Shown here piece after piece: positions 1-64,000 of a DNA stretch of 64,000 nt. Source of the stretch: Fundidesulfovibrio agrisoli (lineage in GTDB: Bacteria; Desulfobacterota; Desulfovibrionia; Desulfovibrionales; Desulfovibrionaceae); contig NZ_JAKZKX010000009.1 in the NCBI RefSeq assembly GCF_022808715.1, positions 62,001-126,000 on the forward strand, read 5' to 3'. Position 1 is the first letter of the stretch. Each line of letters starts with the position of its first letter. The notes below the pieces were generated by a model that had not been told where the DNA came from, searched no databases, and saw only the letters and a program-made list of their open reading frames with translations. The translations under genes and the position numbers were made by a program.

Positions 1-1
1 G

Positions 2-1048
2 AAGCGAAAAGAAAAGTTGTTCCCGGACGGGTCCGAGAAAAGCAAGCGGGCAGCCGAAAAGTGGGAGGACAGGCAGCGCCGCATTATGAAGAAACCGACC
101 CCGACCGCCACGGGCTCGCCGAAGCTGATTGACCTGGCAAACTCCTATCTGGACTTCGTAAAAACCCGCCAAAGCAGGAAGACTTACGTTGAAAAGCAGG
201 GGGTGTTGAAGCGGGCTCTCGGCCGTTTCGGGAGTGCCGCCGAATTGGACGACATCACCGTCCCTGAAGCCCTGAAGTTCCTGACCGACCAGTACAGGAA
301 GCGCTCGGGATACGCGGCGAACAAGGAGCGCAAGGTTCTGATAAGTGCCTGGAATTGGGGGAGGAGGTACCTGCCGAACTTCCCCGAAGGCCAGTGTCCG
401 TTTCAAACAATCGACCGCTTCCCCGAGAAGCGCCAACCCAGATATGTGCCCTCGGAGGAGGACTTCTGGAAAGTGTATGAAGTGGCCACGGGGCAGGACC
501 GGGTCATGCTGCTGGTATTTCTCTTCCTGGCTGCTCGGCGGAGCGAAGTTTTCCGCCTCAAATGGACGGACATCGACTTCGCCGGGAACACTGTCACCCT
601 TTGGACGCGGAAGCGCGCAGGAGGCGATTTAGAGGCCGATCCGGTGCCCATGGTGCAGCGGCTGAAGAAGGTCCTCATGGCGTGGTGGGAGCACAGGCCC
701 ATCGTCTCCGAGTACGTGTTCGTGAACGTGGAGGAGCACGCGTTCTGCAAGGAATACCTCGGCCAGCCCTTCACCAACCGACAGCACTTGATGGAGCGCC
801 TGTGCAAGAAAGCCGGCGTGAGGGAGTTCGGGTTTCATTCCATCCGCCACCTCACCGCGAGCATTCTTTATCAAGAGGGTCAGCCGGTTGCAGTGGCCCA
901 AGCTGTTCTCAGGCATAAATCTCCGCAAACGACGACGAGGTACTTGCAAACCCTTGGATTTAAACAAACTCACGAAGCGATGGAGGCGGTGATGGGGCAG
1001 CGAGGTCCGGGGAAGGTGATCAGCATACAGAAAGCAGCCACCGAGTGA
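2..1048 (+). CDS. Tyrosine recombinase (phage/genomic-island integrase), 5' end outside the window
   Basis: Site-specific DNA recombinase of the tyrosine (phage integrase) family. The frame is open to the left edge, so the N-terminus is missing; a TTG at 17 is only the first possible in-window start. Counting from that TTG, an N-terminal SAM-like core-binding region (about residues 35-130) precedes the catalytic domain. The family's active-site residues are visible: Arg174 in the A-R-R-S-E box, the H-S-I-R box (His274, Arg277), His300 in L-R-H-K-S and the nucleophile Tyr309 in R-Y-L-Q. The enzyme therefore looks intact apart from the window edge. GC content is visibly lower than in the neighbouring genes, which suggests recent transfer. 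It reads towards the 3' end of a tRNA-Glu gene 95 bases away, the usual position of an integrase relative to its attachment site. Confidence 0.9.
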   Translation, partial: KRKEKLFPDGSEKSKRAAEKWEDRQRRIMKKPTPTATGSPKLIDLANSYLDFVKTRQSRKTYVEKQGVLKRALGRFGSAAELDDITVPEALKFLTDQYRKRSGYAANKERKVLISAWNWGRRYLPNFPEGQCPFQTIDRFPEKRQPRYVPSEEDFWKVYEVATGQDRVMLLVFLFLAARRSEVFRLKWTDIDFAGNTVTLWTRKRAGGDLEADPVPMVQRLKKVLMAWWEHRPIVSEYVFVNVEEHAFCKEYLGQPFTNRQHLMERLCKKAGVREFGFHSIRHLTASILYQEGQPVAVAQAVLRHKSPQTTTRYLQTLGFKQTHEAMEAVMGQRGPGKVISIQKAATE

Positions 1049-1096
1049 ACCGCAATACACGACTAGGGAAGTCGTAAATGTGGACTTCGTGTGGAC

Positions 1097-1134
1097 AAAA
1101 GAAAAAGCGGGTTAGGAAATTGTCCTAACCCGCT
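1097..1134 (-). terminator. Rho-independent terminator of the tRNA operon
   Basis: A perfect 12-bp inverted repeat (1106-1117 with 1123-1134, 5-base loop) is followed on the minus strand by TTTTTCTTTT (complement of 1097-1106). It lies just downstream of tRNA-Glu in the tRNA reading direction. On the plus strand there is no T-run, so it probably serves the tRNAs rather than the integrase. Confidence 0.85.
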
Positions 1135-1142
1135 GAATTTCT

Positions 1143-1218
1143 TGGCGTCCCCAAGGGGATTTGAACCCCTGTTAGCGGCGTGAGAGGCCGTCGTCCTAGG
1201 CCACTAGACGATGGGGAC
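1143..1218 (-). tRNA. tRNA-Glu (anticodon CTC)
   Basis: The minus strand folds as a 76-base tRNA: acceptor stem GTCCCCA/TGGGGAC, discriminator G and encoded CCA (1143-1145). The D arm, a T arm AGGGG-TTCAAAT-CCCCT and an anticodon loop C-T-CTC-A-C are all present. The anticodon CTC reads GAG (Glu). The outermost anticodon-stem pair is an A-C mismatch. It is the second gene of a two-tRNA transcript with tRNA-Lys and a likely integration target for the element carrying the integrase. Confidence 0.95.
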
Positions 1219-1224
1219 GCGCTA

Positions 1225-1300
1225 TGGTGGGCCGTGCAGGATTCGAACCTGCGGCTCTCTGCTTAAAAGGCAGGTACTCTACCGACTGAGTTAACGGCCC
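1225..1300 (-). tRNA. tRNA-Lys (anticodon TTT)
   Basis: The minus strand gives a 76-base tRNA with acceptor stem GGGCCGT/ACGGCCC, discriminator A and encoded CCA (1225-1227). The T-loop is TTCGAAT and the anticodon loop C-T-TTT-A-A, so it decodes AAA/AAG. Six bases separate it from the downstream tRNA-Glu, so the two are co-transcribed. Confidence 0.96.
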
Positions 1301-1320
1301 TTCCGCCCAAGCGGAGAAAC

Positions 1321-1349
1321 CGTTTATCCGCACGGCCTCGCGCTGTCAA
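1321..1349 (-). promoter_or_regulatory. Sigma-70 type promoter of the tRNA-Lys/tRNA-Glu operon
   Basis: On the minus strand a perfect -35 TTGACA (complement of 1344-1349) is followed after exactly 17 bases by TAAACG (complement of 1321-1326). The predicted start lies about 12-14 bases before the mature tRNA-Lys 5' end. Confidence 0.7.
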
Positions 1350-1368
1350 GGAAAAGTCCTCTACGTGT

Positions 1369-2331
1369 TCAACCTTCCGCCGTCAACAGAAATTTGAAAT
1401 GTCGCCCAGGTTTATGCCCCACCCCCACCGCGCCCTTGCCGAAGTAGAGCACCCAGGCCCAGGCCGGGTCGTAGCCGCTGGAAGTGGAGGACCACACTCC
1501 GTCCAGCCCCTGGCCCAACGGGTGCCCGGGCGGGAGCGCGGCCCAGGCCCGCGAGGCGTCCACAAGGCTCTCCAGCTCCCAGATGGAAGGCATGCGCCAG
1601 CCTGGAGTTTCACGGGCCGCCTCCAGGGCCTCGGCCCAGGCGGCCTCGCCGTTCTCCGGCTGCGCCGCTCCACGCCAGACGAGCCCGGTCAGGCGGTCCA
1701 GCACGCCCTCCCCCGCCGTTTCGAAGCGGGGCTCGGGCCAGGGCCGCCCGGCTGCGGCGGCCAGTTCCGGCGTTTCCGGCGGGAGCCAACCGCGCCCGCG
1801 CACGGGCAAAACCATGTGCCGGGCGTCGCCCGGGCCGGGGAACATGCGCCCCCCCTCCAGGTGCACGCGCCAGAAGTGCCCCGGCGCATTGGCCGCAGGG
1901 GTCGATGTCCAGTGCCAGTGCTGGAAGATGCCGGTGAAGGGGTGCCCCGGAGGCAGGGCCGGGCGGGCGTGGGCAAGGCTGACCAGGGCCAGCAGCTCGC
2001 GCCGGGTGGGAAGCCGCCAGTCCGCGTGGCCCAGCCAGGACTGCGCGTTGCGCTCCGCGACCCAGGCCAGTGCCTCCGCAAGGGTCATGGGCCAGGGCGC
2101 GGCCGAAGCGTCGCGGGGCCAGGTCAGCCCAATGAGTCTGTCAAGGACGAGCCGGTCGAGGGCGAGGGCGTCATCCACCATCCCGAAACGCGGCGCGGGC
2201 CAGGGGCGGCCCGGCCTGTACTCGCCGTCCTGCCCCGTGCCCGCGCAGGGGACCGCCCCCCCGGCGGAATCGAAGCACTCTTCCTGGCCGGACCAGGGGT
2301 AGATGGGCGGTTCGCCGGTCGCGGCGGCCAT
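1369..2331 (-). CDS. DUF1566 (Lcl C-terminal-like) double-domain protein
   Basis: Protein of 320 residues made of two copies of the DUF1566/Lcl_C fold. The first copy (about residues 60-180) has the family signature D-W-R-L-P-T-R-R-E-L. The second (about 200-320) has G-W-R-M-P-S-I-W-E-L followed by a W-S-S-T-S segment. The family is found in surface or secreted proteins and often linked to carbohydrate or adhesion functions, but the biochemical role is not settled. There is no clear signal peptide at the chosen ATG. The gene ends 68 bases from the tRNA promoter and starts 73 bases after the heptose kinase-isomerase gene, on the same strand, so read-through is possible. Confidence 0.75.
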   Translation of the reverse strand: MAAATGEPPIYPWSGQEECFDSAGGAVPCAGTGQDGEYRPGRPWPAPRFGMVDDALALDRLVLDRLIGLTWPRDASAAPWPMTLAEALAWVAERNAQSWLGHADWRLPTRRELLALVSLAHARPALPPGHPFTGIFQHWHWTSTPAANAPGHFWRVHLEGGRMFPGPGDARHMVLPVRGRGWLPPETPELAAAAGRPWPEPRFETAGEGVLDRLTGLVWRGAAQPENGEAAWAEALEAARETPGWRMPSIWELESLVDASRAWAALPPGHPLGQGLDGVWSSTSSGYDPAWAWVLYFGKGAVGVGHKPGRHFKFLLTAEG

Positions 2332-2404
2332 GCCTTCAGCGCCCCGGATTCATGCGGCTTCGCGCAAGGTTCATGGTCTTCCCCCCGGGCCGCCCTCGGC
2401 GGGC

Positions 2405-3988
2405 CTAGCCCTCGGCCAACTGTTCGCGGATCAGGCTGGTGAGCAGGTGCACCAGCATCATGTGCACGTCCTCGATGAACTGGTAGTTGCCCGAGGGCAC
2501 GATGAAGCACTCCTCGGCCACATCCTTGAGCCTGCCGCCCGAGAAGCCCGTGAGCCCGATGGTGTGCGCGCCGCGCTCGCGCGCCAGCTCCATGGCCTTG
2601 ATCACGTTGGGGCTCATGCCGCCCCCCGAGATGCCGATGACCACGTCGCCCTCGTTGAGCAGGTTGCGCAGCTGGCCGGAGAAGATGTCCTCGAAGCCCA
2701 CGTCGTTGCCCCAGGCGGTCATCAGGGGGATGTTGTCCGTGAGGGGGATGGCCCTGAAGCCGCGCCGCCCGTTAACGGCCACGGTCTTGGCCAGGTCGGA
2801 GCAGAAGTGCGAGGCCGTGGCGGCCGAACCGCCGTTGCCCATAATGAACACCTGCTTGTCCGCCATGTAGGCCGTGTGCAGGGTGTCGGCCATGCGCCCG
2901 ATCTGGGCCTTGTCCAGCCGGTTGACCACGGCGCGCATGCCCAGCAGGTAGCCCTCCGGGGTGATGGTGGACTTGAAGCGCCCGGCCTGGTCCAGCGTGA
3001 TCTGGGAGCCGCCGTACTCGAAGTCGAAAACCAGCTGCTGCAGGCCCAGCGCGGTGAGCTCCTCGCTGACGGCGGCCTGCTTTCCGGGTTCGCAGAACAC
3101 CAGCAGGAAGCCGCCGCCGCCCGCGCCCGTGATCTTGCCGCCCAAAGCCCCGTTGCGCATGGCCGTATCGTAATAGAGGTCGATCTCCGGGTTGGAGACG
3201 GACTTGGCGAAGCGCTTCTTGTGCTGCCAGGACTCGTGCAGCAGGGTGCCGATCTCGCGGATGTCGCCGCCTTCCAGGATCTCGCGCATGCGGTAGGCCG
3301 TGCGCTTGACCTGGTGCAGGGCCTCCAGCACGGACTGGTCGCGCTCCTGGGTGGCCTGGCGCTGCCCCTCCAGGATGCGGGCCGAGTCGCGGGAGGAGCC
3401 GGTGTGGAAGAGCATCAGGTGGCGGCGCAGCTCCTGCTGGCGGGAGCGGCTGATCTCGATGGGCTCCACCCGGGTGCCGGAGGCGTCGAAGGTCAGGAAG
3501 TTCAGGCCGCCGTGGGCCGAGGCGTACTGGTCCTGCATGCCGATGGGGCGGCCCAGCACGTTGAGCTCGATGTGCGTGGCCAGTTCGCCCACCTTGGCCT
3601 TGTCCAGATCCTGCCCGGCGAAGGCCCCCACGCAGCGCACCAGGCTGGTGGCCACCGCGCCCGAGAGGCCCAGGCCCGAACCCGGCGGAATGTCGGACTT
3701 GAGCGAGAGCATCACCCCGCCCTTGATGCCGAAGTGGCGCAGCACGGCCTTGGGGATGCGCAGGGCATCCTTGAGGTTGGCCTTGTCCAGGTCTGCGATG
3801 CGCTGGTGCAGCTGGTAGTCGGAGGAGGAAATCTCCACGCCGGGGCCCGGGATCTCCTCCAGCACGGAATAGAAATACTTGTCGATGGTCACGGAGAGCA
3901 CGGCCCCGCCGTGGGCCTCGTAATAGGCGGGCAGGTCCGTGCCACCGCCTCCGAAGCTCAGGCGCACCGGAGACTTGGCGATGATCAT
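2405..3988 (-). CDS. hddA-gmhA: Fused D-glycero-D-manno-heptose 7-phosphate kinase / phosphoheptose isomerase
   Basis: A 527-residue two-enzyme protein. Residues 1 to about 333 are a GHMP kinase: substrate motif S-F-G-G-G-G-T-D near residue 11, ATP loop P-P-G-S-G-L-G-L-S-G-A (101-111), and C-terminal motif K-I-T-G-A-G-G-G-G (285-293). This resembles HddA, which makes heptose 1,7-bisphosphate. Residues about 350-527 are a SIS domain with G-N-G-G-S-A-A (384-390), resembling GmhA, which isomerises sedoheptulose 7-phosphate. The two are normally separate proteins acting in successive steps of GDP/ADP-heptose synthesis. The start ATG (3988) overlaps the upstream stop as ATGA, so the in-frame extension towards 4291 is not used. 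Cytoplasmic. The fusion could be checked for a lost stop, but the reading frame is clean throughout. Confidence 0.85.
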   Translation of the reverse strand: MIIAKSPVRLSFGGGGTDLPAYYEAHGGAVLSVTIDKYFYSVLEEIPGPGVEISSSDYQLHQRIADLDKANLKDALRIPKAVLRHFGIKGGVMLSLKSDIPPGSGLGLSGAVATSLVRCVGAFAGQDLDKAKVGELATHIELNVLGRPIGMQDQYASAHGGLNFLTFDASGTRVEPIEISRSRQQELRRHLMLFHTGSSRDSARILEGQRQATQERDQSVLEALHQVKRTAYRMREILEGGDIREIGTLLHESWQHKKRFAKSVSNPEIDLYYDTAMRNGALGGKITGAGGGGFLLVFCEPGKQAAVSEELTALGLQQLVFDFEYGGSQITLDQAGRFKSTITPEGYLLGMRAVVNRLDKAQIGRMADTLHTAYMADKQVFIMGNGGSAATASHFCSDLAKTVAVNGRRGFRAIPLTDNIPLMTAWGNDVGFEDIFSGQLRNLLNEGDVVIGISGGGMSPNVIKAMELARERGAHTIGLTGFSGGRLKDVAEECFIVPSGNYQFIEDVHMMLVHLLTSLIREQLAEG

Positions 3989-5388
3989 TCTTCTACACCT
4001 CTTCGCATGTGGAAAGCCGCGGCGGCCCCGGACAGTCGGTAGCCGTTCTTTTCGTAGAACAGGCAGGCGGTCAGGTTCTCGGCCTCGGTGGTCACGTCGA
4101 TGCGCTTGAAGCCCTGGCCCGCGGCCCAGCCCGCAAGGCGGCCCAGCAGCAGGGAGCCGCGCCCCCGGGCCCTGGGCAGCACGGAGACTAGGTCGATGGC
4201 CACGGCCTCGCCGCGCTTGCGGAAGCTGACGAAGCCGCCGGGCTCCATGAATTTGAGCACCTCGGCGGAGCGCATGGTGTTGGCGATCCACTTGCGCTGG
4301 TGGCGCACGCGCTCCTCGAGGGTGACATTGGGGTCCAGCCCGAAGCGGCTGAAGGGAAAGTTGGCGGCGTGGGCGTCCAGCTCATCCTCGGGCAACTCCG
4401 ACGCGCCCGCGGGCTCGCCCGAGGCCACTGCGGCCACGCCGGTCAGGTCGCGCGAGAAGGTCACCTGCGCGCAGACCTTGAGGAACCCCAGGCGCATGAG
4501 CGCCTTGGCGCCCTCGATGTCGGCGGCGGGCAGCTTGGCGTCGGCCAGGAAGGGCTTCCCGCCCTCGCGCAGGCGGGCCAGCTGGCGGGCCAGGGCCGGA
4601 TAGTCCTGCCGGGTGACGCGGTAGTAGTCCTGCCGGAAGGCCTCGCTGTCGAACTCCTGGAGGGCCAGGCAGGCGGGCGCGGGGTCGGGCGCCTTGGCCA
4701 GCATGGCGTTGGCCCGGGCCAGCTTCTCGGGGGAGCCGATGTCGATGAGCGGGGCCTCGATGGCGTAGCCGTACAGGGGCGCTCCGGCCGCGAGCATGGC
4801 CGGGAACACGTCGTGCCCGAAGTCGCTGAAGCCGGTTGCGGGGACGAAGCCCAGCACCTCGGGCTCGCAGATGTACACGCCCGCGTTGGCCAGGTCCGTG
4901 AAGGCCACGGGGGGCTTCTCCACGAAGCGGCCGATGCGCCCGGTGGCGTCCATGTCCACCAGGCCGCACTGGGTGGGGTTGTCCACCCGGTAGAGGCCCA
5001 CGGTGGCCATGCCGCGCGAGCGCTGGTGGAAGGCCTTCATGGCGGTGACGTCGAAATCGGAGAGCACGTCCCCGTACCAGACCAGGAAGGGGTCATGCAG
5101 GTGGACCCTGAAGGCGTTCAATGCCCCGGCGGTGCCCAGCAGCTCGGGCTCCTCGCTGTAGGCCATCCGCACACCAAGGGCCGAGCCGTCGCCGAAGGCC
5201 TCGCGCACCACGTGGGAGAGGTGGTGCAGGTTCACGCAGATCCGCGTGAAGCCGTGGGCCGCCAGGTGGCGCACGGTGCGCTCCAGCAGGGGCACCCCCG
5301 CCACCGGGACCATGGGCTTGGGGCAGGTGTCGGTCAGGGGGCGCAGCCTGGTGCCCAGGCCCGCGCTCAGGACGACGGCGGTCTTCAC
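3985..5388 (-). CDS. hddC: Sugar-1-phosphate nucleotidyltransferase (HddC-like) fused to a GNAT acetyltransferase domain
   Basis: 467 residues in two parts. The N-terminal half (1 to about 240) is a nucleotidyltransferase with the pyrophosphorylase signature G-L-G-T-R-L-R-P (10-17), K-P-M-V-P and a V-E-K-P-P motif. In this setting it most likely activates heptose 1-phosphate (HddC, GDP-heptose) or mannose 1-phosphate. The C-terminal part (about 280-467) resembles a GNAT N-acetyltransferase: an R-A-R-G-R-G acetyl-CoA loop and an F-Y-E-K-N-G-Y-R motif near the end. GTG start at 5388 overlaps the upstream stop (GTGA), and the stop overlaps the kinase-isomerase start (ATGA), which indicates translational coupling. 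The GNAT substrate is unknown. The heptose phosphatase GmhB is not in the window. Confidence 0.8.
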   Translation of the reverse strand: MKTAVVLSAGLGTRLRPLTDTCPKPMVPVAGVPLLERTVRHLAAHGFTRICVNLHHLSHVVREAFGDGSALGVRMAYSEEPELLGTAGALNAFRVHLHDPFLVWYGDVLSDFDVTAMKAFHQRSRGMATVGLYRVDNPTQCGLVDMDATGRIGRFVEKPPVAFTDLANAGVYICEPEVLGFVPATGFSDFGHDVFPAMLAAGAPLYGYAIEAPLIDIGSPEKLARANAMLAKAPDPAPACLALQEFDSEAFRQDYYRVTRQDYPALARQLARLREGGKPFLADAKLPAADIEGAKALMRLGFLKVCAQVTFSRDLTGVAAVASGEPAGASELPEDELDAHAANFPFSRFGLDPNVTLEERVRHQRKWIANTMRSAEVLKFMEPGGFVSFRKRGEAVAIDLVSVLPRARGRGSLLLGRLAGWAAGQGFKRIDVTTEAENLTACLFYEKNGYRLSGAAAAFHMRRGVEE

Positions 5389-6488
5389 GCCGTCTCCTCC
5401 GCCAGGCCAGCGTCGGGCTGCGGTTTGGTGCCGGGCAGGGTGGTGTCCACCTGGATGAACGCGGCGCGGTCGTTGACGTTCATCTCCTTGTACTGGGGGC
5501 ACTTGGCGCAGGTGGACATGGCGCTGGGCGTATTGATGGTGGCGCGCACCCTCTGGAACATCTCGTTGTTCCAGATGTCCTCCACGGACTCGGCGTTGAG
5601 GTCGCCCATGACGTCCTTGGAGAGCATGCACAGCCGCACCTTGCCGTCGGACTGCACGAAGATCTCCTCCCAGGGGCGGGGGCACTTCTTGTGCAGGGAT
5701 TCAACGGTCTCAAGCGCCGGCTTGCCGGAGAGGTCGAAGCGGTCGGGGATGGTCAGCTTGATGCCGTGGGCCTTGGCGCGGCGCTCGGCCTCGTCCAGCA
5801 CGGAGTTGGTGAGCTCCTTGTGGTCGAAGAGGATCTCGTCCACCATCTCCTGGCCGTAGGCGATCATGTGCACCATCTTGGCCTCGTCCATGCCCAAATT
5901 GGCGGCCAGGTCCACGAAGTCGGGGAACTCCTCCACGTTGGAGCGCATGCCCACGAAGACCATGCGCAGATAGGGGTGCTTCACCCCGAGTTTGCGCTTG
6001 CTGGCCACCACCTTGGCGATGTTGCCGATGACGGTGTCGAAGTCCGCGCCGCGCCGGATGCGGTTGTAGGTGGCGGCCTTGGCCCCATCCACCGAGAAGT
6101 TCAGGTAGGCCAGCCCCCCGGCCAGGAAGCGGTCGATCATCTCCTGCTTGAGGAGCATGGCGTTGGTGAGCACGAAGATGTCCGGCCCGCGCCGGGCCAG
6201 CTTGTCGAAGTAGCTGCCCAGGTGCTTGTTCATCAGGGGCTCGCCCCAGCCGAACAGCGAGGCGTCGTGCACGGTGTCCCAGTAGGGCTCGGTCCTGTCG
6301 AAGACTTCGGGTTGCAGGTCGCGGCCCACGAAGTCCCGGTGGGACTGGCCGCACATGGCGCAGCGCAGGTTGCAGCGGTTGGTGGTCTCAAAGACAAGGC
6401 GCTGCGGCTTGGAGGCCAGAATCGTGCGCTCCTGGGCGAGTTCGAGGTCGTTTAACGCCTTGTTGTCTATGGCGGATTGGCTCGGCAT
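5385..6488 (-). CDS. Radical SAM/SPASM-like protein
   Basis: Radical S-adenosylmethionine enzyme of 367 residues. The cluster-binding triad C-N-L-R-C-A-M-C (Cys39, Cys43, Cys46) is near the N-terminus, followed by a TIM-barrel-like region. Further cysteines at the C-terminus (K-K-C-P-R-P-W, then V-R-L-C-M and C-A-K-C) resemble a SPASM auxiliary cluster site. The start at 6488 has AGGAGG eight bases upstream, better than the longer frame to 6524. It is the first gene of the overlapped heptose cluster (stop overlaps the next start), so it may modify a sugar nucleotide or a cell-surface component, but the substrate cannot be read from the sequence. Confidence 0.8.
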   Translation of the reverse strand: MPSQSAIDNKALNDLELAQERTILASKPQRLVFETTNRCNLRCAMCGQSHRDFVGRDLQPEVFDRTEPYWDTVHDASLFGWGEPLMNKHLGSYFDKLARRGPDIFVLTNAMLLKQEMIDRFLAGGLAYLNFSVDGAKAATYNRIRRGADFDTVIGNIAKVVASKRKLGVKHPYLRMVFVGMRSNVEEFPDFVDLAANLGMDEAKMVHMIAYGQEMVDEILFDHKELTNSVLDEAERRAKAHGIKLTIPDRFDLSGKPALETVESLHKKCPRPWEEIFVQSDGKVRLCMLSKDVMGDLNAESVEDIWNNEMFQRVRATINTPSAMSTCAKCPQYKEMNVNDRAAFIQVDTTLPGTKPQPDAGLAEETA

Positions 6489-6545
6489 GGAAGATCCCTC
6501 CTGGCGGGAGGGGGATAGAAGCATCTTTTGCCCCTCAAGGCAAGA

Positions 6546-6578
6546 CCGGGGAGCCCGGGCGGCTCCGGCGCTCCCCGG
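6546..6578 (-). terminator. GC-rich hairpin after the NYN gene (weak terminator candidate)
   Basis: Nine-base-pair inverted repeat (6546-6554 with 6570-6578) between the NYN gene and the radical SAM operon. There is no T-run on either strand, so it may be a structured barrier or a factor-dependent end rather than a classical terminator. Confidence 0.35.
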
Positions 6579-6592
6579 CCTGTGCGGGCCTG

Positions 6593-7378
6593 CTAATAGA
6601 TGGGATCGCCGGGCATCTCCGGCGCGTCCTCGGTGAGCTCCTCGCCGAGGCCCTCGGCGCTCTCCACGGGCGCGGGCTGTTCGGGGGCCGCCGGGGCGGG
6701 CATGGAGACGATCCTGGCGCTGGGGGCGTAGGGCCGCTCCGGCGCGGGCAGGTTGAACTCCACCACGCCGTCGGAGTTGTCGCGCAGCTTGTCCGAAAGA
6801 TAGTAGCCGAACTTGGCCACGAAGACCAACATGCCGTGCTCGCGGGCGAAATTCATGGCCGGGATCATGTCCGCGTCGCCGGTGAGCAGCACGATCTTCT
6901 CCACCATGCGGCTGGCCGCGATCCAGGCGATGTCCAGGCCCATGAGCATGTCCACCTCCTTCTGCACCAGGTTGATGGACACGTCCTGGGGCTGAAGCGG
7001 GCGGTTGTGGCTCAGGGACTCCATGATGACGCGCATGTTCTTCTTGTTGAGCTTCCAGCCCTGCATGGCCAGGGAGCCCAGGCGCAGGGCCATGCGCGGC
7101 ATGCGCCAGAGCTGGTCGAGGTAGTCGTTCTTGATGCGGTACTGTTCGGTGGCGCTGAACTCGATCTCCCTCTGGGAGATGGGGTGCACCGCCTTGCCGC
7201 CGTAGGGCGGCGAATCATAGTAGTATGCCCTGAAAAACCTGTCCGATTCGAATTCCTTGTCCTGCATGATGAGTTCGCAAGCCGTCTTGACCGAATCCGC
7301 GCTGGGCGGCTGGCCCAGGCGGGCCTCCAGGTGCTTCATCCAGAAAAAGCTTCCATCGATGAGTATCGCCACGTTCAT
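6593..7378 (-). CDS. NYN-domain (DUF88/LabA-like) putative ribonuclease
   Basis: 261-residue cytoplasmic protein of the NYN/PIN-like nuclease family. The N-terminal motif A-I-L-I-D-G-S carries the first acidic metal ligand (Asp8). The middle has V-D-M-L-M-G-L-D and the later L-L-T-G-D-A-D carries the second pair of acidic residues, followed by the usual hydrophobic strand. The C-terminal 50 residues are rich in Pro, Ala and Glu and look disordered. Members are usually RNases, but no partner is evident. It is transcribed divergently from the phage adaptor gene, and the intervening 173 bases hold the palindromic operator described below. Confidence 0.75.
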   Translation of the reverse strand: MNVAILIDGSFFWMKHLEARLGQPPSADSVKTACELIMQDKEFESDRFFRAYYYDSPPYGGKAVHPISQREIEFSATEQYRIKNDYLDQLWRMPRMALRLGSLAMQGWKLNKKNMRVIMESLSHNRPLQPQDVSINLVQKEVDMLMGLDIAWIAASRMVEKIVLLTGDADMIPAMNFAREHGMLVFVAKFGYYLSDKLRDNSDGVVEFNLPAPERPYAPSARIVSMPAPAAPEQPAPVESAEGLGEELTEDAPEMPGDPIY

Positions 7379-7467
7379 TTGTCAATCTCCATCAAAGGTA
7401 TTGGGAATTACCGTTTAGTACCTCTCCCGACCCCCGTCAAAGGGATCGCATGAAAATTCATCACGCG

Positions 7468-7533
7468 TTCACTTTTTCCCCACATAGCCCCATGTGGGAT
7501 GCGCGAATCTCGAAATCGGGTATGGTTGCGCTT
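7468..7533 (+). promoter_or_regulatory. Palindromic operator and promoter region of the phage adaptor gene
   Basis: An inverted repeat CCCACAT-N6-ATGTGGG occupies 7479-7498. Twenty-two bases after it lies a possible -10 box TATGGT (7521-7526). The block from about 7471 to 7501 matches the block at about 12163-12193, upstream of the terminase gene, at nearly every position, and the distance from the palindrome to the candidate -10 is the same in both. With that -10 the palindrome is centred near -45, an activator-like position. Alternatively a weak TTCACT / CATGTG promoter (7468-7473, 7491-7496) would place it over the -10, a repressor-like position. The sequence alone does not decide. Confidence 0.6.
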
Positions 7534-7551
7534 CCCTGGCAGGGAGAATCA

Positions 7552-8163
7552 ATGACCATCGCAGACCTGATCGACAACACCCGGCTTGAACTCGGCGACG
7601 AACTCAAAACCCGCTGGAGCGACGCGCAGCTCCTGCGCGTGGTGGGCAAGGCCTACCGCAGGCTCTCCCACGTGCTCTACCGCAACGACATCGAGCTGGG
7701 GCGCAGCCTGTACCGCTTCACCACGGAGCCCGGCCGCGACGACTACCCCCTCCCGGCGGACTTCATGGCCGACTACGGCCTCTACCGCGAGGACACCACC
7801 ACCCGCCTGACCAAGCAGAGCGACGACTCCTGGCAGCAGCAGGGCACGCCCGCCGAGTGCTCCACCTGGCTGATCCGGGGCGAGACGCTGCTGGTGGGCG
7901 GCGCGCCCACGGGCTCGGTGCCGCTGACCCTGATCTACTGGCCGCTCTTCGACACCGCCACCCTGGACATGGACTCCCCCACGCCCTTCGGCGGCAAGCT
8001 CGACGACCTGGTCAGCGAGTACGCGGCCCTGCGGCTCAAGAACATCGACGAAATGGACATCGGCGCGGACACCCAACTCCTGGCCGACCTGGAGAACAAC
8101 CTGCTGAACACCTACTCCGCCATATCGCCCGTCACCGTGCAGCGGCGCGGCTGGCTGGTCTGA
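7552..8163 (+). CDS. Phage head-tail adaptor (connector) protein
   Basis: 203-residue protein resembling the gp4/gp6-type adaptors of tailed phages that join the portal ring to the tail. The N-terminus has the usual helix pattern (R-W-S-D-A-Q-L-L followed by K-A-Y-R-R-L). A middle F-T-T-E-P-G-R-D-D-Y-P-L-P box follows, as in many adaptors, then a beta-rich segment and a C-terminal helix. The start at 7552 has AGGGAGA five bases upstream; the longer frame to 7450 would run through the operator and is rejected. The gene stands alone: the next phage genes begin 4 kb away, with host genes between, and a strong hairpin follows its stop. This suggests a separately controlled, domesticated gene rather than part of a contiguous prophage. 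Confidence 0.75.
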   Translation: MTIADLIDNTRLELGDELKTRWSDAQLLRVVGKAYRRLSHVLYRNDIELGRSLYRFTTEPGRDDYPLPADFMADYGLYREDTTTRLTKQSDDSWQQQGTPAECSTWLIRGETLLVGGAPTGSVPLTLIYWPLFDTATLDMDSPTPFGGKLDDLVSEYAALRLKNIDEMDIGADTQLLADLENNLLNTYSAISPVTVQRRGWLV

Positions 8164-8181
8164 TGTAGGGGGCATGGAAAA

Positions 8182-8212
8182 GGCTGGCCCCGGGACGTTT
8201 CCGGGGCCGGCC
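8182..8212 (+). terminator. Strong hairpin after the adaptor gene
   Basis: Twelve-pair stem (8182-8193 with 8201-8212, one G-U pair, 7-base loop) starting 19 bases after the stop codon. It lacks a T-run, so it is called from stability and position only. It separates the adaptor unit from the permease promoter. Confidence 0.45.
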
Positions 8213-8442
8213 GCATCCCCCGGCCTGTCCGCTTTTCCAGACAAGCGGACCTCTTCGGTCCACAAGGTGCATAGCAATAACAATTTTGCCAAAACAAGCA
8301 CATCCGTTGTCCAGCGGGCCGGCTGAACAGAAACGCTACGTCTTGTTTTCCGTACCGGACTTGGCTGCGGGTTCTGCGCGCCGCGGCCCGATTCGCTTGC
8401 TATAGCATGGAAATGACGGATTATTTCCCTTCGTAACGGCTC

Positions 8443-8458
8443 TGGCACATGGGTTGCT
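8443..8458 (+). promoter_or_regulatory. Sigma-54 promoter upstream of the lactate permease
   Basis: TGGCAC-N5-TTGCT with the invariant GG and GC at the correct -24/-12 spacing; only one position departs from TGGCACG-N4-TTGCW. It lies 258 bases upstream of the permease start on the same strand. Sigma-54 control of lactate uptake fits what is known of lactate-utilisation operons in Desulfovibrio. Confidence 0.75.
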
Positions 8459-8715
8459 ACTTGCCCGGGCCACCGGCCCAGGCGTCGCGCCCGTCCGCTC
8501 TCGCGGACTGCGCCCGCCGGACGGAGACGACATGCCGGGAGCGCCCCACGGGCTCCAAAACCTCTGGTCCCTCCCCCGACATGCCCTGACGCAGGCACGG
8601 AGTTCCTTGTCACCATGCCGCAACCCGGCCCCGCGCCACGCTCTCCCGCGGATTTTTCCACGGGGCGCGCAGGGCCGCGCATGCGGCATAAATCATAATA
8701 GAGAAGGGAAACGTT

Positions 8716-11166
8716 GTGAGTTTGAAGTCAATCGCCTTTGGCCTTTTCCCGCTCCGCAAGGGGCTCCCCCGCACAACAGGAAATAATCGGCCCGCTCAGG
8801 GCGCGCGCGCCTTCCTCGCTTTGGCCGCCGCCCTGCTCGTGGCTGTTTCCCTCGGCCTGGCCGCTCCCGCCGGCGCCGCCGAAGAAGGCGCCCCCGGCGA
8901 CCCCTCCGCCCTGCCCGACAAGGGCGGCAACTGCGTGGCCCTGGTGGACAAGGCCCTGGCCTACCTCAAGGCCAACGGCCGGGAGAAGGCCCTGGCCGCC
9001 TTCAACAGCCCCGGCGGCGAGTTCGTGAAGGACGGCCTCTACGTGTTCGCCTACGACTTCTACGGCGTGAACAAGGCCCTGGCCACAAACCCCGCCCTGG
9101 TGGGCACCAACCTCATCGACGCCAAGGACGCCGAGGGCCGCGAGTTCATCAAGGACATGATCGGCCTCGTGCGCAAGGGCGGCGGCTGGTACGACTACAT
9201 CTGGGAGGGCCACGAGAAGACCTCCTACGTGGTCAAGGCCGACGACAACCTCTGGATCGGCTGCGGCGAGTACAAGAACGAGGCCGTGACCCTGGTGGAG
9301 AAGGCCCTGGCCTACATCAAGGCCGTGGGCAAGGAGAAGGCCCTGGCCGAGTTCAACAAGCCCACCGGCGCGTTCGTGGACCGCGGGCTCTACATCTTCG
9401 CCTACGACTACAACGGCGTGAACAAGTCCCTGGCCACCCACCACGAGCTGGTCGGCAAGGAGCTCCTGGACATGAAGGACCCCGACGGCAAGCCCTTCAT
9501 CCGGGAGATGATCGCCACCGTGAGCAAGGGCGGCGGCTGGGTGGACTACAAGTGGGACGGCTACGAGAAGTCCTCCTACGTGGTGCGGGTCGATGACGAC
9601 CTCTGGATCGGTTGCGGCGAGTTCCGCCACTCGGCGGCCAAGATGTACGGCCTGTTCGGGCTGGCCATCATCCCCATCGTCTGGCTGATGATCTCGCTGG
9701 GCGTGCTCAAGATGCCCGCCCACGTGGCCACCCTGCTCTCGCTGGGCATCACCGTGGCGCTGGCGCTGGCCGCCTTCCACATGCCCCTGCTCTGGGCGCT
9801 CACGGCCACGCTCGAAGGCGCGGCGCTGGGCGTATGGCCCATAGTGCTGGTCATCGTGGCGGCGATCTTCACGTACAACATGGCCCTGCACACCAAGAGC
9901 ATGGACACCATCAAGACCATGCTGGCCAACATCACCACAGACCGCCGCATCCAGGTGCTCATCCTGGCCTGGGGCTTCGGCGGCTTCCTGGAGGCCGTGG
10001 CGGGCTACGGCACGGCGGTGGCCATCCCGGCCTCCATCCTGGCGGCCCTTGGCTGCGACCCGCTGTTCGCCGCGCTCATCTGCCTGACCGCCAACACCGT
10101 GCCCACCGCCTTCGGGGCCATCGGCATCCCGGTGCTGACCCTGGCCCAGCTCACCAACCTGGACGTGAACATCCTGAGCTACCAGATCGCCCTGCAGCTC
10201 ACCCTGTTCATCGTCATCATCCCCATGCTGCTGGTGGTGCTCACCACGCGCAGCCTCAAGGGCTTGAAGGGCGTGGTCGGCATCTCCCTGGCCTCGGGCG
10301 CGGCCTTCGCCATCCCCGAGATGCTCGCCGCCAGGTTCCTGGGCGCGGAGCTCCCGGCCCTGGCGGGCAGCGTGTGCAGCATGGCCGTGACCATCTTCAT
10401 CGCCAAGAAGTTCTACAAGCAGGAGGGCGCCGAGGCGCAGGCCGGGCCATCCATCACCCTCAAGCAGGGCATCCTGGCCTGGCTGCCCTACATCCTGGTG
10501 CTGGCCTTCATCGTGGGCAGCAGCCCCGTGGTGGAGCCTGTGTACAAGGCCCTGGCCGCCGTGAAGACCTCGGTGACCATCTACCAGGGCAAGGGCGCCG
10601 CGCCCTTCGTGTTCAAGTGGATCGCCACCCCGGGCACGCTCATCATCATCGCCACGGTGATCGCCGGGCTGATCCAGGGCGCGAGGATTGCCGAGATCGT
10701 CTCGGTGTTCTTCATGACCGTGAAGAAGCTCTCCAAGTCGGCCTTCACGGTGCTGTGCATCGTGTCCATGTCCAAGGTGATGGCCTACAGCGGCATGATC
10801 TCGGCCATCGCCGTGGTGCTGGTGAAGGTGACGGGGCAGTTCTTCCCGATCATCTCCCCCATGATCGGCGCGCTGGGCACCTTCGTCACCGGCAGCGACA
10901 CCTCGGCCAACGTGCTCTTCGGCAAGCTGCAGGTGGAGGTCGCCTCCAAGACCGGCGTGGACCCCTACTGGCTGGCTGCCGCCAACACCGCTGGCGCAAC
11001 TGGCGGCAAGATGATCTCGCCCCAGAGCATCGCCGTGGCCACCGCCGCCACCGGCCTGGTGGGCTCGGAAGGCAAGATCCTGAACCAGACGCTCAAGTAC
11101 TGCATCGTGTACGTGGCGTTCCTGGGCGTGTTCGTCTACCTGGGAAGCCTGTTCCTCAAGGGCTAG
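8716..11166 (+). CDS. Tandem Cache-domain sensor fused to an L-lactate permease (LctP family)
   Basis: 816 residues. A hydrophobic signal/anchor segment (about 32-55, ending A-P-A-G-A-A) exports two tandem, clearly duplicated Cache-like sensor domains (about 70-195 and 196-308). Each contains F-A-Y-D-x-x-G-V-N-K, a G-G-G-W-x-D-Y-x-W turn and a D-x-L-W-I-G-C-G-E end. From about residue 310 the protein is an LctP-type permease: many hydrophobic helices, the L-E-A-V-A-G-Y-G-T-A-V-A-I-P motif, and a G-S-D-T-S-A-N-V-L-F-G box. LctP proteins import lactate, the main carbon source of these bacteria, and normally lack an external sensor. GTG start at 8716 follows GAGAAGGGA. Regulation is probably sigma-54 dependent. 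An extracytoplasmic ligand domain could gate or concentrate substrate, but that is inference. Confidence 0.85.
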   Translation: MSLKSIAFGLFPLRKGLPRTTGNNRPAQGARAFLALAAALLVAVSLGLAAPAGAAEEGAPGDPSALPDKGGNCVALVDKALAYLKANGREKALAAFNSPGGEFVKDGLYVFAYDFYGVNKALATNPALVGTNLIDAKDAEGREFIKDMIGLVRKGGGWYDYIWEGHEKTSYVVKADDNLWIGCGEYKNEAVTLVEKALAYIKAVGKEKALAEFNKPTGAFVDRGLYIFAYDYNGVNKSLATHHELVGKELLDMKDPDGKPFIREMIATVSKGGGWVDYKWDGYEKSSYVVRVDDDLWIGCGEFRHSAAKMYGLFGLAIIPIVWLMISLGVLKMPAHVATLLSLGITVALALAAFHMPLLWALTATLEGAALGVWPIVLVIVAAIFTYNMALHTKSMDTIKTMLANITTDRRIQVLILAWGFGGFLEAVAGYGTAVAIPASILAALGCDPLFAALICLTANTVPTAFGAIGIPVLTLAQLTNLDVNILSYQIALQLTLFIVIIPMLLVVLTTRSLKGLKGVVGISLASGAAFAIPEMLAARFLGAELPALAGSVCSMAVTIFIAKKFYKQEGAEAQAGPSITLKQGILAWLPYILVLAFIVGSSPVVEPVYKALAAVKTSVTIYQGKGAAPFVFKWIATPGTLIIIATVIAGLIQGARIAEIVSVFFMTVKKLSKSAFTVLCIVSMSKVMAYSGMISAIAVVLVKVTGQFFPIISPMIGALGTFVTGSDTSANVLFGKLQVEVASKTGVDPYWLAAANTAGATGGKMISPQSIAVATAATGLVGSEGKILNQTLKYCIVYVAFLGVFVYLGSLFLKG

Positions 11167-11501
11167 CAGCCCGTAACGACAATAACCGGCCGCGAAGCCC
11201 CGCTCGATGAGCGGACTCACTTCCGGAAGCCTCATCGGGGCCGCGTCCATCCGGGCGCGGCCCCTTTGCTTTTCTTCCGGTGCGCGTGGCTCCGGTGCCC
11301 CGACTGTTTTCGCAAATCCAGCAACTTCCAACGAACAGTCTGGCGGCACGATGCGGTTCGCAGCACCCAACCCGACAAATCCGGTCCGTATCTGCCGTAA
11401 TGCCGTTTGGAGCATGGCCATCCGATACCGGGCCATCCGCGTTGACCTTCGCACGCATCCGTGTGAAAGGGTGGGCGAACCTTTTGTACAGGAGTCCGCT
11501 C
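11167..11501. other. 335-base region between permease and secreted protein gene
   Basis: Contains the permease terminator (11237-11275). The remaining 226 bases up to the next gene show no conserved ORF, promoter or repeat that could be supported, although the frame is open upstream of the next gene. Confidence 0.5.
11237..11275 (+). terminator. Rho-independent terminator of the lactate permease gene
   Basis: Stem GGGGCCGCG/CGCGGCCCC (11237-11245 with 11256-11264, 10-base loop) followed by TTTGCTTTTC. It lies 70 bases after the permease stop. Confidence 0.8.
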
Positions 11502-11957
11502 ATGAAATTTCTTGTGATGCTGCTGTTTGCGCCCCTGCTCGCCCTGGCCTTCCTGTCCCAGCCAGTGAGCGTAAGCGCCTATGGCGACGATGATTACTAC
11601 CGGAACGGGAACAATTACTACAACGACCAGAACAGGTACGAACAGGAGCGCAGGCGCGAAGAGAGAGAGATGCGCCGCGAGGAGCGCAGGCTCGAGCGCG
11701 AGCGCGAGCGCGACGCCCGCAACTGGTACGACGAGCAGTGGCGTTGGCGCACGCAGCGCTATTTCGGGGGCTCCATCGCGCCCTACCCCGGCGAGAGCTA
11801 CGAGTCCTTCTCCAGGCGCGCCCGTCAGCAGTGCAACGCCCAGTGGAACCGCTGCGCCAACTACTGCAACACCATACGCGACCCCTACCAGCGCGCGGCC
11901 TGCGTGGCCAACTGCAACAACGACCTCTACGAGTGCAGCGCCCAGTTCCCGCGCTAG
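11502..11957 (+). CDS. Small secreted protein with charged helix and Cys-rich C-terminus
   Basis: 151 residues, function not recognised. Residues 1 to about 25 form a signal peptide. A Tyr/Asn/Asp-rich stretch follows, then a continuous run of Arg and Glu (about residues 47-72) predicted to be a long charged single helix or coiled coil, and finally a region with six cysteines (C-x6-C-x3-C, C-x3-C, C) likely to form disulfides in the periplasm. Start chosen at 11502 because CAGGAG lies eight bases upstream; the in-frame extension to 11280 crosses the intergenic region and has no such site. It sits between the permease and the terminase locus and shows no phage-like feature. Confidence 0.65.
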   Translation: MKFLVMLLFAPLLALAFLSQPVSVSAYGDDDYYRNGNNYYNDQNRYEQERRREEREMRREERRLERERERDARNWYDEQWRWRTQRYFGGSIAPYPGESYESFSRRARQQCNAQWNRCANYCNTIRDPYQRAACVANCNNDLYECSAQFPR

Positions 11958-12159
11958 CGTGCCCGCCCGAAACGGGCGACGCCGGATGATCCGGCGATAG
12001 CATTCCCCCTTCAGCCCCTCCCGGGGGCGAGCGCATCCAGGCGGAGGCCCCAGCGGCCTCCGCCAAGCCGCCCTCTCCGAACACCGCGCATAGACTCGCC
12101 GATACAGCCCCCTCTGGAGCGGGTTTCTGCCTCCGTCTCCTCCCGCAGGCCGACAATTT

Positions 12160-12220
12160 TCAACTTTCTCCCCACATAGCCCTATGTGGGGTGACGACGG
12201 CGCTTTCCTGAGTACACTGC
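12160..12220 (+). promoter_or_regulatory. Palindromic operator and promoter region of the terminase-portal operon
   Basis: Inverted repeat CCCCACATA-N4-TATGTGGGG (12170-12191), a more perfect version of the copy before the adaptor gene. The flanks are also shared: ACTTTnT lies before the palindrome in both. A possible -10 TACACT (12213-12218) starts 22 bases after the common ATGTGGG arm, exactly as in the other copy; it would leave a leader of only a few bases before the terminase ATG. The alternative weak promoter TTCAAC/TATGTG (12159-12164, 12183-12188) would place the palindrome on the -10. Confidence 0.65.
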
Positions 12221-12227
12221 CCGGTTC

Positions 12228-13538
12228 ATGGAAACCGACATCACCGTGCACACGGGCTACGCGCCGCACCGCTTCCAGCGCGAGATCCACGCCGGGCTCC
12301 GGCGTTTCTCCGTGCTGGTCTGCCACCGGCGCTTCGGCAAGACCGTGCTCTGCGTCAACGCGCTCATCGACGCCGCGCACCGCGACGGCCAGCCCGCCCA
12401 GCGCCTGGCCTACGTGGCCCCCACCCTGGTGCAGGCCAAGCGCGTGGCCTGGGACTACCTCAAGCGCTACGCCCTGGCCGTGCCCGGGGCCAAGGCCAGC
12501 GAGGCGGGCCTCTGCGTGGACTTCGAGAACGGCGCGCGCATCAGCCTCTACGGGGCGGACCAGCCCGACAGCCTGCGCGGAATCTACCTCGACGGCGCGG
12601 TCCTGGACGAATACGCCGACTTCCGGCCCGAGGCCTACTCCATGGTCATCCGGCCCGCCCTCTCGGACAGGCGCGGCTTCGCCGTGTTCATCGGCACCCC
12701 GCGCGGCCACAACCACTTCCACCAGCTCTACCATAACGCCCTGCGCGACCCGGCCTGGTACGCGGCCCGCTTCCCGGCCAGCGCCACGGGCCTGATCCCA
12801 GAGGAGGAGCTGGATTCCGCCCGCTCCCAGATGAGCCAGGCCCAGTTCCGCCAGGAGTACGAGTGCGACTTCGACGTCACCGGGGAGGATTGCCTCATCC
12901 CCCTGGCCTGCGTGCTGGACGCCGTGGGCCGCAACGTGGGCTACCGGCAGAGCGGGCTGGTCATGGGCCTGGACGTGGGGCTGTCGCTGGGCGGCGACCC
13001 CTCGGCCATCGTGGTGCGCCAGGGCGGCAAGGTCCTGCACATCGACGAGTTCCGACTGGACGACTCCCTGGCCGTGGCCGGGCGCGCCCGCGAATGCTTC
13101 GAGCTGATGCGCCCCGAGGCCCTCTACGTGGACAGCGTGGGCTGGGGCGCGGGCGCGGCGCACATCCTCTCCGGCTGGGGCCTGCCCGCCGTGGCCGTGA
13201 ACGTGGCCGAGGCCGCGGCCTCCTCCGAGCGCTTCAACCGCCGCCGCGACGAGCTGTGGTGGAAGGCCCGCGAATTCTTCGCCAGCCGCGCCGCCGCCAT
13301 CGACGACACCGTTCCCCTGGCCCACAAGCTGGCCGCCGAACTCTCGGCCCCGCGCTACGCCTACCTGCCCAACGGCAGGATCAAGGTGGAGGGCAAGGAC
13401 GAGCTGAAGCGGCGCGGCGTGCCCTCCCCCAACCTGGCCGACGCCTTCGTGCTGACCATGGCCCACGCCGACCGCTTCCAGGCGGCGGAAGAAACCTGCA
13501 ACCACGCGGAAGGCCCGGAGCCTTCCCGCTTCATCTAG
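12228..13538 (+). CDS. terL: Phage terminase large subunit
   Basis: 436-residue DNA-packaging motor. The ATPase half has a Walker A variant C-H-R-R-F-G-K-T (32-39), Walker B with catalytic acid G-A-V-L-D-E-Y (123-129) and a coupling motif I-G-T-P-R-G (155-160). The RNase H-like nuclease half shows Asp249 in G-L-D-V-G, an acidic Y-V-D-S-V-G-W strand near residue 300 and a final L-A-D-A-F-V-L-T helix near 420. All key residues are present, so it could be active. There is no ribosome-binding site before the ATG, which with the predicted promoter would give a near-leaderless mRNA. No small terminase gene is adjacent. The portal gene starts 8 bases after its stop. Intact packaging genes flanked by host genes argue for maintenance rather than decay. 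Confidence 0.92.
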   Translation: METDITVHTGYAPHRFQREIHAGLRRFSVLVCHRRFGKTVLCVNALIDAAHRDGQPAQRLAYVAPTLVQAKRVAWDYLKRYALAVPGAKASEAGLCVDFENGARISLYGADQPDSLRGIYLDGAVLDEYADFRPEAYSMVIRPALSDRRGFAVFIGTPRGHNHFHQLYHNALRDPAWYAARFPASATGLIPEEELDSARSQMSQAQFRQEYECDFDVTGEDCLIPLACVLDAVGRNVGYRQSGLVMGLDVGLSLGGDPSAIVVRQGGKVLHIDEFRLDDSLAVAGRARECFELMRPEALYVDSVGWGAGAAHILSGWGLPAVAVNVAEAAASSERFNRRRDELWWKAREFFASRAAAIDDTVPLAHKLAAELSAPRYAYLPNGRIKVEGKDELKRRGVPSPNLADAFVLTMAHADRFQAAEETCNHAEGPEPSRFI

Positions 13539-13546
13539 GAGACCCC

Positions 13547-15574
13547 ATGCCCATGACCGACAACGATCTGCTGGCCCTGATCCAGCCCGACATGGACGCG
13601 GCCCGCGCCTACCAGGCCGAGCTTTCGGCCGAGCGCGAGAAGCACTACCGCTGGTACCGCGCCGAACCCTACGGCAACGAACGCCCCGGCTGGTCCCAGA
13701 CCGTGCACCCCACCATCTTCTCGGTGGTGGAGTGGATGAAGCCCGGCCTGGTGGACGTGTTCACCGGCGAGTTCTTCACCTTCAACCCCGTGGTGCGCGG
13801 CGACAACCCCGAGGAGGCCAAACAGGCCCGCGACCGGGCCGACCGCCTGCGCCGCTACGTGCGCCACAAGCTCTTCGGACCCCTGGAAGGGGAGCAGCTC
13901 ATCGAGGACTTCATCCACGACTGCCTGGTGAACCACTACGGCGTGATGAAGGTCACCCAGCGCGACGACTACGACCTGACCACCGAGCTGCTGCCCGAGA
14001 TGGGCCTGGAGGAGCTGGAGGCCCTGGCCCAACAAGACACGAGCATCGTGGACATCCGGGGCGGCAAGTCCGTCACCCTGCGCGACCCGGCCACCGGCGG
14101 GGAGAGGCCCGGCCTGCGCGGGGCCAAGGCCGTGCGCCGCAAGAGCCTCTACCAGGGCTTCCACCTGGAGGTGGTGCCCCCGCGCGAGCTGTACATGCTG
14201 CCCGGCTACGCCGACCTGGCCAAGAACCCCTTCGTGGCCCACGTGGTCAGGCGCGACCTTGACTCCATCCGCCGCCAGGAGCTGGCCGGGGTCTACCGCA
14301 AGGGCAGCGCCGAGGCCCTGCGCGCCCGGGCGGACCAGCGCCGCAGCATGACCGAGACCGCCGGGGAGTACGCCACCCTGCACGAGGCGGACGGCATGAC
14401 GGCCCAGGGCGGCCCGGACGCGGCGACGCGCCTGGGGACGCCCGAGGTGTTCGTCTGGGAGTGCTACCTGCGCCTGCCCGTGGATGAGACCGGGCTGCTC
14501 AAGCCCTGCATCGTCACCGTCTGCGAGGACGTGATCCTGCGCGGACCAGTGGAGAACCCCTACGGAGGCCCGCCCTTCGAGCTGGGCTACGTCTACAAGG
14601 AGCCGCACAAGCTGCTGGGGCGGCCCGTTGCCGCCGTGCTGGACCACCGCCAGCGGGTGCTCTCCAACCTGCTGCGCAACATCCAGGACCAGGCCGCCAT
14701 GAGCACCTACCGGGGCTTCCTGACCACGGACGCCCGCGCCCGCAAGATCCTCTCCGGCATGGGGCCGGGCGACGTCTCCCTGGTGCCCTCCCTGGGCACC
14801 GTGCAGGAGCTGGCCCCCTCGCCCACGGACAAGTTCATCCTGGACGCCTTCCAGCTCACCCTGGAGGAGGTGGCCAAGGAGTCCGGGGTCAGCGCGGACA
14901 TGCAGGGCCTGGACAGCAACTCCCTGAACCACACCGCCCTGGGCATGCAGATGCGCTTAAGCGCCGGCATGCAGCGCCAGAAGCTCTACGCCAGGCGCAT
15001 CGCCCGGTCCTTCCGGCGCATCCTTGCGCGCGTGCTGGACGTGATCCGGCTCTACCCGCCCGAGGACGACCGGCGCGTGGTGGGCGCGGACGTGTTCGTC
15101 GAGCCCGGGGACCTGACCGGGGAGTACAGCGTGGCCATCGACGTGGGCGTGGGCCCGCAGGAGCGGCAGGACAGCGCCCGGCTCATGGACGAGCTGGTGC
15201 AGATGATGCTCAAGGCCGGGCTGCAACTGGGCGTGTGCGACGCCAGGGGGCTCATCAAGGCCATCAAGGCCAAGTACGAGTACCTGGACATCGACGTTTC
15301 GGAGTACCTGCGCGACGAGGCCTCCATGGACATGGTGGAGGGCCTCAAGCGCCGGGCCGACGGGCTGCTGCGCGACAACCAGGTCATGGCCAGGGCTCTG
15401 GGCAAGGGCGGCCCCGCTCCCGGGTCGCCCCTCGGAGCCGGGCCTGCTCCCGGCCCCGTTTCCGGCCCCGGAGTCGGCCCCATGCCCGGTTCCTTCCCCA
15501 GCCCCGGCCTGACGCCTCCCGGCGCCCCCCTGCCCCCCGACATGCCCTCCGGCCCCATGGGAGGCCCCCAGTGA
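13547..15574 (+). CDS. Phage portal protein
   Basis: 675-residue portal (head vertex ring) protein through which DNA enters the capsid, of the podophage type. Recognisable features are an N-terminal helix with E-K-H-Y-R-W-Y followed by the W-M-K-P-G-L-V-D-V-F-T segment, the wing region with E-V-V-P-P-R-E-L, and the stem/crown region with L-L-G-R-P-V and A-M-S-T-Y-R-G-F-L. The last 55 residues are an almost pure Pro/Gly/Ala/Met low-complexity tail, which is unusual. ATG at 13547 follows TAGGAGA; a second Met two codons on is possible. It is translationally linked to the terminase (8-base gap) and to the next small gene (GTGA overlap). Confidence 0.85.
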   Translation: MPMTDNDLLALIQPDMDAARAYQAELSAEREKHYRWYRAEPYGNERPGWSQTVHPTIFSVVEWMKPGLVDVFTGEFFTFNPVVRGDNPEEAKQARDRADRLRRYVRHKLFGPLEGEQLIEDFIHDCLVNHYGVMKVTQRDDYDLTTELLPEMGLEELEALAQQDTSIVDIRGGKSVTLRDPATGGERPGLRGAKAVRRKSLYQGFHLEVVPPRELYMLPGYADLAKNPFVAHVVRRDLDSIRRQELAGVYRKGSAEALRARADQRRSMTETAGEYATLHEADGMTAQGGPDAATRLGTPEVFVWECYLRLPVDETGLLKPCIVTVCEDVILRGPVENPYGGPPFELGYVYKEPHKLLGRPVAAVLDHRQRVLSNLLRNIQDQAAMSTYRGFLTTDARARKILSGMGPGDVSLVPSLGTVQELAPSPTDKFILDAFQLTLEEVAKESGVSADMQGLDSNSLNHTALGMQMRLSAGMQRQKLYARRIARSFRRILARVLDVIRLYPPEDDRRVVGADVFVEPGDLTGEYSVAIDVGVGPQERQDSARLMDELVQMMLKAGLQLGVCDARGLIKAIKAKYEYLDIDVSEYLRDEASMDMVEGLKRRADGLLRDNQVMARALGKGGPAPGSPLGAGPAPGPVSGPGVGPMPGSFPSPGLTPPGAPLPPDMPSGPMGGPQ

Positions 15575-15855
15575 ACCGGGAGGACCTGGAGCGCCAGGCC
15601 CTCCAAGGCGAGGAGGTGGCCCGCCTGCTGGAATGCGACGCCGTGCGCGTGCTGCTGGAAGGGCAGCTCTCGGCCCGCCGGGAGGCCATCCTGGCCCTGG
15701 ACCCCGGCGACGCCCCGGGCTTCACCCGGCTCAAAGCCGGGCTGGCCGCCCTGGAGGAGTTCCTGGCCGGGCTGCACAGCCTGGCCGCCGCCGGGGAGCA
15801 GGCCAGGGAACGGCTCGCTTCGGAGGCCAACGCCGGGAGAGGGAGGGTGCTGTAG
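15571..15855 (+). CDS. Small helical protein of the phage packaging operon
   Basis: 94 residues, not recognised. GTG start at 15571 overlaps the portal stop (GTGA) with GGGAGG upstream, so translation is coupled to the portal gene. The sequence is Leu/Ala/Glu-rich and predicted nearly all helical. Its place after a portal suggests a small virion or scaffold-related part, but nothing more can be supported. A 13-bp hairpin follows 20 bases later and closes the operon; no capsid gene follows. Confidence 0.6.
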   Translation: MNREDLERQALQGEEVARLLECDAVRVLLEGQLSARREAILALDPGDAPGFTRLKAGLAALEEFLAGLHSLAAAGEQARERLASEANAGRGRVL

Positions 15856-15875
15856 GGGGGGCACGGATTGCCCAG

Positions 15876-15905
15876 GCAATGGCCGGGGGCCGCCCCGGCC
15901 ATTGC
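15876..15905 (+). terminator. Perfect 13-bp hairpin closing the terminase-portal operon
   Basis: Inverted repeat 15876-15888 with 15893-15905, 4-base loop GCCG. No T-run follows. Like the hairpin after the adaptor gene it bounds a phage-type unit, and transcription of the next host gene must start after it. Confidence 0.5.
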
Positions 15906-16086
15906 GCGGCTTCTCCATCCGGACGCCGTCCGGCCCTCGGCGCTGACGGGCCTGGCGGCAAACCCCGCCCGGACATTCCCCCAATTCGCCGATGACTAAA
16001 CACACATAACCCGTTAGGATAGCTCCGTGTACATCACAGCGCTTTGACAACCGGTTCTCCTCTTCAGAACACGAACGAGAGGACGC

Positions 16087-18381
16087 ATGAGCGATCAGGA
16101 CGAAATCCGCACTCCCCTCTCCTCGCCCCACACTCCAGCCGGGGATCCCGCGGCGCATGAATCGGCTCTCGCCGGAATCGCCTGTCCTGACCCGGCCGAA
16201 CTCCTCGCCGCTGAAAGAGACCGTCTGGACGGGCTCCTGCGTCGCTCGAACAGGGCAGTTCGCGCCTACAGCGCCTGCTCCCGCCTGATCGTCAAGGCCT
16301 CGGACGAGACCCGGCTGCTGCGCGACATCTGCCGTCTCATGGTCGAGACCGCAGGATACCGGATGGCCTGGGTTGGAGTCCCTCTCAACGATCAACAGCG
16401 GAGCTTGGTCCCCATCGCCCAGGTCGGCATCGAGGACGGCTATCTGCAAAAGGCCAGAATCTCCTGGGGCGACAACGAATTCGGGCGCGGCCCCACCGGC
16501 ACGGCCGCACGTACGGGCAAGCCCATCGTCTGCCAAGACATCCAGACGGACCCCAACCTGCTCCCTTGGAGGGACGAGGCCGCCCGGCGCGGGTATGCGT
16601 CCTCCATCGCGCTGCCCCTGCTGCTCAAGGACGGGCTTGTCGGAGTGCTCACAGTCTATGCGGACGAACCCGACGCGTTCGAGCACGACGAATTCGACCT
16701 GCTGGTGGAGTTGGCCGGCACCCTGGCCTTCGGCATCGACTCCCTGCGCGCCCGCGTCGCCCGCAGGAACGCCGAACAGGCCCTGCTCGACAACGAGCGC
16801 AAGCTGCGGGCCCTGTACGAGTCGCTGGAGGAAGGCTTGTGCCTGCACGAGATCGTCTACGACGATGCAGGCCGCCCGTGCGACTACACCATCATCGACG
16901 TCAATCCCAAGTACGAGAAGATTCTCGGAATCACCCGCAAGGCTGCGGCGGGGGCTTCGGCCAAGGCCCTGTACGGCGCGGGGGAGCCCCCGTACCTCGA
17001 CATCTACGCCCGGGTGGCCGAAACCGGTGAACCCGTTTACTTCGAGACCTATTTCCCCCCGCTGGACCAGCACTTCAGAATATCGGCCTTCTCCCCCCAA
17101 AGGGGCCAGGTGGCCGTGCTCTTCAACGACATCTCCAAACGAAAAATGGCCGAGGAGGAGCTGAAGAGCTTGAACGAAACCCTGGAACTGCGTGTCCAGG
17201 AGCAGACCAGGGAGCTCAGGGCCGCCATGGAGGCCGCAACAGCCGCCAACAGGGCCAAGAGCGCGTTCCTGGCCAACATGAGCCACGAGATACGCACGCC
17301 CATGAACGGCATCCTCGGCATGACCCAACTGGCCCTGAAGCAGGAGCTGCCGGAGGAAGTGCGGGAGTTCCTGCTCCTGGTCCAGCGCTCGGGCCGGTCC
17401 CTGCTGGAAATCATCAACGACATCTTGGACATCTCAAGGATCGAGGCGGGCAAGGTCATCCTCGAGAACCGCCCCTTCAGCCTGCGCGAGTTGGTCGAAG
17501 CCACGCTCAAGCCCCTGGAGATCGCGGCGAGGGAGAAAGGGCTCGAGTTCCGGTGCACCGTCGATCCAGCCTTGCCGGACCTGCAGATGGGGGACGGGGG
17601 TCGGCTCCGGCAGGTACTGACCAACGTTGCGGGCAACGCCGTGAAGTTCACCGAGCGCGGATGCGTGGCCGTTTCGGTCGCCCCCGGCAAGGCCATGAAC
17701 CCGCAGAGGACCGGGCTGCTGTTCGCCGTCCGGGACGACGGCATCGGCATCCCCCAGGACTGCCTCTGCTCCATCTTCGAAAATTTCGAGCAAATCGACT
17801 CCCCGCTTCACGTCAAATACGGGGGCACCGGGCTCGGGCTGGCCATCTCCAAGGGCCTCGTGGAGATGATGGGCGGCGTCATCTGGGTCGAGAGCGAGTT
17901 GGGCAAGGGCAGCACGTTCTCCTTCCTGATCGAGCTGGACCGGATCGAGGAAGCCGCGGCCGTCGGCGGCAAGGCTGCGCAGGCCAGGGGGCCCAAACCC
18001 GGCCTGAGGGTGCTTCTGGCCGAAGACGACCCCATAAACCGCCTCTACGCGACGAAAACCCTGCAGCTCTGGGGGCACCATGTCGAGGCGGTAGAGAACG
18101 GACAACAGGCCCTCGAGGCGCTGCGGGCCGCGAGCTTCGACCTGGTGCTCATGGACGCGCTCATGCCCGAGCTGGACGGCGAACAGGCCACGCGGCTCAT
18201 CCGCTCCGGGCACGCGGGCGACCGGGACGTCTTCATCGTCGCCGTCACCGCCTACGCCCTTCAGGGGGACAGGGAGCGGTTCCTGGGCGCGGGCATGAAC
18301 GACTACATGTCCAAACCTTTCACCCACGAGGAATTGCAGGGCGTACTGCACAGGGCCACGGCCTGGACCCGGCGGCGCTGA
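16087..18381 (+). CDS. Hybrid sensor histidine kinase (GAF-PAS-HisKA-HATPase-REC)
   Basis: 764-residue soluble sensor kinase. A GAF-like domain (about 60-230) is followed by a PAS domain (about 250-350), a coiled-coil linker and HisKA with the phospho-acceptor box S-H-E-I-R-T-P (His near 400). The HATPase domain has N and G boxes ([22 protein letters not shown]), and a C-terminal receiver has the acidic pair A-E-D-D, phospho-Asp near 690 in V-L-M-D and the conserved Lys in S-K-P-F. No membrane segment, so the signal is cytoplasmic. ATG at 16087 follows GAGAGGA. No separate response regulator is adjacent; the receiver suggests a phosphorelay to an Hpt protein elsewhere. Confidence 0.9.
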
Positions 18382-18564
18382 ACGGCCCGCTCGGGGTGCC
18401 AGCCGCGTCCCCCCTCGCCAGCGTGACGCGTGCCGCCCGGCCGTGAATCGCCGCCCCACGGTTGACTTGATGTAAGAGATATGCACACATGCGACCACGG
18501 TGTTGGTCAGGAGTGCCTCTTCAGGCAATGTCCGTACAGGAAAACGGCTTGAAGGGAGAGTCTC

Positions 18565-19779
18565 ATGCTGCGCACCGGCACAACCCCTCGCTTTGCAATC
18601 CGAGCTATCGCACTTCTTGGCCTCCTGCTCTGCTTCTGCAGCACTTCCAATGCGTCCGGCGCTCCCCTGGCGTCGGCTTACAAACGCTTCATCGCCGCCG
18701 AGAACGCCTTCTCCCTGGCCTGCGACACCACCGGCGCCGCCTGGACCTGGGGCTGGAACAACTCCGGACAGATCGGCAGAGGCGTGAATCCCGACCAGCT
18801 CGTCCCCTACAAGATTCCGGGCCTCTCCGGCGTTGTCGCCGTCGCGGCCGGTTACAGCGCCTCCATGGCAGTCACCTCCGGCGGCTCGGTCTTCGGCTGG
18901 GGCCTCAACGGCAGCGGTCAGCTCGGCACCGGCGAGACCGGCAGCCACTGGTCGCCCGTGCCCACCGGGTTCACCAACATCAAAGCCGTTTCCATGTACA
19001 CCCACACCCTGGCCCTGGCCAAAGACGGCACGGTCTGGGTCAGCGGGGCCAACGGCAACGGGCAGTTGGGCCTCGGCACCACGGATAGCCGCAGCACCCC
19101 CGCGCAGATCCCCGGCCTCTCGGGCGTGCAGGCCGTGGAGGCGGGGATAGGCTTCTCCCTGGCGCTCAAGACCGACGGCACGGTCTGGGCCTGGGGCTAC
19201 AACTTCGCGGGCCAGCTGGGCCTGGGCGATACAGGCGACCGCTGGTCCCCGATCCAGATTCCCGGCCTTTCGGGCGTCGTGGCCATCAGCGCCATCGGTT
19301 CGCACTGCCTGGCCCTGGACAACCAGGGCGCGGTCTGGGCCTGGGGCCTGAACGACAACGGACAACTCGGCACGGGCGACACGTCGCCCCGGTATTCGCC
19401 GGTCAAGCTGAACGGCCTGCCCCCCATGCAGGCCGTGGCCACGGGCAACTACCACTCCATGGCCCTGGCGGCCGGGGGCGTGCCCTGGGCCTGGGGCGGC
19501 AACAGCGGGGGCCAGTTGGGCACGGGCGACTACAACAACCGGACGGTGCCGGTGCAGTCGCCCCCGGGCAAGTCCGGGTATGCCACTCTGACGGCCGGGG
19601 TGGGCCACTCCTTGGCCGTGGACAACGCGGGAGGCGTGTGGGCCTGGGGCACGAACGCCCACGGCTGCTTCGGCGACGGTGGCACAAATTCGAGCCCGTC
19701 GCCCGTGCGCACACTCTCGACGCTTCGCCTGCCCTCGCCCGGCTCGACGGCGGCGTCCATGCTGCTTCTGGGCAACTGA
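18565..19779 (+). CDS. Secreted RCC1-repeat beta-propeller protein
   Basis: 404 residues: an N-terminal signal peptide (about 1-30) followed by about seven RCC1/ATS1 repeats of 48-52 residues, each with W-x-W-G-x-N-x-x-G-Q-L-G and a following A-G-x-x-x-S-x-A-L strand. RCC1 repeats fold into a seven-bladed propeller used for protein binding; in bacteria such proteins are usually extracellular and of unknown partner. Start ATG 18565 follows GGGAGAG. The protein ends in A-A-S-M-L-L-L-G-N, a tail shared in style with the subtilase at 49721. It stands alone between a histidine kinase and a phosphatase on the same strand. Confidence 0.8.
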   Translation: MLRTGTTPRFAIRAIALLGLLLCFCSTSNASGAPLASAYKRFIAAENAFSLACDTTGAAWTWGWNNSGQIGRGVNPDQLVPYKIPGLSGVVAVAAGYSASMAVTSGGSVFGWGLNGSGQLGTGETGSHWSPVPTGFTNIKAVSMYTHTLALAKDGTVWVSGANGNGQLGLGTTDSRSTPAQIPGLSGVQAVEAGIGFSLALKTDGTVWAWGYNFAGQLGLGDTGDRWSPIQIPGLSGVVAISAIGSHCLALDNQGAVWAWGLNDNGQLGTGDTSPRYSPVKLNGLPPMQAVATGNYHSMALAAGGVPWAWGGNSGGQLGTGDYNNRTVPVQSPPGKSGYATLTAGVGHSLAVDNAGGVWAWGTNAHGCFGDGGTNSSPSPVRTLSTLRLPSPGSTAASMLLLGN

Positions 19780-19865
19780 GGCGCGTGCGTCACGCAAGCC
19801 CACATGATACGTGATCTTTACCCCGCAGCCTGGACACAGTGCGGCTTTGCGGGCATGTAACCAGC

Positions 19866-21182
19866 ATGGCCCCACCGGATACGCCAGCCTGCCGCGCGGA
19901 CAACCTGAAGCGCTGCTTCGAGCTTTGCGCGCTCATCACCTCCTCCCTGGACGTGGACGAGGTGCTTACGCGCATCATGACCACCTCGCGCCAGGCCTTG
20001 GCCGCCGAAACATGCAGCCTGCTGCTCACCGACGCCGACACCGGCGACCTGGTGTTCACCGTGGCCCAGGGCCCCGTGGCGGACAAGCTGCCCAGGGGGC
20101 ACGTACTCAAGCGCGGGCAGGGCGTGGCCGGGTGGGTGCAGGTGAACGGCGTCCCCGCCCTGGTGCCGGACGCCTACGCCGACGCCCGCTTCAACCCCGA
20201 GGTGGACCGCCGCACCGGCTACCACACCCGCTCCATCCTGGCCGTGCCCCTGGCCGTGAAGGAGCGCGTCATCGGCGTGGCCGCCCTCATCAACAGGACC
20301 GACGGCCAGCCCTTCGACCTTGACGACCAGGAGGTCTTCCAGCTCATCGCGGCCCAGGCCGCCATAGCCATCGAGAACGCCCGGCTGCACCACCACCTGC
20401 TGGAGAAGCAGCGCCTGGAGTTCGACATGGCCATCGCGGCCAGCGTGCACAACGACCTCATGCCCCACGCCCCGCCCCCCACCCCCGGGTTCGACCTGGC
20501 CGGGGCGTCCATCTCCTGCGACTCCACCGGCGGCGACTACTACGACTACCTGCCGCACCCCGACCCGGGCTCGACGGGCTTCTCCCTGGCCGTGGGCGAC
20601 GTGACCGGCCACGGCATCGGCGCGGCCCTGCTCATGGCCAGCGCCCGGGCCTTCATCCGGGGCCGGGCCGAGCGGGGGGAAGGCGGGCTGGCCTCCATGC
20701 TGGAGAACGTCAACGACCTGCTCTGCCGCGACACGGGCGACTCCGGCCGCTTCATGACCCTGTTCTGGCTGGCCGTGGAGCCCGCCGGAGGCGATGGGGA
20801 CAACAGGGGCGGCGCGCTCAGCTACGCCAAGGCCGGGCACGACCCGGCCCTGCTCTATAATCCGGCCGATCAAAGCTTCGAGGAGCTGAACGCGCGGGGC
20901 GTGCCCCTGGGCGTGGCCCCGGGCTGGCGCTACGAGGCTGCCGCCCGCGCGGGCATGGCCCCCGGCGAGGTGCTGGTGCTGGCCACCGACGGCATCTGGG
21001 AGTGCCGAGGCGAAAACGACGACATGTACGGCAAGCAGAGGCTGCGCCAGGCCATAGCGGCGAGCGCGAGCCTGGGCGCGAAAGCAATTCTGGAAGCCGT
21101 GCTGGCTTCCGTGGCCGAATTCCGGGGCAAGCGCCCCCCCAACGACGACATGACATTAGTGGTGCTCAAGGCCCTGGCCTGA
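19866..21182 (+). CDS. GAF-domain SpoIIE/PP2C-type serine phosphatase
   Basis: About 438 residues. The N-terminal GAF domain (about 15-170) ends in A-A-Q-A-A-I-A-I-E-N-A-R, followed by a short coiled coil. A PP2C/SpoIIE phosphatase domain (about 200-435) has the metal-binding aspartates G-G-D-Y-Y-D, V-G-D-V-T-G-H-G, A-T-D-G-I-W and the final N-D-D-M-T. Such proteins act in partner-switching regulation, dephosphorylating an anti-sigma antagonist, but no antagonist or switch kinase is present here. Neither this ATG nor the GTG at 19839 has a convincing ribosome-binding site; the ATG was preferred because the extra residues add nothing conserved. Confidence 0.85.
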   Translation: MAPPDTPACRADNLKRCFELCALITSSLDVDEVLTRIMTTSRQALAAETCSLLLTDADTGDLVFTVAQGPVADKLPRGHVLKRGQGVAGWVQVNGVPALVPDAYADARFNPEVDRRTGYHTRSILAVPLAVKERVIGVAALINRTDGQPFDLDDQEVFQLIAAQAAIAIENARLHHHLLEKQRLEFDMAIAASVHNDLMPHAPPPTPGFDLAGASISCDSTGGDYYDYLPHPDPGSTGFSLAVGDVTGHGIGAALLMASARAFIRGRAERGEGGLASMLENVNDLLCRDTGDSGRFMTLFWLAVEPAGGDGDNRGGALSYAKAGHDPALLYNPADQSFEELNARGVPLGVAPGWRYEAAARAGMAPGEVLVLATDGIWECRGENDDMYGKQRLRQAIAASASLGAKAILEAVLASVAEFRGKRPPNDDMTLVVLKALA

Positions 21183-21299
21183 ACCAAATCACTACATAAT
21201 TGTCGTCATTCCTCCCTGTCGTACAATTTTGAAAGCACCCATGGCACGCCATCCAGCAAACGACCCAATGTTTCCGGCATGTTGCGCTCATCCCGCATC

Positions 21300-21315
21300 T
21301 GGCACGCCGGTTGCT
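21300..21315 (+). promoter_or_regulatory. Consensus sigma-54 promoter of the mod operon
   Basis: TGGCACG-N4-TTGCT, an exact match to the -24/-12 consensus, 53 bases upstream of the small leader gene 21369 and 206 bases before modB. Transcription would start near 21327. It implies that an enhancer-binding activator controls this oxyanion transporter. Confidence 0.8.
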
Positions 21316-21368
21316 ACCTCCCTGGCGAGACCGGCGACGGTCCACATCTCCACAAGGAGGTACGCATC

Positions 21369-21524
21369 ATGATCGACTGGATTCTCATCGGAACCCTCAC
21401 GGCCGCAGTGGCCCTGCATTGGCTGTTCGAACTTCTTCCCGGCAAGGACCACGCCATGTGGTGCTCCGAACTCTCACTCGACCCGGTCCACGCGCAACGG
21501 CCCGGACGAACCCGCCACAGATGA
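21369..21524 (+). CDS. 51-residue membrane protein translated ahead of modB
   Basis: Small ORF with an excellent AGGAGG eight bases before its ATG and a stop that overlaps the modB start (ATGA), so it is very probably translated and coupled. Residues about 3-23 are a hydrophobic membrane segment, followed by a polar, His/Arg-rich tail. It occupies the place normally held by the substrate-binding protein ModA, which it does not resemble. It could be a transporter accessory subunit, or a leader peptide whose translation controls modBC. Function unknown. Confidence 0.65.
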   Translation: MIDWILIGTLTAAVALHWLFELLPGKDHAMWCSELSLDPVHAQRPGRTRHR

Positions 21525-22189
21525 CCGCAAGCCTTGTGTTCACTCCCCTCCTTCTGACCCTCAAGGTGGCCGTGCTGGCCACCTTGGGGGCCCTCGTGCT
21601 GGGGGTGACCACGGCATACCTGGTGGGGCGGGAGCGCTTCCCCGCCCGCCCCTTGGCCGACGCCCTGGCCACCCTGCCCATGGTGCTGCCGCCCACCGTG
21701 CTGGGCTATTACATGCTGGTGCTCTTCGGCCGGCAGGGGATTCTGGGCAGGCTGCTCATCGACGTGTTCGGCCTCACCCTGCTCTTCACCTGGCAGGGGG
21801 CGGTGGTGGCCTCCTGCATTGTGGCCTTCCCCCTGGTGTTCACCACGGCGCGGGCCGCCTTCGACTCCGTGGACCCCAACCTGGTCAACGCCGCGCGCAC
21901 CCTGGGGGCCACGCGCCTCTCGCTGTTCTGCCGCGTGGTGCTGCCCCTGGCCTGGCGGGGCATCCTGGCAGGGGCCATGCTGGCCTTCGCCCGGGCCATG
22001 GGCGAGTTCGGGGCCACGCTCATGATCGCGGGCAACATCCCCGGCAAGACGCAGACCCTCTCCCTGGCCGTGTACGACGCCGTGATGGCCGGGCGCGACG
22101 AACAGGCCGCCATCCTGGTGGCGGTGGTCTCCGCGGCCAGCCTCTCCATCCTCATGTTTTCGGGAACGCTGCTCAGGCCCGCCCGATGA
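21521..22189 (+). CDS. modB: Molybdate/tungstate ABC transporter permease
   Basis: 222-residue inner-membrane permease with five to six helices and the binding-protein-dependent EAA loop (A-A-R-T-L-G-A, followed by F-x-R-V-V-L-P-L-A). It resembles ModB/CysW-type permeases for molybdate or tungstate: A-R-A-M-G-E-F-G-A-T-L-M-I-A-G-N-I-P-G-K-T is characteristic. Start overlaps the preceding small ORF and the stop overlaps modC, both as ATGA. No modA is present in the window, so the binding protein must be encoded elsewhere. Tungstate specificity cannot be excluded. Confidence 0.88.
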   Translation: MTASLVFTPLLLTLKVAVLATLGALVLGVTTAYLVGRERFPARPLADALATLPMVLPPTVLGYYMLVLFGRQGILGRLLIDVFGLTLLFTWQGAVVASCIVAFPLVFTTARAAFDSVDPNLVNAARTLGATRLSLFCRVVLPLAWRGILAGAMLAFARAMGEFGATLMIAGNIPGKTQTLSLAVYDAVMAGRDEQAAILVAVVSAASLSILMFSGTLLRPAR

Positions 22190-22932
22190 ACGTCCGGGTG
22201 GACATCGAGGCCGTCATGCGGGCCAAGGGCCGCAGCTTCCACCTGCGGGCCAGCTTCGAGTCCGAGGCCAACGCCGTGGTGCTGTTCGGCCCCTCCGGCT
22301 CGGGCAAGACGCTCACCCTGCAAGCCATCGCCGGGCTGATGCGCCCCACGGGCGGGCGCATTCAACTTGGCGGGCGCACCCTTTTCGACAGCCGCGCCGG
22401 GGCGGACCTCTCCCCCCGCGAGCGCGGCCTGGGCTACCTCTTTCAGGATTACGCGCTCTTCCCGCACATGACCGTGGCCGAGAACGTGGGCTTCGCCCTG
22501 AACCCGGGCTGGCCCGGGAGGCTGGACGCCGCCAGCAGGCAGGGCGTGCGCGACATGCTGGAGAATTTCGGCATCGGCCACCTGGCGGACGAGCGCCCAG
22601 CCCGGCTCTCCGGCGGGCAGCGCCAGCGCGCGGCCCTGGCCAGGGCCATGATGGCCCGGCCCCAGGCCCTGCTGCTGGACGAACCCTTCTCCGCCCTGGA
22701 CCCGCTGCTGCGCGTGCGTATGCGCCGCGAGCTGGCGGACACGTTGGAGCGTTTCGGCATCCCTGCCCTGCTCATCACCCACGACCCCGACGACGTGGCC
22801 GCCTTCGCCAAGACGCTGGTGGTCTACCACCAGGGTCAGGTGGTGGAACAACTGGAGCTGGGCGACGAGGATGAGCGCAAGCGCCGCCTGCCCGAAGTCA
22901 TCGCCCTGCTGGAATCGCTCGACGGCTGCTAG
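22186..22932 (+). CDS. modC: Molybdate/tungstate ABC transporter ATP-binding protein (short form)
   Basis: 248-residue ABC ATPase with Walker A G-P-S-G-S-G-K-T (35-42), Q-loop F-Q-D-Y, signature L-S-G-G-Q-R-Q-R and Walker B L-L-L-D-E-P-F-S-A-L. It couples ATP hydrolysis to ModB. Typical ModC proteins are about 350 residues because of C-terminal TOBE/MOP domains that bind molybdate; these are absent here. Last gene of the sigma-54 operon; hairpins follow. Confidence 0.88.
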   Translation: MNVRVDIEAVMRAKGRSFHLRASFESEANAVVLFGPSGSGKTLTLQAIAGLMRPTGGRIQLGGRTLFDSRAGADLSPRERGLGYLFQDYALFPHMTVAENVGFALNPGWPGRLDAASRQGVRDMLENFGIGHLADERPARLSGGQRQRAALARAMMARPQALLLDEPFSALDPLLRVRMRRELADTLERFGIPALLITHDPDDVAAFAKTLVVYHQGQVVEQLELGDEDERKRRLPEVIALLESLDGC

Positions 22933-22979
22933 CCTCGGCCCCCACTCCCCTCACGACAGACGCGAAGCAAGAAGGGATT

Positions 22980-23002
22980 CCAAAGGGAGGAACTCCCTTT
23001 GG
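22980..23002 (+). terminator. Hairpin after modC
   Basis: Stem CCAAAGGGA/TCCCTTTGG with a 5-base loop, followed by a second short GC stem and then CTTTTTCTCC. Candidate terminator for the mod operon, working on the plus strand. Confidence 0.45.
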
Positions 23003-23169
23003 CCGCCGGAGGCTTTTTCTCCTCCTGGCCTGCCGGGTTTGAAGATGCCTCCGGCGGGCAAAGAGGGCTCCGCCCTCTCCGCACTCTCCCGCCAAAGGGC
23101 CTTCGGCCCTCTGGACTCCCTTTCCGCTTCGCGCCCCGGACGCAAGCATCCGCAAGCCGCGAAACGTCG

Positions 23170-23257
23170 GCAGGGTCCGAGCCCTCCCGGGCGGGAAGCC
23201 GGAGGATGTTCTTCAAATACATCCCCGGTTTCCCGCCCGGGAGGGCTCGGACCCTGC
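23170..23257. repeat. 88-base long inverted repeat (extended hairpin)
   Basis: Arms 23170-23197 and 23230-23257 are perfectly complementary over 28 bases. Pairing continues inward through one G-U pair, four more pairs, a single bulged A (23203) and six more pairs, leaving a 9-base loop around 23210-23218. No flanking target duplication and no second copy were seen in this window. It could be a bidirectional transcription barrier, an RNase III substrate or a mobile palindromic element. Confidence 0.85.
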
Positions 23258-23288
23258 GTGAAGAGAGCGATCTTCCGGCAGAGACGGA

Positions 23289-23777
23289 CTATTTCCCGGC
23301 CAGCTCCCGCAGGGCGTCCAGCACTTCCTTGGCGTGCCCCTTGCTGGAGGCCTTGGGCCAGCGCCGGGCCACCTTTCCGTCCGGCCCGACGAGCACCGTG
23401 GAGCGGATCACCCCCTCGCACTCCTTGCCGCAGACCTTCTTGGCGCCCCAGCCGCCCAGGGCCTTGATGGCCTCAAGCGACGGGTCGGAGAGCAGGGGCA
23501 CGCCCAGCCCGTTCTTGCCCATGAAGTTGCGGTGGGCCTTGATGGAATCGCGCGAGATGCCCCAGACCACGGCGCCGAGCTTTTCGAACTCGCCCGCCAG
23601 GGCCGTGAACTCCTGAGCCTCCACGGTGCAACCGGGGGTGGAGTCCTTGGGGTAGATGTAGGCCACCACCCACTTCCCGGCCATGTCGGCCAGGCTCAGG
23701 CGCATCTCGTCCTGGGTGGGCAGCAGCGCGTCCAGCTCGATCTTCGGCGCAGGCGCGCCCGCTTCCAGACTGCTCAT
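23289..23777 (-). CDS. bcp: Peroxiredoxin, bacterioferritin comigratory protein family
   Basis: 162-residue thiol peroxidase that reduces hydrogen and organic peroxides in the cytoplasm. The active-site motif is K-D-S-T-P-G-C-T with peroxidatic Cys50. Two later cysteines in K-V-C-G-K-E-C (positions near 110-115) could supply a resolving thiol. The start at 23777 has GAGGAG eight bases upstream; the longer upstream frame overlaps the divergent DUF4239 gene and is rejected. Length is normal for the family. Confidence 0.92.
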   Translation of the reverse strand: MSSLEAGAPAPKIELDALLPTQDEMRLSLADMAGKWVVAYIYPKDSTPGCTVEAQEFTALAGEFEKLGAVVWGISRDSIKAHRNFMGKNGLGVPLLSDPSLEAIKALGGWGAKKVCGKECEGVIRSTVLVGPDGKVARRWPKASSKGHAKEVLDALRELAGK

Positions 23778-23843
23778 GACGTTTTCTCCTCGTGGTTGCG
23801 CGGCCGCGCCGGCTGGGTCTTCCATTCCGCGCGGCCTGACGCT

Positions 23844-24653
23844 ATGATGGCTGAGATGTTTGAGAGTCTCCAAAATTTCGGCGACCAGTACAAGGTCGTA
23901 TTCGGGCTCATCCTGGCTACGTCGCTGGCGATGTCCGCCCTGCTGTACCTGCTGCGCGGCAGGACCCTGGCCCGCTCCCCGCGCAAGGACCACCGTTTCG
24001 CCCCGGAAATCTTCTCCCTCTTCGCCTCCATGTACGCGTTCTTCCTCGGTTTCTCCATCGTGACGCTCTGGTCGAACTACACCGCGACCAAAAGCTGCGT
24101 GGTGCAGGAGGCCGGGGCCCTGCTCACCACCTACCGCCTCTCCCAGACGCTGGACGGCTCCGGCGCGTTCCAGTCCCGGCTGATGGCCTACGCCAGGAGC
24201 GTGGTGGACGACGAATGGAAGACCATGAACGCCACCGACAACATGAGCCTGCACGCATCCGAACAGCTTTCCGAGTCCTGGAGGGAGTTCATCGCCATGA
24301 AACCCGCGGACAAGGGGGACATGTCCCTCTACACCTCCGTGGGCACCTCCCTGACCGAGGTCAGCCGCAACCGGCAGCTGCGCGAACAGGCCCTGCAGGG
24401 CAACCTGTACGCGCCCATCTGGGTGATCCTGATTTTCGGGGCGCTGGCCGTGCTCCTGGGCCTGTTCCTGAGCAACCCGGAACAGACCAAGTCCCAGGTG
24501 TGCATGGAGGTGATCGTGGTCTTCCTGATCCTCTCCTGCCTGTTTTTCATTCAGGATATCGACACGCCCTTCTCCGGGATCATCACCATCTCCTCCAGAT
24601 CCTTCACGGATGCCCACGCCGCCATGCTCACCCTCGCGGGGGCCGCGCCGTGA
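23844..24653 (+). CDS. DUF4239 (bestrophin-like) membrane protein
   Basis: 269-residue membrane protein of the DUF4239 family: two N-terminal membrane helices (about residues 15-37 and 60-80), a long soluble helical middle (about 85-190), then two C-terminal helices (about 200-222 and 230-250). The family resembles bestrophin channels, but no activity is proven. Start chosen at the first of two adjacent ATGs (23844/23847); a third Met at 23856 is possible, and none has a strong ribosome-binding site. It is divergent from bcp with a 66-base gap, and its stop overlaps the next gene (GTGA). Confidence 0.7.
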   Translation: MMAEMFESLQNFGDQYKVVFGLILATSLAMSALLYLLRGRTLARSPRKDHRFAPEIFSLFASMYAFFLGFSIVTLWSNYTATKSCVVQEAGALLTTYRLSQTLDGSGAFQSRLMAYARSVVDDEWKTMNATDNMSLHASEQLSESWREFIAMKPADKGDMSLYTSVGTSLTEVSRNRQLREQALQGNLYAPIWVILIFGALAVLLGLFLSNPEQTKSQVCMEVIVVFLILSCLFFIQDIDTPFSGIITISSRSFTDAHAAMLTLAGAAP

Positions 24654-25018
24654 GGAGCCTCGACCGCAGTTTCCTGCGCCACGCCGGAGCCATGCCAGCG
24701 TACGACATGTTCAAGATGCAGCGCCTGGCCAGACACCAGGACATCCCCACCGAAAAACAGGCCGAAATGCCGGACAACATGCTTACGTCCATGCGAACAA
24801 GCGATATGTCAGGAGTATTGGGGACGGACCTGCCCGACGCCGTCCTGGAGAGAGGCAGACAGGCCGCCGCCGCAGGCACGGACGCTCCCGACGCCGTACT
24901 GGAGCGGGGCAGGCAGGCGGCCGCCAGCGGCGCGGACAACCCCGACGCCATCCTGGCCCGGGGCCGACAGGCCGCCCCTGAGCAGAACGGCGGGCGCGTG
25001 GTCTCGGAAAGGGCCTGA
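24650..25018 (+). CDS. Small protein with three 18-residue repeats
   Basis: 122 residues, function not recognised. GTG start overlaps the DUF4239 stop (GTGA), so the two are coupled. The N-terminal half is Met-rich (M-P-A-Y-D-M-F-K-M and further Met spaced to about residue 55). The C-terminal half holds three tandem repeats of the form D-x-P-D-A-(V/I)-L-x-R-G-R-Q-A-A (about residues 60-112). No membrane segment. The tight coupling suggests it works with, or is a cytoplasmic partner of, the membrane protein. Confidence 0.6.
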   Translation: MRSLDRSFLRHAGAMPAYDMFKMQRLARHQDIPTEKQAEMPDNMLTSMRTSDMSGVLGTDLPDAVLERGRQAAAAGTDAPDAVLERGRQAAASGADNPDAILARGRQAAPEQNGGRVVSERA

Positions 25019-25025
25019 CGGAGGT

Positions 25026-25920
<895 letters not shown>

Positions 25921-25922
<2 letters not shown>

Positions 25923-26577
25923 GGACGCAAGCGACACCTTCCGCAACATCCCCCCCGACAAACAGCGGCGCGTGCTGGAGGAGGCCTCCAGCGAGTTCGC
26001 CCGCCACGGCTTCCTGGGGGCCAGCATGAACCGCCTGGCGGCCCGGCTGGGCATCGCCAAGGGCTCAATATTCAAGTATTTCGGCAACAAGGAAGGGCTG
26101 TTCGCCCAGGTGTTCACCGGCTCGGTGGATCTGCTCTCCGGCTCCCTGCGCCAAGCCCGCGACGAGACCGCCGGGCTCCCCCTGGCCGAACGGCTGGAGC
26201 GCGTGCTGCTGGTGGGCGCGCAATTTGCCCGAAGCCACCCCAATATCTACCGCATCTACCTGAAAATGCTCTTCAATGAGGACTTCCCCCTGCGCGAGCG
26301 CCTGCTGGCGCAGGTGCGCGCCCTCTCGGCGCGCTTCCTCACCCCCATCATCGAGCAGGCCAAGGCCTCGGGCGAGCTGCCCCAAAGCCTGGACGTGCCC
26401 CTGGCCGTGTTCATGGCCGACGCCGTGCTGGAGCGCTTCGTGCAGCTCCAGGCCGCGCCCGCCATGGACGCCGGACCGCAGATCGGCCCGACCTTCGGGC
26501 TGGACGACCCTGAAACGTCGCGCCTGACAGCCGCGAGGCTGGCCAGGATGCTGGCTGGAGGTTTCACCGTTGGATAG
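25921..26577 (+). CDS. TetR-family transcriptional regulator
   Basis: 218 residues. The N-terminal helix-turn-helix (about residues 12-58) shows A-S-S-E-F-A-R-H-G-F, M-N-R-L-A-A-R-L-G-I-A-K-G-S-I-F-K-Y-F-G-N-K-E-G-L-F split over the two helices, the TetR hallmark. The C-terminal ligand-binding helices are not assignable. It is first in an overlapped operon with mqnE (8-base overlap), mqnC and mqnA, so it probably controls its own operon, and mqnD, through the palindrome upstream. A regulator embedded in a menaquinone operon is unusual; a quinone or precursor could be its ligand (inference). Confidence 0.85.
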
Positions 26578-27664
26578 ACGCCACATCGAATCGCTCGGGC
26601 TCGGCCCGGTGCTTGACAAGGTGCTCGCCGCGAAGCGCCTGAGCCTGGACGAGGGCCAGGCCCTCTACGACTGCCCCGACCCGCATGTATTGGCCGCCCT
26701 GGCCATGCACGTGCGCACCCGCCTGCACGGCGACACGGCGCGCTACGTGATAAACCGCCACGTGAACCCCACCAACGTCTGCGTGAACCGCTGCCGTTTC
26801 TGCGCCTACCGGCGCGACCCCGGGCAGGAGGGTGCCTACGTGCTCACGGCGGACGACGCCCTGGCCAAGCTGGCCGCGGCCGGCCCGCTGGACGAGATCC
26901 ACATCGTGGGCGGCTGCCACCCGGAGCTGGGCCTGCCCTACTACGAGGACCTTGCGGCCCGCGTGCGCGCCGCTTATCCGAAAGCTTCCATCAAGGCCCT
27001 CACCGCCGTGGAGATCGACCACATCGCCACCATGGCCGGGCTTGACGCCTCCGAGGTGCTCGTGCGCCTGAAAGCCGCGGGGGTGGACATGCTCCCCGGC
27101 GGCGGCGCGGAGATTTTCGCCAGCGGCCCGCGCAAGGCGCTCTGCCCCGAGAAGATCGGGGGCGAGCGCTGGCTTGCGGTCATGGGCCTGGCCCACAAGG
27201 CCGGGCTGCGCTCCAACGCCACCATGCTCTTCGGGCACCTGGAGTCCACCCGGGACCGCCTCGAGCACATGGACGCCCTGCGCCGCCAGCAGGACGCCTC
27301 TGGCGGCTTCGTCTGCTTCATCCCCCTGCCCTACCTGCCCGGCAACAACCCCCTGGGCGCCGAAGCCAGCGGCCCCTCGGCCATGGACGTGCTGCGCACC
27401 ATGGCCGTAGCCCGGCTCATGCTGGACAACTTCGCCCACATCAAGGCCTACTGGGTCATGCTCGGGCTCAAGCTCTCGCAGCTGTGCCTCTCCTGGGGCG
27501 CGGACGACCTGGACGGCACCGTGGTGGAGGAACGCATCGGCCACGACGCGGGCAGCGACTCCGCCCAGGCCCTGACCACCGCCGAACTGGAGGAGGCCAT
27601 CCGCCAAAGCGGCTTCACACCCATGCGCCGCGACGGCCTCTTCAGGGAGCAGAGCAATGTCTGA
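26570..27664 (+). CDS. mqnE: Aminofutalosine synthase
   Basis: 364-residue radical SAM enzyme that joins the MqnA product to SAM-derived adenosyl to give aminofutalosine. Cluster motif C-V-N-R-C-R-F-C (Cys71, Cys75, Cys78), then the H-I-V-G-G-C-H-P motif and P-G-G-G-A-E-I typical of the MqnE/MqnC/CofGH group. The start is TTG at 26570 with GGAGG eight bases upstream; it overlaps the tetR stop. The stop overlaps mqnC by eight bases. Length is normal. Confidence 0.92.
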   Translation: MDRRHIESLGLGPVLDKVLAAKRLSLDEGQALYDCPDPHVLAALAMHVRTRLHGDTARYVINRHVNPTNVCVNRCRFCAYRRDPGQEGAYVLTADDALAKLAAAGPLDEIHIVGGCHPELGLPYYEDLAARVRAAYPKASIKALTAVEIDHIATMAGLDASEVLVRLKAAGVDMLPGGGAEIFASGPRKALCPEKIGGERWLAVMGLAHKAGLRSNATMLFGHLESTRDRLEHMDALRRQQDASGGFVCFIPLPYLPGNNPLGAEASGPSAMDVLRTMAVARLMLDNFAHIKAYWVMLGLKLSQLCLSWGADDLDGTVVEERIGHDAGSDSAQALTTAELEEAIRQSGFTPMRRDGLFREQSNV

Positions 27665-28757
27665 GATGTTTGATTCCGAGAATGTCCTGGCCGTTGCCGA
27701 GGCCGTGCGCGCAGGCGAGCGCCTGAGCGCCGACCAGGCCCTGCTTCTGGCCCGGGAGGCCACCCTGCCCACACTCGGCAGCCTGGCCCACGCCGTGCGC
27801 CTGCGCCTGCACCCCGAGCCCGTGGTGACCTACGTGGTGGACCGCAACATCAACTCCACCAACATCTGCCAGTGCGGCTGCCGCTTCTGCGCCTTCTTCA
27901 AGGCCCCGGGCGTGCCCGGCGGCTACGTGCTGACCCGCGACGAGCTGTCCGAGAAGATCGAGCAGACCCTGGCCCTGGGCGGCAGGCAGATCCTCCTGCA
28001 GGGCGGCCACAACCCGGAGATGGGCCTGGTCTACTACGAATCCCTGCTGCGCTTCATCCGCGCCAAGTACCCGCAGATCCACATCCACGCCTTCTCGCCC
28101 CCGGAGATCGTCTACTTCGCCTACATGTCCGACATCTCCGCGGCCGAGGTCATCTCCCGGCTGCGCGAGGCCGGGCTGGCCTCCATCCCCGGCGGCGGCG
28201 CGGAGATCCTCTCGGACCGCGTGCGCTCCCTGGTGGCCCCGGCCAAGTGCTCCACGGCCCAGTGGCTCGACGTCATGCGCCAGGCCCACCTGCAGGGGCT
28301 GCGCACCACGGCCACCATGATGTTCGGCCACGTGGAGACCTGGGAGGAGCGCATCGGCCACATGACCGCCCTGCGCGAACTGCAGGACGAGACGCGCGGC
28401 TTCACGGCCTTCATCCCCTGGGGCTTCCAGCCCGACAACACGGCCCTGGGCGGCAGGAAGTGCTCCCCGCAGGAATACCTGCGCGTGCTGACCATCTCGC
28501 GCCTGGTGCTGGACAACATCCCGAACCTCCAGGCCTCCTGGGTGACCATGGGCCGCGAGATCGCCCAGGCCTCGCTCTGGCACGGCGCCAACGACTTCGG
28601 CTCCACCATGATCGAAGAGAACGTGGTGGCCGCCGCCGGGGTGCGCTTCCGCATGGACGAGGCCGGGGTGCGCGAGGCCATCGCGGCCGCCGGGTTCGCG
28701 CCGCTGCGCCGGTCCATGGACTACTCCCCCTTCGAGGATCAAGCATCGTGCGCGTAG
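27657..28757 (+). CDS. mqnC: Cyclic dehypoxanthinylfutalosine synthase
   Basis: 366-residue radical SAM enzyme that cyclises dehypoxanthinylfutalosine. The cluster cysteines are in C-Q-C-G-C-R-F-C (Cys71, Cys75, Cys78), followed by L-L-Q-G-G-H-N-P and P-G-G-G-A-E-I-L, all typical of MqnC. It follows mqnE with an eight-base overlap and overlaps mqnA by ten bases. The futalosine hydrolase gene (mqnB) is not in the window. Confidence 0.93.
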   Translation: MSEMFDSENVLAVAEAVRAGERLSADQALLLAREATLPTLGSLAHAVRLRLHPEPVVTYVVDRNINSTNICQCGCRFCAFFKAPGVPGGYVLTRDELSEKIEQTLALGGRQILLQGGHNPEMGLVYYESLLRFIRAKYPQIHIHAFSPPEIVYFAYMSDISAAEVISRLREAGLASIPGGGAEILSDRVRSLVAPAKCSTAQWLDVMRQAHLQGLRTTATMMFGHVETWEERIGHMTALRELQDETRGFTAFIPWGFQPDNTALGGRKCSPQEYLRVLTISRLVLDNIPNLQASWVTMGREIAQASLWHGANDFGSTMIEENVVAAAGVRFRMDEAGVREAIAAAGFAPLRRSMDYSPFEDQASCA

Positions 28758-29575
28758 GCCGCATCAGCTACCTGAACGTGCTGCCCATCTACCTGCCCCT
28801 GGAGGCGGGCTGGATGGAGCACGGCTTCGAGTTCGTGCAAGGCCCCCCCGCCACGCTGAACGAGCTGGCCCGGGCGGGCGGGCTGGACATCTCCTCCTGC
28901 TCCTCGGTGGAGTACGCCCGCAACCCGGAGCGCTACCTGCTCCTGCCGGACCTGGCCATCGGCAGCAAGGGGCCGGTGAAGAGCGTGCTGCTGCTCTCCC
29001 GCGTGGCCCCGGAGGCCCTGGGGGACACATCCGTGCTGGTCACGGCGGAGACGCACACCTCGGCGGTGCTCCTGCGCATCGCGCTCAGCGACGTGTACGG
29101 CATCCGCCCGGAGTTCGTGGCCGCGCCCGGCTCCATCCGGGAGTCGCTGGACGCGGGCGCGACGCCGCAGGCGGTGCTGGCCATCGGGGACGAGGCGCTC
29201 AGCCTGCGCTCCGACGAGCGCTTCCCCCACCAGATCGACCTGGGCGAGCTCTGGCGCGACTGGACCGGCCTGCCCTTCGTGTTCGGGGTCTGGGTGGCCA
29301 GGCGCGAATCCTGGAATGCGGACCGCGCCGGGATGCTGGCCGCCGCCGGCCTGCTGCGCCGCTCCAAGGAGGCCGGGGTGGCCGCCATCGACAAGGTGGT
29401 GGAGCTGGCCGGGCTGGCCCACACCCGCATGACCCGGCCCCAGCTGCGCAACTACTTCGACCACCTGAGCTACGAGCTGGGCGCGCCCGAGCAGGAGGGC
29501 CTGAGCCGTTTCTTCGCCAGCATGGCCGAGCATGGGGTCATTCCCAAGGCTCCCAGGCTGGAAATCCTGGGCTGA
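28748..29575 (+). CDS. mqnA: Chorismate dehydratase
   Basis: 275-residue first enzyme of the futalosine pathway, converting chorismate to 3-enolpyruvyl-benzoate. Family features: R-I-S-Y-L-N-V-L-P at the N-terminus, S-S-C-S-S-V-E-Y, a G-S-I-R-E-S loop, and a W-x-x-W-T-G-L-P-F-V-F segment. GTG start at 28748 with GAGG upstream; the gene overlaps mqnC by ten bases. It completes a tetR-mqnE-mqnC-mqnA transcript divergent from mqnD. Confidence 0.92.
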   Translation: MRVGRISYLNVLPIYLPLEAGWMEHGFEFVQGPPATLNELARAGGLDISSCSSVEYARNPERYLLLPDLAIGSKGPVKSVLLLSRVAPEALGDTSVLVTAETHTSAVLLRIALSDVYGIRPEFVAAPGSIRESLDAGATPQAVLAIGDEALSLRSDERFPHQIDLGELWRDWTGLPFVFGVWVARRESWNADRAGMLAAAGLLRRSKEAGVAAIDKVVELAGLAHTRMTRPQLRNYFDHLSYELGAPEQEGLSRFFASMAEHGVIPKAPRLEILG

Positions 29576-29652
29576 CGGCGACCTGCGGGCTTGCTTCGTC
29601 CGGCGAAGGAACGTACACCGAAGGCCATCCGAATTCCCAGGAGCCCCCGGAA

Positions 29653-31104
29653 ATGCACCGCTTCCTCCGCAGCCTCGCCCTGGCCCTCTGCCTCGTTCCC
29701 GCACTGGCGTCCGCCGCCCTGGCCACTGAAGTGGTCATGAGCGGCGACGTGCGCACCTACGGCGCGTTCTGGAGCCACCCCCAGTACACCGGCTGGAACT
29801 ACAACGGCACCCGCACCCAGGACCCCTTCACCGTGTTCGAGCGCGTGCGCGTGCGCACGGACTTCATCGCCAACGAGGGCCTGAAGTTCCGCCTCTCCTG
29901 GAAGAGCGGCGACATCCCCTGGGGCGCGAGCACCTTCACGGTGGACAACCCCACCAGCGTCTTCAAGATCTACCAGGCCTACCTGCAGTTCCGCTGGCCC
30001 GGCTCCAACGTCGAGTTCACCATCGGCCAGCAGGACATGGAGCTGCCCACCTCGGCGGGCTGGCTGGACGCCAACCCCGTGTTCGGCGGCACCCGCACCA
30101 CGGCGGCCATGGTCAGGATCCCCGTATCGGAGCAGTTCTCCGTGGTTGGCGGCTTCACCCGGCTGCTGGACGCCAACAAGGATTTCGACCTCACCACCAC
30201 CCAGGTGCCCGACGAGCTTGACGGCTACATCCTGACCCTGCCCGTCACCCTGGAGGGCTTCCAGACCACGCCCTGGGCCATGCTGGCCGTGGCCGGGCGC
30301 AACGCGGGCTACGGCTCCGTGCAAGTGGGCAACGGCGGCTACTCCAACGAGACCCTGGCCACCAACCTGCTCTCAGCCGCGTCCATGGGCACGGCGGCCA
30401 CCTGGCGCAACTCGCAAAACGCCTACTGGTGGGTGGGCTCCACCTTCGCGCTCACCGCGCTGGACCCGTTCAAGTTCTACGCCGACGTGATCTACGGCTC
30501 CGGCAACGACACCGACCGCGCCCGGTTCAAGCGCCACGGGTGGTTCGTGGACGTGGCCGCCGAGTACACCGGGTTCGAGAGCCTGACCCCGCAGCTCACC
30601 CTCTGGTACTCCCCTGGCGAAGACTCTTCCGCGCGCAACGGCTCGGAAAGGCTGCCCTCCATCGTGGACTACTGGTGCCCGTCCAACTCCTTCCTGTTCG
30701 ACGGCGACCAGCCCTTCAACAACGAGTTCATGAACATCAACCCGGTGGGGGCGTACGGCTTCGTGGCCGCCCTGGACAAGATCTCCTTCATGCAGAGCCT
30801 CACCCACAGGATCACCGTGAGCTACGCCCACGGCACAAACAGCCCGGCAGCCCTGCGCGCCGCCAACGCCACCCAGGGCACGGGCAACTACGTGCAGATG
30901 GGCCGCGACCTGAGCGACAAAGAGTACGCGGTGGGCGTGAGTTTGGACAACCAGTACGACATCTACCAGAACCTGGCCCTGATCCTGGACATGGGCTGGT
31001 CCCACGGGAGCTTCCAGACCTCGGTCTGGGGCCACCGCTTCACCGAGGCGGCCCGGCAAGGCGACGCTTTTAAGCTCATGACCGGGCTCAAATACAAGTT
31101 CTAG
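29653..31104 (+). CDS. Outer-membrane porin (Desulfovibrio homotrimeric porin type)
   Basis: 483-residue beta-barrel porin. A signal peptide (about residues 1-24, ending A-A-L-A-T) precedes alternating-hydrophobic strands rich in aromatic residues, and the chain ends in Phe (K-Y-K-F), the outer-membrane insertion signature. The start V-V-M-S-G-D-V-R-T-Y-G and the G-Q-Q-D-M-E-L-P region resemble the abundant porins of Desulfovibrio. It admits small solutes, perhaps lactate or sulfate. AGGAG lies before the ATG. It begins 78 bases after mqnA and is closed by a strong terminator; independent transcription is likely but no promoter was recognised. Confidence 0.85.
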   Translation: MHRFLRSLALALCLVPALASAALATEVVMSGDVRTYGAFWSHPQYTGWNYNGTRTQDPFTVFERVRVRTDFIANEGLKFRLSWKSGDIPWGASTFTVDNPTSVFKIYQAYLQFRWPGSNVEFTIGQQDMELPTSAGWLDANPVFGGTRTTAAMVRIPVSEQFSVVGGFTRLLDANKDFDLTTTQVPDELDGYILTLPVTLEGFQTTPWAMLAVAGRNAGYGSVQVGNGGYSNETLATNLLSAASMGTAATWRNSQNAYWWVGSTFALTALDPFKFYADVIYGSGNDTDRARFKRHGWFVDVAAEYTGFESLTPQLTLWYSPGEDSSARNGSERLPSIVDYWCPSNSFLFDGDQPFNNEFMNINPVGAYGFVAALDKISFMQSLTHRITVSYAHGTNSPAALRAANATQGTGNYVQMGRDLSDKEYAVGVSLDNQYDIYQNLALILDMGWSHGSFQTSVWGHRFTEAARQGDAFKLMTGLKYKF

Positions 31105-31131
31105 CGGCAGCGCCGCGAGCCGCACATCAGA

Positions 31132-31165
31132 AAGGGCCTCCGGAGCGATCCGGAGGCCCTTTTTG
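31132..31165 (+). terminator. Bidirectional terminator between the porin and HdeA-like genes
   Basis: Stem of 12 bp (31132-31143 with 31150-31161, 6-base loop) with TTTTT following on the plus strand and a shorter T-run on the minus strand. It serves the porin and probably the convergent HdeA-like gene. Confidence 0.85.
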
Positions 31166-31189
31166 CGTTGTCATCCGACCGCAAGGGGG

Positions 31190-31510
31190 TCAGCGCGCAA
31201 TGCCCACCTTCTTGGCCGCTTCGAGCATGTTGGCCTTGGGGTGTGCGGTGCAGTAGTTCAGGAACTTGTCCGTGAATATGTCCAAATTCTTCCAGTTGAG
31301 CACGTTGTCCCCGCTGACGCCGCTCAGGTAGCCGTCCAACCACATGAGGATGAAGCCGGCCGTCTCGGCGTCGGATGTGGAGACCTCCTGCAGAAACTCC
31401 GAGCAGGTGTAGCTCCCGAAGTCGATATTCTGCGGCTGCGCGCCCTTCTTGGCCATGACCGGCACGGCCATCAGACAGATCACAACGGCACCGAACAAAA
31501 ATGACCTCAT
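31190..31510 (-). CDS. HdeA/HdeB-family periplasmic protein
   Basis: 106 residues: signal peptide (about 1-20, ending V-M-A-K), then a small helical domain with Y-T-C-S-E-F, a W-L-D-G-Y-L-S-G stretch and a second cysteine in L-N-Y-C. The two cysteines would form the single disulfide of HdeA-like acid-stress chaperones, which protect periplasmic proteins. The start at 31510 was preferred over 31558 because it begins the signal peptide directly and has a GGGAAGG site upstream. It is convergent with the porin. Confidence 0.75.
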   Translation of the reverse strand: MRSFLFGAVVICLMAVPVMAKKGAQPQNIDFGSYTCSEFLQEVSTSDAETAGFILMWLDGYLSGVSGDNVLNWKNLDIFTDKFLNYCTAHPKANMLEAAKKVGIAR

Positions 31511-31896
31511 GACCACCTTCCCTTTGGTTTCCGGTTGTTCCATGCAGACGAAGGGCATGTGAGCCCCGCGGCAAACAATTGGCGAGCCGCCCTACCCAAT
31601 ATCCGCTACGGCATTACCACGGGGCCGTCCACATGCGCCCCCCGGGGCGTGAAACTTCCTTGCACACCTTGGCCAACGCCAGCCCGTATCCGGCGATCCC
31701 TCGGGACGAGGCGCGGCCGCGCCCAGGGCCGCCGCCCAGCCTCGGCCTGGCGGGGCGGGGGCGGCCCCCCCCCCCCCCCCCCCCCCCCCGGGGGGGGGGG
31801 GGGGGCGGGCCCCCCCCCCGCCGCCAGAAATCCCGGCCAGATATTTTTTCACGCCCGCAGCTTGACATTTGTTATACCTGTGACATTTTACGTCAC
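31511..31896. other. 386-base region with a homopolymer C/G tract and the chrB promoter
   Basis: Between the divergent HdeA-like and chrB genes. The first 250 bases hold nothing that can be supported as a gene. A 55-base C/G homopolymer block follows at 31765-31819, then the chrB promoter and operator. The open frame running through it into chrB encodes only Pro/Gly/Arg repeats. Confidence 0.55.
31765..31819. repeat. Poly-C/poly-G tract
   Basis: Twenty-six C (31765-31790), then fifteen G (31791-31805), C, three G, then ten C (31810-31819). A tract like this is either a hypermutable slip site in the chrB/hdeA intergenic region, able to form a hairpin, or an assembly artefact at a join. Confidence 0.9.
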
Positions 31897-31897
31897 A
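31862..31897 (+). promoter_or_regulatory. chrB promoter with overlapping palindromic operator
   Basis: A perfect -35 TTGACA (31862-31867) and a -10-like ATTTTA (31885-31890) 17 bases on. The inverted repeat TGTGAC-N7-GTCACA (31879-31897) spans the -10 and reaches the first base of the chrB ATG. It would be a good site for autorepression, and the transcript would be almost leaderless. The arm spacing excludes a standard CRP site. Confidence 0.6.
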
Positions 31898-32892
31898 TGA
31901 GCTACGTAAACTTCCGCTGGTACTTTTTCTCCTTCACGCTCTCGGCCCGCAGCCAGACCGCCCGAATGCGCGTCTGGCGGCGTCTCAACTCAATGGGGGC
32001 GGTTCTGGTCAAGAACGCCTTCTACGCCCTGCCCGCCAGCCCCAGGCACCACGAGCAGCTGACCTGGCTGGTCAAGGAGGTGGAGGGCCTGGGCGGCGAA
32101 GCCCTCTTCCTGGAAACGGCCCCGCCCTCCAACATGACGGGTGCGCAGCTTGCCCGGCTGTTCACCCAGGCCCGCGACGCGGACTGGGCCGCCCTGGAGC
32201 GCGAACTGACGGCCCTGCTGGACTCGGCCCGCGACGACACGCCCGACGCCGAGCCGGGATCTGGCAGGGAGGCCTGCAAGGCCGGGCTCAAGCGCATCGA
32301 GAAACGCATCGAGGCCCTCGCGGGCATCGACTTCTTCCCGGGCGGGCGCGGGGAGCGCGTGCGCGCTCTGGCCGCCGAAGGCGAAGCCCTGTGCTCGGGC
32401 AAGCGCTCGGGAGGCGAGGCGTGCATCATTCCCGTTCTCGACCCTGCCGACTGGGGCGGCAAGACCTGGCTGACCCGGGAGGACCCCTACATCGACCGCC
32501 TGGCCTCCTTCTGGCTGGTCCGCCGCTTCGTCGACCCCGAGGCCGCCATCGAGTTCGCGCCTGCCGATTCGGCCCCCGAGGCCAAGCCCGGCGTGGTCCG
32601 CTTCGACATGGCCGAGGCCGAGTTCACCCACGTGGGCCGCATGACGACTTTCGAAGTGCTCTGCGCCTCCTTCCGGCTGGAGCGCGCGCTGCCCTTGCGG
32701 CTGCGCGACATCATCCACGCCATCGACATGGACGAAACAGACGCGGGACCGCCCGAGGCCCCCGGAGTGAAGCTCGCCCTGGACGGCATCGTGAGCCTCC
32801 ACCCGGACAGCCTGCGACGCACGGAACAGGCCATGCTGTTCTTCGACGCCCTGCTGGCGGCCTGCAAAACCCCAAATGGAGAAACATCATGA
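31897..32892 (+). CDS. chrB: ChrB-family (chromate resistance/regulatory) protein
   Basis: 331 residues with two ChrB domains: an N-terminal part (about 1-150; R-V-W-R-R-L-N-S-M-G-A-V-L, F-Y-A-L-P) and a C-terminal part (about 185-325; W-L-T-R-E-D-P-Y-I-D-R-L-A-S-F-W-L split from R-R-F-V-D-P-E-A, then F-T-H-V-G). ChrB proteins sense chromate/sulfate-type oxyanions or detoxify chromate, usually beside the transporter ChrA, which is absent. The ATG at 31897 fits the family N-terminus even though no ribosome-binding site exists. The stop overlaps the next gene (ATGA). The operon continues with a DUF2148 protein and two MFS exporters, so its role may be other than chromate. Confidence 0.8.
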   Translation: MSYVNFRWYFFSFTLSARSQTARMRVWRRLNSMGAVLVKNAFYALPASPRHHEQLTWLVKEVEGLGGEALFLETAPPSNMTGAQLARLFTQARDADWAALERELTALLDSARDDTPDAEPGSGREACKAGLKRIEKRIEALAGIDFFPGGRGERVRALAAEGEALCSGKRSGGEACIIPVLDPADWGGKTWLTREDPYIDRLASFWLVRRFVDPEAAIEFAPADSAPEAKPGVVRFDMAEAEFTHVGRMTTFEVLCASFRLERALPLRLRDIIHAIDMDETDAGPPEAPGVKLALDGIVSLHPDSLRRTEQAMLFFDALLAACKTPNGETS

Positions 32893-33440
32893 AAGATACC
32901 GCCATCCAAGTCGCCAACCTGATGGCCGCCTCGGCCCGCACCGCCCCCAAGGCGGGCGGCAAGGACTTCCTGGAGATCGCCGTGATAAGCCGCGAGGAGG
33001 ACCTGCAGCGCATCGCCCAGGCCATGCGCGACTACGCCCCCAAGAGCAGCAACGAGGCCTACTGGCTGCGCGACGCCGGGAACATCGCCAACTGCCAGGC
33101 CCTGGTGCTGGTGGGGCTGGCGGGCTCCCCCACCGCCGGATACGACTGCGGGGCCTGCGGCCACGCCACCTGCAAGGATTTCGCCCAGACCCGCGCCACC
33201 TCGGAGACGCCCATGGGCTACTCCGGCCCGCACTGCGTCATGCGCATGATGGACATCGGCTGCGCCCTGGCCTCCGCCGCCAAGACCGCCTCCCTGCTCA
33301 ACCTGGACAACCGCGTGCAGCAGCGCGTGGGCGCGGCGGCCCGGGCCCTGGGCTTCATCGAGGCCAGCGTCGTCATGGGCATCCCCGTTGGCTTCCACGG
33401 CAAGTCCATCTACTTCGACCGCTCCGCGCCCAAACACTAG
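32889..33440 (+). CDS. DUF2148 ferredoxin-like protein
   Basis: 183-residue protein of the DUF2148 family. Cysteines in D-C-G-A-C-G-H-A-T-C and later H-C and G-C-A-L resemble an iron-sulfur cluster site. The N-terminal helix (V-A-N-L-M-A-A-S-A-R-T-A-P-K) and the end (G-I-P-V-G-F-H-G-K) are conserved in this family, whose function is not known. It starts with ATGA overlap on chrB and precedes the first MFS gene by 21 bases. Confidence 0.8.
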   Translation: MKDTAIQVANLMAASARTAPKAGGKDFLEIAVISREEDLQRIAQAMRDYAPKSSNEAYWLRDAGNIANCQALVLVGLAGSPTAGYDCGACGHATCKDFAQTRATSETPMGYSGPHCVMRMMDIGCALASAAKTASLLNLDNRVQQRVGAAARALGFIEASVVMGIPVGFHGKSIYFDRSAPKH

Positions 33441-33461
33441 GAGCGGCCACAAGGCACACCC

Positions 33462-34655
33462 ATGAATACCTTCCGCAACCTCTGCGCCGTGGGCTTCCTG
33501 GCGCGCTTCTCCTACGCGCTGGCGCGCAACCCCGTGCTGCCGCTCTTCGCCCTGTTCCTGGGCGCGGGGCCGGAGGCCATCGGCCTGGCCGTGGGCGTCT
33601 CCACCGTGACGGGGATCTTCTTCAAGCTGCCCTCGGGCGCGCTCTCCGACGTTGTGGGCCGCAGGCGCACCATGCTGGCCGGGCTGGCCGTGTTCGGGGT
33701 GATGCCCTTCAGCTACCTGTTCATCGACAGCTACGGCGCGCTTCTCATCGTGCGCTTCCTGCACGGTCTGGCCACGGCGGTCTACGGCCCCGTGGCCATG
33801 GCCGTGGTGGCCGACGCGGCCGGGGCCCGCAAGGGCGAGATGCTCTCCTGGTTCAGCTCCGTGGGCATCGTGGGCGGGCTGCTGGGCGCACCCATCGGCG
33901 GCCTGCTCCTGGACGTGGGCCACTCCGGCGGCCCCGTGCTCTGGCAGTTCCGGGCCGTGTTCGCCCTGAGCGCGCTCACGGGCATGGCCGCGCTGATCCT
34001 GGGCCTGCGCGCCCTGGGCATCCATGAAAACGTGGAGCAGGGCCTGGGCTTCCGCGAGCGCCTGGGCCGCTTCGCCGAAGGCATACGGGAAGTGCTCTCG
34101 GACGGGCGCATCGTCACCACCTCCTGCGTGGAGGCCGCGCAGAACATGGCCATGGGCGCGCTGGAGGCCTTCCTGCCGGTGTACGCCGTCACCGTGGCCG
34201 GGCTCTCCGAGTTCCAGGCGGGCCTGCTCTGGGGCGTGCAGATCGTCACCACCATGCTCTCCAAGCCGCTCATGGGCCGCTTCTCGGACTCGCGCGGCCG
34301 CAGGCCGCTCATCGCCACCGGGCTCGGCCTGTGCGCGCTCTCCTTCGCGGCGATCCCCTTCCAGGGCGGATTCTGGGGCCTGGCCTGCGCCTGCATGGCC
34401 TTCGGCCTGGGCGAGGCTCTGGTGGCCTCCTCCTCGGCGGCCCTGGTGGCGGACATGTGCCGCCAACGCCATTTCGGCTCGGCCATGGGCGCCTTCGGCA
34501 CCATCTTCGACGTGGGCCACGCCGCAGGCCCCATCCTCTCCGGCCTGCTGGTGGCCTGGCTGGGTTACAAGGCCACATTCCCGCTGATGGCCTGCGTGCT
34601 GCTGGCCGCCATCCCCCTGTTTCTGGCAAGGGTGCCGGAGGAGGCCCCGCAATGA
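33462..34655 (+). CDS. MFS transporter (first of a tandem pair)
   Basis: 397-residue major facilitator with twelve predicted helices. The loop 2-3 motif G-x-L-S-D-V-V-G-R-R-R-T and a matching loop 8-9 motif G-R-F-S-D-S-R-G-R-R are present, so both halves are complete. Probably a proton-driven exporter. The next gene overlaps its stop (ATGA) and encodes a clear paralogue, R-N-P-V-L-P-L-F being shared near both N-termini. Substrate unknown; the ChrB-led operon suggests an oxyanion or toxic metabolite. Confidence 0.85.
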   Translation: MNTFRNLCAVGFLARFSYALARNPVLPLFALFLGAGPEAIGLAVGVSTVTGIFFKLPSGALSDVVGRRRTMLAGLAVFGVMPFSYLFIDSYGALLIVRFLHGLATAVYGPVAMAVVADAAGARKGEMLSWFSSVGIVGGLLGAPIGGLLLDVGHSGGPVLWQFRAVFALSALTGMAALILGLRALGIHENVEQGLGFRERLGRFAEGIREVLSDGRIVTTSCVEAAQNMAMGALEAFLPVYAVTVAGLSEFQAGLLWGVQIVTTMLSKPLMGRFSDSRGRRPLIATGLGLCALSFAAIPFQGGFWGLACACMAFGLGEALVASSSAALVADMCRQRHFGSAMGAFGTIFDVGHAAGPILSGLLVAWLGYKATFPLMACVLLAAIPLFLARVPEEAPQ

Positions 34656-35809
34656 AACTCTCGCCCTTCAGGATGCTCTGCGCCGCCGGGCTGCTGGCCA
34701 TTCTCTCCAGCACCATGTCCAAGAACCCGGTGCTGCCCCTTTTCGCGGCTCACCTGGGGGCCGGGCCGCAGGGCATAGGGCTGGTGGGGGCCGTGTCCCC
34801 GCTGGCCGGGGTGCTCATCAGCATCCCGGGCGGGCTGCTCTCCGACGCCTTCGGGCGGCGGCGCATGCTGGCGGCCTCGGCCCTGGTGTTCGCAAGCGCG
34901 CCCTTCGCCTACCTGCTGGTGGACGGCGTGTGGGGCCTGGCCCTGGCCCGCTTCTACCACGGGCTGGCCACCGGCATCTTCCTGCCCGTGGCCATGGCCG
35001 CCGTGGCCGACGCCCATCAGTCGGACCGGGGCGAGAAGATGGGCGCGTTCTCCTCGGCCACGCTGGCGGGGCGCTTCGTCGCTCCGCTGCTGGGCGGCCT
35101 GGCCCTGGGCCTGGGCTTCGACGCGGTGTACGTGCTCTGCGGGCTGGCCGGCGTCGGCGTGTTCCTGATCTCCTGGCGGCTGCCCGCCCTGGAGGAGAAA
35201 ACCCCGCACAAGGAGCGCCCGCCCCTGCTCCAGAGCCTGCGCGAGACCCTGGCCAGCCGCTCCATCCTGGCCGGGTGCGCGCTGGAGGCGGGCATCCTCT
35301 TCGCCTACGGCATTTTCGAGACCTTCCTGCCCCTGGTCAGCCTGGAGCGGGGCAACCCGGCCTGGGTCACGGGGGCGCTGTTCTCGGCCCAGGTGCTGGC
35401 CGTGGCCCTGACCAAGCCCTTCTTCGGCCGCCTCTCCGACCGCGCGGGACGCACCGGGCAGATGCTCACCGGGGCCGCGCTGTTGGCCGCGTGCTGCGCC
35501 GCCGTGCCCTGGGTCAAAGGACTTACCGGGCTGGCGGTGCTGGCCGTGGGCCTGGGCCTGGCCCTCTCGGTGGCCACCGCAGCCAGCCAGGCCTTCGTGG
35601 CCGACGCCAGCAAGCGCGAGCACCGGGGCGCGGCCATGGGCCTTCTGGGCTCCATAATGGACATCGGGCACAGCACCGGCCCCCTGCTGGGCGGCATGGC
35701 CGCCGCCCTGGCCGGGAGCGCCGGGGCCTTCGCCCTGGGCGGGGCCGTGCTGGCGGCCTGCGCCGCCGGGGTCTTCCGGGCCACGCGCAATCCGCGGCCC
35801 GCACCGTAG
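34652..35809 (+). CDS. MFS transporter (second of a tandem pair)
   Basis: 385-residue major facilitator, paralogous to the gene before it: same N-terminal K-N-P-V-L-P-L-F, loop 2-3 motif G-L-L-S-D-A-F-G-R-R-R and loop 8-9 G-R-L-S-D-R-A-G-R. Twelve helices, so it is not half a transporter. ATGA overlap with the first suggests equal expression, compatible with a heterodimer or two related substrates. A 15-bp hairpin follows after 33 bases. Confidence 0.85.
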   Translation: MKLSPFRMLCAAGLLAILSSTMSKNPVLPLFAAHLGAGPQGIGLVGAVSPLAGVLISIPGGLLSDAFGRRRMLAASALVFASAPFAYLLVDGVWGLALARFYHGLATGIFLPVAMAAVADAHQSDRGEKMGAFSSATLAGRFVAPLLGGLALGLGFDAVYVLCGLAGVGVFLISWRLPALEEKTPHKERPPLLQSLRETLASRSILAGCALEAGILFAYGIFETFLPLVSLERGNPAWVTGALFSAQVLAVALTKPFFGRLSDRAGRTGQMLTGAALLAACCAAVPWVKGLTGLAVLAVGLGLALSVATAASQAFVADASKREHRGAAMGLLGSIMDIGHSTGPLLGGMAAALAGSAGAFALGGAVLAACAAGVFRATRNPRPAP

Positions 35810-35842
35810 GCCTTCATGACGCCGAAAGTTTCCTGCCTGTGC

Positions 35843-35885
35843 GCGGGCGGCCCGGCCTGGGTGTCTTCCTGGCCGGGCCGCCCGC
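35843..35885 (+). terminator. Perfect 15-bp hairpin after the chrB operon
   Basis: Arms 35843-35857 and 35871-35885 pair fully, loop of 13. No T-run follows, so termination is inferred from the stem and its place 33 bases after the last gene. Confidence 0.5.
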
Positions 35886-36009
35886 CTGAACGTTGCCCCG
35901 GCAATCTCCGATTCATTCCTGCCGCAGTGAAACCGAAGCAGATCCACCGGCGTCTCTATCGGTGCGTATACAGCTTGCATTCCTCAAACATTTTTCATAC
36001 CCCCTGCCC

Positions 36010-37095
36010 ATGACCGAAATGACTTCCTGTAGTTCGAATCAAGTACCCCAACGTGTATTGTATCTCGACACGCTGCGCTGCGTCAGCATCGTGGGCGTCG
36101 TCCTGCTGCACAGCGCCATGCCTTTGCTCGGGTCCGCCGATATGACCGAACTCCTGCCTGGGCTGGTCTATTCGGCCCTGTGCATGTTCTGCGTGCCGAC
36201 CCTGATCATGATCAGCGGAGCGTTGATCCTGGGCGACCCGCGCCCGCTGCGCCTGGGAAAGTTCTTCGGCAAGCGCTTCGCCAAGATCGCCTGGCCCCTG
36301 GTGCTCTGGTCCGCGGTCTACTATCTGGCCTACTGCCTCGCCGAGCCCAGCGCGCCCAACCTGATATCCTTCGGCAAGCGCCTGCTCACCGGGCTCTGGG
36401 CCGGGCCGCTGTGGTTTCTGTACATGATCGCCGGAGTGTACTTGATGGTCCCCTTCATCAAGCCCGCCTTCTCGGACCCGCGCACACCCCTGGGGCCGCT
36501 GTTCATAGGCATCACCTTCGCGATCATGACACTGAACCTGGCCACCCGCCTGCTCTGGCAGCACGAACTGAACACCTTCCTGACCAGCGCCGTGCTGCCC
36601 CACTACCTGGGCTATTTCGTGCTCGGGCACGTGCTGCACCAGCGCACGGTGCGGGTGCCGGGCGGCCGCGTCACCCTGGTCCTGGCCTTCCTGCTCTGCA
36701 CGGGGGTGAACGCCCTGGGCGAATACGCCTGCGACCACAGCCCGGACATGCTGCCCAACAGCTTCTTCAACTACCATCAGCCCTTCTCCATGCTGGCGGC
36801 CGTGGCGGCCTTCCTGCTCTTCAAGCAGGACGGCTGCGCCGGGCTGGGCTTCGCCAGCAAGACCATCCAGACAGTGAGCAGGCTCTCCTTCGGCATTTTC
36901 CTGGCCCATACCCTGATCCTGTTCCTGGTTACGGGCCAGCTGCCCCTGCTGGTGCAGCCCGGCCAAGGGCTGATTGTCTCCGGCATGAACCCCTGGGTTG
37001 GGCCGCCGCTCACGGCCCTGGTGGTGTTCACCCTCTCCGCGCTGCTGACCTGGGGCCTGCAGCGCACGCCCTGGCTGCGCCGCGCCGTTCCCTGA
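36010..37095 (+). CDS. Acyltransferase family 3 membrane protein
   Basis: 361-residue membrane protein with about ten helices, of the acyltransferase-3 family that O-acylates surface glycans. The N-terminal motif L-Y-L-D-T-L-R-C-V-S-I-V-G-V-V-L-L-H contains the essential Arg and His. The central half and the end are hydrophobic throughout. Start chosen at 36010 (M-T-E-M-T); an upstream in-frame start at 35893 would add 39 residues that are not conserved in style. Neither has a clear ribosome-binding site. It stands alone. Confidence 0.8.
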   Translation: MTEMTSCSSNQVPQRVLYLDTLRCVSIVGVVLLHSAMPLLGSADMTELLPGLVYSALCMFCVPTLIMISGALILGDPRPLRLGKFFGKRFAKIAWPLVLWSAVYYLAYCLAEPSAPNLISFGKRLLTGLWAGPLWFLYMIAGVYLMVPFIKPAFSDPRTPLGPLFIGITFAIMTLNLATRLLWQHELNTFLTSAVLPHYLGYFVLGHVLHQRTVRVPGGRVTLVLAFLLCTGVNALGEYACDHSPDMLPNSFFNYHQPFSMLAAVAAFLLFKQDGCAGLGFASKTIQTVSRLSFGIFLAHTLILFLVTGQLPLLVQPGQGLIVSGMNPWVGPPLTALVVFTLSALLTWGLQRTPWLRRAVP

Positions 37096-37121
37096 GCCGC
37101 CTTCACCCCTGACGACGCCAC

Positions 37122-37157
37122 AAAAAAGCCCCCGCGCCGTATACCGGCGCGGGGGCT
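37122..37157 (-). terminator. Rho-independent terminator of the efflux-marR operon
   Basis: Thirteen-pair stem (37127-37139 with 37145-37157, loop TATAC) followed on the minus strand by TTTTTT (complement of 37122-37127). It lies 26 bases after marR. Confidence 0.9.
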
Positions 37158-37182
37158 TCGCATTCATGCGGCCGCAATGCGC

Positions 37183-37644
37183 TCAGGCGTTGCGGTCCAG
37201 CTTGCGCTTGAGCTCCATGAGCACGCCGTGGGCGGTCTCCAGCCTGTCCTGGGCGATGCCGTCCAGCACGTAGTCGCTGAAGCCGTGGGCCACCTCGCCG
37301 AACTCCTCCAGCACGGGCTCCGCCTTCTCGGTGAGCACCACGCGCTTCACGCGCCTGTCCGCCGCGTCGCTCACGCGGCGCACCCAGCCGTCCTTCTCCA
37401 GCCGGTCCAGCAGCCGCACCAGGGAGGAGCACTCCACGAACACGGCCTGGGCCAGCTCGCGCTGGGTCATGGCCTCCTCGTTGAGGGCCAGGGCCCAGAT
37501 CACGGTCCAGGTGGCGCTGGAGAGGCCCAGGGGCTTGAACAGCTCGTCCAGGCGCGCCTTCCAGGCCCGCGACACCTCGTAGATGGTCAGGCCGATGTGC
37601 CTGGGGTCGCGGTGCTCGTCACGCCAGCGGCAGCTAGTGACCAT
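37183..37644 (-). CDS. MarR-family transcriptional regulator
   Basis: 153 residues, winged helix: helices around L-G-L-S-S-A-T-W-T-V-I-W and M-T-Q-R-E-L-A-Q-A-V-F-V-E-C-S-S-L-V-R-L-L-D-R-L split by the turn, then the wing with R-R-V-S-D-A-A-D-R-R-V-K-R-V-V-L. MarR proteins repress efflux genes until a ligand binds. It is the last gene of the efflux operon, overlapping the RND gene by 11 bases, so its level tracks the pump. A cysteine in the DNA-reading helix could make it redox-sensitive (inference). Its likely operator lies in the operon promoter at 41996. Confidence 0.88.
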   Translation of the reverse strand: MVTSCRWRDEHRDPRHIGLTIYEVSRAWKARLDELFKPLGLSSATWTVIWALALNEEAMTQRELAQAVFVECSSLVRLLDRLEKDGWVRRVSDAADRRVKRVVLTEKAEPVLEEFGEVAHGFSDYVLDGIAQDRLETAHGVLMELKRKLDRNA

Positions 37645-40600
37645 TGCTTCCCTCCGTGGCCCGGGAGCGCAGGCGCGCGCCCAGGTTGACGATGATCTTG
37701 TAGAACACCGGGATGAAGAACGGCGCGATGATGGTGGCCCCGAGCATGCCGCCCACCACGCCGGTGCCGATGGCGTGGCGGCTGGCCGCGCCCGCGCCCG
37801 AGCTTATGGCCAGGGGCAGGCAGCCCAGCACGAAGGCCAGGGAGGTCATGATGATGGGGCGGAAGCGCAGCTTGGAGGCCTCCAGGGCGGCCTGGGCCGC
37901 GTCCATGCCCTTCTTCTGGCGGGCCGTGGCGAACTCCACGATGAGGATGGCGTTCTTGGCCGCCAGGCCCACCAGGGTCACCAGGGCGATCTGGAAGTAG
38001 AGGTCGTTCATGAGGCCGCGCCCCCAGGTGGCCAGGATGGCCCCGAACATGGCGAAGGGCACCGCCAGGACCACCGCCACCGGCAGGGACCACCGCTCGT
38101 ACTGGGCCGCCAGGATCAGGAAGACCATGACGATGGCCAGCACGAACACCAGGCTGGAGGTGCCGCCCGTGAGCTTCTCCTGATAGGCGGAGCCGGTCCA
38201 GGCCAGGGTGTATTCCGGGGGCAGCACGTCGGCTGCCGCCTTCTCCATGGCCGCGATGGCCTGGCCCGAGCTGTAGCCCGGGGCCGGGCCGCCCATGATC
38301 TTGGCCGCCGGGAACACGTTGAAGCGCTCCACCACCTCGGGGCCGCTGGTGAGCTGCACGTCCACCAGGGCGGTCAGGGGGATCATCTCCCCGCGCTGGG
38401 AGCGCACGTACACGTCGCGCAGGCCCTCGGGGCGGTCGCGGAAGTTGGCCTCGGACTGGAGCATGACCCGGAAGGTGCGCCCGTACTTGTTGAAGTCGTT
38501 GATGTAGTAGGCCCCGAAGGTGGCCTGCATGGCCTCGAACACCGCGTTCACCGGCACGCCCAGGGCCTTGGCCTTGTTGCGGTCCAGGTTGACGCGCAGC
38601 TGCGGCACGTTGGCCCCGAAGGTGGTGGAGAGCCTGCCCAGCTCGGGGTGCTTGGCGCCCTCGGCCATGACCTTGTCCAGCATGGCGGCCAGGGCCTTGC
38701 TGTCGCCCTCGCCGCGGCTCTGGATGTACACCTCGAAGCCGCCGGTGTTGCTCATGCCCTGGATGGGCGGCGGGTTGAAGGCCAGGGTCAGGCCGCGCGG
38801 CAGGGCCATGCCGCGCCCGAAGATGCGGCCCACCAGGTCGAAGGAGCTCTCGCCCGGCTTGGTGCGCTCGTCCCAGGGTTTGAGGTCCAGGAACGAGGTG
38901 GAGTAGTTGGAACGCGAAGCCCCGGTGAGGAAGTCGTAGCCGGAGAAGGTGATGTTGCTGCGCACGATGGGGTCCTGCAGGTTCATCTTGTCCAGCTGGG
39001 AGCTCAGCTCCAGGGTGTGGTGCAGGGCCGCGCCGTCGGGCAGGATGTTCACGGCCAGGGCGTAGCCCTGGTCCTCGTCGGGGAGCATGCCCGAGGGCGT
39101 CATGCGGAACAGGGCCAGGGCCCCGGCGCACAGCACCGCGAACAGCACCACCGCGACCCCGGCCCGCTTGAGCAGGAAGGCCACCCCGGAGGAGTAGCCG
39201 GCGGTGATCCTGTCGAACCAGGCGTTGAAGGCGCTGAAGAATCGCCCCGGCTCCTTGTGCACGGGCCGCAGCAGCAGGGCGCAGAGGCTCGGCGTGAGCG
39301 TGAGCGCCACCAGGCCGGAGATGACCACCGACACCGCGATGGTGATGGCGAACTGCTTGTACATCTGGCCGGTGAGCCCGCCCAGGAAGGCCACGGGCAC
39401 GAACACGGCGCAGAGCACCAGCACGATGGCGATGACCGGGCCGGTCACCTCCTCCATGGCCTTGGCCGTGGCCTCCTTGGGCCCGAGGCCCTGCGTTCGC
39501 ATGATGCGCTCCACGTTCTCCAGCACCACGATGGCGTCGTCCACCACGATGCCGATGGCCAGCACCATGCCGAAGAGCGTGAGCGTGTTGATGGTGAAGC
39601 CCAGGGCGTACATGCCCGCGAACGTGCCGATGATGGACACCGGCACGGCCAGGCAGGGGATGAGCGTGGCCCGGAAGCTCTGCAGGAACAGGTAGACCAC
39701 CAGGAACACCAGGACCATGGCCTCGCCCAGGGTCTTGACCACCTCCTGGATGGAGACGCGCACGAAGGTGGTGGTGTCGTAGGGGATGGCGTAGCCCACG
39801 CCCTCGGGGAAGCGCTTGGAGAGCTCATCCATCTTGGCCTTCACCCGGTCGGCCGTGTCCAGGGCGTTGGCGCCCGAAGCCAGGAAGATGCCCATGGGCA
39901 CCGTGGGGTGGCCCATGCGCGTGCCCACGAAGCTGTAGTCCTTGGAGCCGAGCTCCACGCGGGCCACGTCCTTGAGGCGCAGGGTGGAGCCGTCGGGGTC
40001 GGCCCGCAGGATGATGTTCTCGAACTCCTCGGCCGTGGCCAGGCGGCCCTGGGTGATGACCATGTAGTTGACGTCCACGGGCGTGGGCTGCGGCTCCTCG
40101 CCGATGCGCCCCGCCGCGTACTGGGAGTTCTGCTCCCGCACGGCGGCGGCCACGTCGGCCGGGGTCAGCTTGAGCTGGGCCAGCTTGTCCGGGCGCAGCC
40201 AGATGCGCATGGAGTAGTCCTTGGCGCCGAAGATCATGGCGTCGCCCACGCCGGGCACGCGCTTGAGCTCGTCGATGACGTTCACCAGGGCGTAGTTGCT
40301 GACGAAGATGGTGTCGTAGCGGCCCTCCGGCGAGTCCATGGAGAGCACCAGGAGCATGTTGGAGGACTTCTTGGTCACCGTGACGCCCTGGCGGCGCACG
40401 TCGTCGGGCAGGAAGGGCTGGGCCGCCTGCACGCGGTTGTTGACGTTGATGGTGGCCTGGTTCGGATCGGTGCCCACGGTGAAGACCACGGAGATGGAGA
40501 CGGAGCCGTCGCCCGCGCTGGTGGAGCGCATGTAGAGCATGTTCTCCACGCCGTTGATCTGCTGCTCCAGGGGCGCGGCCACCGTCTGCGCGATGACCTC

Positions 40601-40765
40601 GGGGCTTGCGCCCGGATAGGCCGTGGCCACCAGGACCTCGGGCGGGATGATGTCCGGGTATTGGGCGATGGGCAGCACCCTCAGGGACACCAAGCCGGCC
40701 AATATGATGACCAGGGAGATGACCGTAGAGAATACCGGGCGCGAAAGGAAGAAACGCGAGATCAT
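37634..40765 (-). CDS. RND multidrug efflux transporter (HAE1/AcrB type)
   Basis: 1043-residue inner-membrane proton/drug antiporter, normal AcrB length. The N-terminus F-F-L-S-R-P-V-F starts transmembrane helix 1. The proton-relay helix 4 has G-I-V-V-D-D-A-I-V-V-L-E-N (near residue 408) and helix 10 has G-L-A-A-K-N-A-I-L-I-V-E-F; these Asp-Asp and Lys are essential in the family. The large periplasmic loops are intact. It starts with ATGA overlap on the fusion-protein gene. No outer-membrane factor (TolC) gene is in the window. Substrates probably hydrophobic drugs or solvents. Confidence 0.94.
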   Translation of the reverse strand: MISRFFLSRPVFSTVISLVIILAGLVSLRVLPIAQYPDIIPPEVLVATAYPGASPEVIAQTVAAPLEQQINGVENMLYMRSTSAGDGSVSISVVFTVGTDPNQATINVNNRVQAAQPFLPDDVRRQGVTVTKKSSNMLLVLSMDSPEGRYDTIFVSNYALVNVIDELKRVPGVGDAMIFGAKDYSMRIWLRPDKLAQLKLTPADVAAAVREQNSQYAAGRIGEEPQPTPVDVNYMVITQGRLATAEEFENIILRADPDGSTLRLKDVARVELGSKDYSFVGTRMGHPTVPMGIFLASGANALDTADRVKAKMDELSKRFPEGVGYAIPYDTTTFVRVSIQEVVKTLGEAMVLVFLVVYLFLQSFRATLIPCLAVPVSIIGTFAGMYALGFTINTLTLFGMVLAIGIVVDDAIVVLENVERIMRTQGLGPKEATAKAMEEVTGPVIAIVLVLCAVFVPVAFLGGLTGQMYKQFAITIAVSVVISGLVALTLTPSLCALLLRPVHKEPGRFFSAFNAWFDRITAGYSSGVAFLLKRAGVAVVLFAVLCAGALALFRMTPSGMLPDEDQGYALAVNILPDGAALHHTLELSSQLDKMNLQDPIVRSNITFSGYDFLTGASRSNYSTSFLDLKPWDERTKPGESSFDLVGRIFGRGMALPRGLTLAFNPPPIQGMSNTGGFEVYIQSRGEGDSKALAAMLDKVMAEGAKHPELGRLSTTFGANVPQLRVNLDRNKAKALGVPVNAVFEAMQATFGAYYINDFNKYGRTFRVMLQSEANFRDRPEGLRDVYVRSQRGEMIPLTALVDVQLTSGPEVVERFNVFPAAKIMGGPAPGYSSGQAIAAMEKAAADVLPPEYTLAWTGSAYQEKLTGGTSSLVFVLAIVMVFLILAAQYERWSLPVAVVLAVPFAMFGAILATWGRGLMNDLYFQIALVTLVGLAAKNAILIVEFATARQKKGMDAAQAALEASKLRFRPIIMTSLAFVLGCLPLAISSGAGAASRHAIGTGVVGGMLGATIIAPFFIPVFYKIIVNLGARLRSRATEGSNGH

Positions 40766-41952
40766 TTGGCCCCCTGCGGCGCGGCCCCCTGAGCGGCGGC
40801 GGCCTCGCCGCGCACGGCCACCTGCGCGCCGGGGCGCACCTTGATGACGCCCTCGGTGATGATGCGCTCGCCGGGCTCCAGCCCGCTCTCCACCAGGTAG
40901 GAATTGCCCATCAGCTCGCCCAGGGCCACGGGCCTGGGCTGCACCACGTTGTCCTGGCCAACGACCCACGCCAGCGCGCCCTGCTGCGTCTGGAGCACGG
41001 CGGCCTGCGGGATGGCGATCACGTCCTTGAGGCGGGCGCCGTTTAAGCGCACGCGCACGAACTGGCCGGGCAGCACCTCGGCCTCGGGGTTGGCGAACTC
41101 GGCGCGCAGCTTGACCACGCCGGTGTTGGTGTCCACGCTGGTGTCGGTGAAGTTGATGCGCCCGGAGCGGGAGTACTGCCCGCCGTCGGGCAGGGCGATG
41201 GTCACCAGGAAGTCGCCGTTGTCGAAGGCGATCCTGTTCTCGGCGCGCAGCTTGCGCATGCGGGAGAACTCGGAGCCCGGGATGGAGAAGTTCACGTAGA
41301 GGGGGTCGAGCCGCGTCATGGTGGTGAGCAGGCTGGTCTCGGAGTTGGCCACCACCAGGCTGCCCTCGGAGCGGGTCTCCTTGCTGGTGATGCCGGTGAT
41401 GGGCGCGGTGACCTTGGTGTATTCGAGGTTCAGCGCGGCCTCGCGCAGCTTGCCCTTGGCGGCGTCCACCTCGGCGGCGGAGGTCTGCAGGTCGGTCTGG
41501 GCGTCGTCGCGGTCCTTCTGGCTGACCACGCCCTCCTTGAAGAGCTTGGCCATGCGCTCCTGGTCGCGCCGGGCCTTGGCCAGCTTGGCCTCGGCCTGGG
41601 CCAGCGCGCCCTTGGCCTGGGTCAGCGCGGCCTGGAAGGGCGCGGGGTCTATGACGAACATCAGGTCGCCCTCCTTGACGCGCTTGCCCTCCTCATAGGC
41701 GCGCTTGAGCAGGATGCCGCCCACGCGGGCGCGCACCTGCACCTCGCGGGAGCCCGCGGTCTGGGCCATGTACTCGATGTGCAGGGGCAGGTCCGCCCGG
41801 GTCACGGTTGCCACCACGACTTCCGGCGGAGGCATGCCGCCCGGGGCCTGGGCGGGGGAATCCTTGCCGCAGCCAGCCAGGGACAGGACGGAAACCAGGG
41901 CCAGCAGCACCCACATGGCGGATGCGGGCTGCCTGTAAACATTCGGGAACAT
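40762..41952 (-). CDS. RND efflux periplasmic adaptor lipoprotein (AcrA type)
   Basis: 396-residue membrane fusion protein linking the RND pump to an outer-membrane channel. A lipoprotein signal with L-A-G-C at about residue 28 anchors it. It then shows the lipoyl-like halves (G-S-R-E-V-Q-V-R-A-R-V-G-G, E-G-x-x-V-K-E-G-D-L-M-F), a helical hairpin of about 80 residues and the beta-barrel/membrane-proximal domains. Start at 41952 with GGAGG upstream; the frame to 42138 runs through the promoter. First gene of the operon. Confidence 0.92.
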   Translation of the reverse strand: MFPNVYRQPASAMWVLLALVSVLSLAGCGKDSPAQAPGGMPPPEVVVATVTRADLPLHIEYMAQTAGSREVQVRARVGGILLKRAYEEGKRVKEGDLMFVIDPAPFQAALTQAKGALAQAEAKLAKARRDQERMAKLFKEGVVSQKDRDDAQTDLQTSAAEVDAAKGKLREAALNLEYTKVTAPITGITSKETRSEGSLVVANSETSLLTTMTRLDPLYVNFSIPGSEFSRMRKLRAENRIAFDNGDFLVTIALPDGGQYSRSGRINFTDTSVDTNTGVVKLRAEFANPEAEVLPGQFVRVRLNGARLKDVIAIPQAAVLQTQQGALAWVVGQDNVVQPRPVALGELMGNSYLVESGLEPGERIITEGVIKVRPGAQVAVRGEAAAAQGAAPQGAK

Positions 41953-41995
41953 ATGCCCTCCGGGAATGCCGGGCGGCTTCGGCCCGGCCGGCTTT

Positions 41996-42035
41996 GTTAG
42001 AACGCTAACTATTAGCACTACACGCACCGAGTCAA
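41996..42035 (-). promoter_or_regulatory. Efflux operon promoter with MarR-type palindrome
   Basis: On the minus strand TTGACT (complement of 42030-42035) is followed after 15 bases by TAATAG, or after 18 by TAGTTA. Just downstream is the inverted repeat GTTAG-N4-CTAAC (41996-42009), overlapping the expected start site. A MarR protein encoded in the same operon is the obvious candidate ligand. Confidence 0.55.
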
Positions 42036-42125
42036 TCTCCGAAGAACACGCGCATGTCAATATTTTGGTGCACGAGCGATCGAACGGGGGGTTGTGGGGA
42101 GGGCTGCGCGTGGTTATTGGGGGGC

Positions 42126-43028
42126 ATGCCGAAAGCAATCGTGGACGTGGCCATCAACGTGCTGGGCAAGCCAGCCCAGACCGCCCTGGCGCTGTTTTCC
42201 CTGCTGCGCCACAGCGGCGGCCACATCGGGACCATCTATTTCATCGAGGAGCCCGGCCCCCTCAACAGCAACTACAGCCAGGCGGAGCTGCTGGCCGCGC
42301 TCGGCGGGCGCGTCAGGCGCTTCCGGCCCGAGGCCACCAACTGGCGCTACGCCGTTGACCCCGCGCGCCTCGCCGACCCGGCCTACCGCCACATGCTGCG
42401 CTACCAGTACGCCTTCGAAGCCACGGACAAGCCCTACCTGCTCCTGATCCACAACGACTGTGAGTTCGTGGGCGACGCCGTGGGCCTCCTGCTTGAGAAC
42501 ATCGGGGAGGCCACCGGCGCGGGGGAGATAGGGCAGTGCTGGCTGTGCCCGGCGGCGATGCGCGGGCTGTGCGGCCCCGGGCGCTATCTGGAGTACCGGC
42601 CGGATTACCCGGAGTTGGAGGCGCTCTACGCCTCCATCGACCCTGCCGTGTACCGCCGCAAGTACACCGAGGCCCCCACGGAGGAGCTCAAGCGCCGCCC
42701 CTGGCCCCTGCCGGAGTGCCGCGTAAACGAGTTCTGCTGCCTGATAGACATGGGGAAGGCCCGCCCGGCCACCTGCCCCCAGGGACCGGCCAGGCCCTTC
42801 GGGGCCTACGTGGACGTGGGCGACCCCTACACGGGCAACGGCATTCTGGATATCGGGGTGGCCTGGTTCGGCGACCTGGTGCACATGGGCCACGCCTTCA
42901 GGCACGTGGAGCTGAAGGAGTGCGTGCTGCACGAGGGCGTGGGGCACAAGGCCCTCTTCGACGAGGAGCGTTACGTGGCCTGCGAGGAGCGCGCCGTGGA
43001 CATCCTGACCGAGAAATTCACCCGCTGA
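42126..43028 (+). CDS. Putative glycosyltransferase-like protein
   Basis: 300 residues, family uncertain. The N-terminal part (D-V-A-I-N-V, L-A-L-F-S-L-L-R-H-S) and the central Y-L-L-L-I-H-N-D-C-E-F-V-G-D resemble the nucleotide-sugar fold of GT-A glycosyltransferases, with H-N-D in place of a DxD. The C-terminal half is Cys-rich and has G-N-G-I-L-D-I-G and H-E-G-V-G-H. No membrane segment. Start ATG 42126 was chosen because the homology-like part begins there; the ribosome-binding site is only a G-run. It ends 11 bases inside the convergent histidine kinase gene. Confidence 0.5.
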   Translation: MPKAIVDVAINVLGKPAQTALALFSLLRHSGGHIGTIYFIEEPGPLNSNYSQAELLAALGGRVRRFRPEATNWRYAVDPARLADPAYRHMLRYQYAFEATDKPYLLLIHNDCEFVGDAVGLLLENIGEATGAGEIGQCWLCPAAMRGLCGPGRYLEYRPDYPELEALYASIDPAVYRRKYTEAPTEELKRRPWPLPECRVNEFCCLIDMGKARPATCPQGPARPFGAYVDVGDPYTGNGILDIGVAWFGDLVHMGHAFRHVELKECVLHEGVGHKALFDEERYVACEERAVDILTEKFTR

Positions 43029-45132
43029 TGCCCAACCCCTCCACGGCCCCGCGACCCTCCAGCACTTTGGCAACCACCCGGCGCAGCTCCTCCATCCGCA
43101 CGGGCTTGCTCAGGTAGGCGTCCATGCCCGCGTCCAGGAACTTCTCCCTGTCGCCGGTCATGGCGTAGGCCGTGAGCGCCACGATGGGCACCCTGGCCTG
43201 GGTCTTGAAGGTTTCGCCCCCCCGGATGGCCCGCGTGGCCTCCAGGCCGTCCATAACGGGCATCTGGATGTCCATGAGCACCAGTTGGCACCCCCCGGCT
43301 GTGAGGGCCGAGAGCGCCTCGGCCCCGTTCCGCGCCTCGAGCACCAGGCAGCCTTCCTTCTCAAGCATCCGCCGCATGGCCACGCGGTTGACCCGCTCGT
43401 CCTCCACCAGCAGCACGCGCAGCCCCTCTGGCAGACGGGGCGCGGCGTCGTGGATGGATGTGAGCCGGGCCTCCCCGGCCTGGGGGACTCCCGCCCTGAG
43501 CGGCAGGCTGACGTGCACCGCCGTGCCCCGGCCCTGCTCGCTTTCTATGGCGACGTTGCCGCTCATCATGGAAACCAGCCGCTTGACGATGGCCAACCCC
43601 AGGCCCGCGCCCTGGTGGGCGCGCACGTAGGACTGGCTGACCTGGGTGAAAGGCTGGAACAGGGAGGAAATCTTCTCCTCCGGCATGCCGATGCCCGTAT
43701 CGCGCACGGTGAACACCACCCGCGAGCTTTCATGGCCGCAACCGTCGCGCCAGGAGGCCCCGGGGTAGACCTCCACCACCACGTGGCCGCTCTCCGTAAA
43801 CTTCAGGGCGTTGCCCACCAGGTTGAAGAGCACCTGCCGCAGCCGGTGCTCGTCGCCCGTGAGCCACGCGGGCAGATTCTCGGACACCTCGATGCGCAGC
43901 TCCAGCCCCTTGCGCCGGGCCTCGTGACGGAAGAGGTCGCGGATGGGCTCGGTCACGCCCCCCATGCGGAAGTTGGTCATCTCCAGGTTCAACCGGTTGG
44001 ATTCGATTCGCGACAGGTCCAGGATGTCCGTGAGCAGCCGGGCCAGCCTCTCGGACGCCGCGATGCCCGTGCGCACGTAATCGGCCTGTTCGCCGTCCAG
44101 CGCGGTGGTCTGGAGCAACTGGAGCATGCCCAGGATGCCGTTGAGCGGGGTGCGCACCTCGTGGCTCATGTTGGCCAGGAACTCCGACTTGCTCCTGCTG
44201 GCGGCTTCGGCCTGCTCCTTGGCCTCCTTGAGCTCCAGGTTCATGCGATGGATCTCCGAGAGGTCCACGTCGATGCAGTACATCTCCTTGGAGCCTTCCG
44301 GGCCCCGCTGCATAACGTGGGAGGAGTAGACGGGCACGGCGTGGCCGTCCTTGTGCCTGAGCACCAGCTCGCCCGGCGGTATGGGCACGCCCCGCTCCAC
44401 CCAGTCCGTGACGGCCTGGACCACGCCCTCCCGCATGGGCCCGGGTATTATCAGGTCCTCCAGGCGGCGGCCCAGGGCCTCATCCTTGGTGTAGCCGTAG
44501 ATCTCCTCGCTGGCCTCGTTCCAGAGGATGACGCGCCGCTGCTCGTCGTAACCCTGGATGGCGATACGGCGCACGCTCTCCACGATGTTGCGGAAGCGGG
44601 TCTCGCTGACGCGCAGGGCCTCCTGGGCCAGGCGGGCCGCCGTGACGTCGATGTTGAGCCCCATGATGCCGAGCATCCTGCCCTGGTCCACGATGGGGGT
44701 GGCCACCTCGTGGAAGGTGCGCCGCCCTCCCAGGGGGAGCGCGTATTCCTTCCTCGACGTGACCGTCTCCCCGGCGAAGACCCTGCGGTTGTTATCCCGC
44801 CAGGCCTCCCTCACGGCGGGATCGACCCTCAGGTCCGCGGGAGAGGCTTCGCTGAGGTCGCCCCAGAGCCGCAGGGACTCCTGGCTCTGCATGATGATGC
44901 GCTGGCTCAGGTCGCGCGCCCAGAAATCGACCGGGAGATTGCGCAGCATGGCCCGGTACAGGGCCTCCCTGCTTTCGGGCGTACCGGAGGGGGAGTGGTT
45001 CGCGGAGGTGCCGAGGGGGGGTGGCCCGCAGGAGCGGATTGAACGCAGCTCGCTTTCCAGCCGGGCGTTGCTCGCGCGCAAGGCCTCGATTTCAGCGAGC
45101 AGTTCTTCTCGTTCGGGGTCGGCATGTGGCAT
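43018..45132 (-). CDS. Hybrid histidine kinase (PAS-PAS-HisKA-HATPase-REC)
   Basis: 704-residue soluble sensor kinase. After an N-terminal coiled coil come two PAS domains (about 60-175 and 185-300; the second with [10 protein letters not shown]). HisKA with S-H-E-V-R-T-P follows (His near 324), then HATPase with G-N-A-L-K-F-T and D-T-G-I-G-M-P, and a receiver with L-V-E-D-E, phospho-Asp near 619 (L-M-D-I-Q-M-P) and L-S-K-P. ATG at 45132 has GAGGAAG upstream. It sits downstream of another kinase gene on the same strand with a 218-base gap. Signal unknown. Confidence 0.9.
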
Positions 45133-45350
45133 CGTCTTCCTCGCTGGGCACGACTGGTTGACGCCTCCAGCCAACGGGCCAGCTGTGGGTGCTGTCCGTT
45201 GGCCGGTCTACGGGGGATACGCCGCCGGAATAAATGACTGCCGCTTCGGATGCCGCATCACGGCATCCCCGCGTTGAAAGCTCTGCGCCAATAAGACACA
45301 ACTTCCGCTGCGTGTCCATAGGCTTGCAGGAAAGATCATCGATTTGCGCC

Positions 45351-47579
<2,229 letters not shown>

Positions 47580-47723
47580 TTTCGCCCATGAATACGCCTG
47601 GACTGTTGCCGAAATGGCGCAGCCGCCCGTCCCGGTGTGCGGCGGTCGCGGTCAAACGAAAAATGCATATACCCGAACCCGCTATGAAGACAAGAAATTA
47701 ATAAGAAATCGGGTGCGCACGCT

Positions 47724-49532
47724 TCAATCCGCCAGCTTGTCCTCCAGCTCGGCCCAGCGGGCGTAGAGCCTGTCCACCTCGGCCTGGGCTGCCTCCTGCC
47801 GGGCCATGCGCGCCTGCAACTCCGTGGGGTCGTGGGCAACCGCCGGGTCGGCCAGTTCGGCTTCGCGCGTGGCCAGGGCCTCTTCGGCCTCGGCGATGGC
47901 CTGCTCCATGCCGTCGAATTCCTTCTGCTCCTTGTAGGTGAGCTTCTTGGCGGGCTGTTTGGCCTGGCGGGCCTTGGGCTGGGCCGGGGCCTGACCTCGG
48001 GCTTCGGCCCGCTCCGCCTCATCCCGCACGCGCTCCCACTGCTCCAGGTCGGCCAGGGGCACGGCCCCGCCGCGTCCGTCCAGGCCCAACATGCCCGTGG
48101 AAACGGTGTCCAGCAGGTAGCGGTCGTGGGAAATCAGCACCACGGCGCCGGGGAAGTCCTGGAGGCTCTCCTCCAGTATCTCCAGGGTGGGGATGTCCAG
48201 GTCGTTGGTGGGCTCGTCCAGCAGGAGCACGTCCGCCGGGCGCAGCATGAGCTGCGCGATGAGCAGCCGGGCCTGCTCCCCGCCGGAGAGCAGGCTCACG
48301 GGCAGGTCCAATTGTTCGGGCCGGAACAGGAAGCGCTTGGCCCAGGTGACCACATGCACGGAGCGCCCCAGGTAGACCACGGCGTCCCCGTGGGGGGCCA
48401 GGGTGGCCTTGAGGCTCAAGCTCTGGTCCAGCCGGGCGCGGTTCTGGTCGAAGTAGGCCACCTCCAGGGCCGGAGCGCGGCGCACCTCGCCCTGGTCCGG
48501 AACGTCCTCCCCGGCCAGGATGCGCAGCAGCGTGGACTTGCCGCTGCCGTTGGCACCCACCAGGCCCAGGCGCACGCCGGGGGAGAGCACGATGTCCAGC
48601 CCGCTGAACAGCTCGCGCCCGCCCAGCGTCTTGGAGACGCCCTCGGCCACCATGAGCCGCCTGGTCTGGCGGGAGGTGCCCCCGAACTCTATGCCCGCCC
48701 GCCCGGCCTGGGTGTTGCGCTCGCGCGTCTCGGCCAGCTCGCCCATGAGCCTGCCCGCCTCGTCTATCCGGGCCTTGGCCTTGGTGGTGCGGGCCTTGGG
48801 GCCGCGCCGCAGCCACTCCACCTCGCGGCGCACCTTGTTGGCCAGGGTTTCTTCCAGCCCGGCCTGGGCCGCCAGGAAATCGGCGCGCTTTTCCAGGAAG
48901 GTGCTGTAGGGGCCGTCCACGCTCAAAAAGCCTTCGGGGTAGGAGCGGGCCAGCTCGATGGTGCGGGTGGTGGTGTTCTCCAGGAAGCAGCGGTCGTGGC
49001 TGATGACCACGTAGGCGAAGCGCGCCCCGCGCAGCATCTTCTCCAGCCAGATGACGGACTCCAGGTCCAGGTGGTTGGTGGGCTCGTCCAGCAGGAGCAG
49101 GTCCGGCTCCTGGGCCAAGGCCCGGGCCAGGGCCAGGCGCTTGCGCCAGCCGCCGGAGAGGCTCCCGGCGCTTACGGCGTGGTCAGTGAACCCCGTGCGC
49201 GAGAGCGCCGCCCCCACCCTCGCGTGCAGCTCGGCCTCGGCCAGGCCCTCCCCTGCCAGAGGCGCGGCCACAACCTCGGCGACGGTGGCGTCCTCCGGGA
49301 ATTCGTCCTTCTGGGCCAGGTGGGCCAGCCGCACCTGCCTGCGCGGGATGCGCTCGCCGGAGTCGGGCTTTTCCAGCCCGGCCAGGATGCGCAGCAGCGT
49401 GGACTTGCCCGAGCCGTTGGCCCCGATGAGGCCCACGCGCTCGCCCTGGTGCAGGGTCAGGGTGATGTTGGAGAACAGGGTGCGCGCCCCGTAGGCCTTG
49501 GCGATGTCGCGGATGGAGATCAGGGTGCTCAT
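47724..49532 (-). CDS. ABC-F ATPase (Uup/EttA-like)
   Basis: 602-residue cytoplasmic protein with two ABC ATPase cassettes and no membrane domain, as in ribosome-associated ABC-F factors. First cassette: G-A-N-G-S-G-K-S near 36-43, L-S-G-G-W-R-K-R, L-L-L-D-E-P-T-N-H-L-D. An inter-domain linker rich in Arg/Lys follows (R-R-G-P-K-A-R-T-T-K), then the second cassette with G-A-N-G-S-G-K-S, L-S-G-G-E-Q-A-R and D-E-P-T-N-D-L-D. The C-terminal 90 residues form a coiled coil as in Uup. Start at 49532 begins the conserved N-terminus. Confidence 0.9.
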   Translation of the reverse strand: MSTLISIRDIAKAYGARTLFSNITLTLHQGERVGLIGANGSGKSTLLRILAGLEKPDSGERIPRRQVRLAHLAQKDEFPEDATVAEVVAAPLAGEGLAEAELHARVGAALSRTGFTDHAVSAGSLSGGWRKRLALARALAQEPDLLLLDEPTNHLDLESVIWLEKMLRGARFAYVVISHDRCFLENTTTRTIELARSYPEGFLSVDGPYSTFLEKRADFLAAQAGLEETLANKVRREVEWLRRGPKARTTKAKARIDEAGRLMGELAETRERNTQAGRAGIEFGGTSRQTRRLMVAEGVSKTLGGRELFSGLDIVLSPGVRLGLVGANGSGKSTLLRILAGEDVPDQGEVRRAPALEVAYFDQNRARLDQSLSLKATLAPHGDAVVYLGRSVHVVTWAKRFLFRPEQLDLPVSLLSGGEQARLLIAQLMLRPADVLLLDEPTNDLDIPTLEILEESLQDFPGAVVLISHDRYLLDTVSTGMLGLDGRGGAVPLADLEQWERVRDEAERAEARGQAPAQPKARQAKQPAKKLTYKEQKEFDGMEQAIAEAEEALATREAELADPAVAHDPTELQARMARQEAAQAEVDRLYARWAELEDKLAD

Positions 49533-49720
49533 GGAGCTCTGGCAATAGTGCATCCCGGGGGCCGCGTCAAAGCGGGAGGGGGAGCCGCCAATGGGGACGG
49601 GCGTGGCATTCCCGCCAATGCAATGAGCCGAACCTGGCGCTGGACTCGCTCGTAATTCAGATATAAATTTATTGAACTGGAGTGTTGTAAATAACCGTCT
49701 CACATCCACCGGAGGCGTCC

Positions 49721-51256
49721 ATGACTTACTTCTTGCGAAAAATTTTCGTTGCTTTTCTGTTGCTTACAGTGCCTGCCCTGGCCCAGGCCGGCGACAAGAG
49801 CCTGCGTTGGGTCGACATCCCTCAAGCCAGCGTCACGTCGTCCGGCCAGGCCCGGGTGATCGTCACGCTGGATGTGCCGGGCATCTCCGAACTAACCGGG
49901 GCCTCCCGCGCAGCCACCCTGGACCCCTCCAAGGACCCCGGCGCGAAGGCCGACGCGGCCCTGGCCGAGGCCGCCCGCACCGCGGACGCCGCCCTGGAGC
50001 GGGGCATAGCCTCCGTGGCCCAGGCCGTGGCCCAGAGCGCCGACCCGTCCTCCCTGGCCAAGGGGGCCGCCGCCGGAGGCCCGCGCGTGTTCAAGACCGT
50101 GCCCGGCATGGCCCTGGCCGTCAGCCAAAGCGGCCTGGAAGCCCTCAAGGCGGACCCGCGCGTGCTGAACATCCAGGTGGACGAGGCAGTCCCCCTGATC
50201 CAGCCCGCCAAGGGCGGCGGCAGCAAGGCCGGGGCCATGGACGCCCCCGCCGCCGACCTGCCGCCCGACACGACGCAACTGGCCCAGTCCGCGCCCATGA
50301 TCGGCGCGGACAAGGTCTGGGCCAAGGGCTGGCGGGGCCAGGGCTGGTACGTGGCCATCCTGGATACGGGCATCCGCCGCACCCACGAGATGTTCACCGG
50401 CAAGACCATCCGGGAGGGTTGCTACTCCGCCTCGGCCAACTGCCCCAACGGCCAGACCTCCATGTTCGGCACAGGGGCGGCCGCCCACTACAGCAACGCC
50501 TACGCCGGCTGGGACCACGGCACCCACGTCGCGGGCATCGCGGCGGGCAAGAAGCCCGACGGCACGCTCTCCGGCATCGCCAAGGGCGCCAACATCATCG
50601 CGGTGAACGTGTTCTCGATCTTCACGGCCACGTCGGACGTCCGGTCCTACACTTCCGACCAGATCCTGGGCCTGGAATACGTCTACTCCTTGCGCAACAC
50701 CTACAAGATCGGAGCGGTGAACATGAGCCTGGGCGGCGGGCAGTACTTCGCGGCCTGCGACACCGACACGCGCAAGGCCGCCATCGACAACCTGGCCTCC
50801 GTGAACATCGCCACCTGCATCGCCTCGGGCAACAATGGCTATTGCGACAGCGTGGGGGCGCCGGGCTGCGTCTCCACGGCCGTCACCGTGGGCGCCGTGA
50901 CCAAAAGCGACGAGGAGGCCTACTACAACAACTGGGCCCCCAACATGGTGGATTTCTGGGCGCCCGGCAGCTCCATCACCTCCTCGACGGGTGACACGGA
51001 CACCAGCTACGAGGCCTGGGACGGCACCTCCATGGCCACCCCCCACGTGACCGGCACCTGGACGCTCATGCGCCAGCGCGCCCCCTCCGAGAGCGTATCC
51101 ACCATCCAGACGCGGCTGACCAATGGGGGCGTCTCCGTGCAGACCGCCTGTTCCGATGGGGGCTACCGCCCGCGCATCAGCATTTTCACCTCCCAGACGT
51201 GGCCCCTGCGCATGTCCAACGCGGCGAGCCAGCTGCTGCTCCTGCAAGGCAACTGA
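49721..51256 (+). CDS. Secreted subtilisin-like serine protease (S8)
   Basis: 511 residues: signal peptide (1-23, ending A-L-A-Q-A), an inhibitor-type propeptide (about 25-170), then the catalytic domain. The triad is visible: Asp in A-I-L-D-T-G-I (near 214), His in D-H-G-T-H-V-A-G-I (near 265) and Ser in G-T-S-M-A-T-P-H (near 437); the oxyanion Asn is in A-S-G-N-N-G. It probably degrades extracellular or periplasmic protein. The end, N-A-A-S-Q-L-L-L-L-Q-G-N, resembles the RCC1 protein's end. GGAGG lies before the ATG; the 100 bases upstream are strikingly AT-rich (49650-49700). Confidence 0.92.
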   Translation: MTYFLRKIFVAFLLLTVPALAQAGDKSLRWVDIPQASVTSSGQARVIVTLDVPGISELTGASRAATLDPSKDPGAKADAALAEAARTADAALERGIASVAQAVAQSADPSSLAKGAAAGGPRVFKTVPGMALAVSQSGLEALKADPRVLNIQVDEAVPLIQPAKGGGSKAGAMDAPAADLPPDTTQLAQSAPMIGADKVWAKGWRGQGWYVAILDTGIRRTHEMFTGKTIREGCYSASANCPNGQTSMFGTGAAAHYSNAYAGWDHGTHVAGIAAGKKPDGTLSGIAKGANIIAVNVFSIFTATSDVRSYTSDQILGLEYVYSLRNTYKIGAVNMSLGGGQYFAACDTDTRKAAIDNLASVNIATCIASGNNGYCDSVGAPGCVSTAVTVGAVTKSDEEAYYNNWAPNMVDFWAPGSSITSSTGDTDTSYEAWDGTSMATPHVTGTWTLMRQRAPSESVSTIQTRLTNGGVSVQTACSDGGYRPRISIFTSQTWPLRMSNAASQLLLLQGN

Positions 51257-51276
51257 CGCCGGCCGCGCTGTTTCCG

Positions 51277-51318
51277 GGAAGCCCCCCTGCCCCAAAGCGG
51301 AGGGGGCTTCCGCCGTTT
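51277..51318 (+). terminator. Terminator-like hairpin after the subtilase gene
   Basis: Ten-pair stem GGAAGCCCCC/GGGGGCTTCC (51277-51286 with 51302-51311) followed by GCCGTTTTCC, 20 bases after the stop. Confidence 0.6.
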
Positions 51319-51329
51319 TCCGGCCCCTG

Positions 51330-51358
51330 TTGACATGGCCCCGGCCCGGCCGTAAGCC
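51330..51358 (+). promoter_or_regulatory. Promoter candidate for the 51422 gene
   Basis: Perfect -35 TTGACA (51330-51335), 17 bases, TAAGCC (51353-51358). It follows the subtilase terminator and leads into a gene with a strong ribosome-binding site. Confidence 0.45.
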
Positions 51359-51421
51359 TGATACTGGTGATAAACCCCGCCACCCCAACGGGCGTGGCGG
51401 CAACAAACTCCAGGAGGGGCC

Positions 51422-51796
51422 ATGAACAAACAGATGTCCTTCACTTCTCTCGAACACGCCTTCCGCCACGAACTGCGGGACAAGCTGGAGAAATGCGAAG
51501 ACACCTACGATCTGGAGTTGCGGTTCTCACGGGTGGTGGCGGAGTTCATGCGCCAGGCCATGGGCGGCCTTGTGGAGGTGGAAGACGAGGACATCCTCCT
51601 GACGCACCAGGAGGAGCCCTACTTCGTACTGAGCCCCAGGCTGCTGGGCGACCCGGGCTTCATTGACGTCAACTCCAGCTCGGACCTCTCCAGCATCCTT
51701 GGGCGCTTCGCGCAGAAGGCCCACAACGACTACCTGCACATGCTCAAGAAGGATTCCGGCGCGGACCAGAAGATCCGCAACCCGCAGCGGGGCTGA
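51422..51796 (+). CDS. Conserved-looking hypothetical protein
   Basis: 124 residues, function not recognised. Start ATG 51422 has AGGAGGGG directly upstream, and promoter and terminator frame it as a single gene. The protein is acidic in the middle (V-E-V-E-D-E-D-I-L-L) and mostly helical, with no signal peptide or membrane segment, so it is probably cytoplasmic. Confidence 0.7.
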   Translation: MNKQMSFTSLEHAFRHELRDKLEKCEDTYDLELRFSRVVAEFMRQAMGGLVEVEDEDILLTHQEEPYFVLSPRLLGDPGFIDVNSSSDLSSILGRFAQKAHNDYLHMLKKDSGADQKIRNPQRG

Positions 51797-51829
51797 ACCG
51801 GGCGGACAGCACGATGACGGCACGCAAAT

Positions 51830-51859
51830 GGGCCGGGCCGATGGGTCCGGCCCTTTTTT
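51830..51859 (+). terminator. Rho-independent terminator
   Basis: Stem GGGCCGG/CCGGCCC (51830-51836 with 51847-51853) followed by six T (51854-51859), 34 bases after the preceding stop. Confidence 0.88.
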
Positions 51860-51938
51860 GCGCCCTGCGGGGCGGACGCCGCGCCGGGTTGTGCGGGGAG
51901 AGAGTGACTTCCCGAGGGGATAAGCCCCGGCCAGCCTG

Positions 51939-52718
51939 TTATTGCGGCCGCAGCGGGAGCACGATGTCGTCGGCGTTGCCGGGTATGCCGTCAGGCCCGG
52001 CCGAGCGCAGGGTCCAGGCGTTCTCGTCCAGCAGGTAGGGGCCGCCCCAGGCGTCGCGTTTCCAGGCGCTCGGGATCAGGTCCTGCCCGTTCGGCCCGGC
52101 GGGCTCGCCGCCGTGCACTGCGCGATAGGCCGCGCGCAGGGCCTTGTCCCAGTTGGCGCGGCAGACGTCGCCCCGGGGCATGGCCCCGACCGGGCCCCGG
52201 TCGCGGCAGGGGCACTCGCTGCAGCCGTTGGCGGTGAGCTGCTCCAGGCTGCCCATGCCCTGCCCCGCCTTGACGAGGAAGGCCGCCAAGCCGTCCATGT
52301 CCGCGCGGGTGTACGCGATGCGCCTCGGTTCGTAGAACCGGGAGAACAAGAGCACGGAGCCCCCGAGCACCAGCGCGCACAACACCCCCAGCAGCAGGCG
52401 CACGGCCGCGCCGCGCGCCCGGGCCTCGTCCCGGCCCGAGTCTTCGTCCCCGGCGGAATCCAGGCCCGCCACGGCCTCGATCAGCCGCGCCGAGGCCTCC
52501 ACGGCCCGCCCGGGCTCCTCCAGAAGCTCCTCGGCCAGGGCGCGCGCCCTGCGCACCGGCGGCGTCTGCGGGCCGCCCGCCAGCAGGTCCCTGGCGGCCA
52601 GGGCCAGGCACCTCCAGGCCTCGGCGGCCGCGTCCGCCCGCCCCGCCCGCTCCAGGCTCCCGGCGCGCAGCCACAGCCGCACCAGATGGTCCGCGTTCCT
52701 GGCGAAGGCCTCCGTCAT
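51939..52718 (-). CDS. Membrane protein with pseudopilin-like C-terminus
   Basis: 259 residues, not assigned to a known protein. Residues 1-105 are soluble and helical with Ala/Arg/Leu repeats resembling TPR-like helices. One membrane helix follows (about 108-127). The periplasmic part contains a Cys cluster (C-S-E-C-P-C) and ends with D-A-W-G-G-P-Y-L-L-D and S-A-G-P-D-G-I-P-G-N-A-D-D, very like the C-terminus of the type II secretion major pseudopilin GspG, but without its N-terminal prepilin helix. Start overlaps the upstream stop (ATGA). Last gene of the glycan operon. Confidence 0.6.
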   Translation of the reverse strand: MTEAFARNADHLVRLWLRAGSLERAGRADAAAEAWRCLALAARDLLAGGPQTPPVRRARALAEELLEEPGRAVEASARLIEAVAGLDSAGDEDSGRDEARARGAAVRLLLGVLCALVLGGSVLLFSRFYEPRRIAYTRADMDGLAAFLVKAGQGMGSLEQLTANGCSECPCRDRGPVGAMPRGDVCRANWDKALRAAYRAVHGGEPAGPNGQDLIPSAWKRDAWGGPYLLDENAWTLRSAGPDGIPGNADDIVLPLRPQ

Positions 52719-54460
52719 TTGGCCGCTCCGGTTGCATAGAGGCAGAAGGCGTTGTCCCGGCCTTGTCGCAGGTCCAGGTGGGCGGTGAAATCGTGGTTGC
52801 CGATGGAGAACACCCGCACAGGCCGCACCACGGGCTCCCCGTCACGCTCGGATTCCCCCTGGCAGTACGCGGGCACGATTCCCCGTGAGCGCAGGTAGCC
52901 CCGGAGCCAGCGGGCCTGGGCCTCCATCCGGCTGCGGAATTCGGGCTGCTCCCACTCGGTGGCCGGGGCCTGGCCCTCGCTGGAGGTGATGACGATGTAG
53001 ACCACGGGCGAGAACAGGATCAGGCCCACGCGCTTCTCCCGGATGAAGGCGTCCAACTCGGCGTATCCGGCCTCGTCCAGGGTCGAGGGTTTGAAGGTCA
53101 GAACGTCGGAGCGCGTGAACTGGCGATCAACGGAGATGGGGCTCACGCCCCGGTCCGGGAAGACGAGCAGGCGGCTGGCGTCGTCCACGCGCAGGTTCTG
53201 CGCCCGCAGGGCGTCCCGGAGCGAATCGTAGAAGGGGGGCGTTCCGTAGAGGGAGGCCGGGAACAGGGTGAAGAAGGTGGCCACGGCCACAGACGCGGCT
53301 CCCGCGCCCGCCAGACCGCCAAGCCAGGGGGAGAGCACGCGGGCGGAGCCCTCCAGGGCAGCGACGCCCAGCAGGGCGGCGAAGGGCATCAGGGGCAGGA
53401 AGAACCTGTCGCCCATGAACCACTGCTCGAAGCCGTTGATGCGCGCCACCAGCCCCGTGAACACCAGCGCCATGAGCAGCGCGGCGCCCAAGAGCGCCGC
53501 CGGGCGGCGGAACATCACGGCGGGCACCGCCCGCCAGCGCAGGCCCCTGGACCGCAGCAAGAGCGCCGCCAGCGCGCCCAGCGCCAGCATTCCGCCCAGG
53601 GCCCAGGCCACATGCGGGGTGAGCACGTGGGCGTAGACCATGTCCCGCCCGTAGTGGGCCAGCTTGTCCCAGCTGAGGCTCACGGTCTGCTTGATGTAGA
53701 CCTGCTCGTCGCCGTGGCCGAAGATGCTGTGCCACAAGGAAATCATCCTGGGCACGAAATCCGTCTCGTCCTTGACCAGGGCCGAAAAACCGAGGAACGG
53801 CAGCGCCGCGCCCAGGCCGTAGAGCGCGCCGCTCTCCAGGGCCGCCAGGACACGGCGGCCGCGCAGCAGGTGCCAGGCCATGGGCGCCACGGGCAGGAAC
53901 ACCGTCCAGAGCAGCACCGTGGGGTGGCACAGCCCGGCGTAGCCGCCCGCGACGCCAGCAAGCAGCAGGGCAAGATATCTGGCGGCAACGCGGCCCGGGG
54001 CCAGCAACGCGCCGCGCAGCAGCAGGCAGTAGGAGGTCAGTACGAACGTGATGGAGCTGATGTGCGGCAGGCCGTCGCGGGCCTCCAGCACCATGGCCGG
54101 GCAGCAGGCGTAGAACAGCATGGCCAGGCACGCGGGCAGGCAGGACAGGCCCGCCAGCCGGGCCGCCAGGAAGACCAGGGCCACATTGAGGGTGTCCAGC
54201 GCGGCGGAGAGCATGGGCAGGGTGGCCTCGCCGCAGCCCAGCAGCTTGGAGGCGGCGGCCCCCAGGAGCATGTACCCCGGCTTGGACCAGGTGCCCTCGG
54301 GCGCGATGAGCCCCTGGGCCCATTCGCAGGAGATGCGCGCGTAGGTCCAGACGTCGAAGCCGTCCATGACCGACTGCGGCAGGAGCTTCCAGCGCAGGTA
54401 CGCGCCCAGGCCCAGCACCAGGCCGAACAGACCCCACGCCCAGGCGGGGGCCTTGGTCAC
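52715..54460 (-). CDS. GT39-like membrane glycosyltransferase
   Basis: 581-residue membrane protein with ten to twelve helices in the first 400 residues, then a soluble periplasmic domain (about 410-580). The first periplasmic loop has M-D-G-F-D-V-W-T-Y, an acidic motif in the place of the catalytic Asp of ArnT/PMT-type transferases, which take sugars from polyprenyl phosphate donors. This matches the polyprenyl-phosphate GT2 upstream, which could make the donor. Both ends overlap neighbours as ATGA. Acceptor unknown. Confidence 0.7.
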   Translation of the reverse strand: MTKAPAWAWGLFGLVLGLGAYLRWKLLPQSVMDGFDVWTYARISCEWAQGLIAPEGTWSKPGYMLLGAAASKLLGCGEATLPMLSAALDTLNVALVFLAARLAGLSCLPACLAMLFYACCPAMVLEARDGLPHISSITFVLTSYCLLLRGALLAPGRVAARYLALLLAGVAGGYAGLCHPTVLLWTVFLPVAPMAWHLLRGRRVLAALESGALYGLGAALPFLGFSALVKDETDFVPRMISLWHSIFGHGDEQVYIKQTVSLSWDKLAHYGRDMVYAHVLTPHVAWALGGMLALGALAALLLRSRGLRWRAVPAVMFRRPAALLGAALLMALVFTGLVARINGFEQWFMGDRFFLPLMPFAALLGVAALEGSARVLSPWLGGLAGAGAASVAVATFFTLFPASLYGTPPFYDSLRDALRAQNLRVDDASRLLVFPDRGVSPISVDRQFTRSDVLTFKPSTLDEAGYAELDAFIREKRVGLILFSPVVYIVITSSEGQAPATEWEQPEFRSRMEAQARWLRGYLRSRGIVPAYCQGESERDGEPVVRPVRVFSIGNHDFTAHLDLRQGRDNAFCLYATGAAK

Positions 54461-54681
54461 CGGCTCTCCCCGGTGTTGCCCGGGCGGGCGGCGCGGGCGC
54501 GCCAGCCGGCGCCGAGTTCGGACATGTCGAAGAACTTGGAGGTGGGGGAGTAGCGCGCGCCGGGCTCCATGTTTTTCACGTAGCGCCAGACCAGGGCCTT
54601 GCGCAGAAGGCGCGTGCAGACCTCGAAACGGCCCAGGGTGATGTTGTAGAGCCGCAGGGCGACGAGCTTGGGCGTGCTCAT
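54457..54681 (-). CDS. Small basic protein of the glycan operon
   Basis: 74 residues, not recognised. It overlaps the upstream stop (ATG at 54681) and the next start (54460) as ATGA, which strongly supports translation; a Met two codons earlier is less likely. It is Arg/Lys-rich, with amphipathic N-terminal helix (A-L-R-L-Y-N-I-T-L-G-R-F) and could bind the membrane face. Confidence 0.6.
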   Translation of the reverse strand: MSTPKLVALRLYNITLGRFEVCTRLLRKALVWRYVKNMEPGARYSPTSKFFDMSELGAGWRARAARPGNTGESR

Positions 54682-55661
54682 GAGCATGGGCGCAACTCCG
54701 TGGCGGCGAGCAGGTAGTCCACGGCGAAGGCCGTGGTGTAGCGGTCGTCCAGCCAGCAGGGGGTGGGCAGGGTCCGGGCGCGCAGGCCGTCGGCCAGCCG
54801 GGCCAGGGCCGGGCTTTGGTGCGCGGCCAGGGCGCGCGGGTACACGTACTGGGTCCGGCGGCTGTTGCCCCGCCAGTCCACGTGGCCCAGTTCCCCGATG
54901 CGCGGCTCCACGGCGGCCAGGCCCTTGGCCACGGCCTCGGGCAGCCAGGCCTCGTCGGCGGTGAGCGCCATGACCGAGGTCAGGCTGCTGAGCGTGATGG
55001 TTTGGTAGCCCACGTCCAGCCCGCCGTACTCGACGAAGGTTCCCGAGGCGTCCGTGAGGCGGCGCAGGGCCTCGCCCCGCTCCCGGGCCAGCCTGCGGAT
55101 GCGCCCGTCCCCGGTGAGGGCGGCGTAACCGTGCAGGGCGTGCAGGGAGGCGGCCATCTGGTTGGCCACGTCCGGGTTGGCGTTGGAGCCCAGCCAGAGG
55201 AAGGTCGATTCGGCTTGGCGCAGCTCCCGCTCGAAGCCGTCGGCGCCCAGCAGGCGCGCGCATTCCACGAAGGCCGCCGAGGAGAACGACGTGGCGCAGA
55301 AGGAGCGCTCGAAGGGGTAGATCTCGCGGGTGGAGCCGTCGGCGTTGCGGCTGGCCAGCCAGTGGCTCCAGACGCCCCGCACCCACTGGGGCAGCGCGTC
55401 CTGGCCGTAAAAGAGGTTGTCCTCCCCGGATTTGGGCCCGGGGTAGGCCCAGGCCAGGGCCAGGAGCAGCCCGGCCTCCTGGGCGCGGCTGTTGGGCAGG
55501 TCCGTGAGGCGGTAATGCCAGTAGGCCCGGTCGCAGCAGCCGAAGGTGGGAGAACCGGGGTCGCGGTCCATGAAGCCCAGCACCCTGGGCAGCGTGGCCA
55601 GGGCCGGGGCCGCGAACAGGGCCTCAAGCCCGGCGGGGGCGAAGGCATGGGCCTCAGGCAT
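54678..55661 (-). CDS. Uncharacterised glycan-locus protein, probable alpha/alpha fold
   Basis: 327 residues, no close family recognised. It is made of repeated helix pairs (Y-W-H-Y-R-L, L-L-L-A-L-A-W-A-Y, A-F-V-E-C-A-R-L-L, A-A-S-L-H-A-L-H-G-Y-A) with aromatic and acidic residues on loops, the look of an (alpha/alpha)6-barrel carbohydrate enzyme such as a six-hairpin glycosidase or an epimerase/lyase. No signal peptide, so it acts in the cytoplasm. ATG at 55661 has GGAGG upstream and overlaps the GT2 stop by eight bases. Confidence 0.55.
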   Translation of the reverse strand: MPEAHAFAPAGLEALFAAPALATLPRVLGFMDRDPGSPTFGCCDRAYWHYRLTDLPNSRAQEAGLLLALAWAYPGPKSGEDNLFYGQDALPQWVRGVWSHWLASRNADGSTREIYPFERSFCATSFSSAAFVECARLLGADGFERELRQAESTFLWLGSNANPDVANQMAASLHALHGYAALTGDGRIRRLARERGEALRRLTDASGTFVEYGGLDVGYQTITLSSLTSVMALTADEAWLPEAVAKGLAAVEPRIGELGHVDWRGNSRRTQYVYPRALAAHQSPALARLADGLRARTLPTPCWLDDRYTTAFAVDYLLAATELRPCS

Positions 55662-56607
55662 GGGGGCCTCCGGCCTCCTGCGTGGGTTCCTGAGCGCTCG
55701 CCCCACCCTGCCCGGCCACATGCCCGGCCAAATGCCCGGGCTGATTGAGCAGGCTCAGGCGAATCTGGGATATCTGCTCCGCCAGGAGCCCGTTGATAAA
55801 GAACAGCAGCCCGCCCAGCAACAGGACAACGGCGATGCTGTGCACCCCGGAGGTCATGACGAGCTGGTAGAGCCCCAGGCCCACGCCCAGCACGAACATG
55901 CACAGCGCCAGGGGGAAGAATATCTTGAAGGGCCGAAAGAGCATGAACAGGCGGAAGATGATCTTCAAAAAGCGCAGGCCGTCGCGCACGGGCTGGATGT
56001 TGCTGGTGCCCTGCTCCCGGCGCACGATGGTGTCGAGCGGCAGGAACTTCACGAAATAGCCCGAGTTGATGAAGGCCAGGGTGATGGTCGACGGGTAGGA
56101 GTAGCGCATGGGGTAAAGCGGCGCGAACAGGAAGTAGAGCTCGCGCTTCACGGCCCTGAACCCGGAGGTCAGGTCCATGATGGGGGCGCCCCCGATGATC
56201 TCGGCCACCTTGCGCAGCATGACGTTGCCGATGTCGCGCACGGGGTCGGTGCGGCATTGCTTGGTGCGCGAGCCGATGACCATGTCGTAGTCCGGCAGGT
56301 GCTCCAGCAGTTTGGGGATGTCCTCGGGCTGGTGCTGGCCGTCGCAGTCCATGACCACCATGTAGGGCCGGGTGGCGCGCTTGGCCCCGCTCTTCACGGT
56401 GGCCCCGTTGCCCAGGTTGTAGCGGTGCTCCACCACCACGGCCCCGGCCTCGCGCGCCAGGCGGGCGGTGTCGTCCGTGGAGCCGTCGGAGCAGACCACG
56501 ATCTCGAAATCCTCGGAAACGGCGCGGATGCGCGCGATGATCCCGGCGATGGACTCCTGCTCGTTGTAGGCCGGAATGACGACCGAGACTTCCTTGAATG
56601 GCACCAT
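55654..56607 (-). CDS. GT2 glycosyltransferase (polyprenyl-phosphate type)
   Basis: 317 residues. The first 230 form a GT-A domain: V-S-V-V-I-P-A-Y-N-E, C-S-D-G-S-T-D-D-T and the metal-binding D-C-D-G-Q-H-Q (Asp87, Asp89). Two C-terminal membrane helices (about 240-290) anchor it. It resembles dolichyl/undecaprenyl-phosphate mannose or glucose synthases, which make lipid-linked sugar donors for GT39 enzymes. The start overlaps the radical SAM stop by one base (TGATG). Confidence 0.88.
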   Translation of the reverse strand: MVPFKEVSVVIPAYNEQESIAGIIARIRAVSEDFEIVVCSDGSTDDTARLAREAGAVVVEHRYNLGNGATVKSGAKRATRPYMVVMDCDGQHQPEDIPKLLEHLPDYDMVIGSRTKQCRTDPVRDIGNVMLRKVAEIIGGAPIMDLTSGFRAVKRELYFLFAPLYPMRYSYPSTITLAFINSGYFVKFLPLDTIVRREQGTSNIQPVRDGLRFLKIIFRLFMLFRPFKIFFPLALCMFVLGVGLGLYQLVMTSGVHSIAVVLLLGGLLFFINGLLAEQISQIRLSLLNQPGHLAGHVAGQGGASAQEPTQEAGGPHA

Positions 56608-58061
56608 CAGTCTTTCCCCCGGAATATGAACTCGAACAGGCGCGTGGAGGACAGGGCCACCCGCTTGAGGTCGTCGGTGTTGCGCAGCAGCTCCCGCGCG
56701 GTCTGCAGCCAGTAGCCCGGTCGCAGGTAGAAGCGGCGGTAGGCCTTGCGGACAAGCTTGGGCAGCTCGTCCTGGTCCACATGGCAGTAGTGCTTGTTGA
56801 ACATGCCCTCGGTGTGCAGGCGGGCCAGGTCCGTGGCGCTGCCGTCGGCGATCTCGGGGGCCAGCTCGCGCACGCGCTCGAACAGGGGCGTGCCCGGGTA
56901 GGGCGTGCAGATGCCGAAGGTGGCCGTGGTGGGGTCCAGCGCCAGCACGTAGTCGATGGTCTGCTCGATGGTCTGCGCGGTGTCGCCGGGGTTGCCGATC
57001 ATCACGTGGGCGTGGGTGGAGAGGCCGATCTTGCGGGCGGCCTTGAACATGCGCAGCCCCTGCTCCAGCTTGTAGCCCTTCTTGATCCCGTCCAGGATCT
57101 CCTGCGAGCCCGACTCCACGCCGAACTTGAGCGTGTGGCACCCGGCCTTTTTGGCCAGGGCCATGGTCTCCTCGTCGATCATGTTCACGCGGGCATTGGC
57201 GATCCAGGTGAGGTCCAGCTTCTCGTCGATGATGGCGCGGCAGATGGCGTGGTCGCGCTGGCGGTCCACGAAGAAGGTGTCGTCGCGGAAGTAGACCTCC
57301 TTGACGCCCTTGGCCGCGAAGGTGCGCAGCTGGTCCATCACGTGCTCGAAGCTCTGGCGGCGGAAGACCTTGCCGTCGAAGGTGGGGGCCGTGCAGAAGA
57401 TGCACTTGCCCGGACAGCCCTTGCTGGTGGTGGTGGTCATGTACGGCATCCGCCGCACCAGCGGGTTGAAATAGTGGATGCCCTTGGGCAGCAGGTCAAC
57501 GTCGGGGTGGGGCAGCCAGTCCAGATCCTCAAGGAAAGGGCGCTTGTCGTTGAGCAGGGGCCGCCCGTCCGCCCCGCGCGAACCAAGGCCCAGGATGGCG
57601 TCCGTGGGCTGGCCGTCGCTTAAGGCCCGGGCCAGCTCCAGCACGGTCTCTTCGGGCTCGAACATGACCACGTGGTCGATGCCGGGGTGCTCCAGGCAGG
57701 GCCTGGGCATGAACGTGGGGTGGGAGCCGAACACGGCCGTGACCAGCGCGGGGTTGAGCTTCTTGAGCTGCGCCAGGTAGGCGGCGTCCTCCAGGAAGCT
57801 CATGGTGGAGGTGGTCATGAGCACCAGGCCGTAGGCGTTGATGCGCGCGCCCACCTCCTCGGGCTTCATCTGCAGGGCCTGGGCGTCCAGGAAGTCGGCC
57901 TCGAGGCCCTCGCGGCGCAACAGCGCTGTCATCACCAGCAGGTTGAAGGGCGGCACTGTGCCGCCGCCGATGCGGTTGCCCTTGCACCAGCAGCCGTAGA
58001 GCACGTCGCGAACGACGTTGCCGGCCTGGCTGGTCATGGGGTTGAGCAGCAGGGTTTTCAT
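56607..58061 (-). CDS. B12-binding-domain radical SAM protein
   Basis: 484 residues. The N-terminal 150 residues are a Rossmann-type cobalamin-binding-like domain (L-L-L-N-P, and V-F-G-S-H-P in the usual G-G-P-H place). The radical SAM core follows with S-K-G-C-P-G-K-C-I-F-C (cysteines near 212-219). Such enzymes often methylate or rearrange unactivated carbons in lipids and glycans. The last 70 residues have F-Y-L-R-P-G-Y, similar to the F-Y-F-R-P end of the second such gene at 60016, so the two are related. Substrate unknown. Confidence 0.85.
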   Translation of the reverse strand: MKTLLLNPMTSQAGNVVRDVLYGCWCKGNRIGGGTVPPFNLLVMTALLRREGLEADFLDAQALQMKPEEVGARINAYGLVLMTTSTMSFLEDAAYLAQLKKLNPALVTAVFGSHPTFMPRPCLEHPGIDHVVMFEPEETVLELARALSDGQPTDAILGLGSRGADGRPLLNDKRPFLEDLDWLPHPDVDLLPKGIHYFNPLVRRMPYMTTTTSKGCPGKCIFCTAPTFDGKVFRRQSFEHVMDQLRTFAAKGVKEVYFRDDTFFVDRQRDHAICRAIIDEKLDLTWIANARVNMIDEETMALAKKAGCHTLKFGVESGSQEILDGIKKGYKLEQGLRMFKAARKIGLSTHAHVMIGNPGDTAQTIEQTIDYVLALDPTTATFGICTPYPGTPLFERVRELAPEIADGSATDLARLHTEGMFNKHYCHVDQDELPKLVRKAYRRFYLRPGYWLQTARELLRNTDDLKRVALSSTRLFEFIFRGKD

Positions 58062-58086
58062 TCGGATGGGTCCCGCTTACGCCGGG

Positions 58087-59985
58087 CTAGTCCCAGCGGA
58101 TTCCGAAGCGCTCCTGCCACATCTGGAACCCAAGCAGGGTGAACACCTGCTTGAACCCGAGCAGCGGCGAGGCGCCGGCCCGGGCGACGACCCTCCCGAC
58201 GGCGCGGGGGTCGAGGATGTGTGGATTGATCGCGCCTGGAGACAGATATTTAGCGACCAGATTGTTCAAGGCGTCTTGATACGCGCCCTGCAATGGAAAG
58301 TAAAACGCCTTTTTCCCGCCCTCGGGCCGCCCGGGGATGACCACGTTGCGCTGGAAATGGGTGCGCAGCGGCAATTTGCCGCGCCCGCCCCTGATCTTGA
58401 GGGCCTTGGGCAGCGAAACGGCGAAGCTGGCCAGCCTGTCGCCCAGGTAGGGCACGCGGCCCTCGATGCCCACGGCCATGGTCATCCTGTCGAGCTTGGT
58501 CAGGATGTTGTCGGGCAGCCAGTGGCGCAGGTCGTGGCGGTAGGCTTCCTCCAGCGGGTCCGGGGCCTGGTCGATGCGCCGGCGCAGCGGCTCCAGGAAC
58601 TCCCGGCGCGCGTCGGCCTCGCCCCCGGCCAGTGCCGGGCCAAGAAGCGCCTCGCGCTCATCCCCCCCGAACACCGAGGCGAACAGCAGGTAGACCGCGC
58701 CCGGTGAGCCCGCCCGCGCCAGCAGCCGCGCCAGGCGCTCGCGCCCGAGCACGCCCATGGAGTCGGGGTAGTTGAAGGCCCTGTCCAGTAGGGAGACGGG
58801 CAACATGTTCACCAGGGGCGCGGCCAGGCCCATGAACGGGGCCAGCGCCCGCATCCTCGGGCGCGCGAGCTTGGCCAGGGCCTCGTGGTGGATGTAGCCC
58901 AGCATGGTCTCGTCGGCCCCGTCGCCGCTCATGACCACCTTCACCCGCTTGGAGGCCTCCAGGCAGACCAGGTACAGCGGCAGCAGGATGGCGTCCCCGA
59001 AGGGGGCGTCCAGGTGGTAGAGCAGTTCGGGAAACATCTCCAGGCTCGCGGGGTCCACCAGCACGGTGTGCTGTTCGCAGCCCAGGTGGCGCGCGGTGCG
59101 CTCGGCCTCCACGGACTCGGAGGGCGCGCCCCGGAAGTCCACGGTGAAGGTCTCCAGGGGCCTGTGCCCGCAGGCGGCCATGGCGGCCGTGACGGCCGTG
59201 GAGTCCACCCCGCCGGAGAGGAACGCGCCCAGGGGCACGTCGCTCATCAGGTGCGAGGCCACGGCCTCGCGCAGGAGCCCCGAGAAGCACTCGAAGGCGT
59301 CCTCCTCGTCGGACCTGGGCTCCACCTCGGGCAGGTCCCAGTAGCGCTCGATTACGGGGGCGCGGCCGCCCTCCTGCCGGAAGAAGGTTCCGGGCGGCAG
59401 GCTCAGGGCGTCGGCGAAGGCCGTCTCCGGCCCGGGGATGAAGCGGAAGGTCAAAAACAGCGCGGCGGATTTGGGGTTGCCCACCGGGCGGCAGGCCCCG
59501 CAGGCCAGCAGGGCCTTTATCTCGGAGGCGAAGGCGAAGCGGCCCTGGTCCCAGGTGTAATAGAGGGGCTTGATGCCGAAGCGGTCGCGCGCGCCGAAGA
59601 GCAGGTCGCGCCGGGCGTCGTAAAGCACGAAGGCGAACATGCCCTCCAGGCGCGGGAGCATTTTCTCGCCGTGCGCCTCGTACATGCGCAGCAGGACCTC
59701 GGTGTCCGAGGAGGTGTCGAAGCTCTGGCCCGCCGCCTCGAGCTCGCGGCGCAGCTGCCGATAGTTGTAGATCTCCCCGTTGAAGACCAGGCTCACCGCC
59801 CCGTCGCGCCCGTGCATGGGCTGCGCGCCCCCGGCCAGGTCGATGATGGCCAGCCGGGCGTGGCCCAGGGCCACGCCGCCCGAGCGCCAGGCCCCGCGCC
59901 CGTCCGGCCCGCGGTGGGCGATGGACGCGAGCATCGCGTCCAGGTCGTAGCCGGGGTCAGCCCGGAAGCCGCAGATACCGCACAT
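58087..59985 (-). CDS. asnB: Asparagine synthase-like amidotransferase
   Basis: 632-residue glutamine-dependent amidotransferase. N-terminal nucleophile Cys2 (M-C-G-I-C-G-F) and A-H-R-G-P-D-G begin the glutaminase domain (about 1-200). The synthetase domain (about 215-600) has the ATP-pyrophosphatase loop F-L-S-G-G-V-D-S-T (near residue 255) and S-G-D-G-A-D-E. In glycan loci such proteins usually amidate a uronic-acid sugar or a related carboxylate rather than make asparagine. It lies between two B12 radical SAM genes. Confidence 0.88.
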   Translation of the reverse strand: MCGICGFRADPGYDLDAMLASIAHRGPDGRGAWRSGGVALGHARLAIIDLAGGAQPMHGRDGAVSLVFNGEIYNYRQLRRELEAAGQSFDTSSDTEVLLRMYEAHGEKMLPRLEGMFAFVLYDARRDLLFGARDRFGIKPLYYTWDQGRFAFASEIKALLACGACRPVGNPKSAALFLTFRFIPGPETAFADALSLPPGTFFRQEGGRAPVIERYWDLPEVEPRSDEEDAFECFSGLLREAVASHLMSDVPLGAFLSGGVDSTAVTAAMAACGHRPLETFTVDFRGAPSESVEAERTARHLGCEQHTVLVDPASLEMFPELLYHLDAPFGDAILLPLYLVCLEASKRVKVVMSGDGADETMLGYIHHEALAKLARPRMRALAPFMGLAAPLVNMLPVSLLDRAFNYPDSMGVLGRERLARLLARAGSPGAVYLLFASVFGGDEREALLGPALAGGEADARREFLEPLRRRIDQAPDPLEEAYRHDLRHWLPDNILTKLDRMTMAVGIEGRVPYLGDRLASFAVSLPKALKIRGGRGKLPLRTHFQRNVVIPGRPEGGKKAFYFPLQGAYQDALNNLVAKYLSPGAINPHILDPRAVGRVVARAGASPLLGFKQVFTLLGFQMWQERFGIRWD

Positions 59986-60015
59986 GGTTCACACCAGCAG
60001 CGCCCGGCACGGGCG

Positions 60016-61482
60016 CTAGCGCGCCGCGCTCTCCTGGCCCTGGACGTGCTTCTTGCGGGCGTAGCCCTTGATGCCGAGCAGCGTCATGGCCCCGCGCGCG
60101 AAGAGCATGAGCTCCGAGAGACGGCGCACACGCATGACCTTGCGCAGGATGGACATGGGCCGGAAGTAGAAGCGACGGTAGCACTGCTTGAGCAGCTCCG
60201 AGAGTTCCCTGCGGGAGAGGTGCTCCTCCCAGATGGGCTCCACGAAGTTGGGGATGGGGTTCAGGGCGTGCTTGCGCCAGATGTCGGGGTCGAAGAGCTT
60301 CTTCTCCACGGCAAGGTCGAACATGGCCGTGCCCTGGTACACGATGCAGATGTTGAACTGGGCGAAGTCCGAGTCGATGGCCACGGCGTTGTCGATCAGC
60401 TTCACGATGTCTTCGCGGGTCTTGTGGTGGGGGAAGCCGATGATCCAGTTGGTGGAGGTCATGATGCCCACCTTGCGGCAGAGCCGCATGGCCTGGAACA
60501 CCTGCTTCACGCTGATCTTCTTGTTGATGGCCTTGAGGCCCTCGTCGCTGGCGTCCTCCACGCCGAAGAGGATCTGGCGGCAGCCGGCCTTCTTAACCAG
60601 GCGCAGCATGTCCTCGTCCACGGCGTCCACCCGCCCACGGAAGGACCAGACCACGTCCTTCCAGTTCTTGGCCAGGATGGACTCGGCGATGGCCTTGACC
60701 CGCTTGGCCGAGGCGTTGAACAGGTCGTCGAAGAAGAAGAACTCGCGGATGCCCTGGGCGTGGTACAGCTCCATCTCCGCCAGGATGTTCTCCACGCTGC
60801 GGGAACGGTAGGTGGAGTACGGCTTGCAGCAGAAGGTGCAGTGGAAGGGGCAGCCGCGGGAGCTGCAGATGGTGCCCACGGGCAGGCCCGTGCCGATGGC
60901 GCTGAAATAGCGCTTGAAGTCCACCAGGTCGAAGGCCGGGAAGGGCAGCTTGTCGATGTCCTCCACGTAGCCGGGGGCGCCGGTGTTGACCACTTCAGCG
61001 CCCTTGCGCATCCAGACGCCGGGGATGAAGTCCAGGGGCTTGCCGTCCTCCAGGGCGTCCAGGAAGGCGGGGAAGGTCTCCTCGGCCTCGCCGGTGATGA
61101 GGTAGTCCACCTCGGGCTGGGCCATGGATTCCGCCGGGAAGAGCATGGTGTGCGGCCCGCCCCAGACGATGGTCGCCTTGGGGAGCGCGGCGCGCAGGCT
61201 GCGGGTGAGCATCAGGGCGTCGTAGAGGTTGGGCGTGTAGACCGTGAGGCCGATCACGTCCGGCGCGTAGTCCTTGGCGCGCTGGGCGGCCTGCTCGGGG
61301 GTGAGCCTGTCCAGGATGCAGTCGACGAGCTTCACCTCGTGGCGGCCCAGGGCCCGGATGGCCCCGGCCAGGTAGAGGATGCCCATGGGCGGGAACACGC
61401 CGATGTCGGTGGCTTCTATGTCCCAGTCGTCGGTGGTCTTGCCGACGTTGGCGTCGGGGACGTTCATGAGCAGAACGCGCAT
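60016..61482 (-). CDS. B12-binding-domain radical SAM protein
   Basis: 488 residues: cobalamin-binding-like N-terminus (V-V-W-G-G-P-H-T, I-T-G-E-A-E-E-T) and radical SAM core with S-S-R-G-C-P-F-H-C-T-F-C (cysteines near 209-216). The C-terminus F-Y-F-R-P is shared with the protein at 56607. The ATG at 61482 overlaps the upstream stop (TGATG); a GTG one codon earlier is possible. Probably acts on a lipid- or nucleotide-linked sugar. Confidence 0.85.
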   Translation of the reverse strand: MRVLLMNVPDANVGKTTDDWDIEATDIGVFPPMGILYLAGAIRALGRHEVKLVDCILDRLTPEQAAQRAKDYAPDVIGLTVYTPNLYDALMLTRSLRAALPKATIVWGGPHTMLFPAESMAQPEVDYLITGEAEETFPAFLDALEDGKPLDFIPGVWMRKGAEVVNTGAPGYVEDIDKLPFPAFDLVDFKRYFSAIGTGLPVGTICSSRGCPFHCTFCCKPYSTYRSRSVENILAEMELYHAQGIREFFFFDDLFNASAKRVKAIAESILAKNWKDVVWSFRGRVDAVDEDMLRLVKKAGCRQILFGVEDASDEGLKAINKKISVKQVFQAMRLCRKVGIMTSTNWIIGFPHHKTREDIVKLIDNAVAIDSDFAQFNICIVYQGTAMFDLAVEKKLFDPDIWRKHALNPIPNFVEPIWEEHLSRRELSELLKQCYRRFYFRPMSILRKVMRVRRLSELMLFARGAMTLLGIKGYARKKHVQGQESAAR

Positions 61483-62258
61483 CACTTGCTCTCTGTTGCT
61501 ATGGTTTTGATGACTCTGGCCGGAACGCCGCCCACCACCGTGCCCGGGGCCACCTCGGAGTGGACCACCGCGCCGGCGGCCACCACCGCGTTGTCGCCGA
61601 TGCGGGCCCCGCCCAGGATCATGGCGCCCGCCCCGATCCAGACGTTGGAGCCCACCGTGATGGGGGTGCCGGTGTAGGCCCGGCTGGTGGCCGGGATGTC
61701 GCAGCGTGAAAAATCGTGGTCCCCGGTGACCAGCACGGCCCCCGGCCCGATGAGCACGTCGTCCCCCAGGGTCAGGCCGCCCTGCCCCGAGGCCAGCACG
61801 GCGTTGACCCCGACCCAGCAGCGTTCGCCCGTGACGATGCCCTCGCCCTCGCGCGCGTTGGACACGTAGGCGCAGAGGTAGGCCCCGCGCATCACGCGGG
61901 TGCAGTCGCCCAGGGTGATCCCCGCGCGGGAGCCGTGGATGCGGCAGAGCCTGTCCACGTAGACGCTTGTGCCGAAGCGCAGCGAGTCCATGTGCAGAAG
62001 CTCGGAGCCGCCCTCCATCACCGGGGCGTGCGAGCCCTTGGCCAAAAGCGGCCGGTAGAGCAGCTGGCGCAGGGCCATGCCCGGCAGGCCGGGCACCCAG
62101 CCCGCCAGATATTGGGCCAGCTGTTCCGCCGCGTAGCGCAGGGGCGTGCGGGCGCGGCTTTCAAGATATTTGCCCAGGGCTCCGGCCGAGGACTCGGCCA
62201 TGTAGTTGCCGAGCACGTCCTGGCGGGCGGCGTCGCCCGGGCCGCGCGGATCAGGCAC
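61482..62258 (-). CDS. Hexapeptide-repeat acyltransferase
   Basis: 258 residues. After about 85 poorly conserved N-terminal residues comes a left-handed beta-helix of hexapeptide repeats (I-T-L-G-D-C, L-T-L-G-D-D-V-L-I-G, I-T-V-G-S-N-V-W-I-G-A) with the catalytic His in G-D-H-D-F. It probably acetylates a sugar. GTG start at 62258 overlaps the aminotransferase-bearing gene by eight bases, which suggests N-acylation of the amino sugar made there (inference). Confidence 0.85.
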   Translation of the reverse strand: MPDPRGPGDAARQDVLGNYMAESSAGALGKYLESRARTPLRYAAEQLAQYLAGWVPGLPGMALRQLLYRPLLAKGSHAPVMEGGSELLHMDSLRFGTSVYVDRLCRIHGSRAGITLGDCTRVMRGAYLCAYVSNAREGEGIVTGERCWVGVNAVLASGQGGLTLGDDVLIGPGAVLVTGDHDFSRCDIPATSRAYTGTPITVGSNVWIGAGAMILGGARIGDNAVVAAGAVVHSEVAPGTVVGGVPARVIKTIATESK

Positions 62259-64000
62259 CGGCCCCTCCGCCCCACTCCAGGCAGGCCGCCACCACGCGCT
62301 CGGCCTCCACCTGGTGCATGGCCGGGTGGCAGGGCAGGCTCACCACGCTGGCCGCGGCGGCCTCGGCGTTGGGGCAGTCCACGGAGAGGGAGTTGGCCGC
62401 CAGGTAGGCGTGCCTGTTCAGCGCCAGGGGGTAGTGCACGCCCGTGTCGATGCCCTTGGCCTTGAGGTGATCCCGGAAGCCCTGGCGGTCGGCGGGGCGC
62501 ACCACGAAGAGGTGCGCGGCGCGGCCGCGCACCATGGGCACGGGGTTGAGCGGCTCGAGGCGCTCGGCGTAGAACGCGGCGATACGGTTCCTGGCGGCGT
62601 TGTCCTTGTCCAGCACGCGCAGGCGCTCGCAGAGCAGCGCGGCCTGCATCTCGTCCAGGCGGGAGTTGAAGCCGATCATCACGCACTCGCCCGAGGCGTC
62701 CTGCCCGTAGAAGCGCATGCGGCGCAGGCGCTCGGCCATGTCGCCGTCCTCGGTGACCACCGCGCCGCCGTCGCCGTAGCAGCCCAGGTTCTTGGTGGGG
62801 TAGAAGCTGAAGGCGGCGGCCTTGCCGAACAGCCCGCAGGACACCCCGTTGATGACGGAGCCGGTGGACTGGGCGCAGTCCTCCACGATGGTCAGGCCCA
62901 GGTCCGAGGCGGCGCCCAGGATGGGGCCCATGGCGCAGGGCACGCCGTAGAGGTGCACCGGCAGCACGGCCGTGGCCCCTAGGGCCGCGGCGCGGCGCAG
63001 GGAGTCGGGGTCCAGCGTGAGGGTCCGGGGTTCCACGTCGGCGAACACGGGCACGCACCCGGCGCGCAGCACGGCAACGGCGCTGGGCGGGGCCGTGAGC
63101 GCGGGGACCACCACCTTGTCGCCGGGCTTCACCCCGGCGGCCCACAGGGCCAGGGTGATGGCGTCGGTGCCGTTGGCCACGCCCACGCAGTGCCGCGCGC
63201 CCAGCCAGGCCGCGAACTCGCGCTCGAAGCGGGCCACGTTGGGGCCGAGGATTATCTGGGTGCTCGAGAGCACGTCCGTGGCGGCCTTGGCCAGCTGCGG
63301 GGCGATGGGCTCGGACACGGCGGCCATGTCGAAGAAGGCCACCCTGCCCTCGCCCAGCGCGGGGCGGGCCGTGCGGCCCACGGTCTTGTCGATGATGAAC
63401 AGGGGGCGCTTGCGGGTCTGTTCCAGGTTGATCCAGAGGTAGCCGCCGATGGTGGCGAAGCCCACGAATAGCAGCGTGATGACAGCCAGTTGCGAGAGCA
63501 TGATGGAGGGCCAGCCCGGCGTGGTGATGATCCCGGCCATGGAGCCCAGCACGATGTAGACCATGGCCGCCAGGCACAGCCCGGTGAGCCCCAGGCCCAT
63601 GAGCCCGAAGAGCTTGATGGGGAAGCTGGAGAAGGCCACGATGGACTGCAGCGCGTAGGAGATCTTGCGCCCCAGGCTCCACATGCTCCTGCCGTGCTTG
63701 CGCTGCGCCCTGTGGTAGGAGATCACGGCCCGGTCGAAGCCCGCCCAGACGATGAGCCCCACCAGGGAGGTCTTCTTCTCCTCCGATTGCAGCAGCACCT
63801 CCACCACGGCCCGGTCCAGCAGGCAGAAGTCGAAGCCGCCGGGGGGCATGTCCTTGAGGGCGATGCGCCTGAAGAGCCACTGGAAGGTCTGCGCGAACAG
63901 GCGGGAGGCGAACGGGTCGTCGCGCCCGGCCCGGGAGCAGAGCACCACCTTCTTGCCCTCGCGCCAGTGGGCCACCATGTCCTCGATGAGCTCGGGCGGA
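62251..64000 (-). CDS. GT2 glycosyltransferase fused to a DegT/DnrJ/EryC1 aminotransferase, 5' end outside window
   Basis: At least 582 residues; the frame is open to the right edge. The first part (to about residue 210 from the Met at 63978) is the C-terminal half of a GT2 polyprenyl-phosphate-type transferase with two membrane helices. Without a stop it continues into a complete PLP-dependent sugar aminotransferase of the DegT/DnrJ/EryC1 family: D-M-A-A-V, G-V-A-N-G-T-D-A, V-E-D-C-A-Q-S and the PLP-lysine in F-Y-P-T-K-N-L-G. These are normally separate proteins. It is first in the visible operon. Confidence 0.8.
   Translation of the reverse strand, partial: PPELIEDMVAHWREGKKVVLCSRAGRDDPFASRLFAQTFQWLFRRIALKDMPPGGFDFCLLDRAVVEVLLQSEEKKTSLVGLIVWAGFDRAVISYHRAQRKHGRSMWSLGRKISYALQSIVAFSSFPIKLFGLMGLGLTGLCLAAMVYIVLGSMAGIITTPGWPSIMLSQLAVITLLFVGFATIGGYLWINLEQTRKRPLFIIDKTVGRTARPALGEGRVAFFDMAAVSEPIAPQLAKAATDVLSSTQIILGPNVARFEREFAAWLGARHCVGVANGTDAITLALWAAGVKPGDKVVVPALTAPPSAVAVLRAGCVPVFADVEPRTLTLDPDSLRRAAALGATAVLPVHLYGVPCAMGPILGAASDLGLTIVEDCAQSTGSVINGVSCGLFGKAAAFSFYPTKNLGCYGDGGAVVTEDGDMAERLRRMRFYGQDASGECVMIGFNSRLDEMQAALLCERLRVLDKDNAARNRIAAFYAERLEPLNPVPMVRGRAAHLFVVRPADRQGFRDHLKAKGIDTGVHYPLALNRHAYLAANSLSVDCPNAEAAAASVVSLPCHPAMHQVEAERVVAACLEWGGGAGA

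What the first reader, a model, noticed from the sequence alone, without database searches (positions are those of the whole stretch)
7468..15905. Dispersed, co-regulated phage packaging genes: a candidate domesticated phage or gene transfer agent regulon
An intact adaptor gene (7552-8163) and an intact terminase-portal-small gene operon (12228-15855) lie 4 kb apart with ordinary host genes between, no prophage regulators, capsid or lysis genes nearby, and no sign of decay in the catalytic motifs. Both units begin with nearly the same ~30-base control sequence and end in a strong hairpin. A decaying prophage should keep contiguous gene order and lose active-site residues. Separate transcription units with one shared operator look like selected, scattered host-controlled genes, as in gene transfer agents. 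Desulfovibrio desulfuricans is known to release a generalised-transducing particle (Dd1), and I am not aware of a settled gene set for it. The link to Dd1 is inference.
Basis: partly seen in the sequence, partly recalled or inferred. Interest (0 to 1): 0.88.

Follow-up and report, generated by a model that had tools for sequence, protein, structure and literature searches.

The report
Scattered phage-particle genes, one shared switch
This bacterium carries a nearly full set of short-tailed phage particle genes broken up over many places in its chromosome but wired to one shared promoter element, and the same element also drives duplicated scaffold genes paired with variable, partly cell-wall-attacking proteins, so it looks like a tamed phage that may deliver DNA, proteins or both to other cells.

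Summary
The two operators belong to a 20-bp palindrome, CCCACATAGNNCTATGTGGG, with 16 accepted copies in this genome and similar numbers in five of six congeners. Most sites share a -10 element at one fixed distance. Five units encode a P22/T7-type particle: TerL-portal, adaptor, scaffold-capsid, tail nozzle, tail fibre. The copies compared are open and under purifying selection. The sixth congener lacks portal, capsid and F1, has no operators above control, and its locus is clean. Related prophages keep these genes in one block. A host-fixed, dispersed, GTA-like viriform is well supported; a Dd1 link is not. The surprise is the other eleven units: paralogues of the phage scaffold (F1) with variable partners, and variable proteins alone. 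Cargo types in the genus include SLT transglycosylase, M23 endopeptidase and an eCIS-core (DUF4157) protein; some are followed by lipoprotein-like or exported proteins. My reading: scaffold paralogues load variable effectors into the capsid. Activation, loading, toxicity, immunity and DNA transfer are inferred; nothing was tested in cells, and the regulator is unknown.

The parts
7463..7498 (+). ACTTT flank plus 20-bp palindromic operator 1 (7479-7498), one mismatch
7521..7526 (+). -10-like element TATGGT at the conserved offset (operator positions 43-48)
7552..8163 (+). Head-tail adaptor, SU10 type (203 aa)
   Evidence: Pfam PF24175 1e-14; dN/dS 0.108 against G009
8182..8212 (+). Strong GC hairpin after the adaptor, no T-run
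12155..12190 (+). AATTTTCAACTTTCTC flank plus perfect palindromic operator 2 (12171-12190)
12213..12218 (+). -10-like element TACACT, preceded by TG at the conserved offset
12228..13538 (+). Terminase large subunit (436 aa), catalytic residues conserved
   Evidence: dN/dS 0.145 against G009
13547..15574 (+). Portal protein, SU10 type (675 aa)
   Evidence: Pfam PF23899 2.4e-77; PDB 9nwm, 7sxk; dN/dS 0.214 against G009
15571..15855 (+). 94-aa protein of unknown function; a short ORF (77-94 aa) sits in the same place after the portal in prophages (position only, homology not shown)
15876..15905 (+). Strong GC hairpin after the TerL-portal operon, no T-run

Best explanation
A short-tailed phage was domesticated in this genus. 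Its particle genes were split into five chromosomal units: adaptor; TerL-portal-94 aa; scaffold-capsid-127 aa; tail nozzle-373 aa; tail fibre and fibre-assembly genes. Each unit has the same promoter layout: a 20-bp palindrome centred near -44.5 (if the conserved TAnnnT is the -10 box) followed by that box (shown as sequence; activation is inferred). One unidentified regulator would fire all units together and build particles (inferred). Because TerL looks intact and no homologue of a prophage gene in small-terminase position was found, the particles may package DNA without strong sequence choice, as GTAs do (inferred). The same promoter also drives a changing set of other units: paralogues of the scaffold (F1), each followed by a variable protein, and variable proteins without F1. 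I infer that F1 paralogues enter the procapsid through a shared C-terminal helix pair and bring the partner in, and that the particle ejects these proteins (wall hydrolases, a DUF4157-type protein, Gly-rich, possibly membrane-active proteins) into the target. Exported or lipoprotein-like genes after some cargos would protect the producer.
For: Operators: 17 at up to 3 mismatches (control 2), 16 after dropping one inside a gene; 13-19 in five congeners (controls 0-2); 1 (control 3) in G075, which lacks portal, capsid and F1. TGnnTAnnnT at one offset in 55 of 90 sites, at no other offset 3 or more times. By a script's classification, with three TerL units set by hand, exactly five core units in each of G000, G009, G050, G094 and G106. 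Capsid found by homology as second gene after an operator. Nozzle model matches P22 gp10 (2e-12) and T7 tails. dN/dS against G009 0.02-0.35 for seven core genes. F1 is homologous to the gene in scaffold position of three independent phage-type loci. 36 of 45 F1 profile matches in five genomes start within 1 kb downstream of an operator, in the right direction. F1 model: helical, C-terminal helices 267-282 and 290-298. Cargo: M23 1.6e-19, eCIS_core 2.3e-5, SLT 3.4e-8. One N-terminal tag on nine Gly-rich cargos and three SLT-cargo ORFs, on nothing else among 9022 ORFs.
Against: No expression, particle, DNA-transfer or toxicity data. Regulator unknown; the LuxR-type guess failed. Lysis genes were not searched for. 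F1 homology was not detected in the other phage-type loci (G148, G093, L130, L131). The F1 model has low confidence (pLDDT 60.5), no significant BFVD match (best E 0.02; PDB fold search not run) and no PDB profile match. Most cargo families have no Pfam match. Against the more distant congeners, dN/dS of core genes is 0.21-0.61, above the one host gene (0.17-0.18); the scaffold gives 0.565 already against G009. Capsid ORFs run off contig ends in G050 and G094, one G094 piece has a TGA, none was found in G118 (66% complete). 14 of 90 units have an unclear first gene. Three cargo units of the own genome look interrupted (L017, L025, L027). F7 and F6 homologues lie beside a contiguous prophage in G094, so that pair may be ordinary phage content. 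Tree support 42-65 at inner nodes.
Confidence: 0.62

Rival explanations
1. A plain gene transfer agent. The particle transfers host DNA; the variable proteins are interchangeable ejection proteins that replace two large proteins of the ancestral phage and open the recipient envelope (SLT, M23, Gly-rich segments). They are not weapons.
For: Homologues of the G094 prophage's 833- and 709-aa proteins, which lie between nozzle and fibre genes, were not found in G000, G009, G106 or G118 at E <= 1e-3, and only as a 96-residue stretch in G050 (2.1e-5). SLT domains are common in podovirus ejection proteins (recalled). Packaging, head and tail genes are kept.
Against: One particle should need one set of ejection proteins; instead several units per genome pair a scaffold paralogue with different partners. 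F6 lipoprotein-like arrays (four in G009) after F7 look like immunity arrays.
Confidence: 0.25
2. A protein-delivery particle that no longer transfers useful DNA; packaging genes persist only because they are needed to build or fill the head.
For: 11 of 16 units of the own genome are scaffold-paralogue or cargo units.
Against: TerL keeps its conserved residues and dN/dS 0.145 against G009, which suggests that DNA packaging matters.
Confidence: 0.08
3. Remnants of one decaying, rearranged prophage; the shared operators are leftover phage promoters.
For: Phage origin of the structural genes; several cargo units look interrupted; capsid and portal of G094 may be damaged.
Against: Core ORFs compared (2 to 6 genomes per gene) have no internal stop; five core units in each of five species; fixed promoter layout over 90 sites; similar tree backbones.
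Confidence: 0.04

Closest known systems
Gene transfer agents (RcGTA, CcGTA, BaGTA; viriforms)
   Same: Phage-derived particle genes fixed in the chromosome at several loci. RcGTA genes lie at five loci (PMC9662315, passage); CcGTA has direct activators GafY and GafZ (PMC11150451, abstract).
   Different: Here 16 units, each with its own copy of one palindromic promoter element; a short P22/T7-type tail; a scaffold-paralogue and cargo expansion. DNA transfer is untested.
SU10/LUZ24/P22-type short-tailed phages and the contiguous prophage-type loci of G094:C1, G148, G093, G128
   Same: TerL, portal, capsid, adaptor and nozzle are homologous.
   Different: There the genes form one block. Cultured phages are distant: portal 22-26% and capsid 32-34% identity in the 15 and 10 rows listed.
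MuF polymorphic toxins of temperate phages (PMC5576092; abstract and discussion read)
   Same: Idea of variable effectors carried in a phage head and delivered to competitors.
   Different: No MuF domain among Pfam hits of the proteins scanned. The carrier here would be a scaffold paralogue and a cargo tag, in a chromosomally fixed particle.
Extracellular contractile injection systems (eCIS; PMC8213781, passages)
   Same: eCIS_core/DUF4157 domain (in G106 F7), which in eCIS travels with toxins; a domesticated phage structure that carries proteins.
   Different: The carrier here would be a head with a short tail. Contractile sheath and baseplate genes were not seen among Pfam hits of unit genes, but were not searched for in the genome.
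P22 scaffolding protein
   Same: 303 aa, C-terminal helix-turn-helix at 268-303, essential for assembly (PMC9962691, passage); F1 of G118 has 300 aa with predicted helices at 267-282 and 290-298. Engineered cargo loading through the P22 scaffold is recalled.
   Different: Here a natural multi-copy family; no sequence match to a scaffold family in Pfam or the PDB.
Dd1 GTA of Desulfovibrio desulfuricans
   Same: Same bacterial family, going by the name of the one congener that a tool gave.
   Different: A small terminase gene next to its terL is predicted (Ddes_0720); homology of this set to that locus was not tested.

Membership tests
Gene transfer agent (criteria of PMC9662315, passages) | Uses proteins of tailed-phage ancestry | tested here: met
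   (particles themselves not seen)
Gene transfer agent (criteria of PMC9662315, passages) | Encapsidates mostly random host DNA | not testable with these tools
   needs sequencing of DNase-protected DNA
Gene transfer agent (criteria of PMC9662315, passages) | Genome fixed in the host, often at several loci | tested here: met
   16 operator units on 10 contigs of the own genome; dispersed operators in five congeners
Gene transfer agent (criteria of PMC9662315, passages) | Own genome cannot be packaged whole | not testable with these tools
   scattering over the chromosome makes it likely; head size unknown
Gene transfer agent (criteria of PMC9662315, passages) | Vertical inheritance, co-diversification with host | tested here: inconclusive
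   same backbone in a 2-gene host tree (7 taxa) and a 4-protein particle tree (6 taxa plus outgroup), inner support 42-65; one congener lacks the system
Gene transfer agent (criteria of PMC9662315, passages) | Packaged DNA is delivered to other cells | not testable with these tools
   none
MuF toxin | MuF domain in the carrier protein | tested here: not met
   not among Pfam hits of the unit proteins scanned; not every unit protein was scanned
Polymorphic toxin system | Shared N-terminal trafficking region with exchangeable C-terminal domains | tested here: met
   for one tag only: its HMM hits its nine Gly-rich training cargos and three SLT-cargo ORFs; other cargo families do not carry it
Polymorphic toxin system | Cargo is toxic and a neighbouring gene gives immunity | not testable with these tools
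   only lipoprotein-like or exported proteins after F7 and M23 cargo
eCIS | Contractile sheath, tube and baseplate | not tested
   no genome search was made for them
Active prophage | Contiguous particle genes | tested here: not met
   one portal and one capsid homologue at E <= 1e-3 in the own genome, on different contigs; integrase and repressor genes were not searched

The most novel reading that the evidence does not exclude
A bacterial genus has turned a phage into a co-regulated, chromosomally dispersed particle whose scaffold gene multiplied into loaders, each bringing its own effector into the capsid: a head-loaded, polymorphic effector delivery system, perhaps delivering DNA as well, with periplasmic or membrane immunity proteins in the producer.
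Probability: 0.38. Interest if true: 0.93.

Novelty: new variant of a known kind. Interest (0 to 1): 0.85.

Why it matters
If only the domesticated-particle part is right, this is a GTA-like viriform of unusual dispersal (16 units under one promoter element), built on a short-tailed phage, in a family where the one reported GTA is poorly characterised. The operator gives a sequence handle for finding its regulator. If the cargo reading is also right, it is a natural way to fill a phage head with chosen proteins by duplicating the scaffold gene, which would link gene transfer agents, polymorphic toxins and protein-delivery nanomachines. It could be tested directly in any cultivable member of the genus.

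Tried and rejected
LuxR-type autoinducer regulator: PF03472 is in G000, G009, G106 and in G075 (no system) but not in G050, G094, G118, so it does not track the system. Operator in viral contigs: none. Perfect operator in the species-genome collection: 10 stretches, 9 in one congeneric MAG and 1 in Haloterrigena (taken as chance); records near the window's genome may be left out, so the count is a floor. Capsid in viral contigs by a single protein: no relative confirmed; the nozzle alignment found four. The gene in small-terminase position of the G094 prophage: no homologue in the dispersed genomes (best 0.263, in the own genome). The first gene finder miscalled strands and was replaced.

Rows dropped or not seen: the operator in L029 (3 mismatches, inside a gene). 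Of 96 matches in the six carriers, 92 were used (G118 11 of 14, G106 18 of 19, the others complete), 91 had enough flank, 90 remained without L029. Site orientation was fitted on the same flanks that the -10 count uses, which can inflate it; the fitted directions agree with the core genes. One search lists many 25-35% matches between antisense or shadow ORFs of high-GC genes; these were ignored. In one search neighbouring units overlap, so some F1 genes are counted twice; counts are used instead. In one search the G009 lactate permease row used wrong ends and is not used; the G094 portal (612 aa, shorter) and contig-end capsids were left out there.

Literature searches (PMC open-access only; titles and starts of abstracts seen). 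Nothing listed describes this regulon or scaffold-cargo units; 51 and 71 returned nothing; subscription papers and preprints were not covered.
Full report
What was checked. The window holds an open SU10-type adaptor (7552-8163) and a TerL-portal-94 aa operon (12228-15855), with a lactate permease and a small ORF between. Both phage units are preceded by the same 20-bp palindrome: CCCACATAGCCCCATGTGGG at 7479-7498 and CCCACATAGCCCTATGTGGG at 12171-12190; shuffled windows give none. GC-rich hairpins follow both units but have no T-run.

A genome-wide regulon. The own genome (G000, 3.94 Mb, 52 contigs) has 17 operator matches at up to 3 mismatches against 2 for the reversed control. One of the 17 lies inside a gene and was dropped, leaving 16 on 10 contigs. 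In the genus (7 genomes), five others have 13-19 copies with controls of 0-2; G075 has 1 with a control of 3. G075 is also the one congener without the portal; it has no F1 and no capsid (the incomplete G118 has no capsid match either). At the syntenic place in G075 the gene matching window 6593-7378 is followed by the one matching 19866-21182; adaptor, permease, TerL-portal and the kinase gene are not there. The perfect operator was found in 10 stretches of the species-genome collection, 9 of them in one MAG, 'Desulfovibrionaceae bacterium X3_MetaBAT.36', which I take to be G118 because a contig length agrees (92,737 bases). No viral contig has it.

Promoter anatomy. 92 of 96 sites in the six carriers were oriented by their own flanks. 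Read towards the genes, 91 of them show a T-rich AACTTTCTC-type flank, the palindrome, then TG at positions 39-40 and TAnnnT at 43-48 counted from the operator start. Of 90 sites without L029, 55 have TGnnTAnnnT exactly there and no other offset reaches 3; 67 have TAnnnT there; in the own genome 15 of 16 do. If that is the -10 box, the palindrome is centred at about -44.5, a usual place for an activator. That a protein activates there is inference.

Five core units. By a script's classification (three TerL units set by hand) each of G000, G009, G050, G094 and G106 has exactly five core units, and G118, incomplete and only partly fetched, has 3: adaptor; TerL-portal; scaffold-capsid; nozzle; tail fibre. 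The capsid was found by searching with the capsid of a contiguous prophage-type locus (phrog_1328, 2.5e-79): 40% identity, on contig C3, second gene after an operator. It matches PDB 9ny2 (7.6e-37) and 7z45, a major head protein (1.8e-14) (the related entry 7z4b is titled 'Bacteriophage SU10 virion'). In G050 and G094 the capsid ORF runs off a contig end, and a second G094 piece has a TGA. The nozzle model (AlphaFold, pLDDT 64.7) matches P22 gp10 (2e-12) and T7 tails in the PDB. The tail unit has a Collar domain and a tail assembly protein, with fibre-type PHROG matches for it and for prophage homologues. dN/dS against G009 is 0.145 (TerL), 0.214 (portal), 0.108 (adaptor), 0.021 (capsid), 0.278 (nozzle), 0.338 (373 aa), 0.351 (collar), 0.565 (scaffold); one host gene gives 0.161. 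Against the more distant congeners the core genes give 0.21-0.61 and that host gene 0.17-0.18 (a simple Nei-Gojobori estimate). So the core is under purifying selection but evolves faster than that host gene. TerL HRRFGKT is kept in the six congeneric copies, and E128, D249, D302, D405 in all 10 aligned.

Origin. In prophage-type loci of G148, G093, G128 and G094:C1, and in viral contigs L128-L131, detected homologues of these genes lie in one block in the order TerL-portal-(scaffold position)-capsid-adaptor-nozzle (not every contig yielded every gene). Viral contig L129 is the G094:C1 prophage itself (100% identity for three proteins), so G094 holds both a contiguous prophage and the dispersed set. 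That prophage's 833- and 709-aa proteins have no convincing homologue in the other carriers; the best is a 96-residue stretch in G050, 2.1e-5. Its gene in small-terminase position has none. Cultured phages are distant: portal 22-26%, capsid 32-34% in the rows listed. A 2-gene host tree and a 4-protein particle tree share the backbone (G000,G009), G050, ((G094,G118),G106), with inner support of 42-65; G075 falls beside G050 with support 49.

The unexpected part. Eleven of 16 units in the own genome are not core: five start with F1 (one of them cut short) and six with other cargo families. F1 is homologous to the gene in scaffold position of G128 (5e-8), of the G094:C1 prophage (7e-7; 3.4e-8 as L129) and of viral contig L128 (6.5e-8); it was not detected in G148, G093, L130 or L131. 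One F1 copy sits directly upstream of the capsid gene. A 15-row profile finds F1 in 7 of 149 genomes of the family: 5, 7, 11, 11, 11 and 6 matches in G000, G009, G050, G094, G106 and G118 (fragments and the G094 prophage copy included) and 1 in G128. In five carriers 36 of 45 matches begin within 1 kb downstream of an operator in the right direction; the nine others include the prophage copy, a second copy in one unit and fragments. The F1 model is helical with two C-terminal helices at 267-282 and 290-298 but of low confidence (60.5), with no significant BFVD match. P22 scaffold has 303 aa and a C-terminal helix-turn-helix at 268-303 (PMC9962691, passage). The likeness is suggestive, not proof.

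Cargo. Partners differ from unit to unit. Profile matches: SLT in the own genome (3.4e-8); Peptidase_M23 in G106 (1.6e-19), eCIS_core/DUF4157 in the G106 F7 (2.3e-5, above cut-off), CHAP in G009 (0.0026, below cut-off); most others have none. The own-genome F7 lacks the HExxH seen in the G106 copy (by eye). An HMM of the N-terminal tag of nine Gly-rich cargos finds, among 9022 six-frame ORFs, those nine and three SLT-cargo ORFs (1.1e-5, 1.7e-5, 0.0026) and nothing else at E up to 1. F6 proteins follow F7 in G000, G009 (four in tandem), G050 and G094, not in the G106 unit; by eye 7 of 8 have a hydrophobic N-terminus ending in cysteine, while the scripted lipobox test flagged 3 of 8 at its first-ranked start. 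F55 after M23-type cargo has a signal-like start in both copies. In G009 two F2 cargo units carry a copy of the TerL promoter including its start codon, and in G094 the scaffold promoter is present three times. I read this as new cargo units arising by local duplication.

How it most likely works. Shown: a shared promoter element, mostly open particle genes, an F1 family related to the phage scaffold gene, variable partners. Inferred: one activator, particle formation, DNA packaging, loading of cargo by F1, ejection into target cells, immunity by exported neighbours. The plainest rival is a GTA with interchangeable ejection proteins.

Literature. GTA criteria are from PMC9662315 (passages). 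PMC11841831 (passages) notes that GTAs are often spread over several loci and that those outside the alphaproteobacteria have had only cursory study. PMC6854486 (passages) predicts Ddes_0720 as a GTA small terminase. MuF toxins (PMC5576092, abstract and discussion) and eCIS DUF4157 (PMC8213781, passages) are the nearest precedents for the cargo. The passages seen of PMC12946183 and PMC6006170 do not describe it. Nine PMC searches listed no description.

Noticed in passing
L054 (G094:C1) 17644-19209: F7 and F6 homologues, found elsewhere in operator units, lie beside a contiguous prophage's terminase, and a portal-like fragment lies nearby at C1:21036 (54% over 76 residues); no operator at up to 3 mismatches. 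Possibly the entry route of this cargo pair.
   Followed up: partly
G050 contigs C4, C8, C12, C16, C26, C29, C31: Seven contigs have an operator within about 5 kb of a contig end, as if the unit sequences are repeated enough to break the assembly.
   Followed up: no
L049 (G009) 11891, 13393, 15713; L091 (G094) 6111, 7472, 8901: Near-identical copies of a core promoter, in G009 with the TerL start codon, stand before cargo units: a footprint of how new units may arise.
   Followed up: partly
L017 9582 and L102 6800: The own genome keeps an operator with only the start of an F1 gene, while G009 has a 208-aa F1 there: loss of units seems to be ongoing.
   Followed up: partly
L073 (G106) 5726-6645: Tag and SLT domain of one cargo copy lie in different open frames, next to a copy with both in one frame (8125-9030).
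   Followed up: no
L067 (G106) 6738 and 6805; L075 (G050) 7055 and 7224: Pairs of divergent operators between an F1-type gene and an M23-type cargo gene.
   Followed up: no
L022 15917-17992: A Peptidase M1-like gene follows the nozzle unit in G000, G009, G094 and G106; taken as host, not tested.
   Followed up: no
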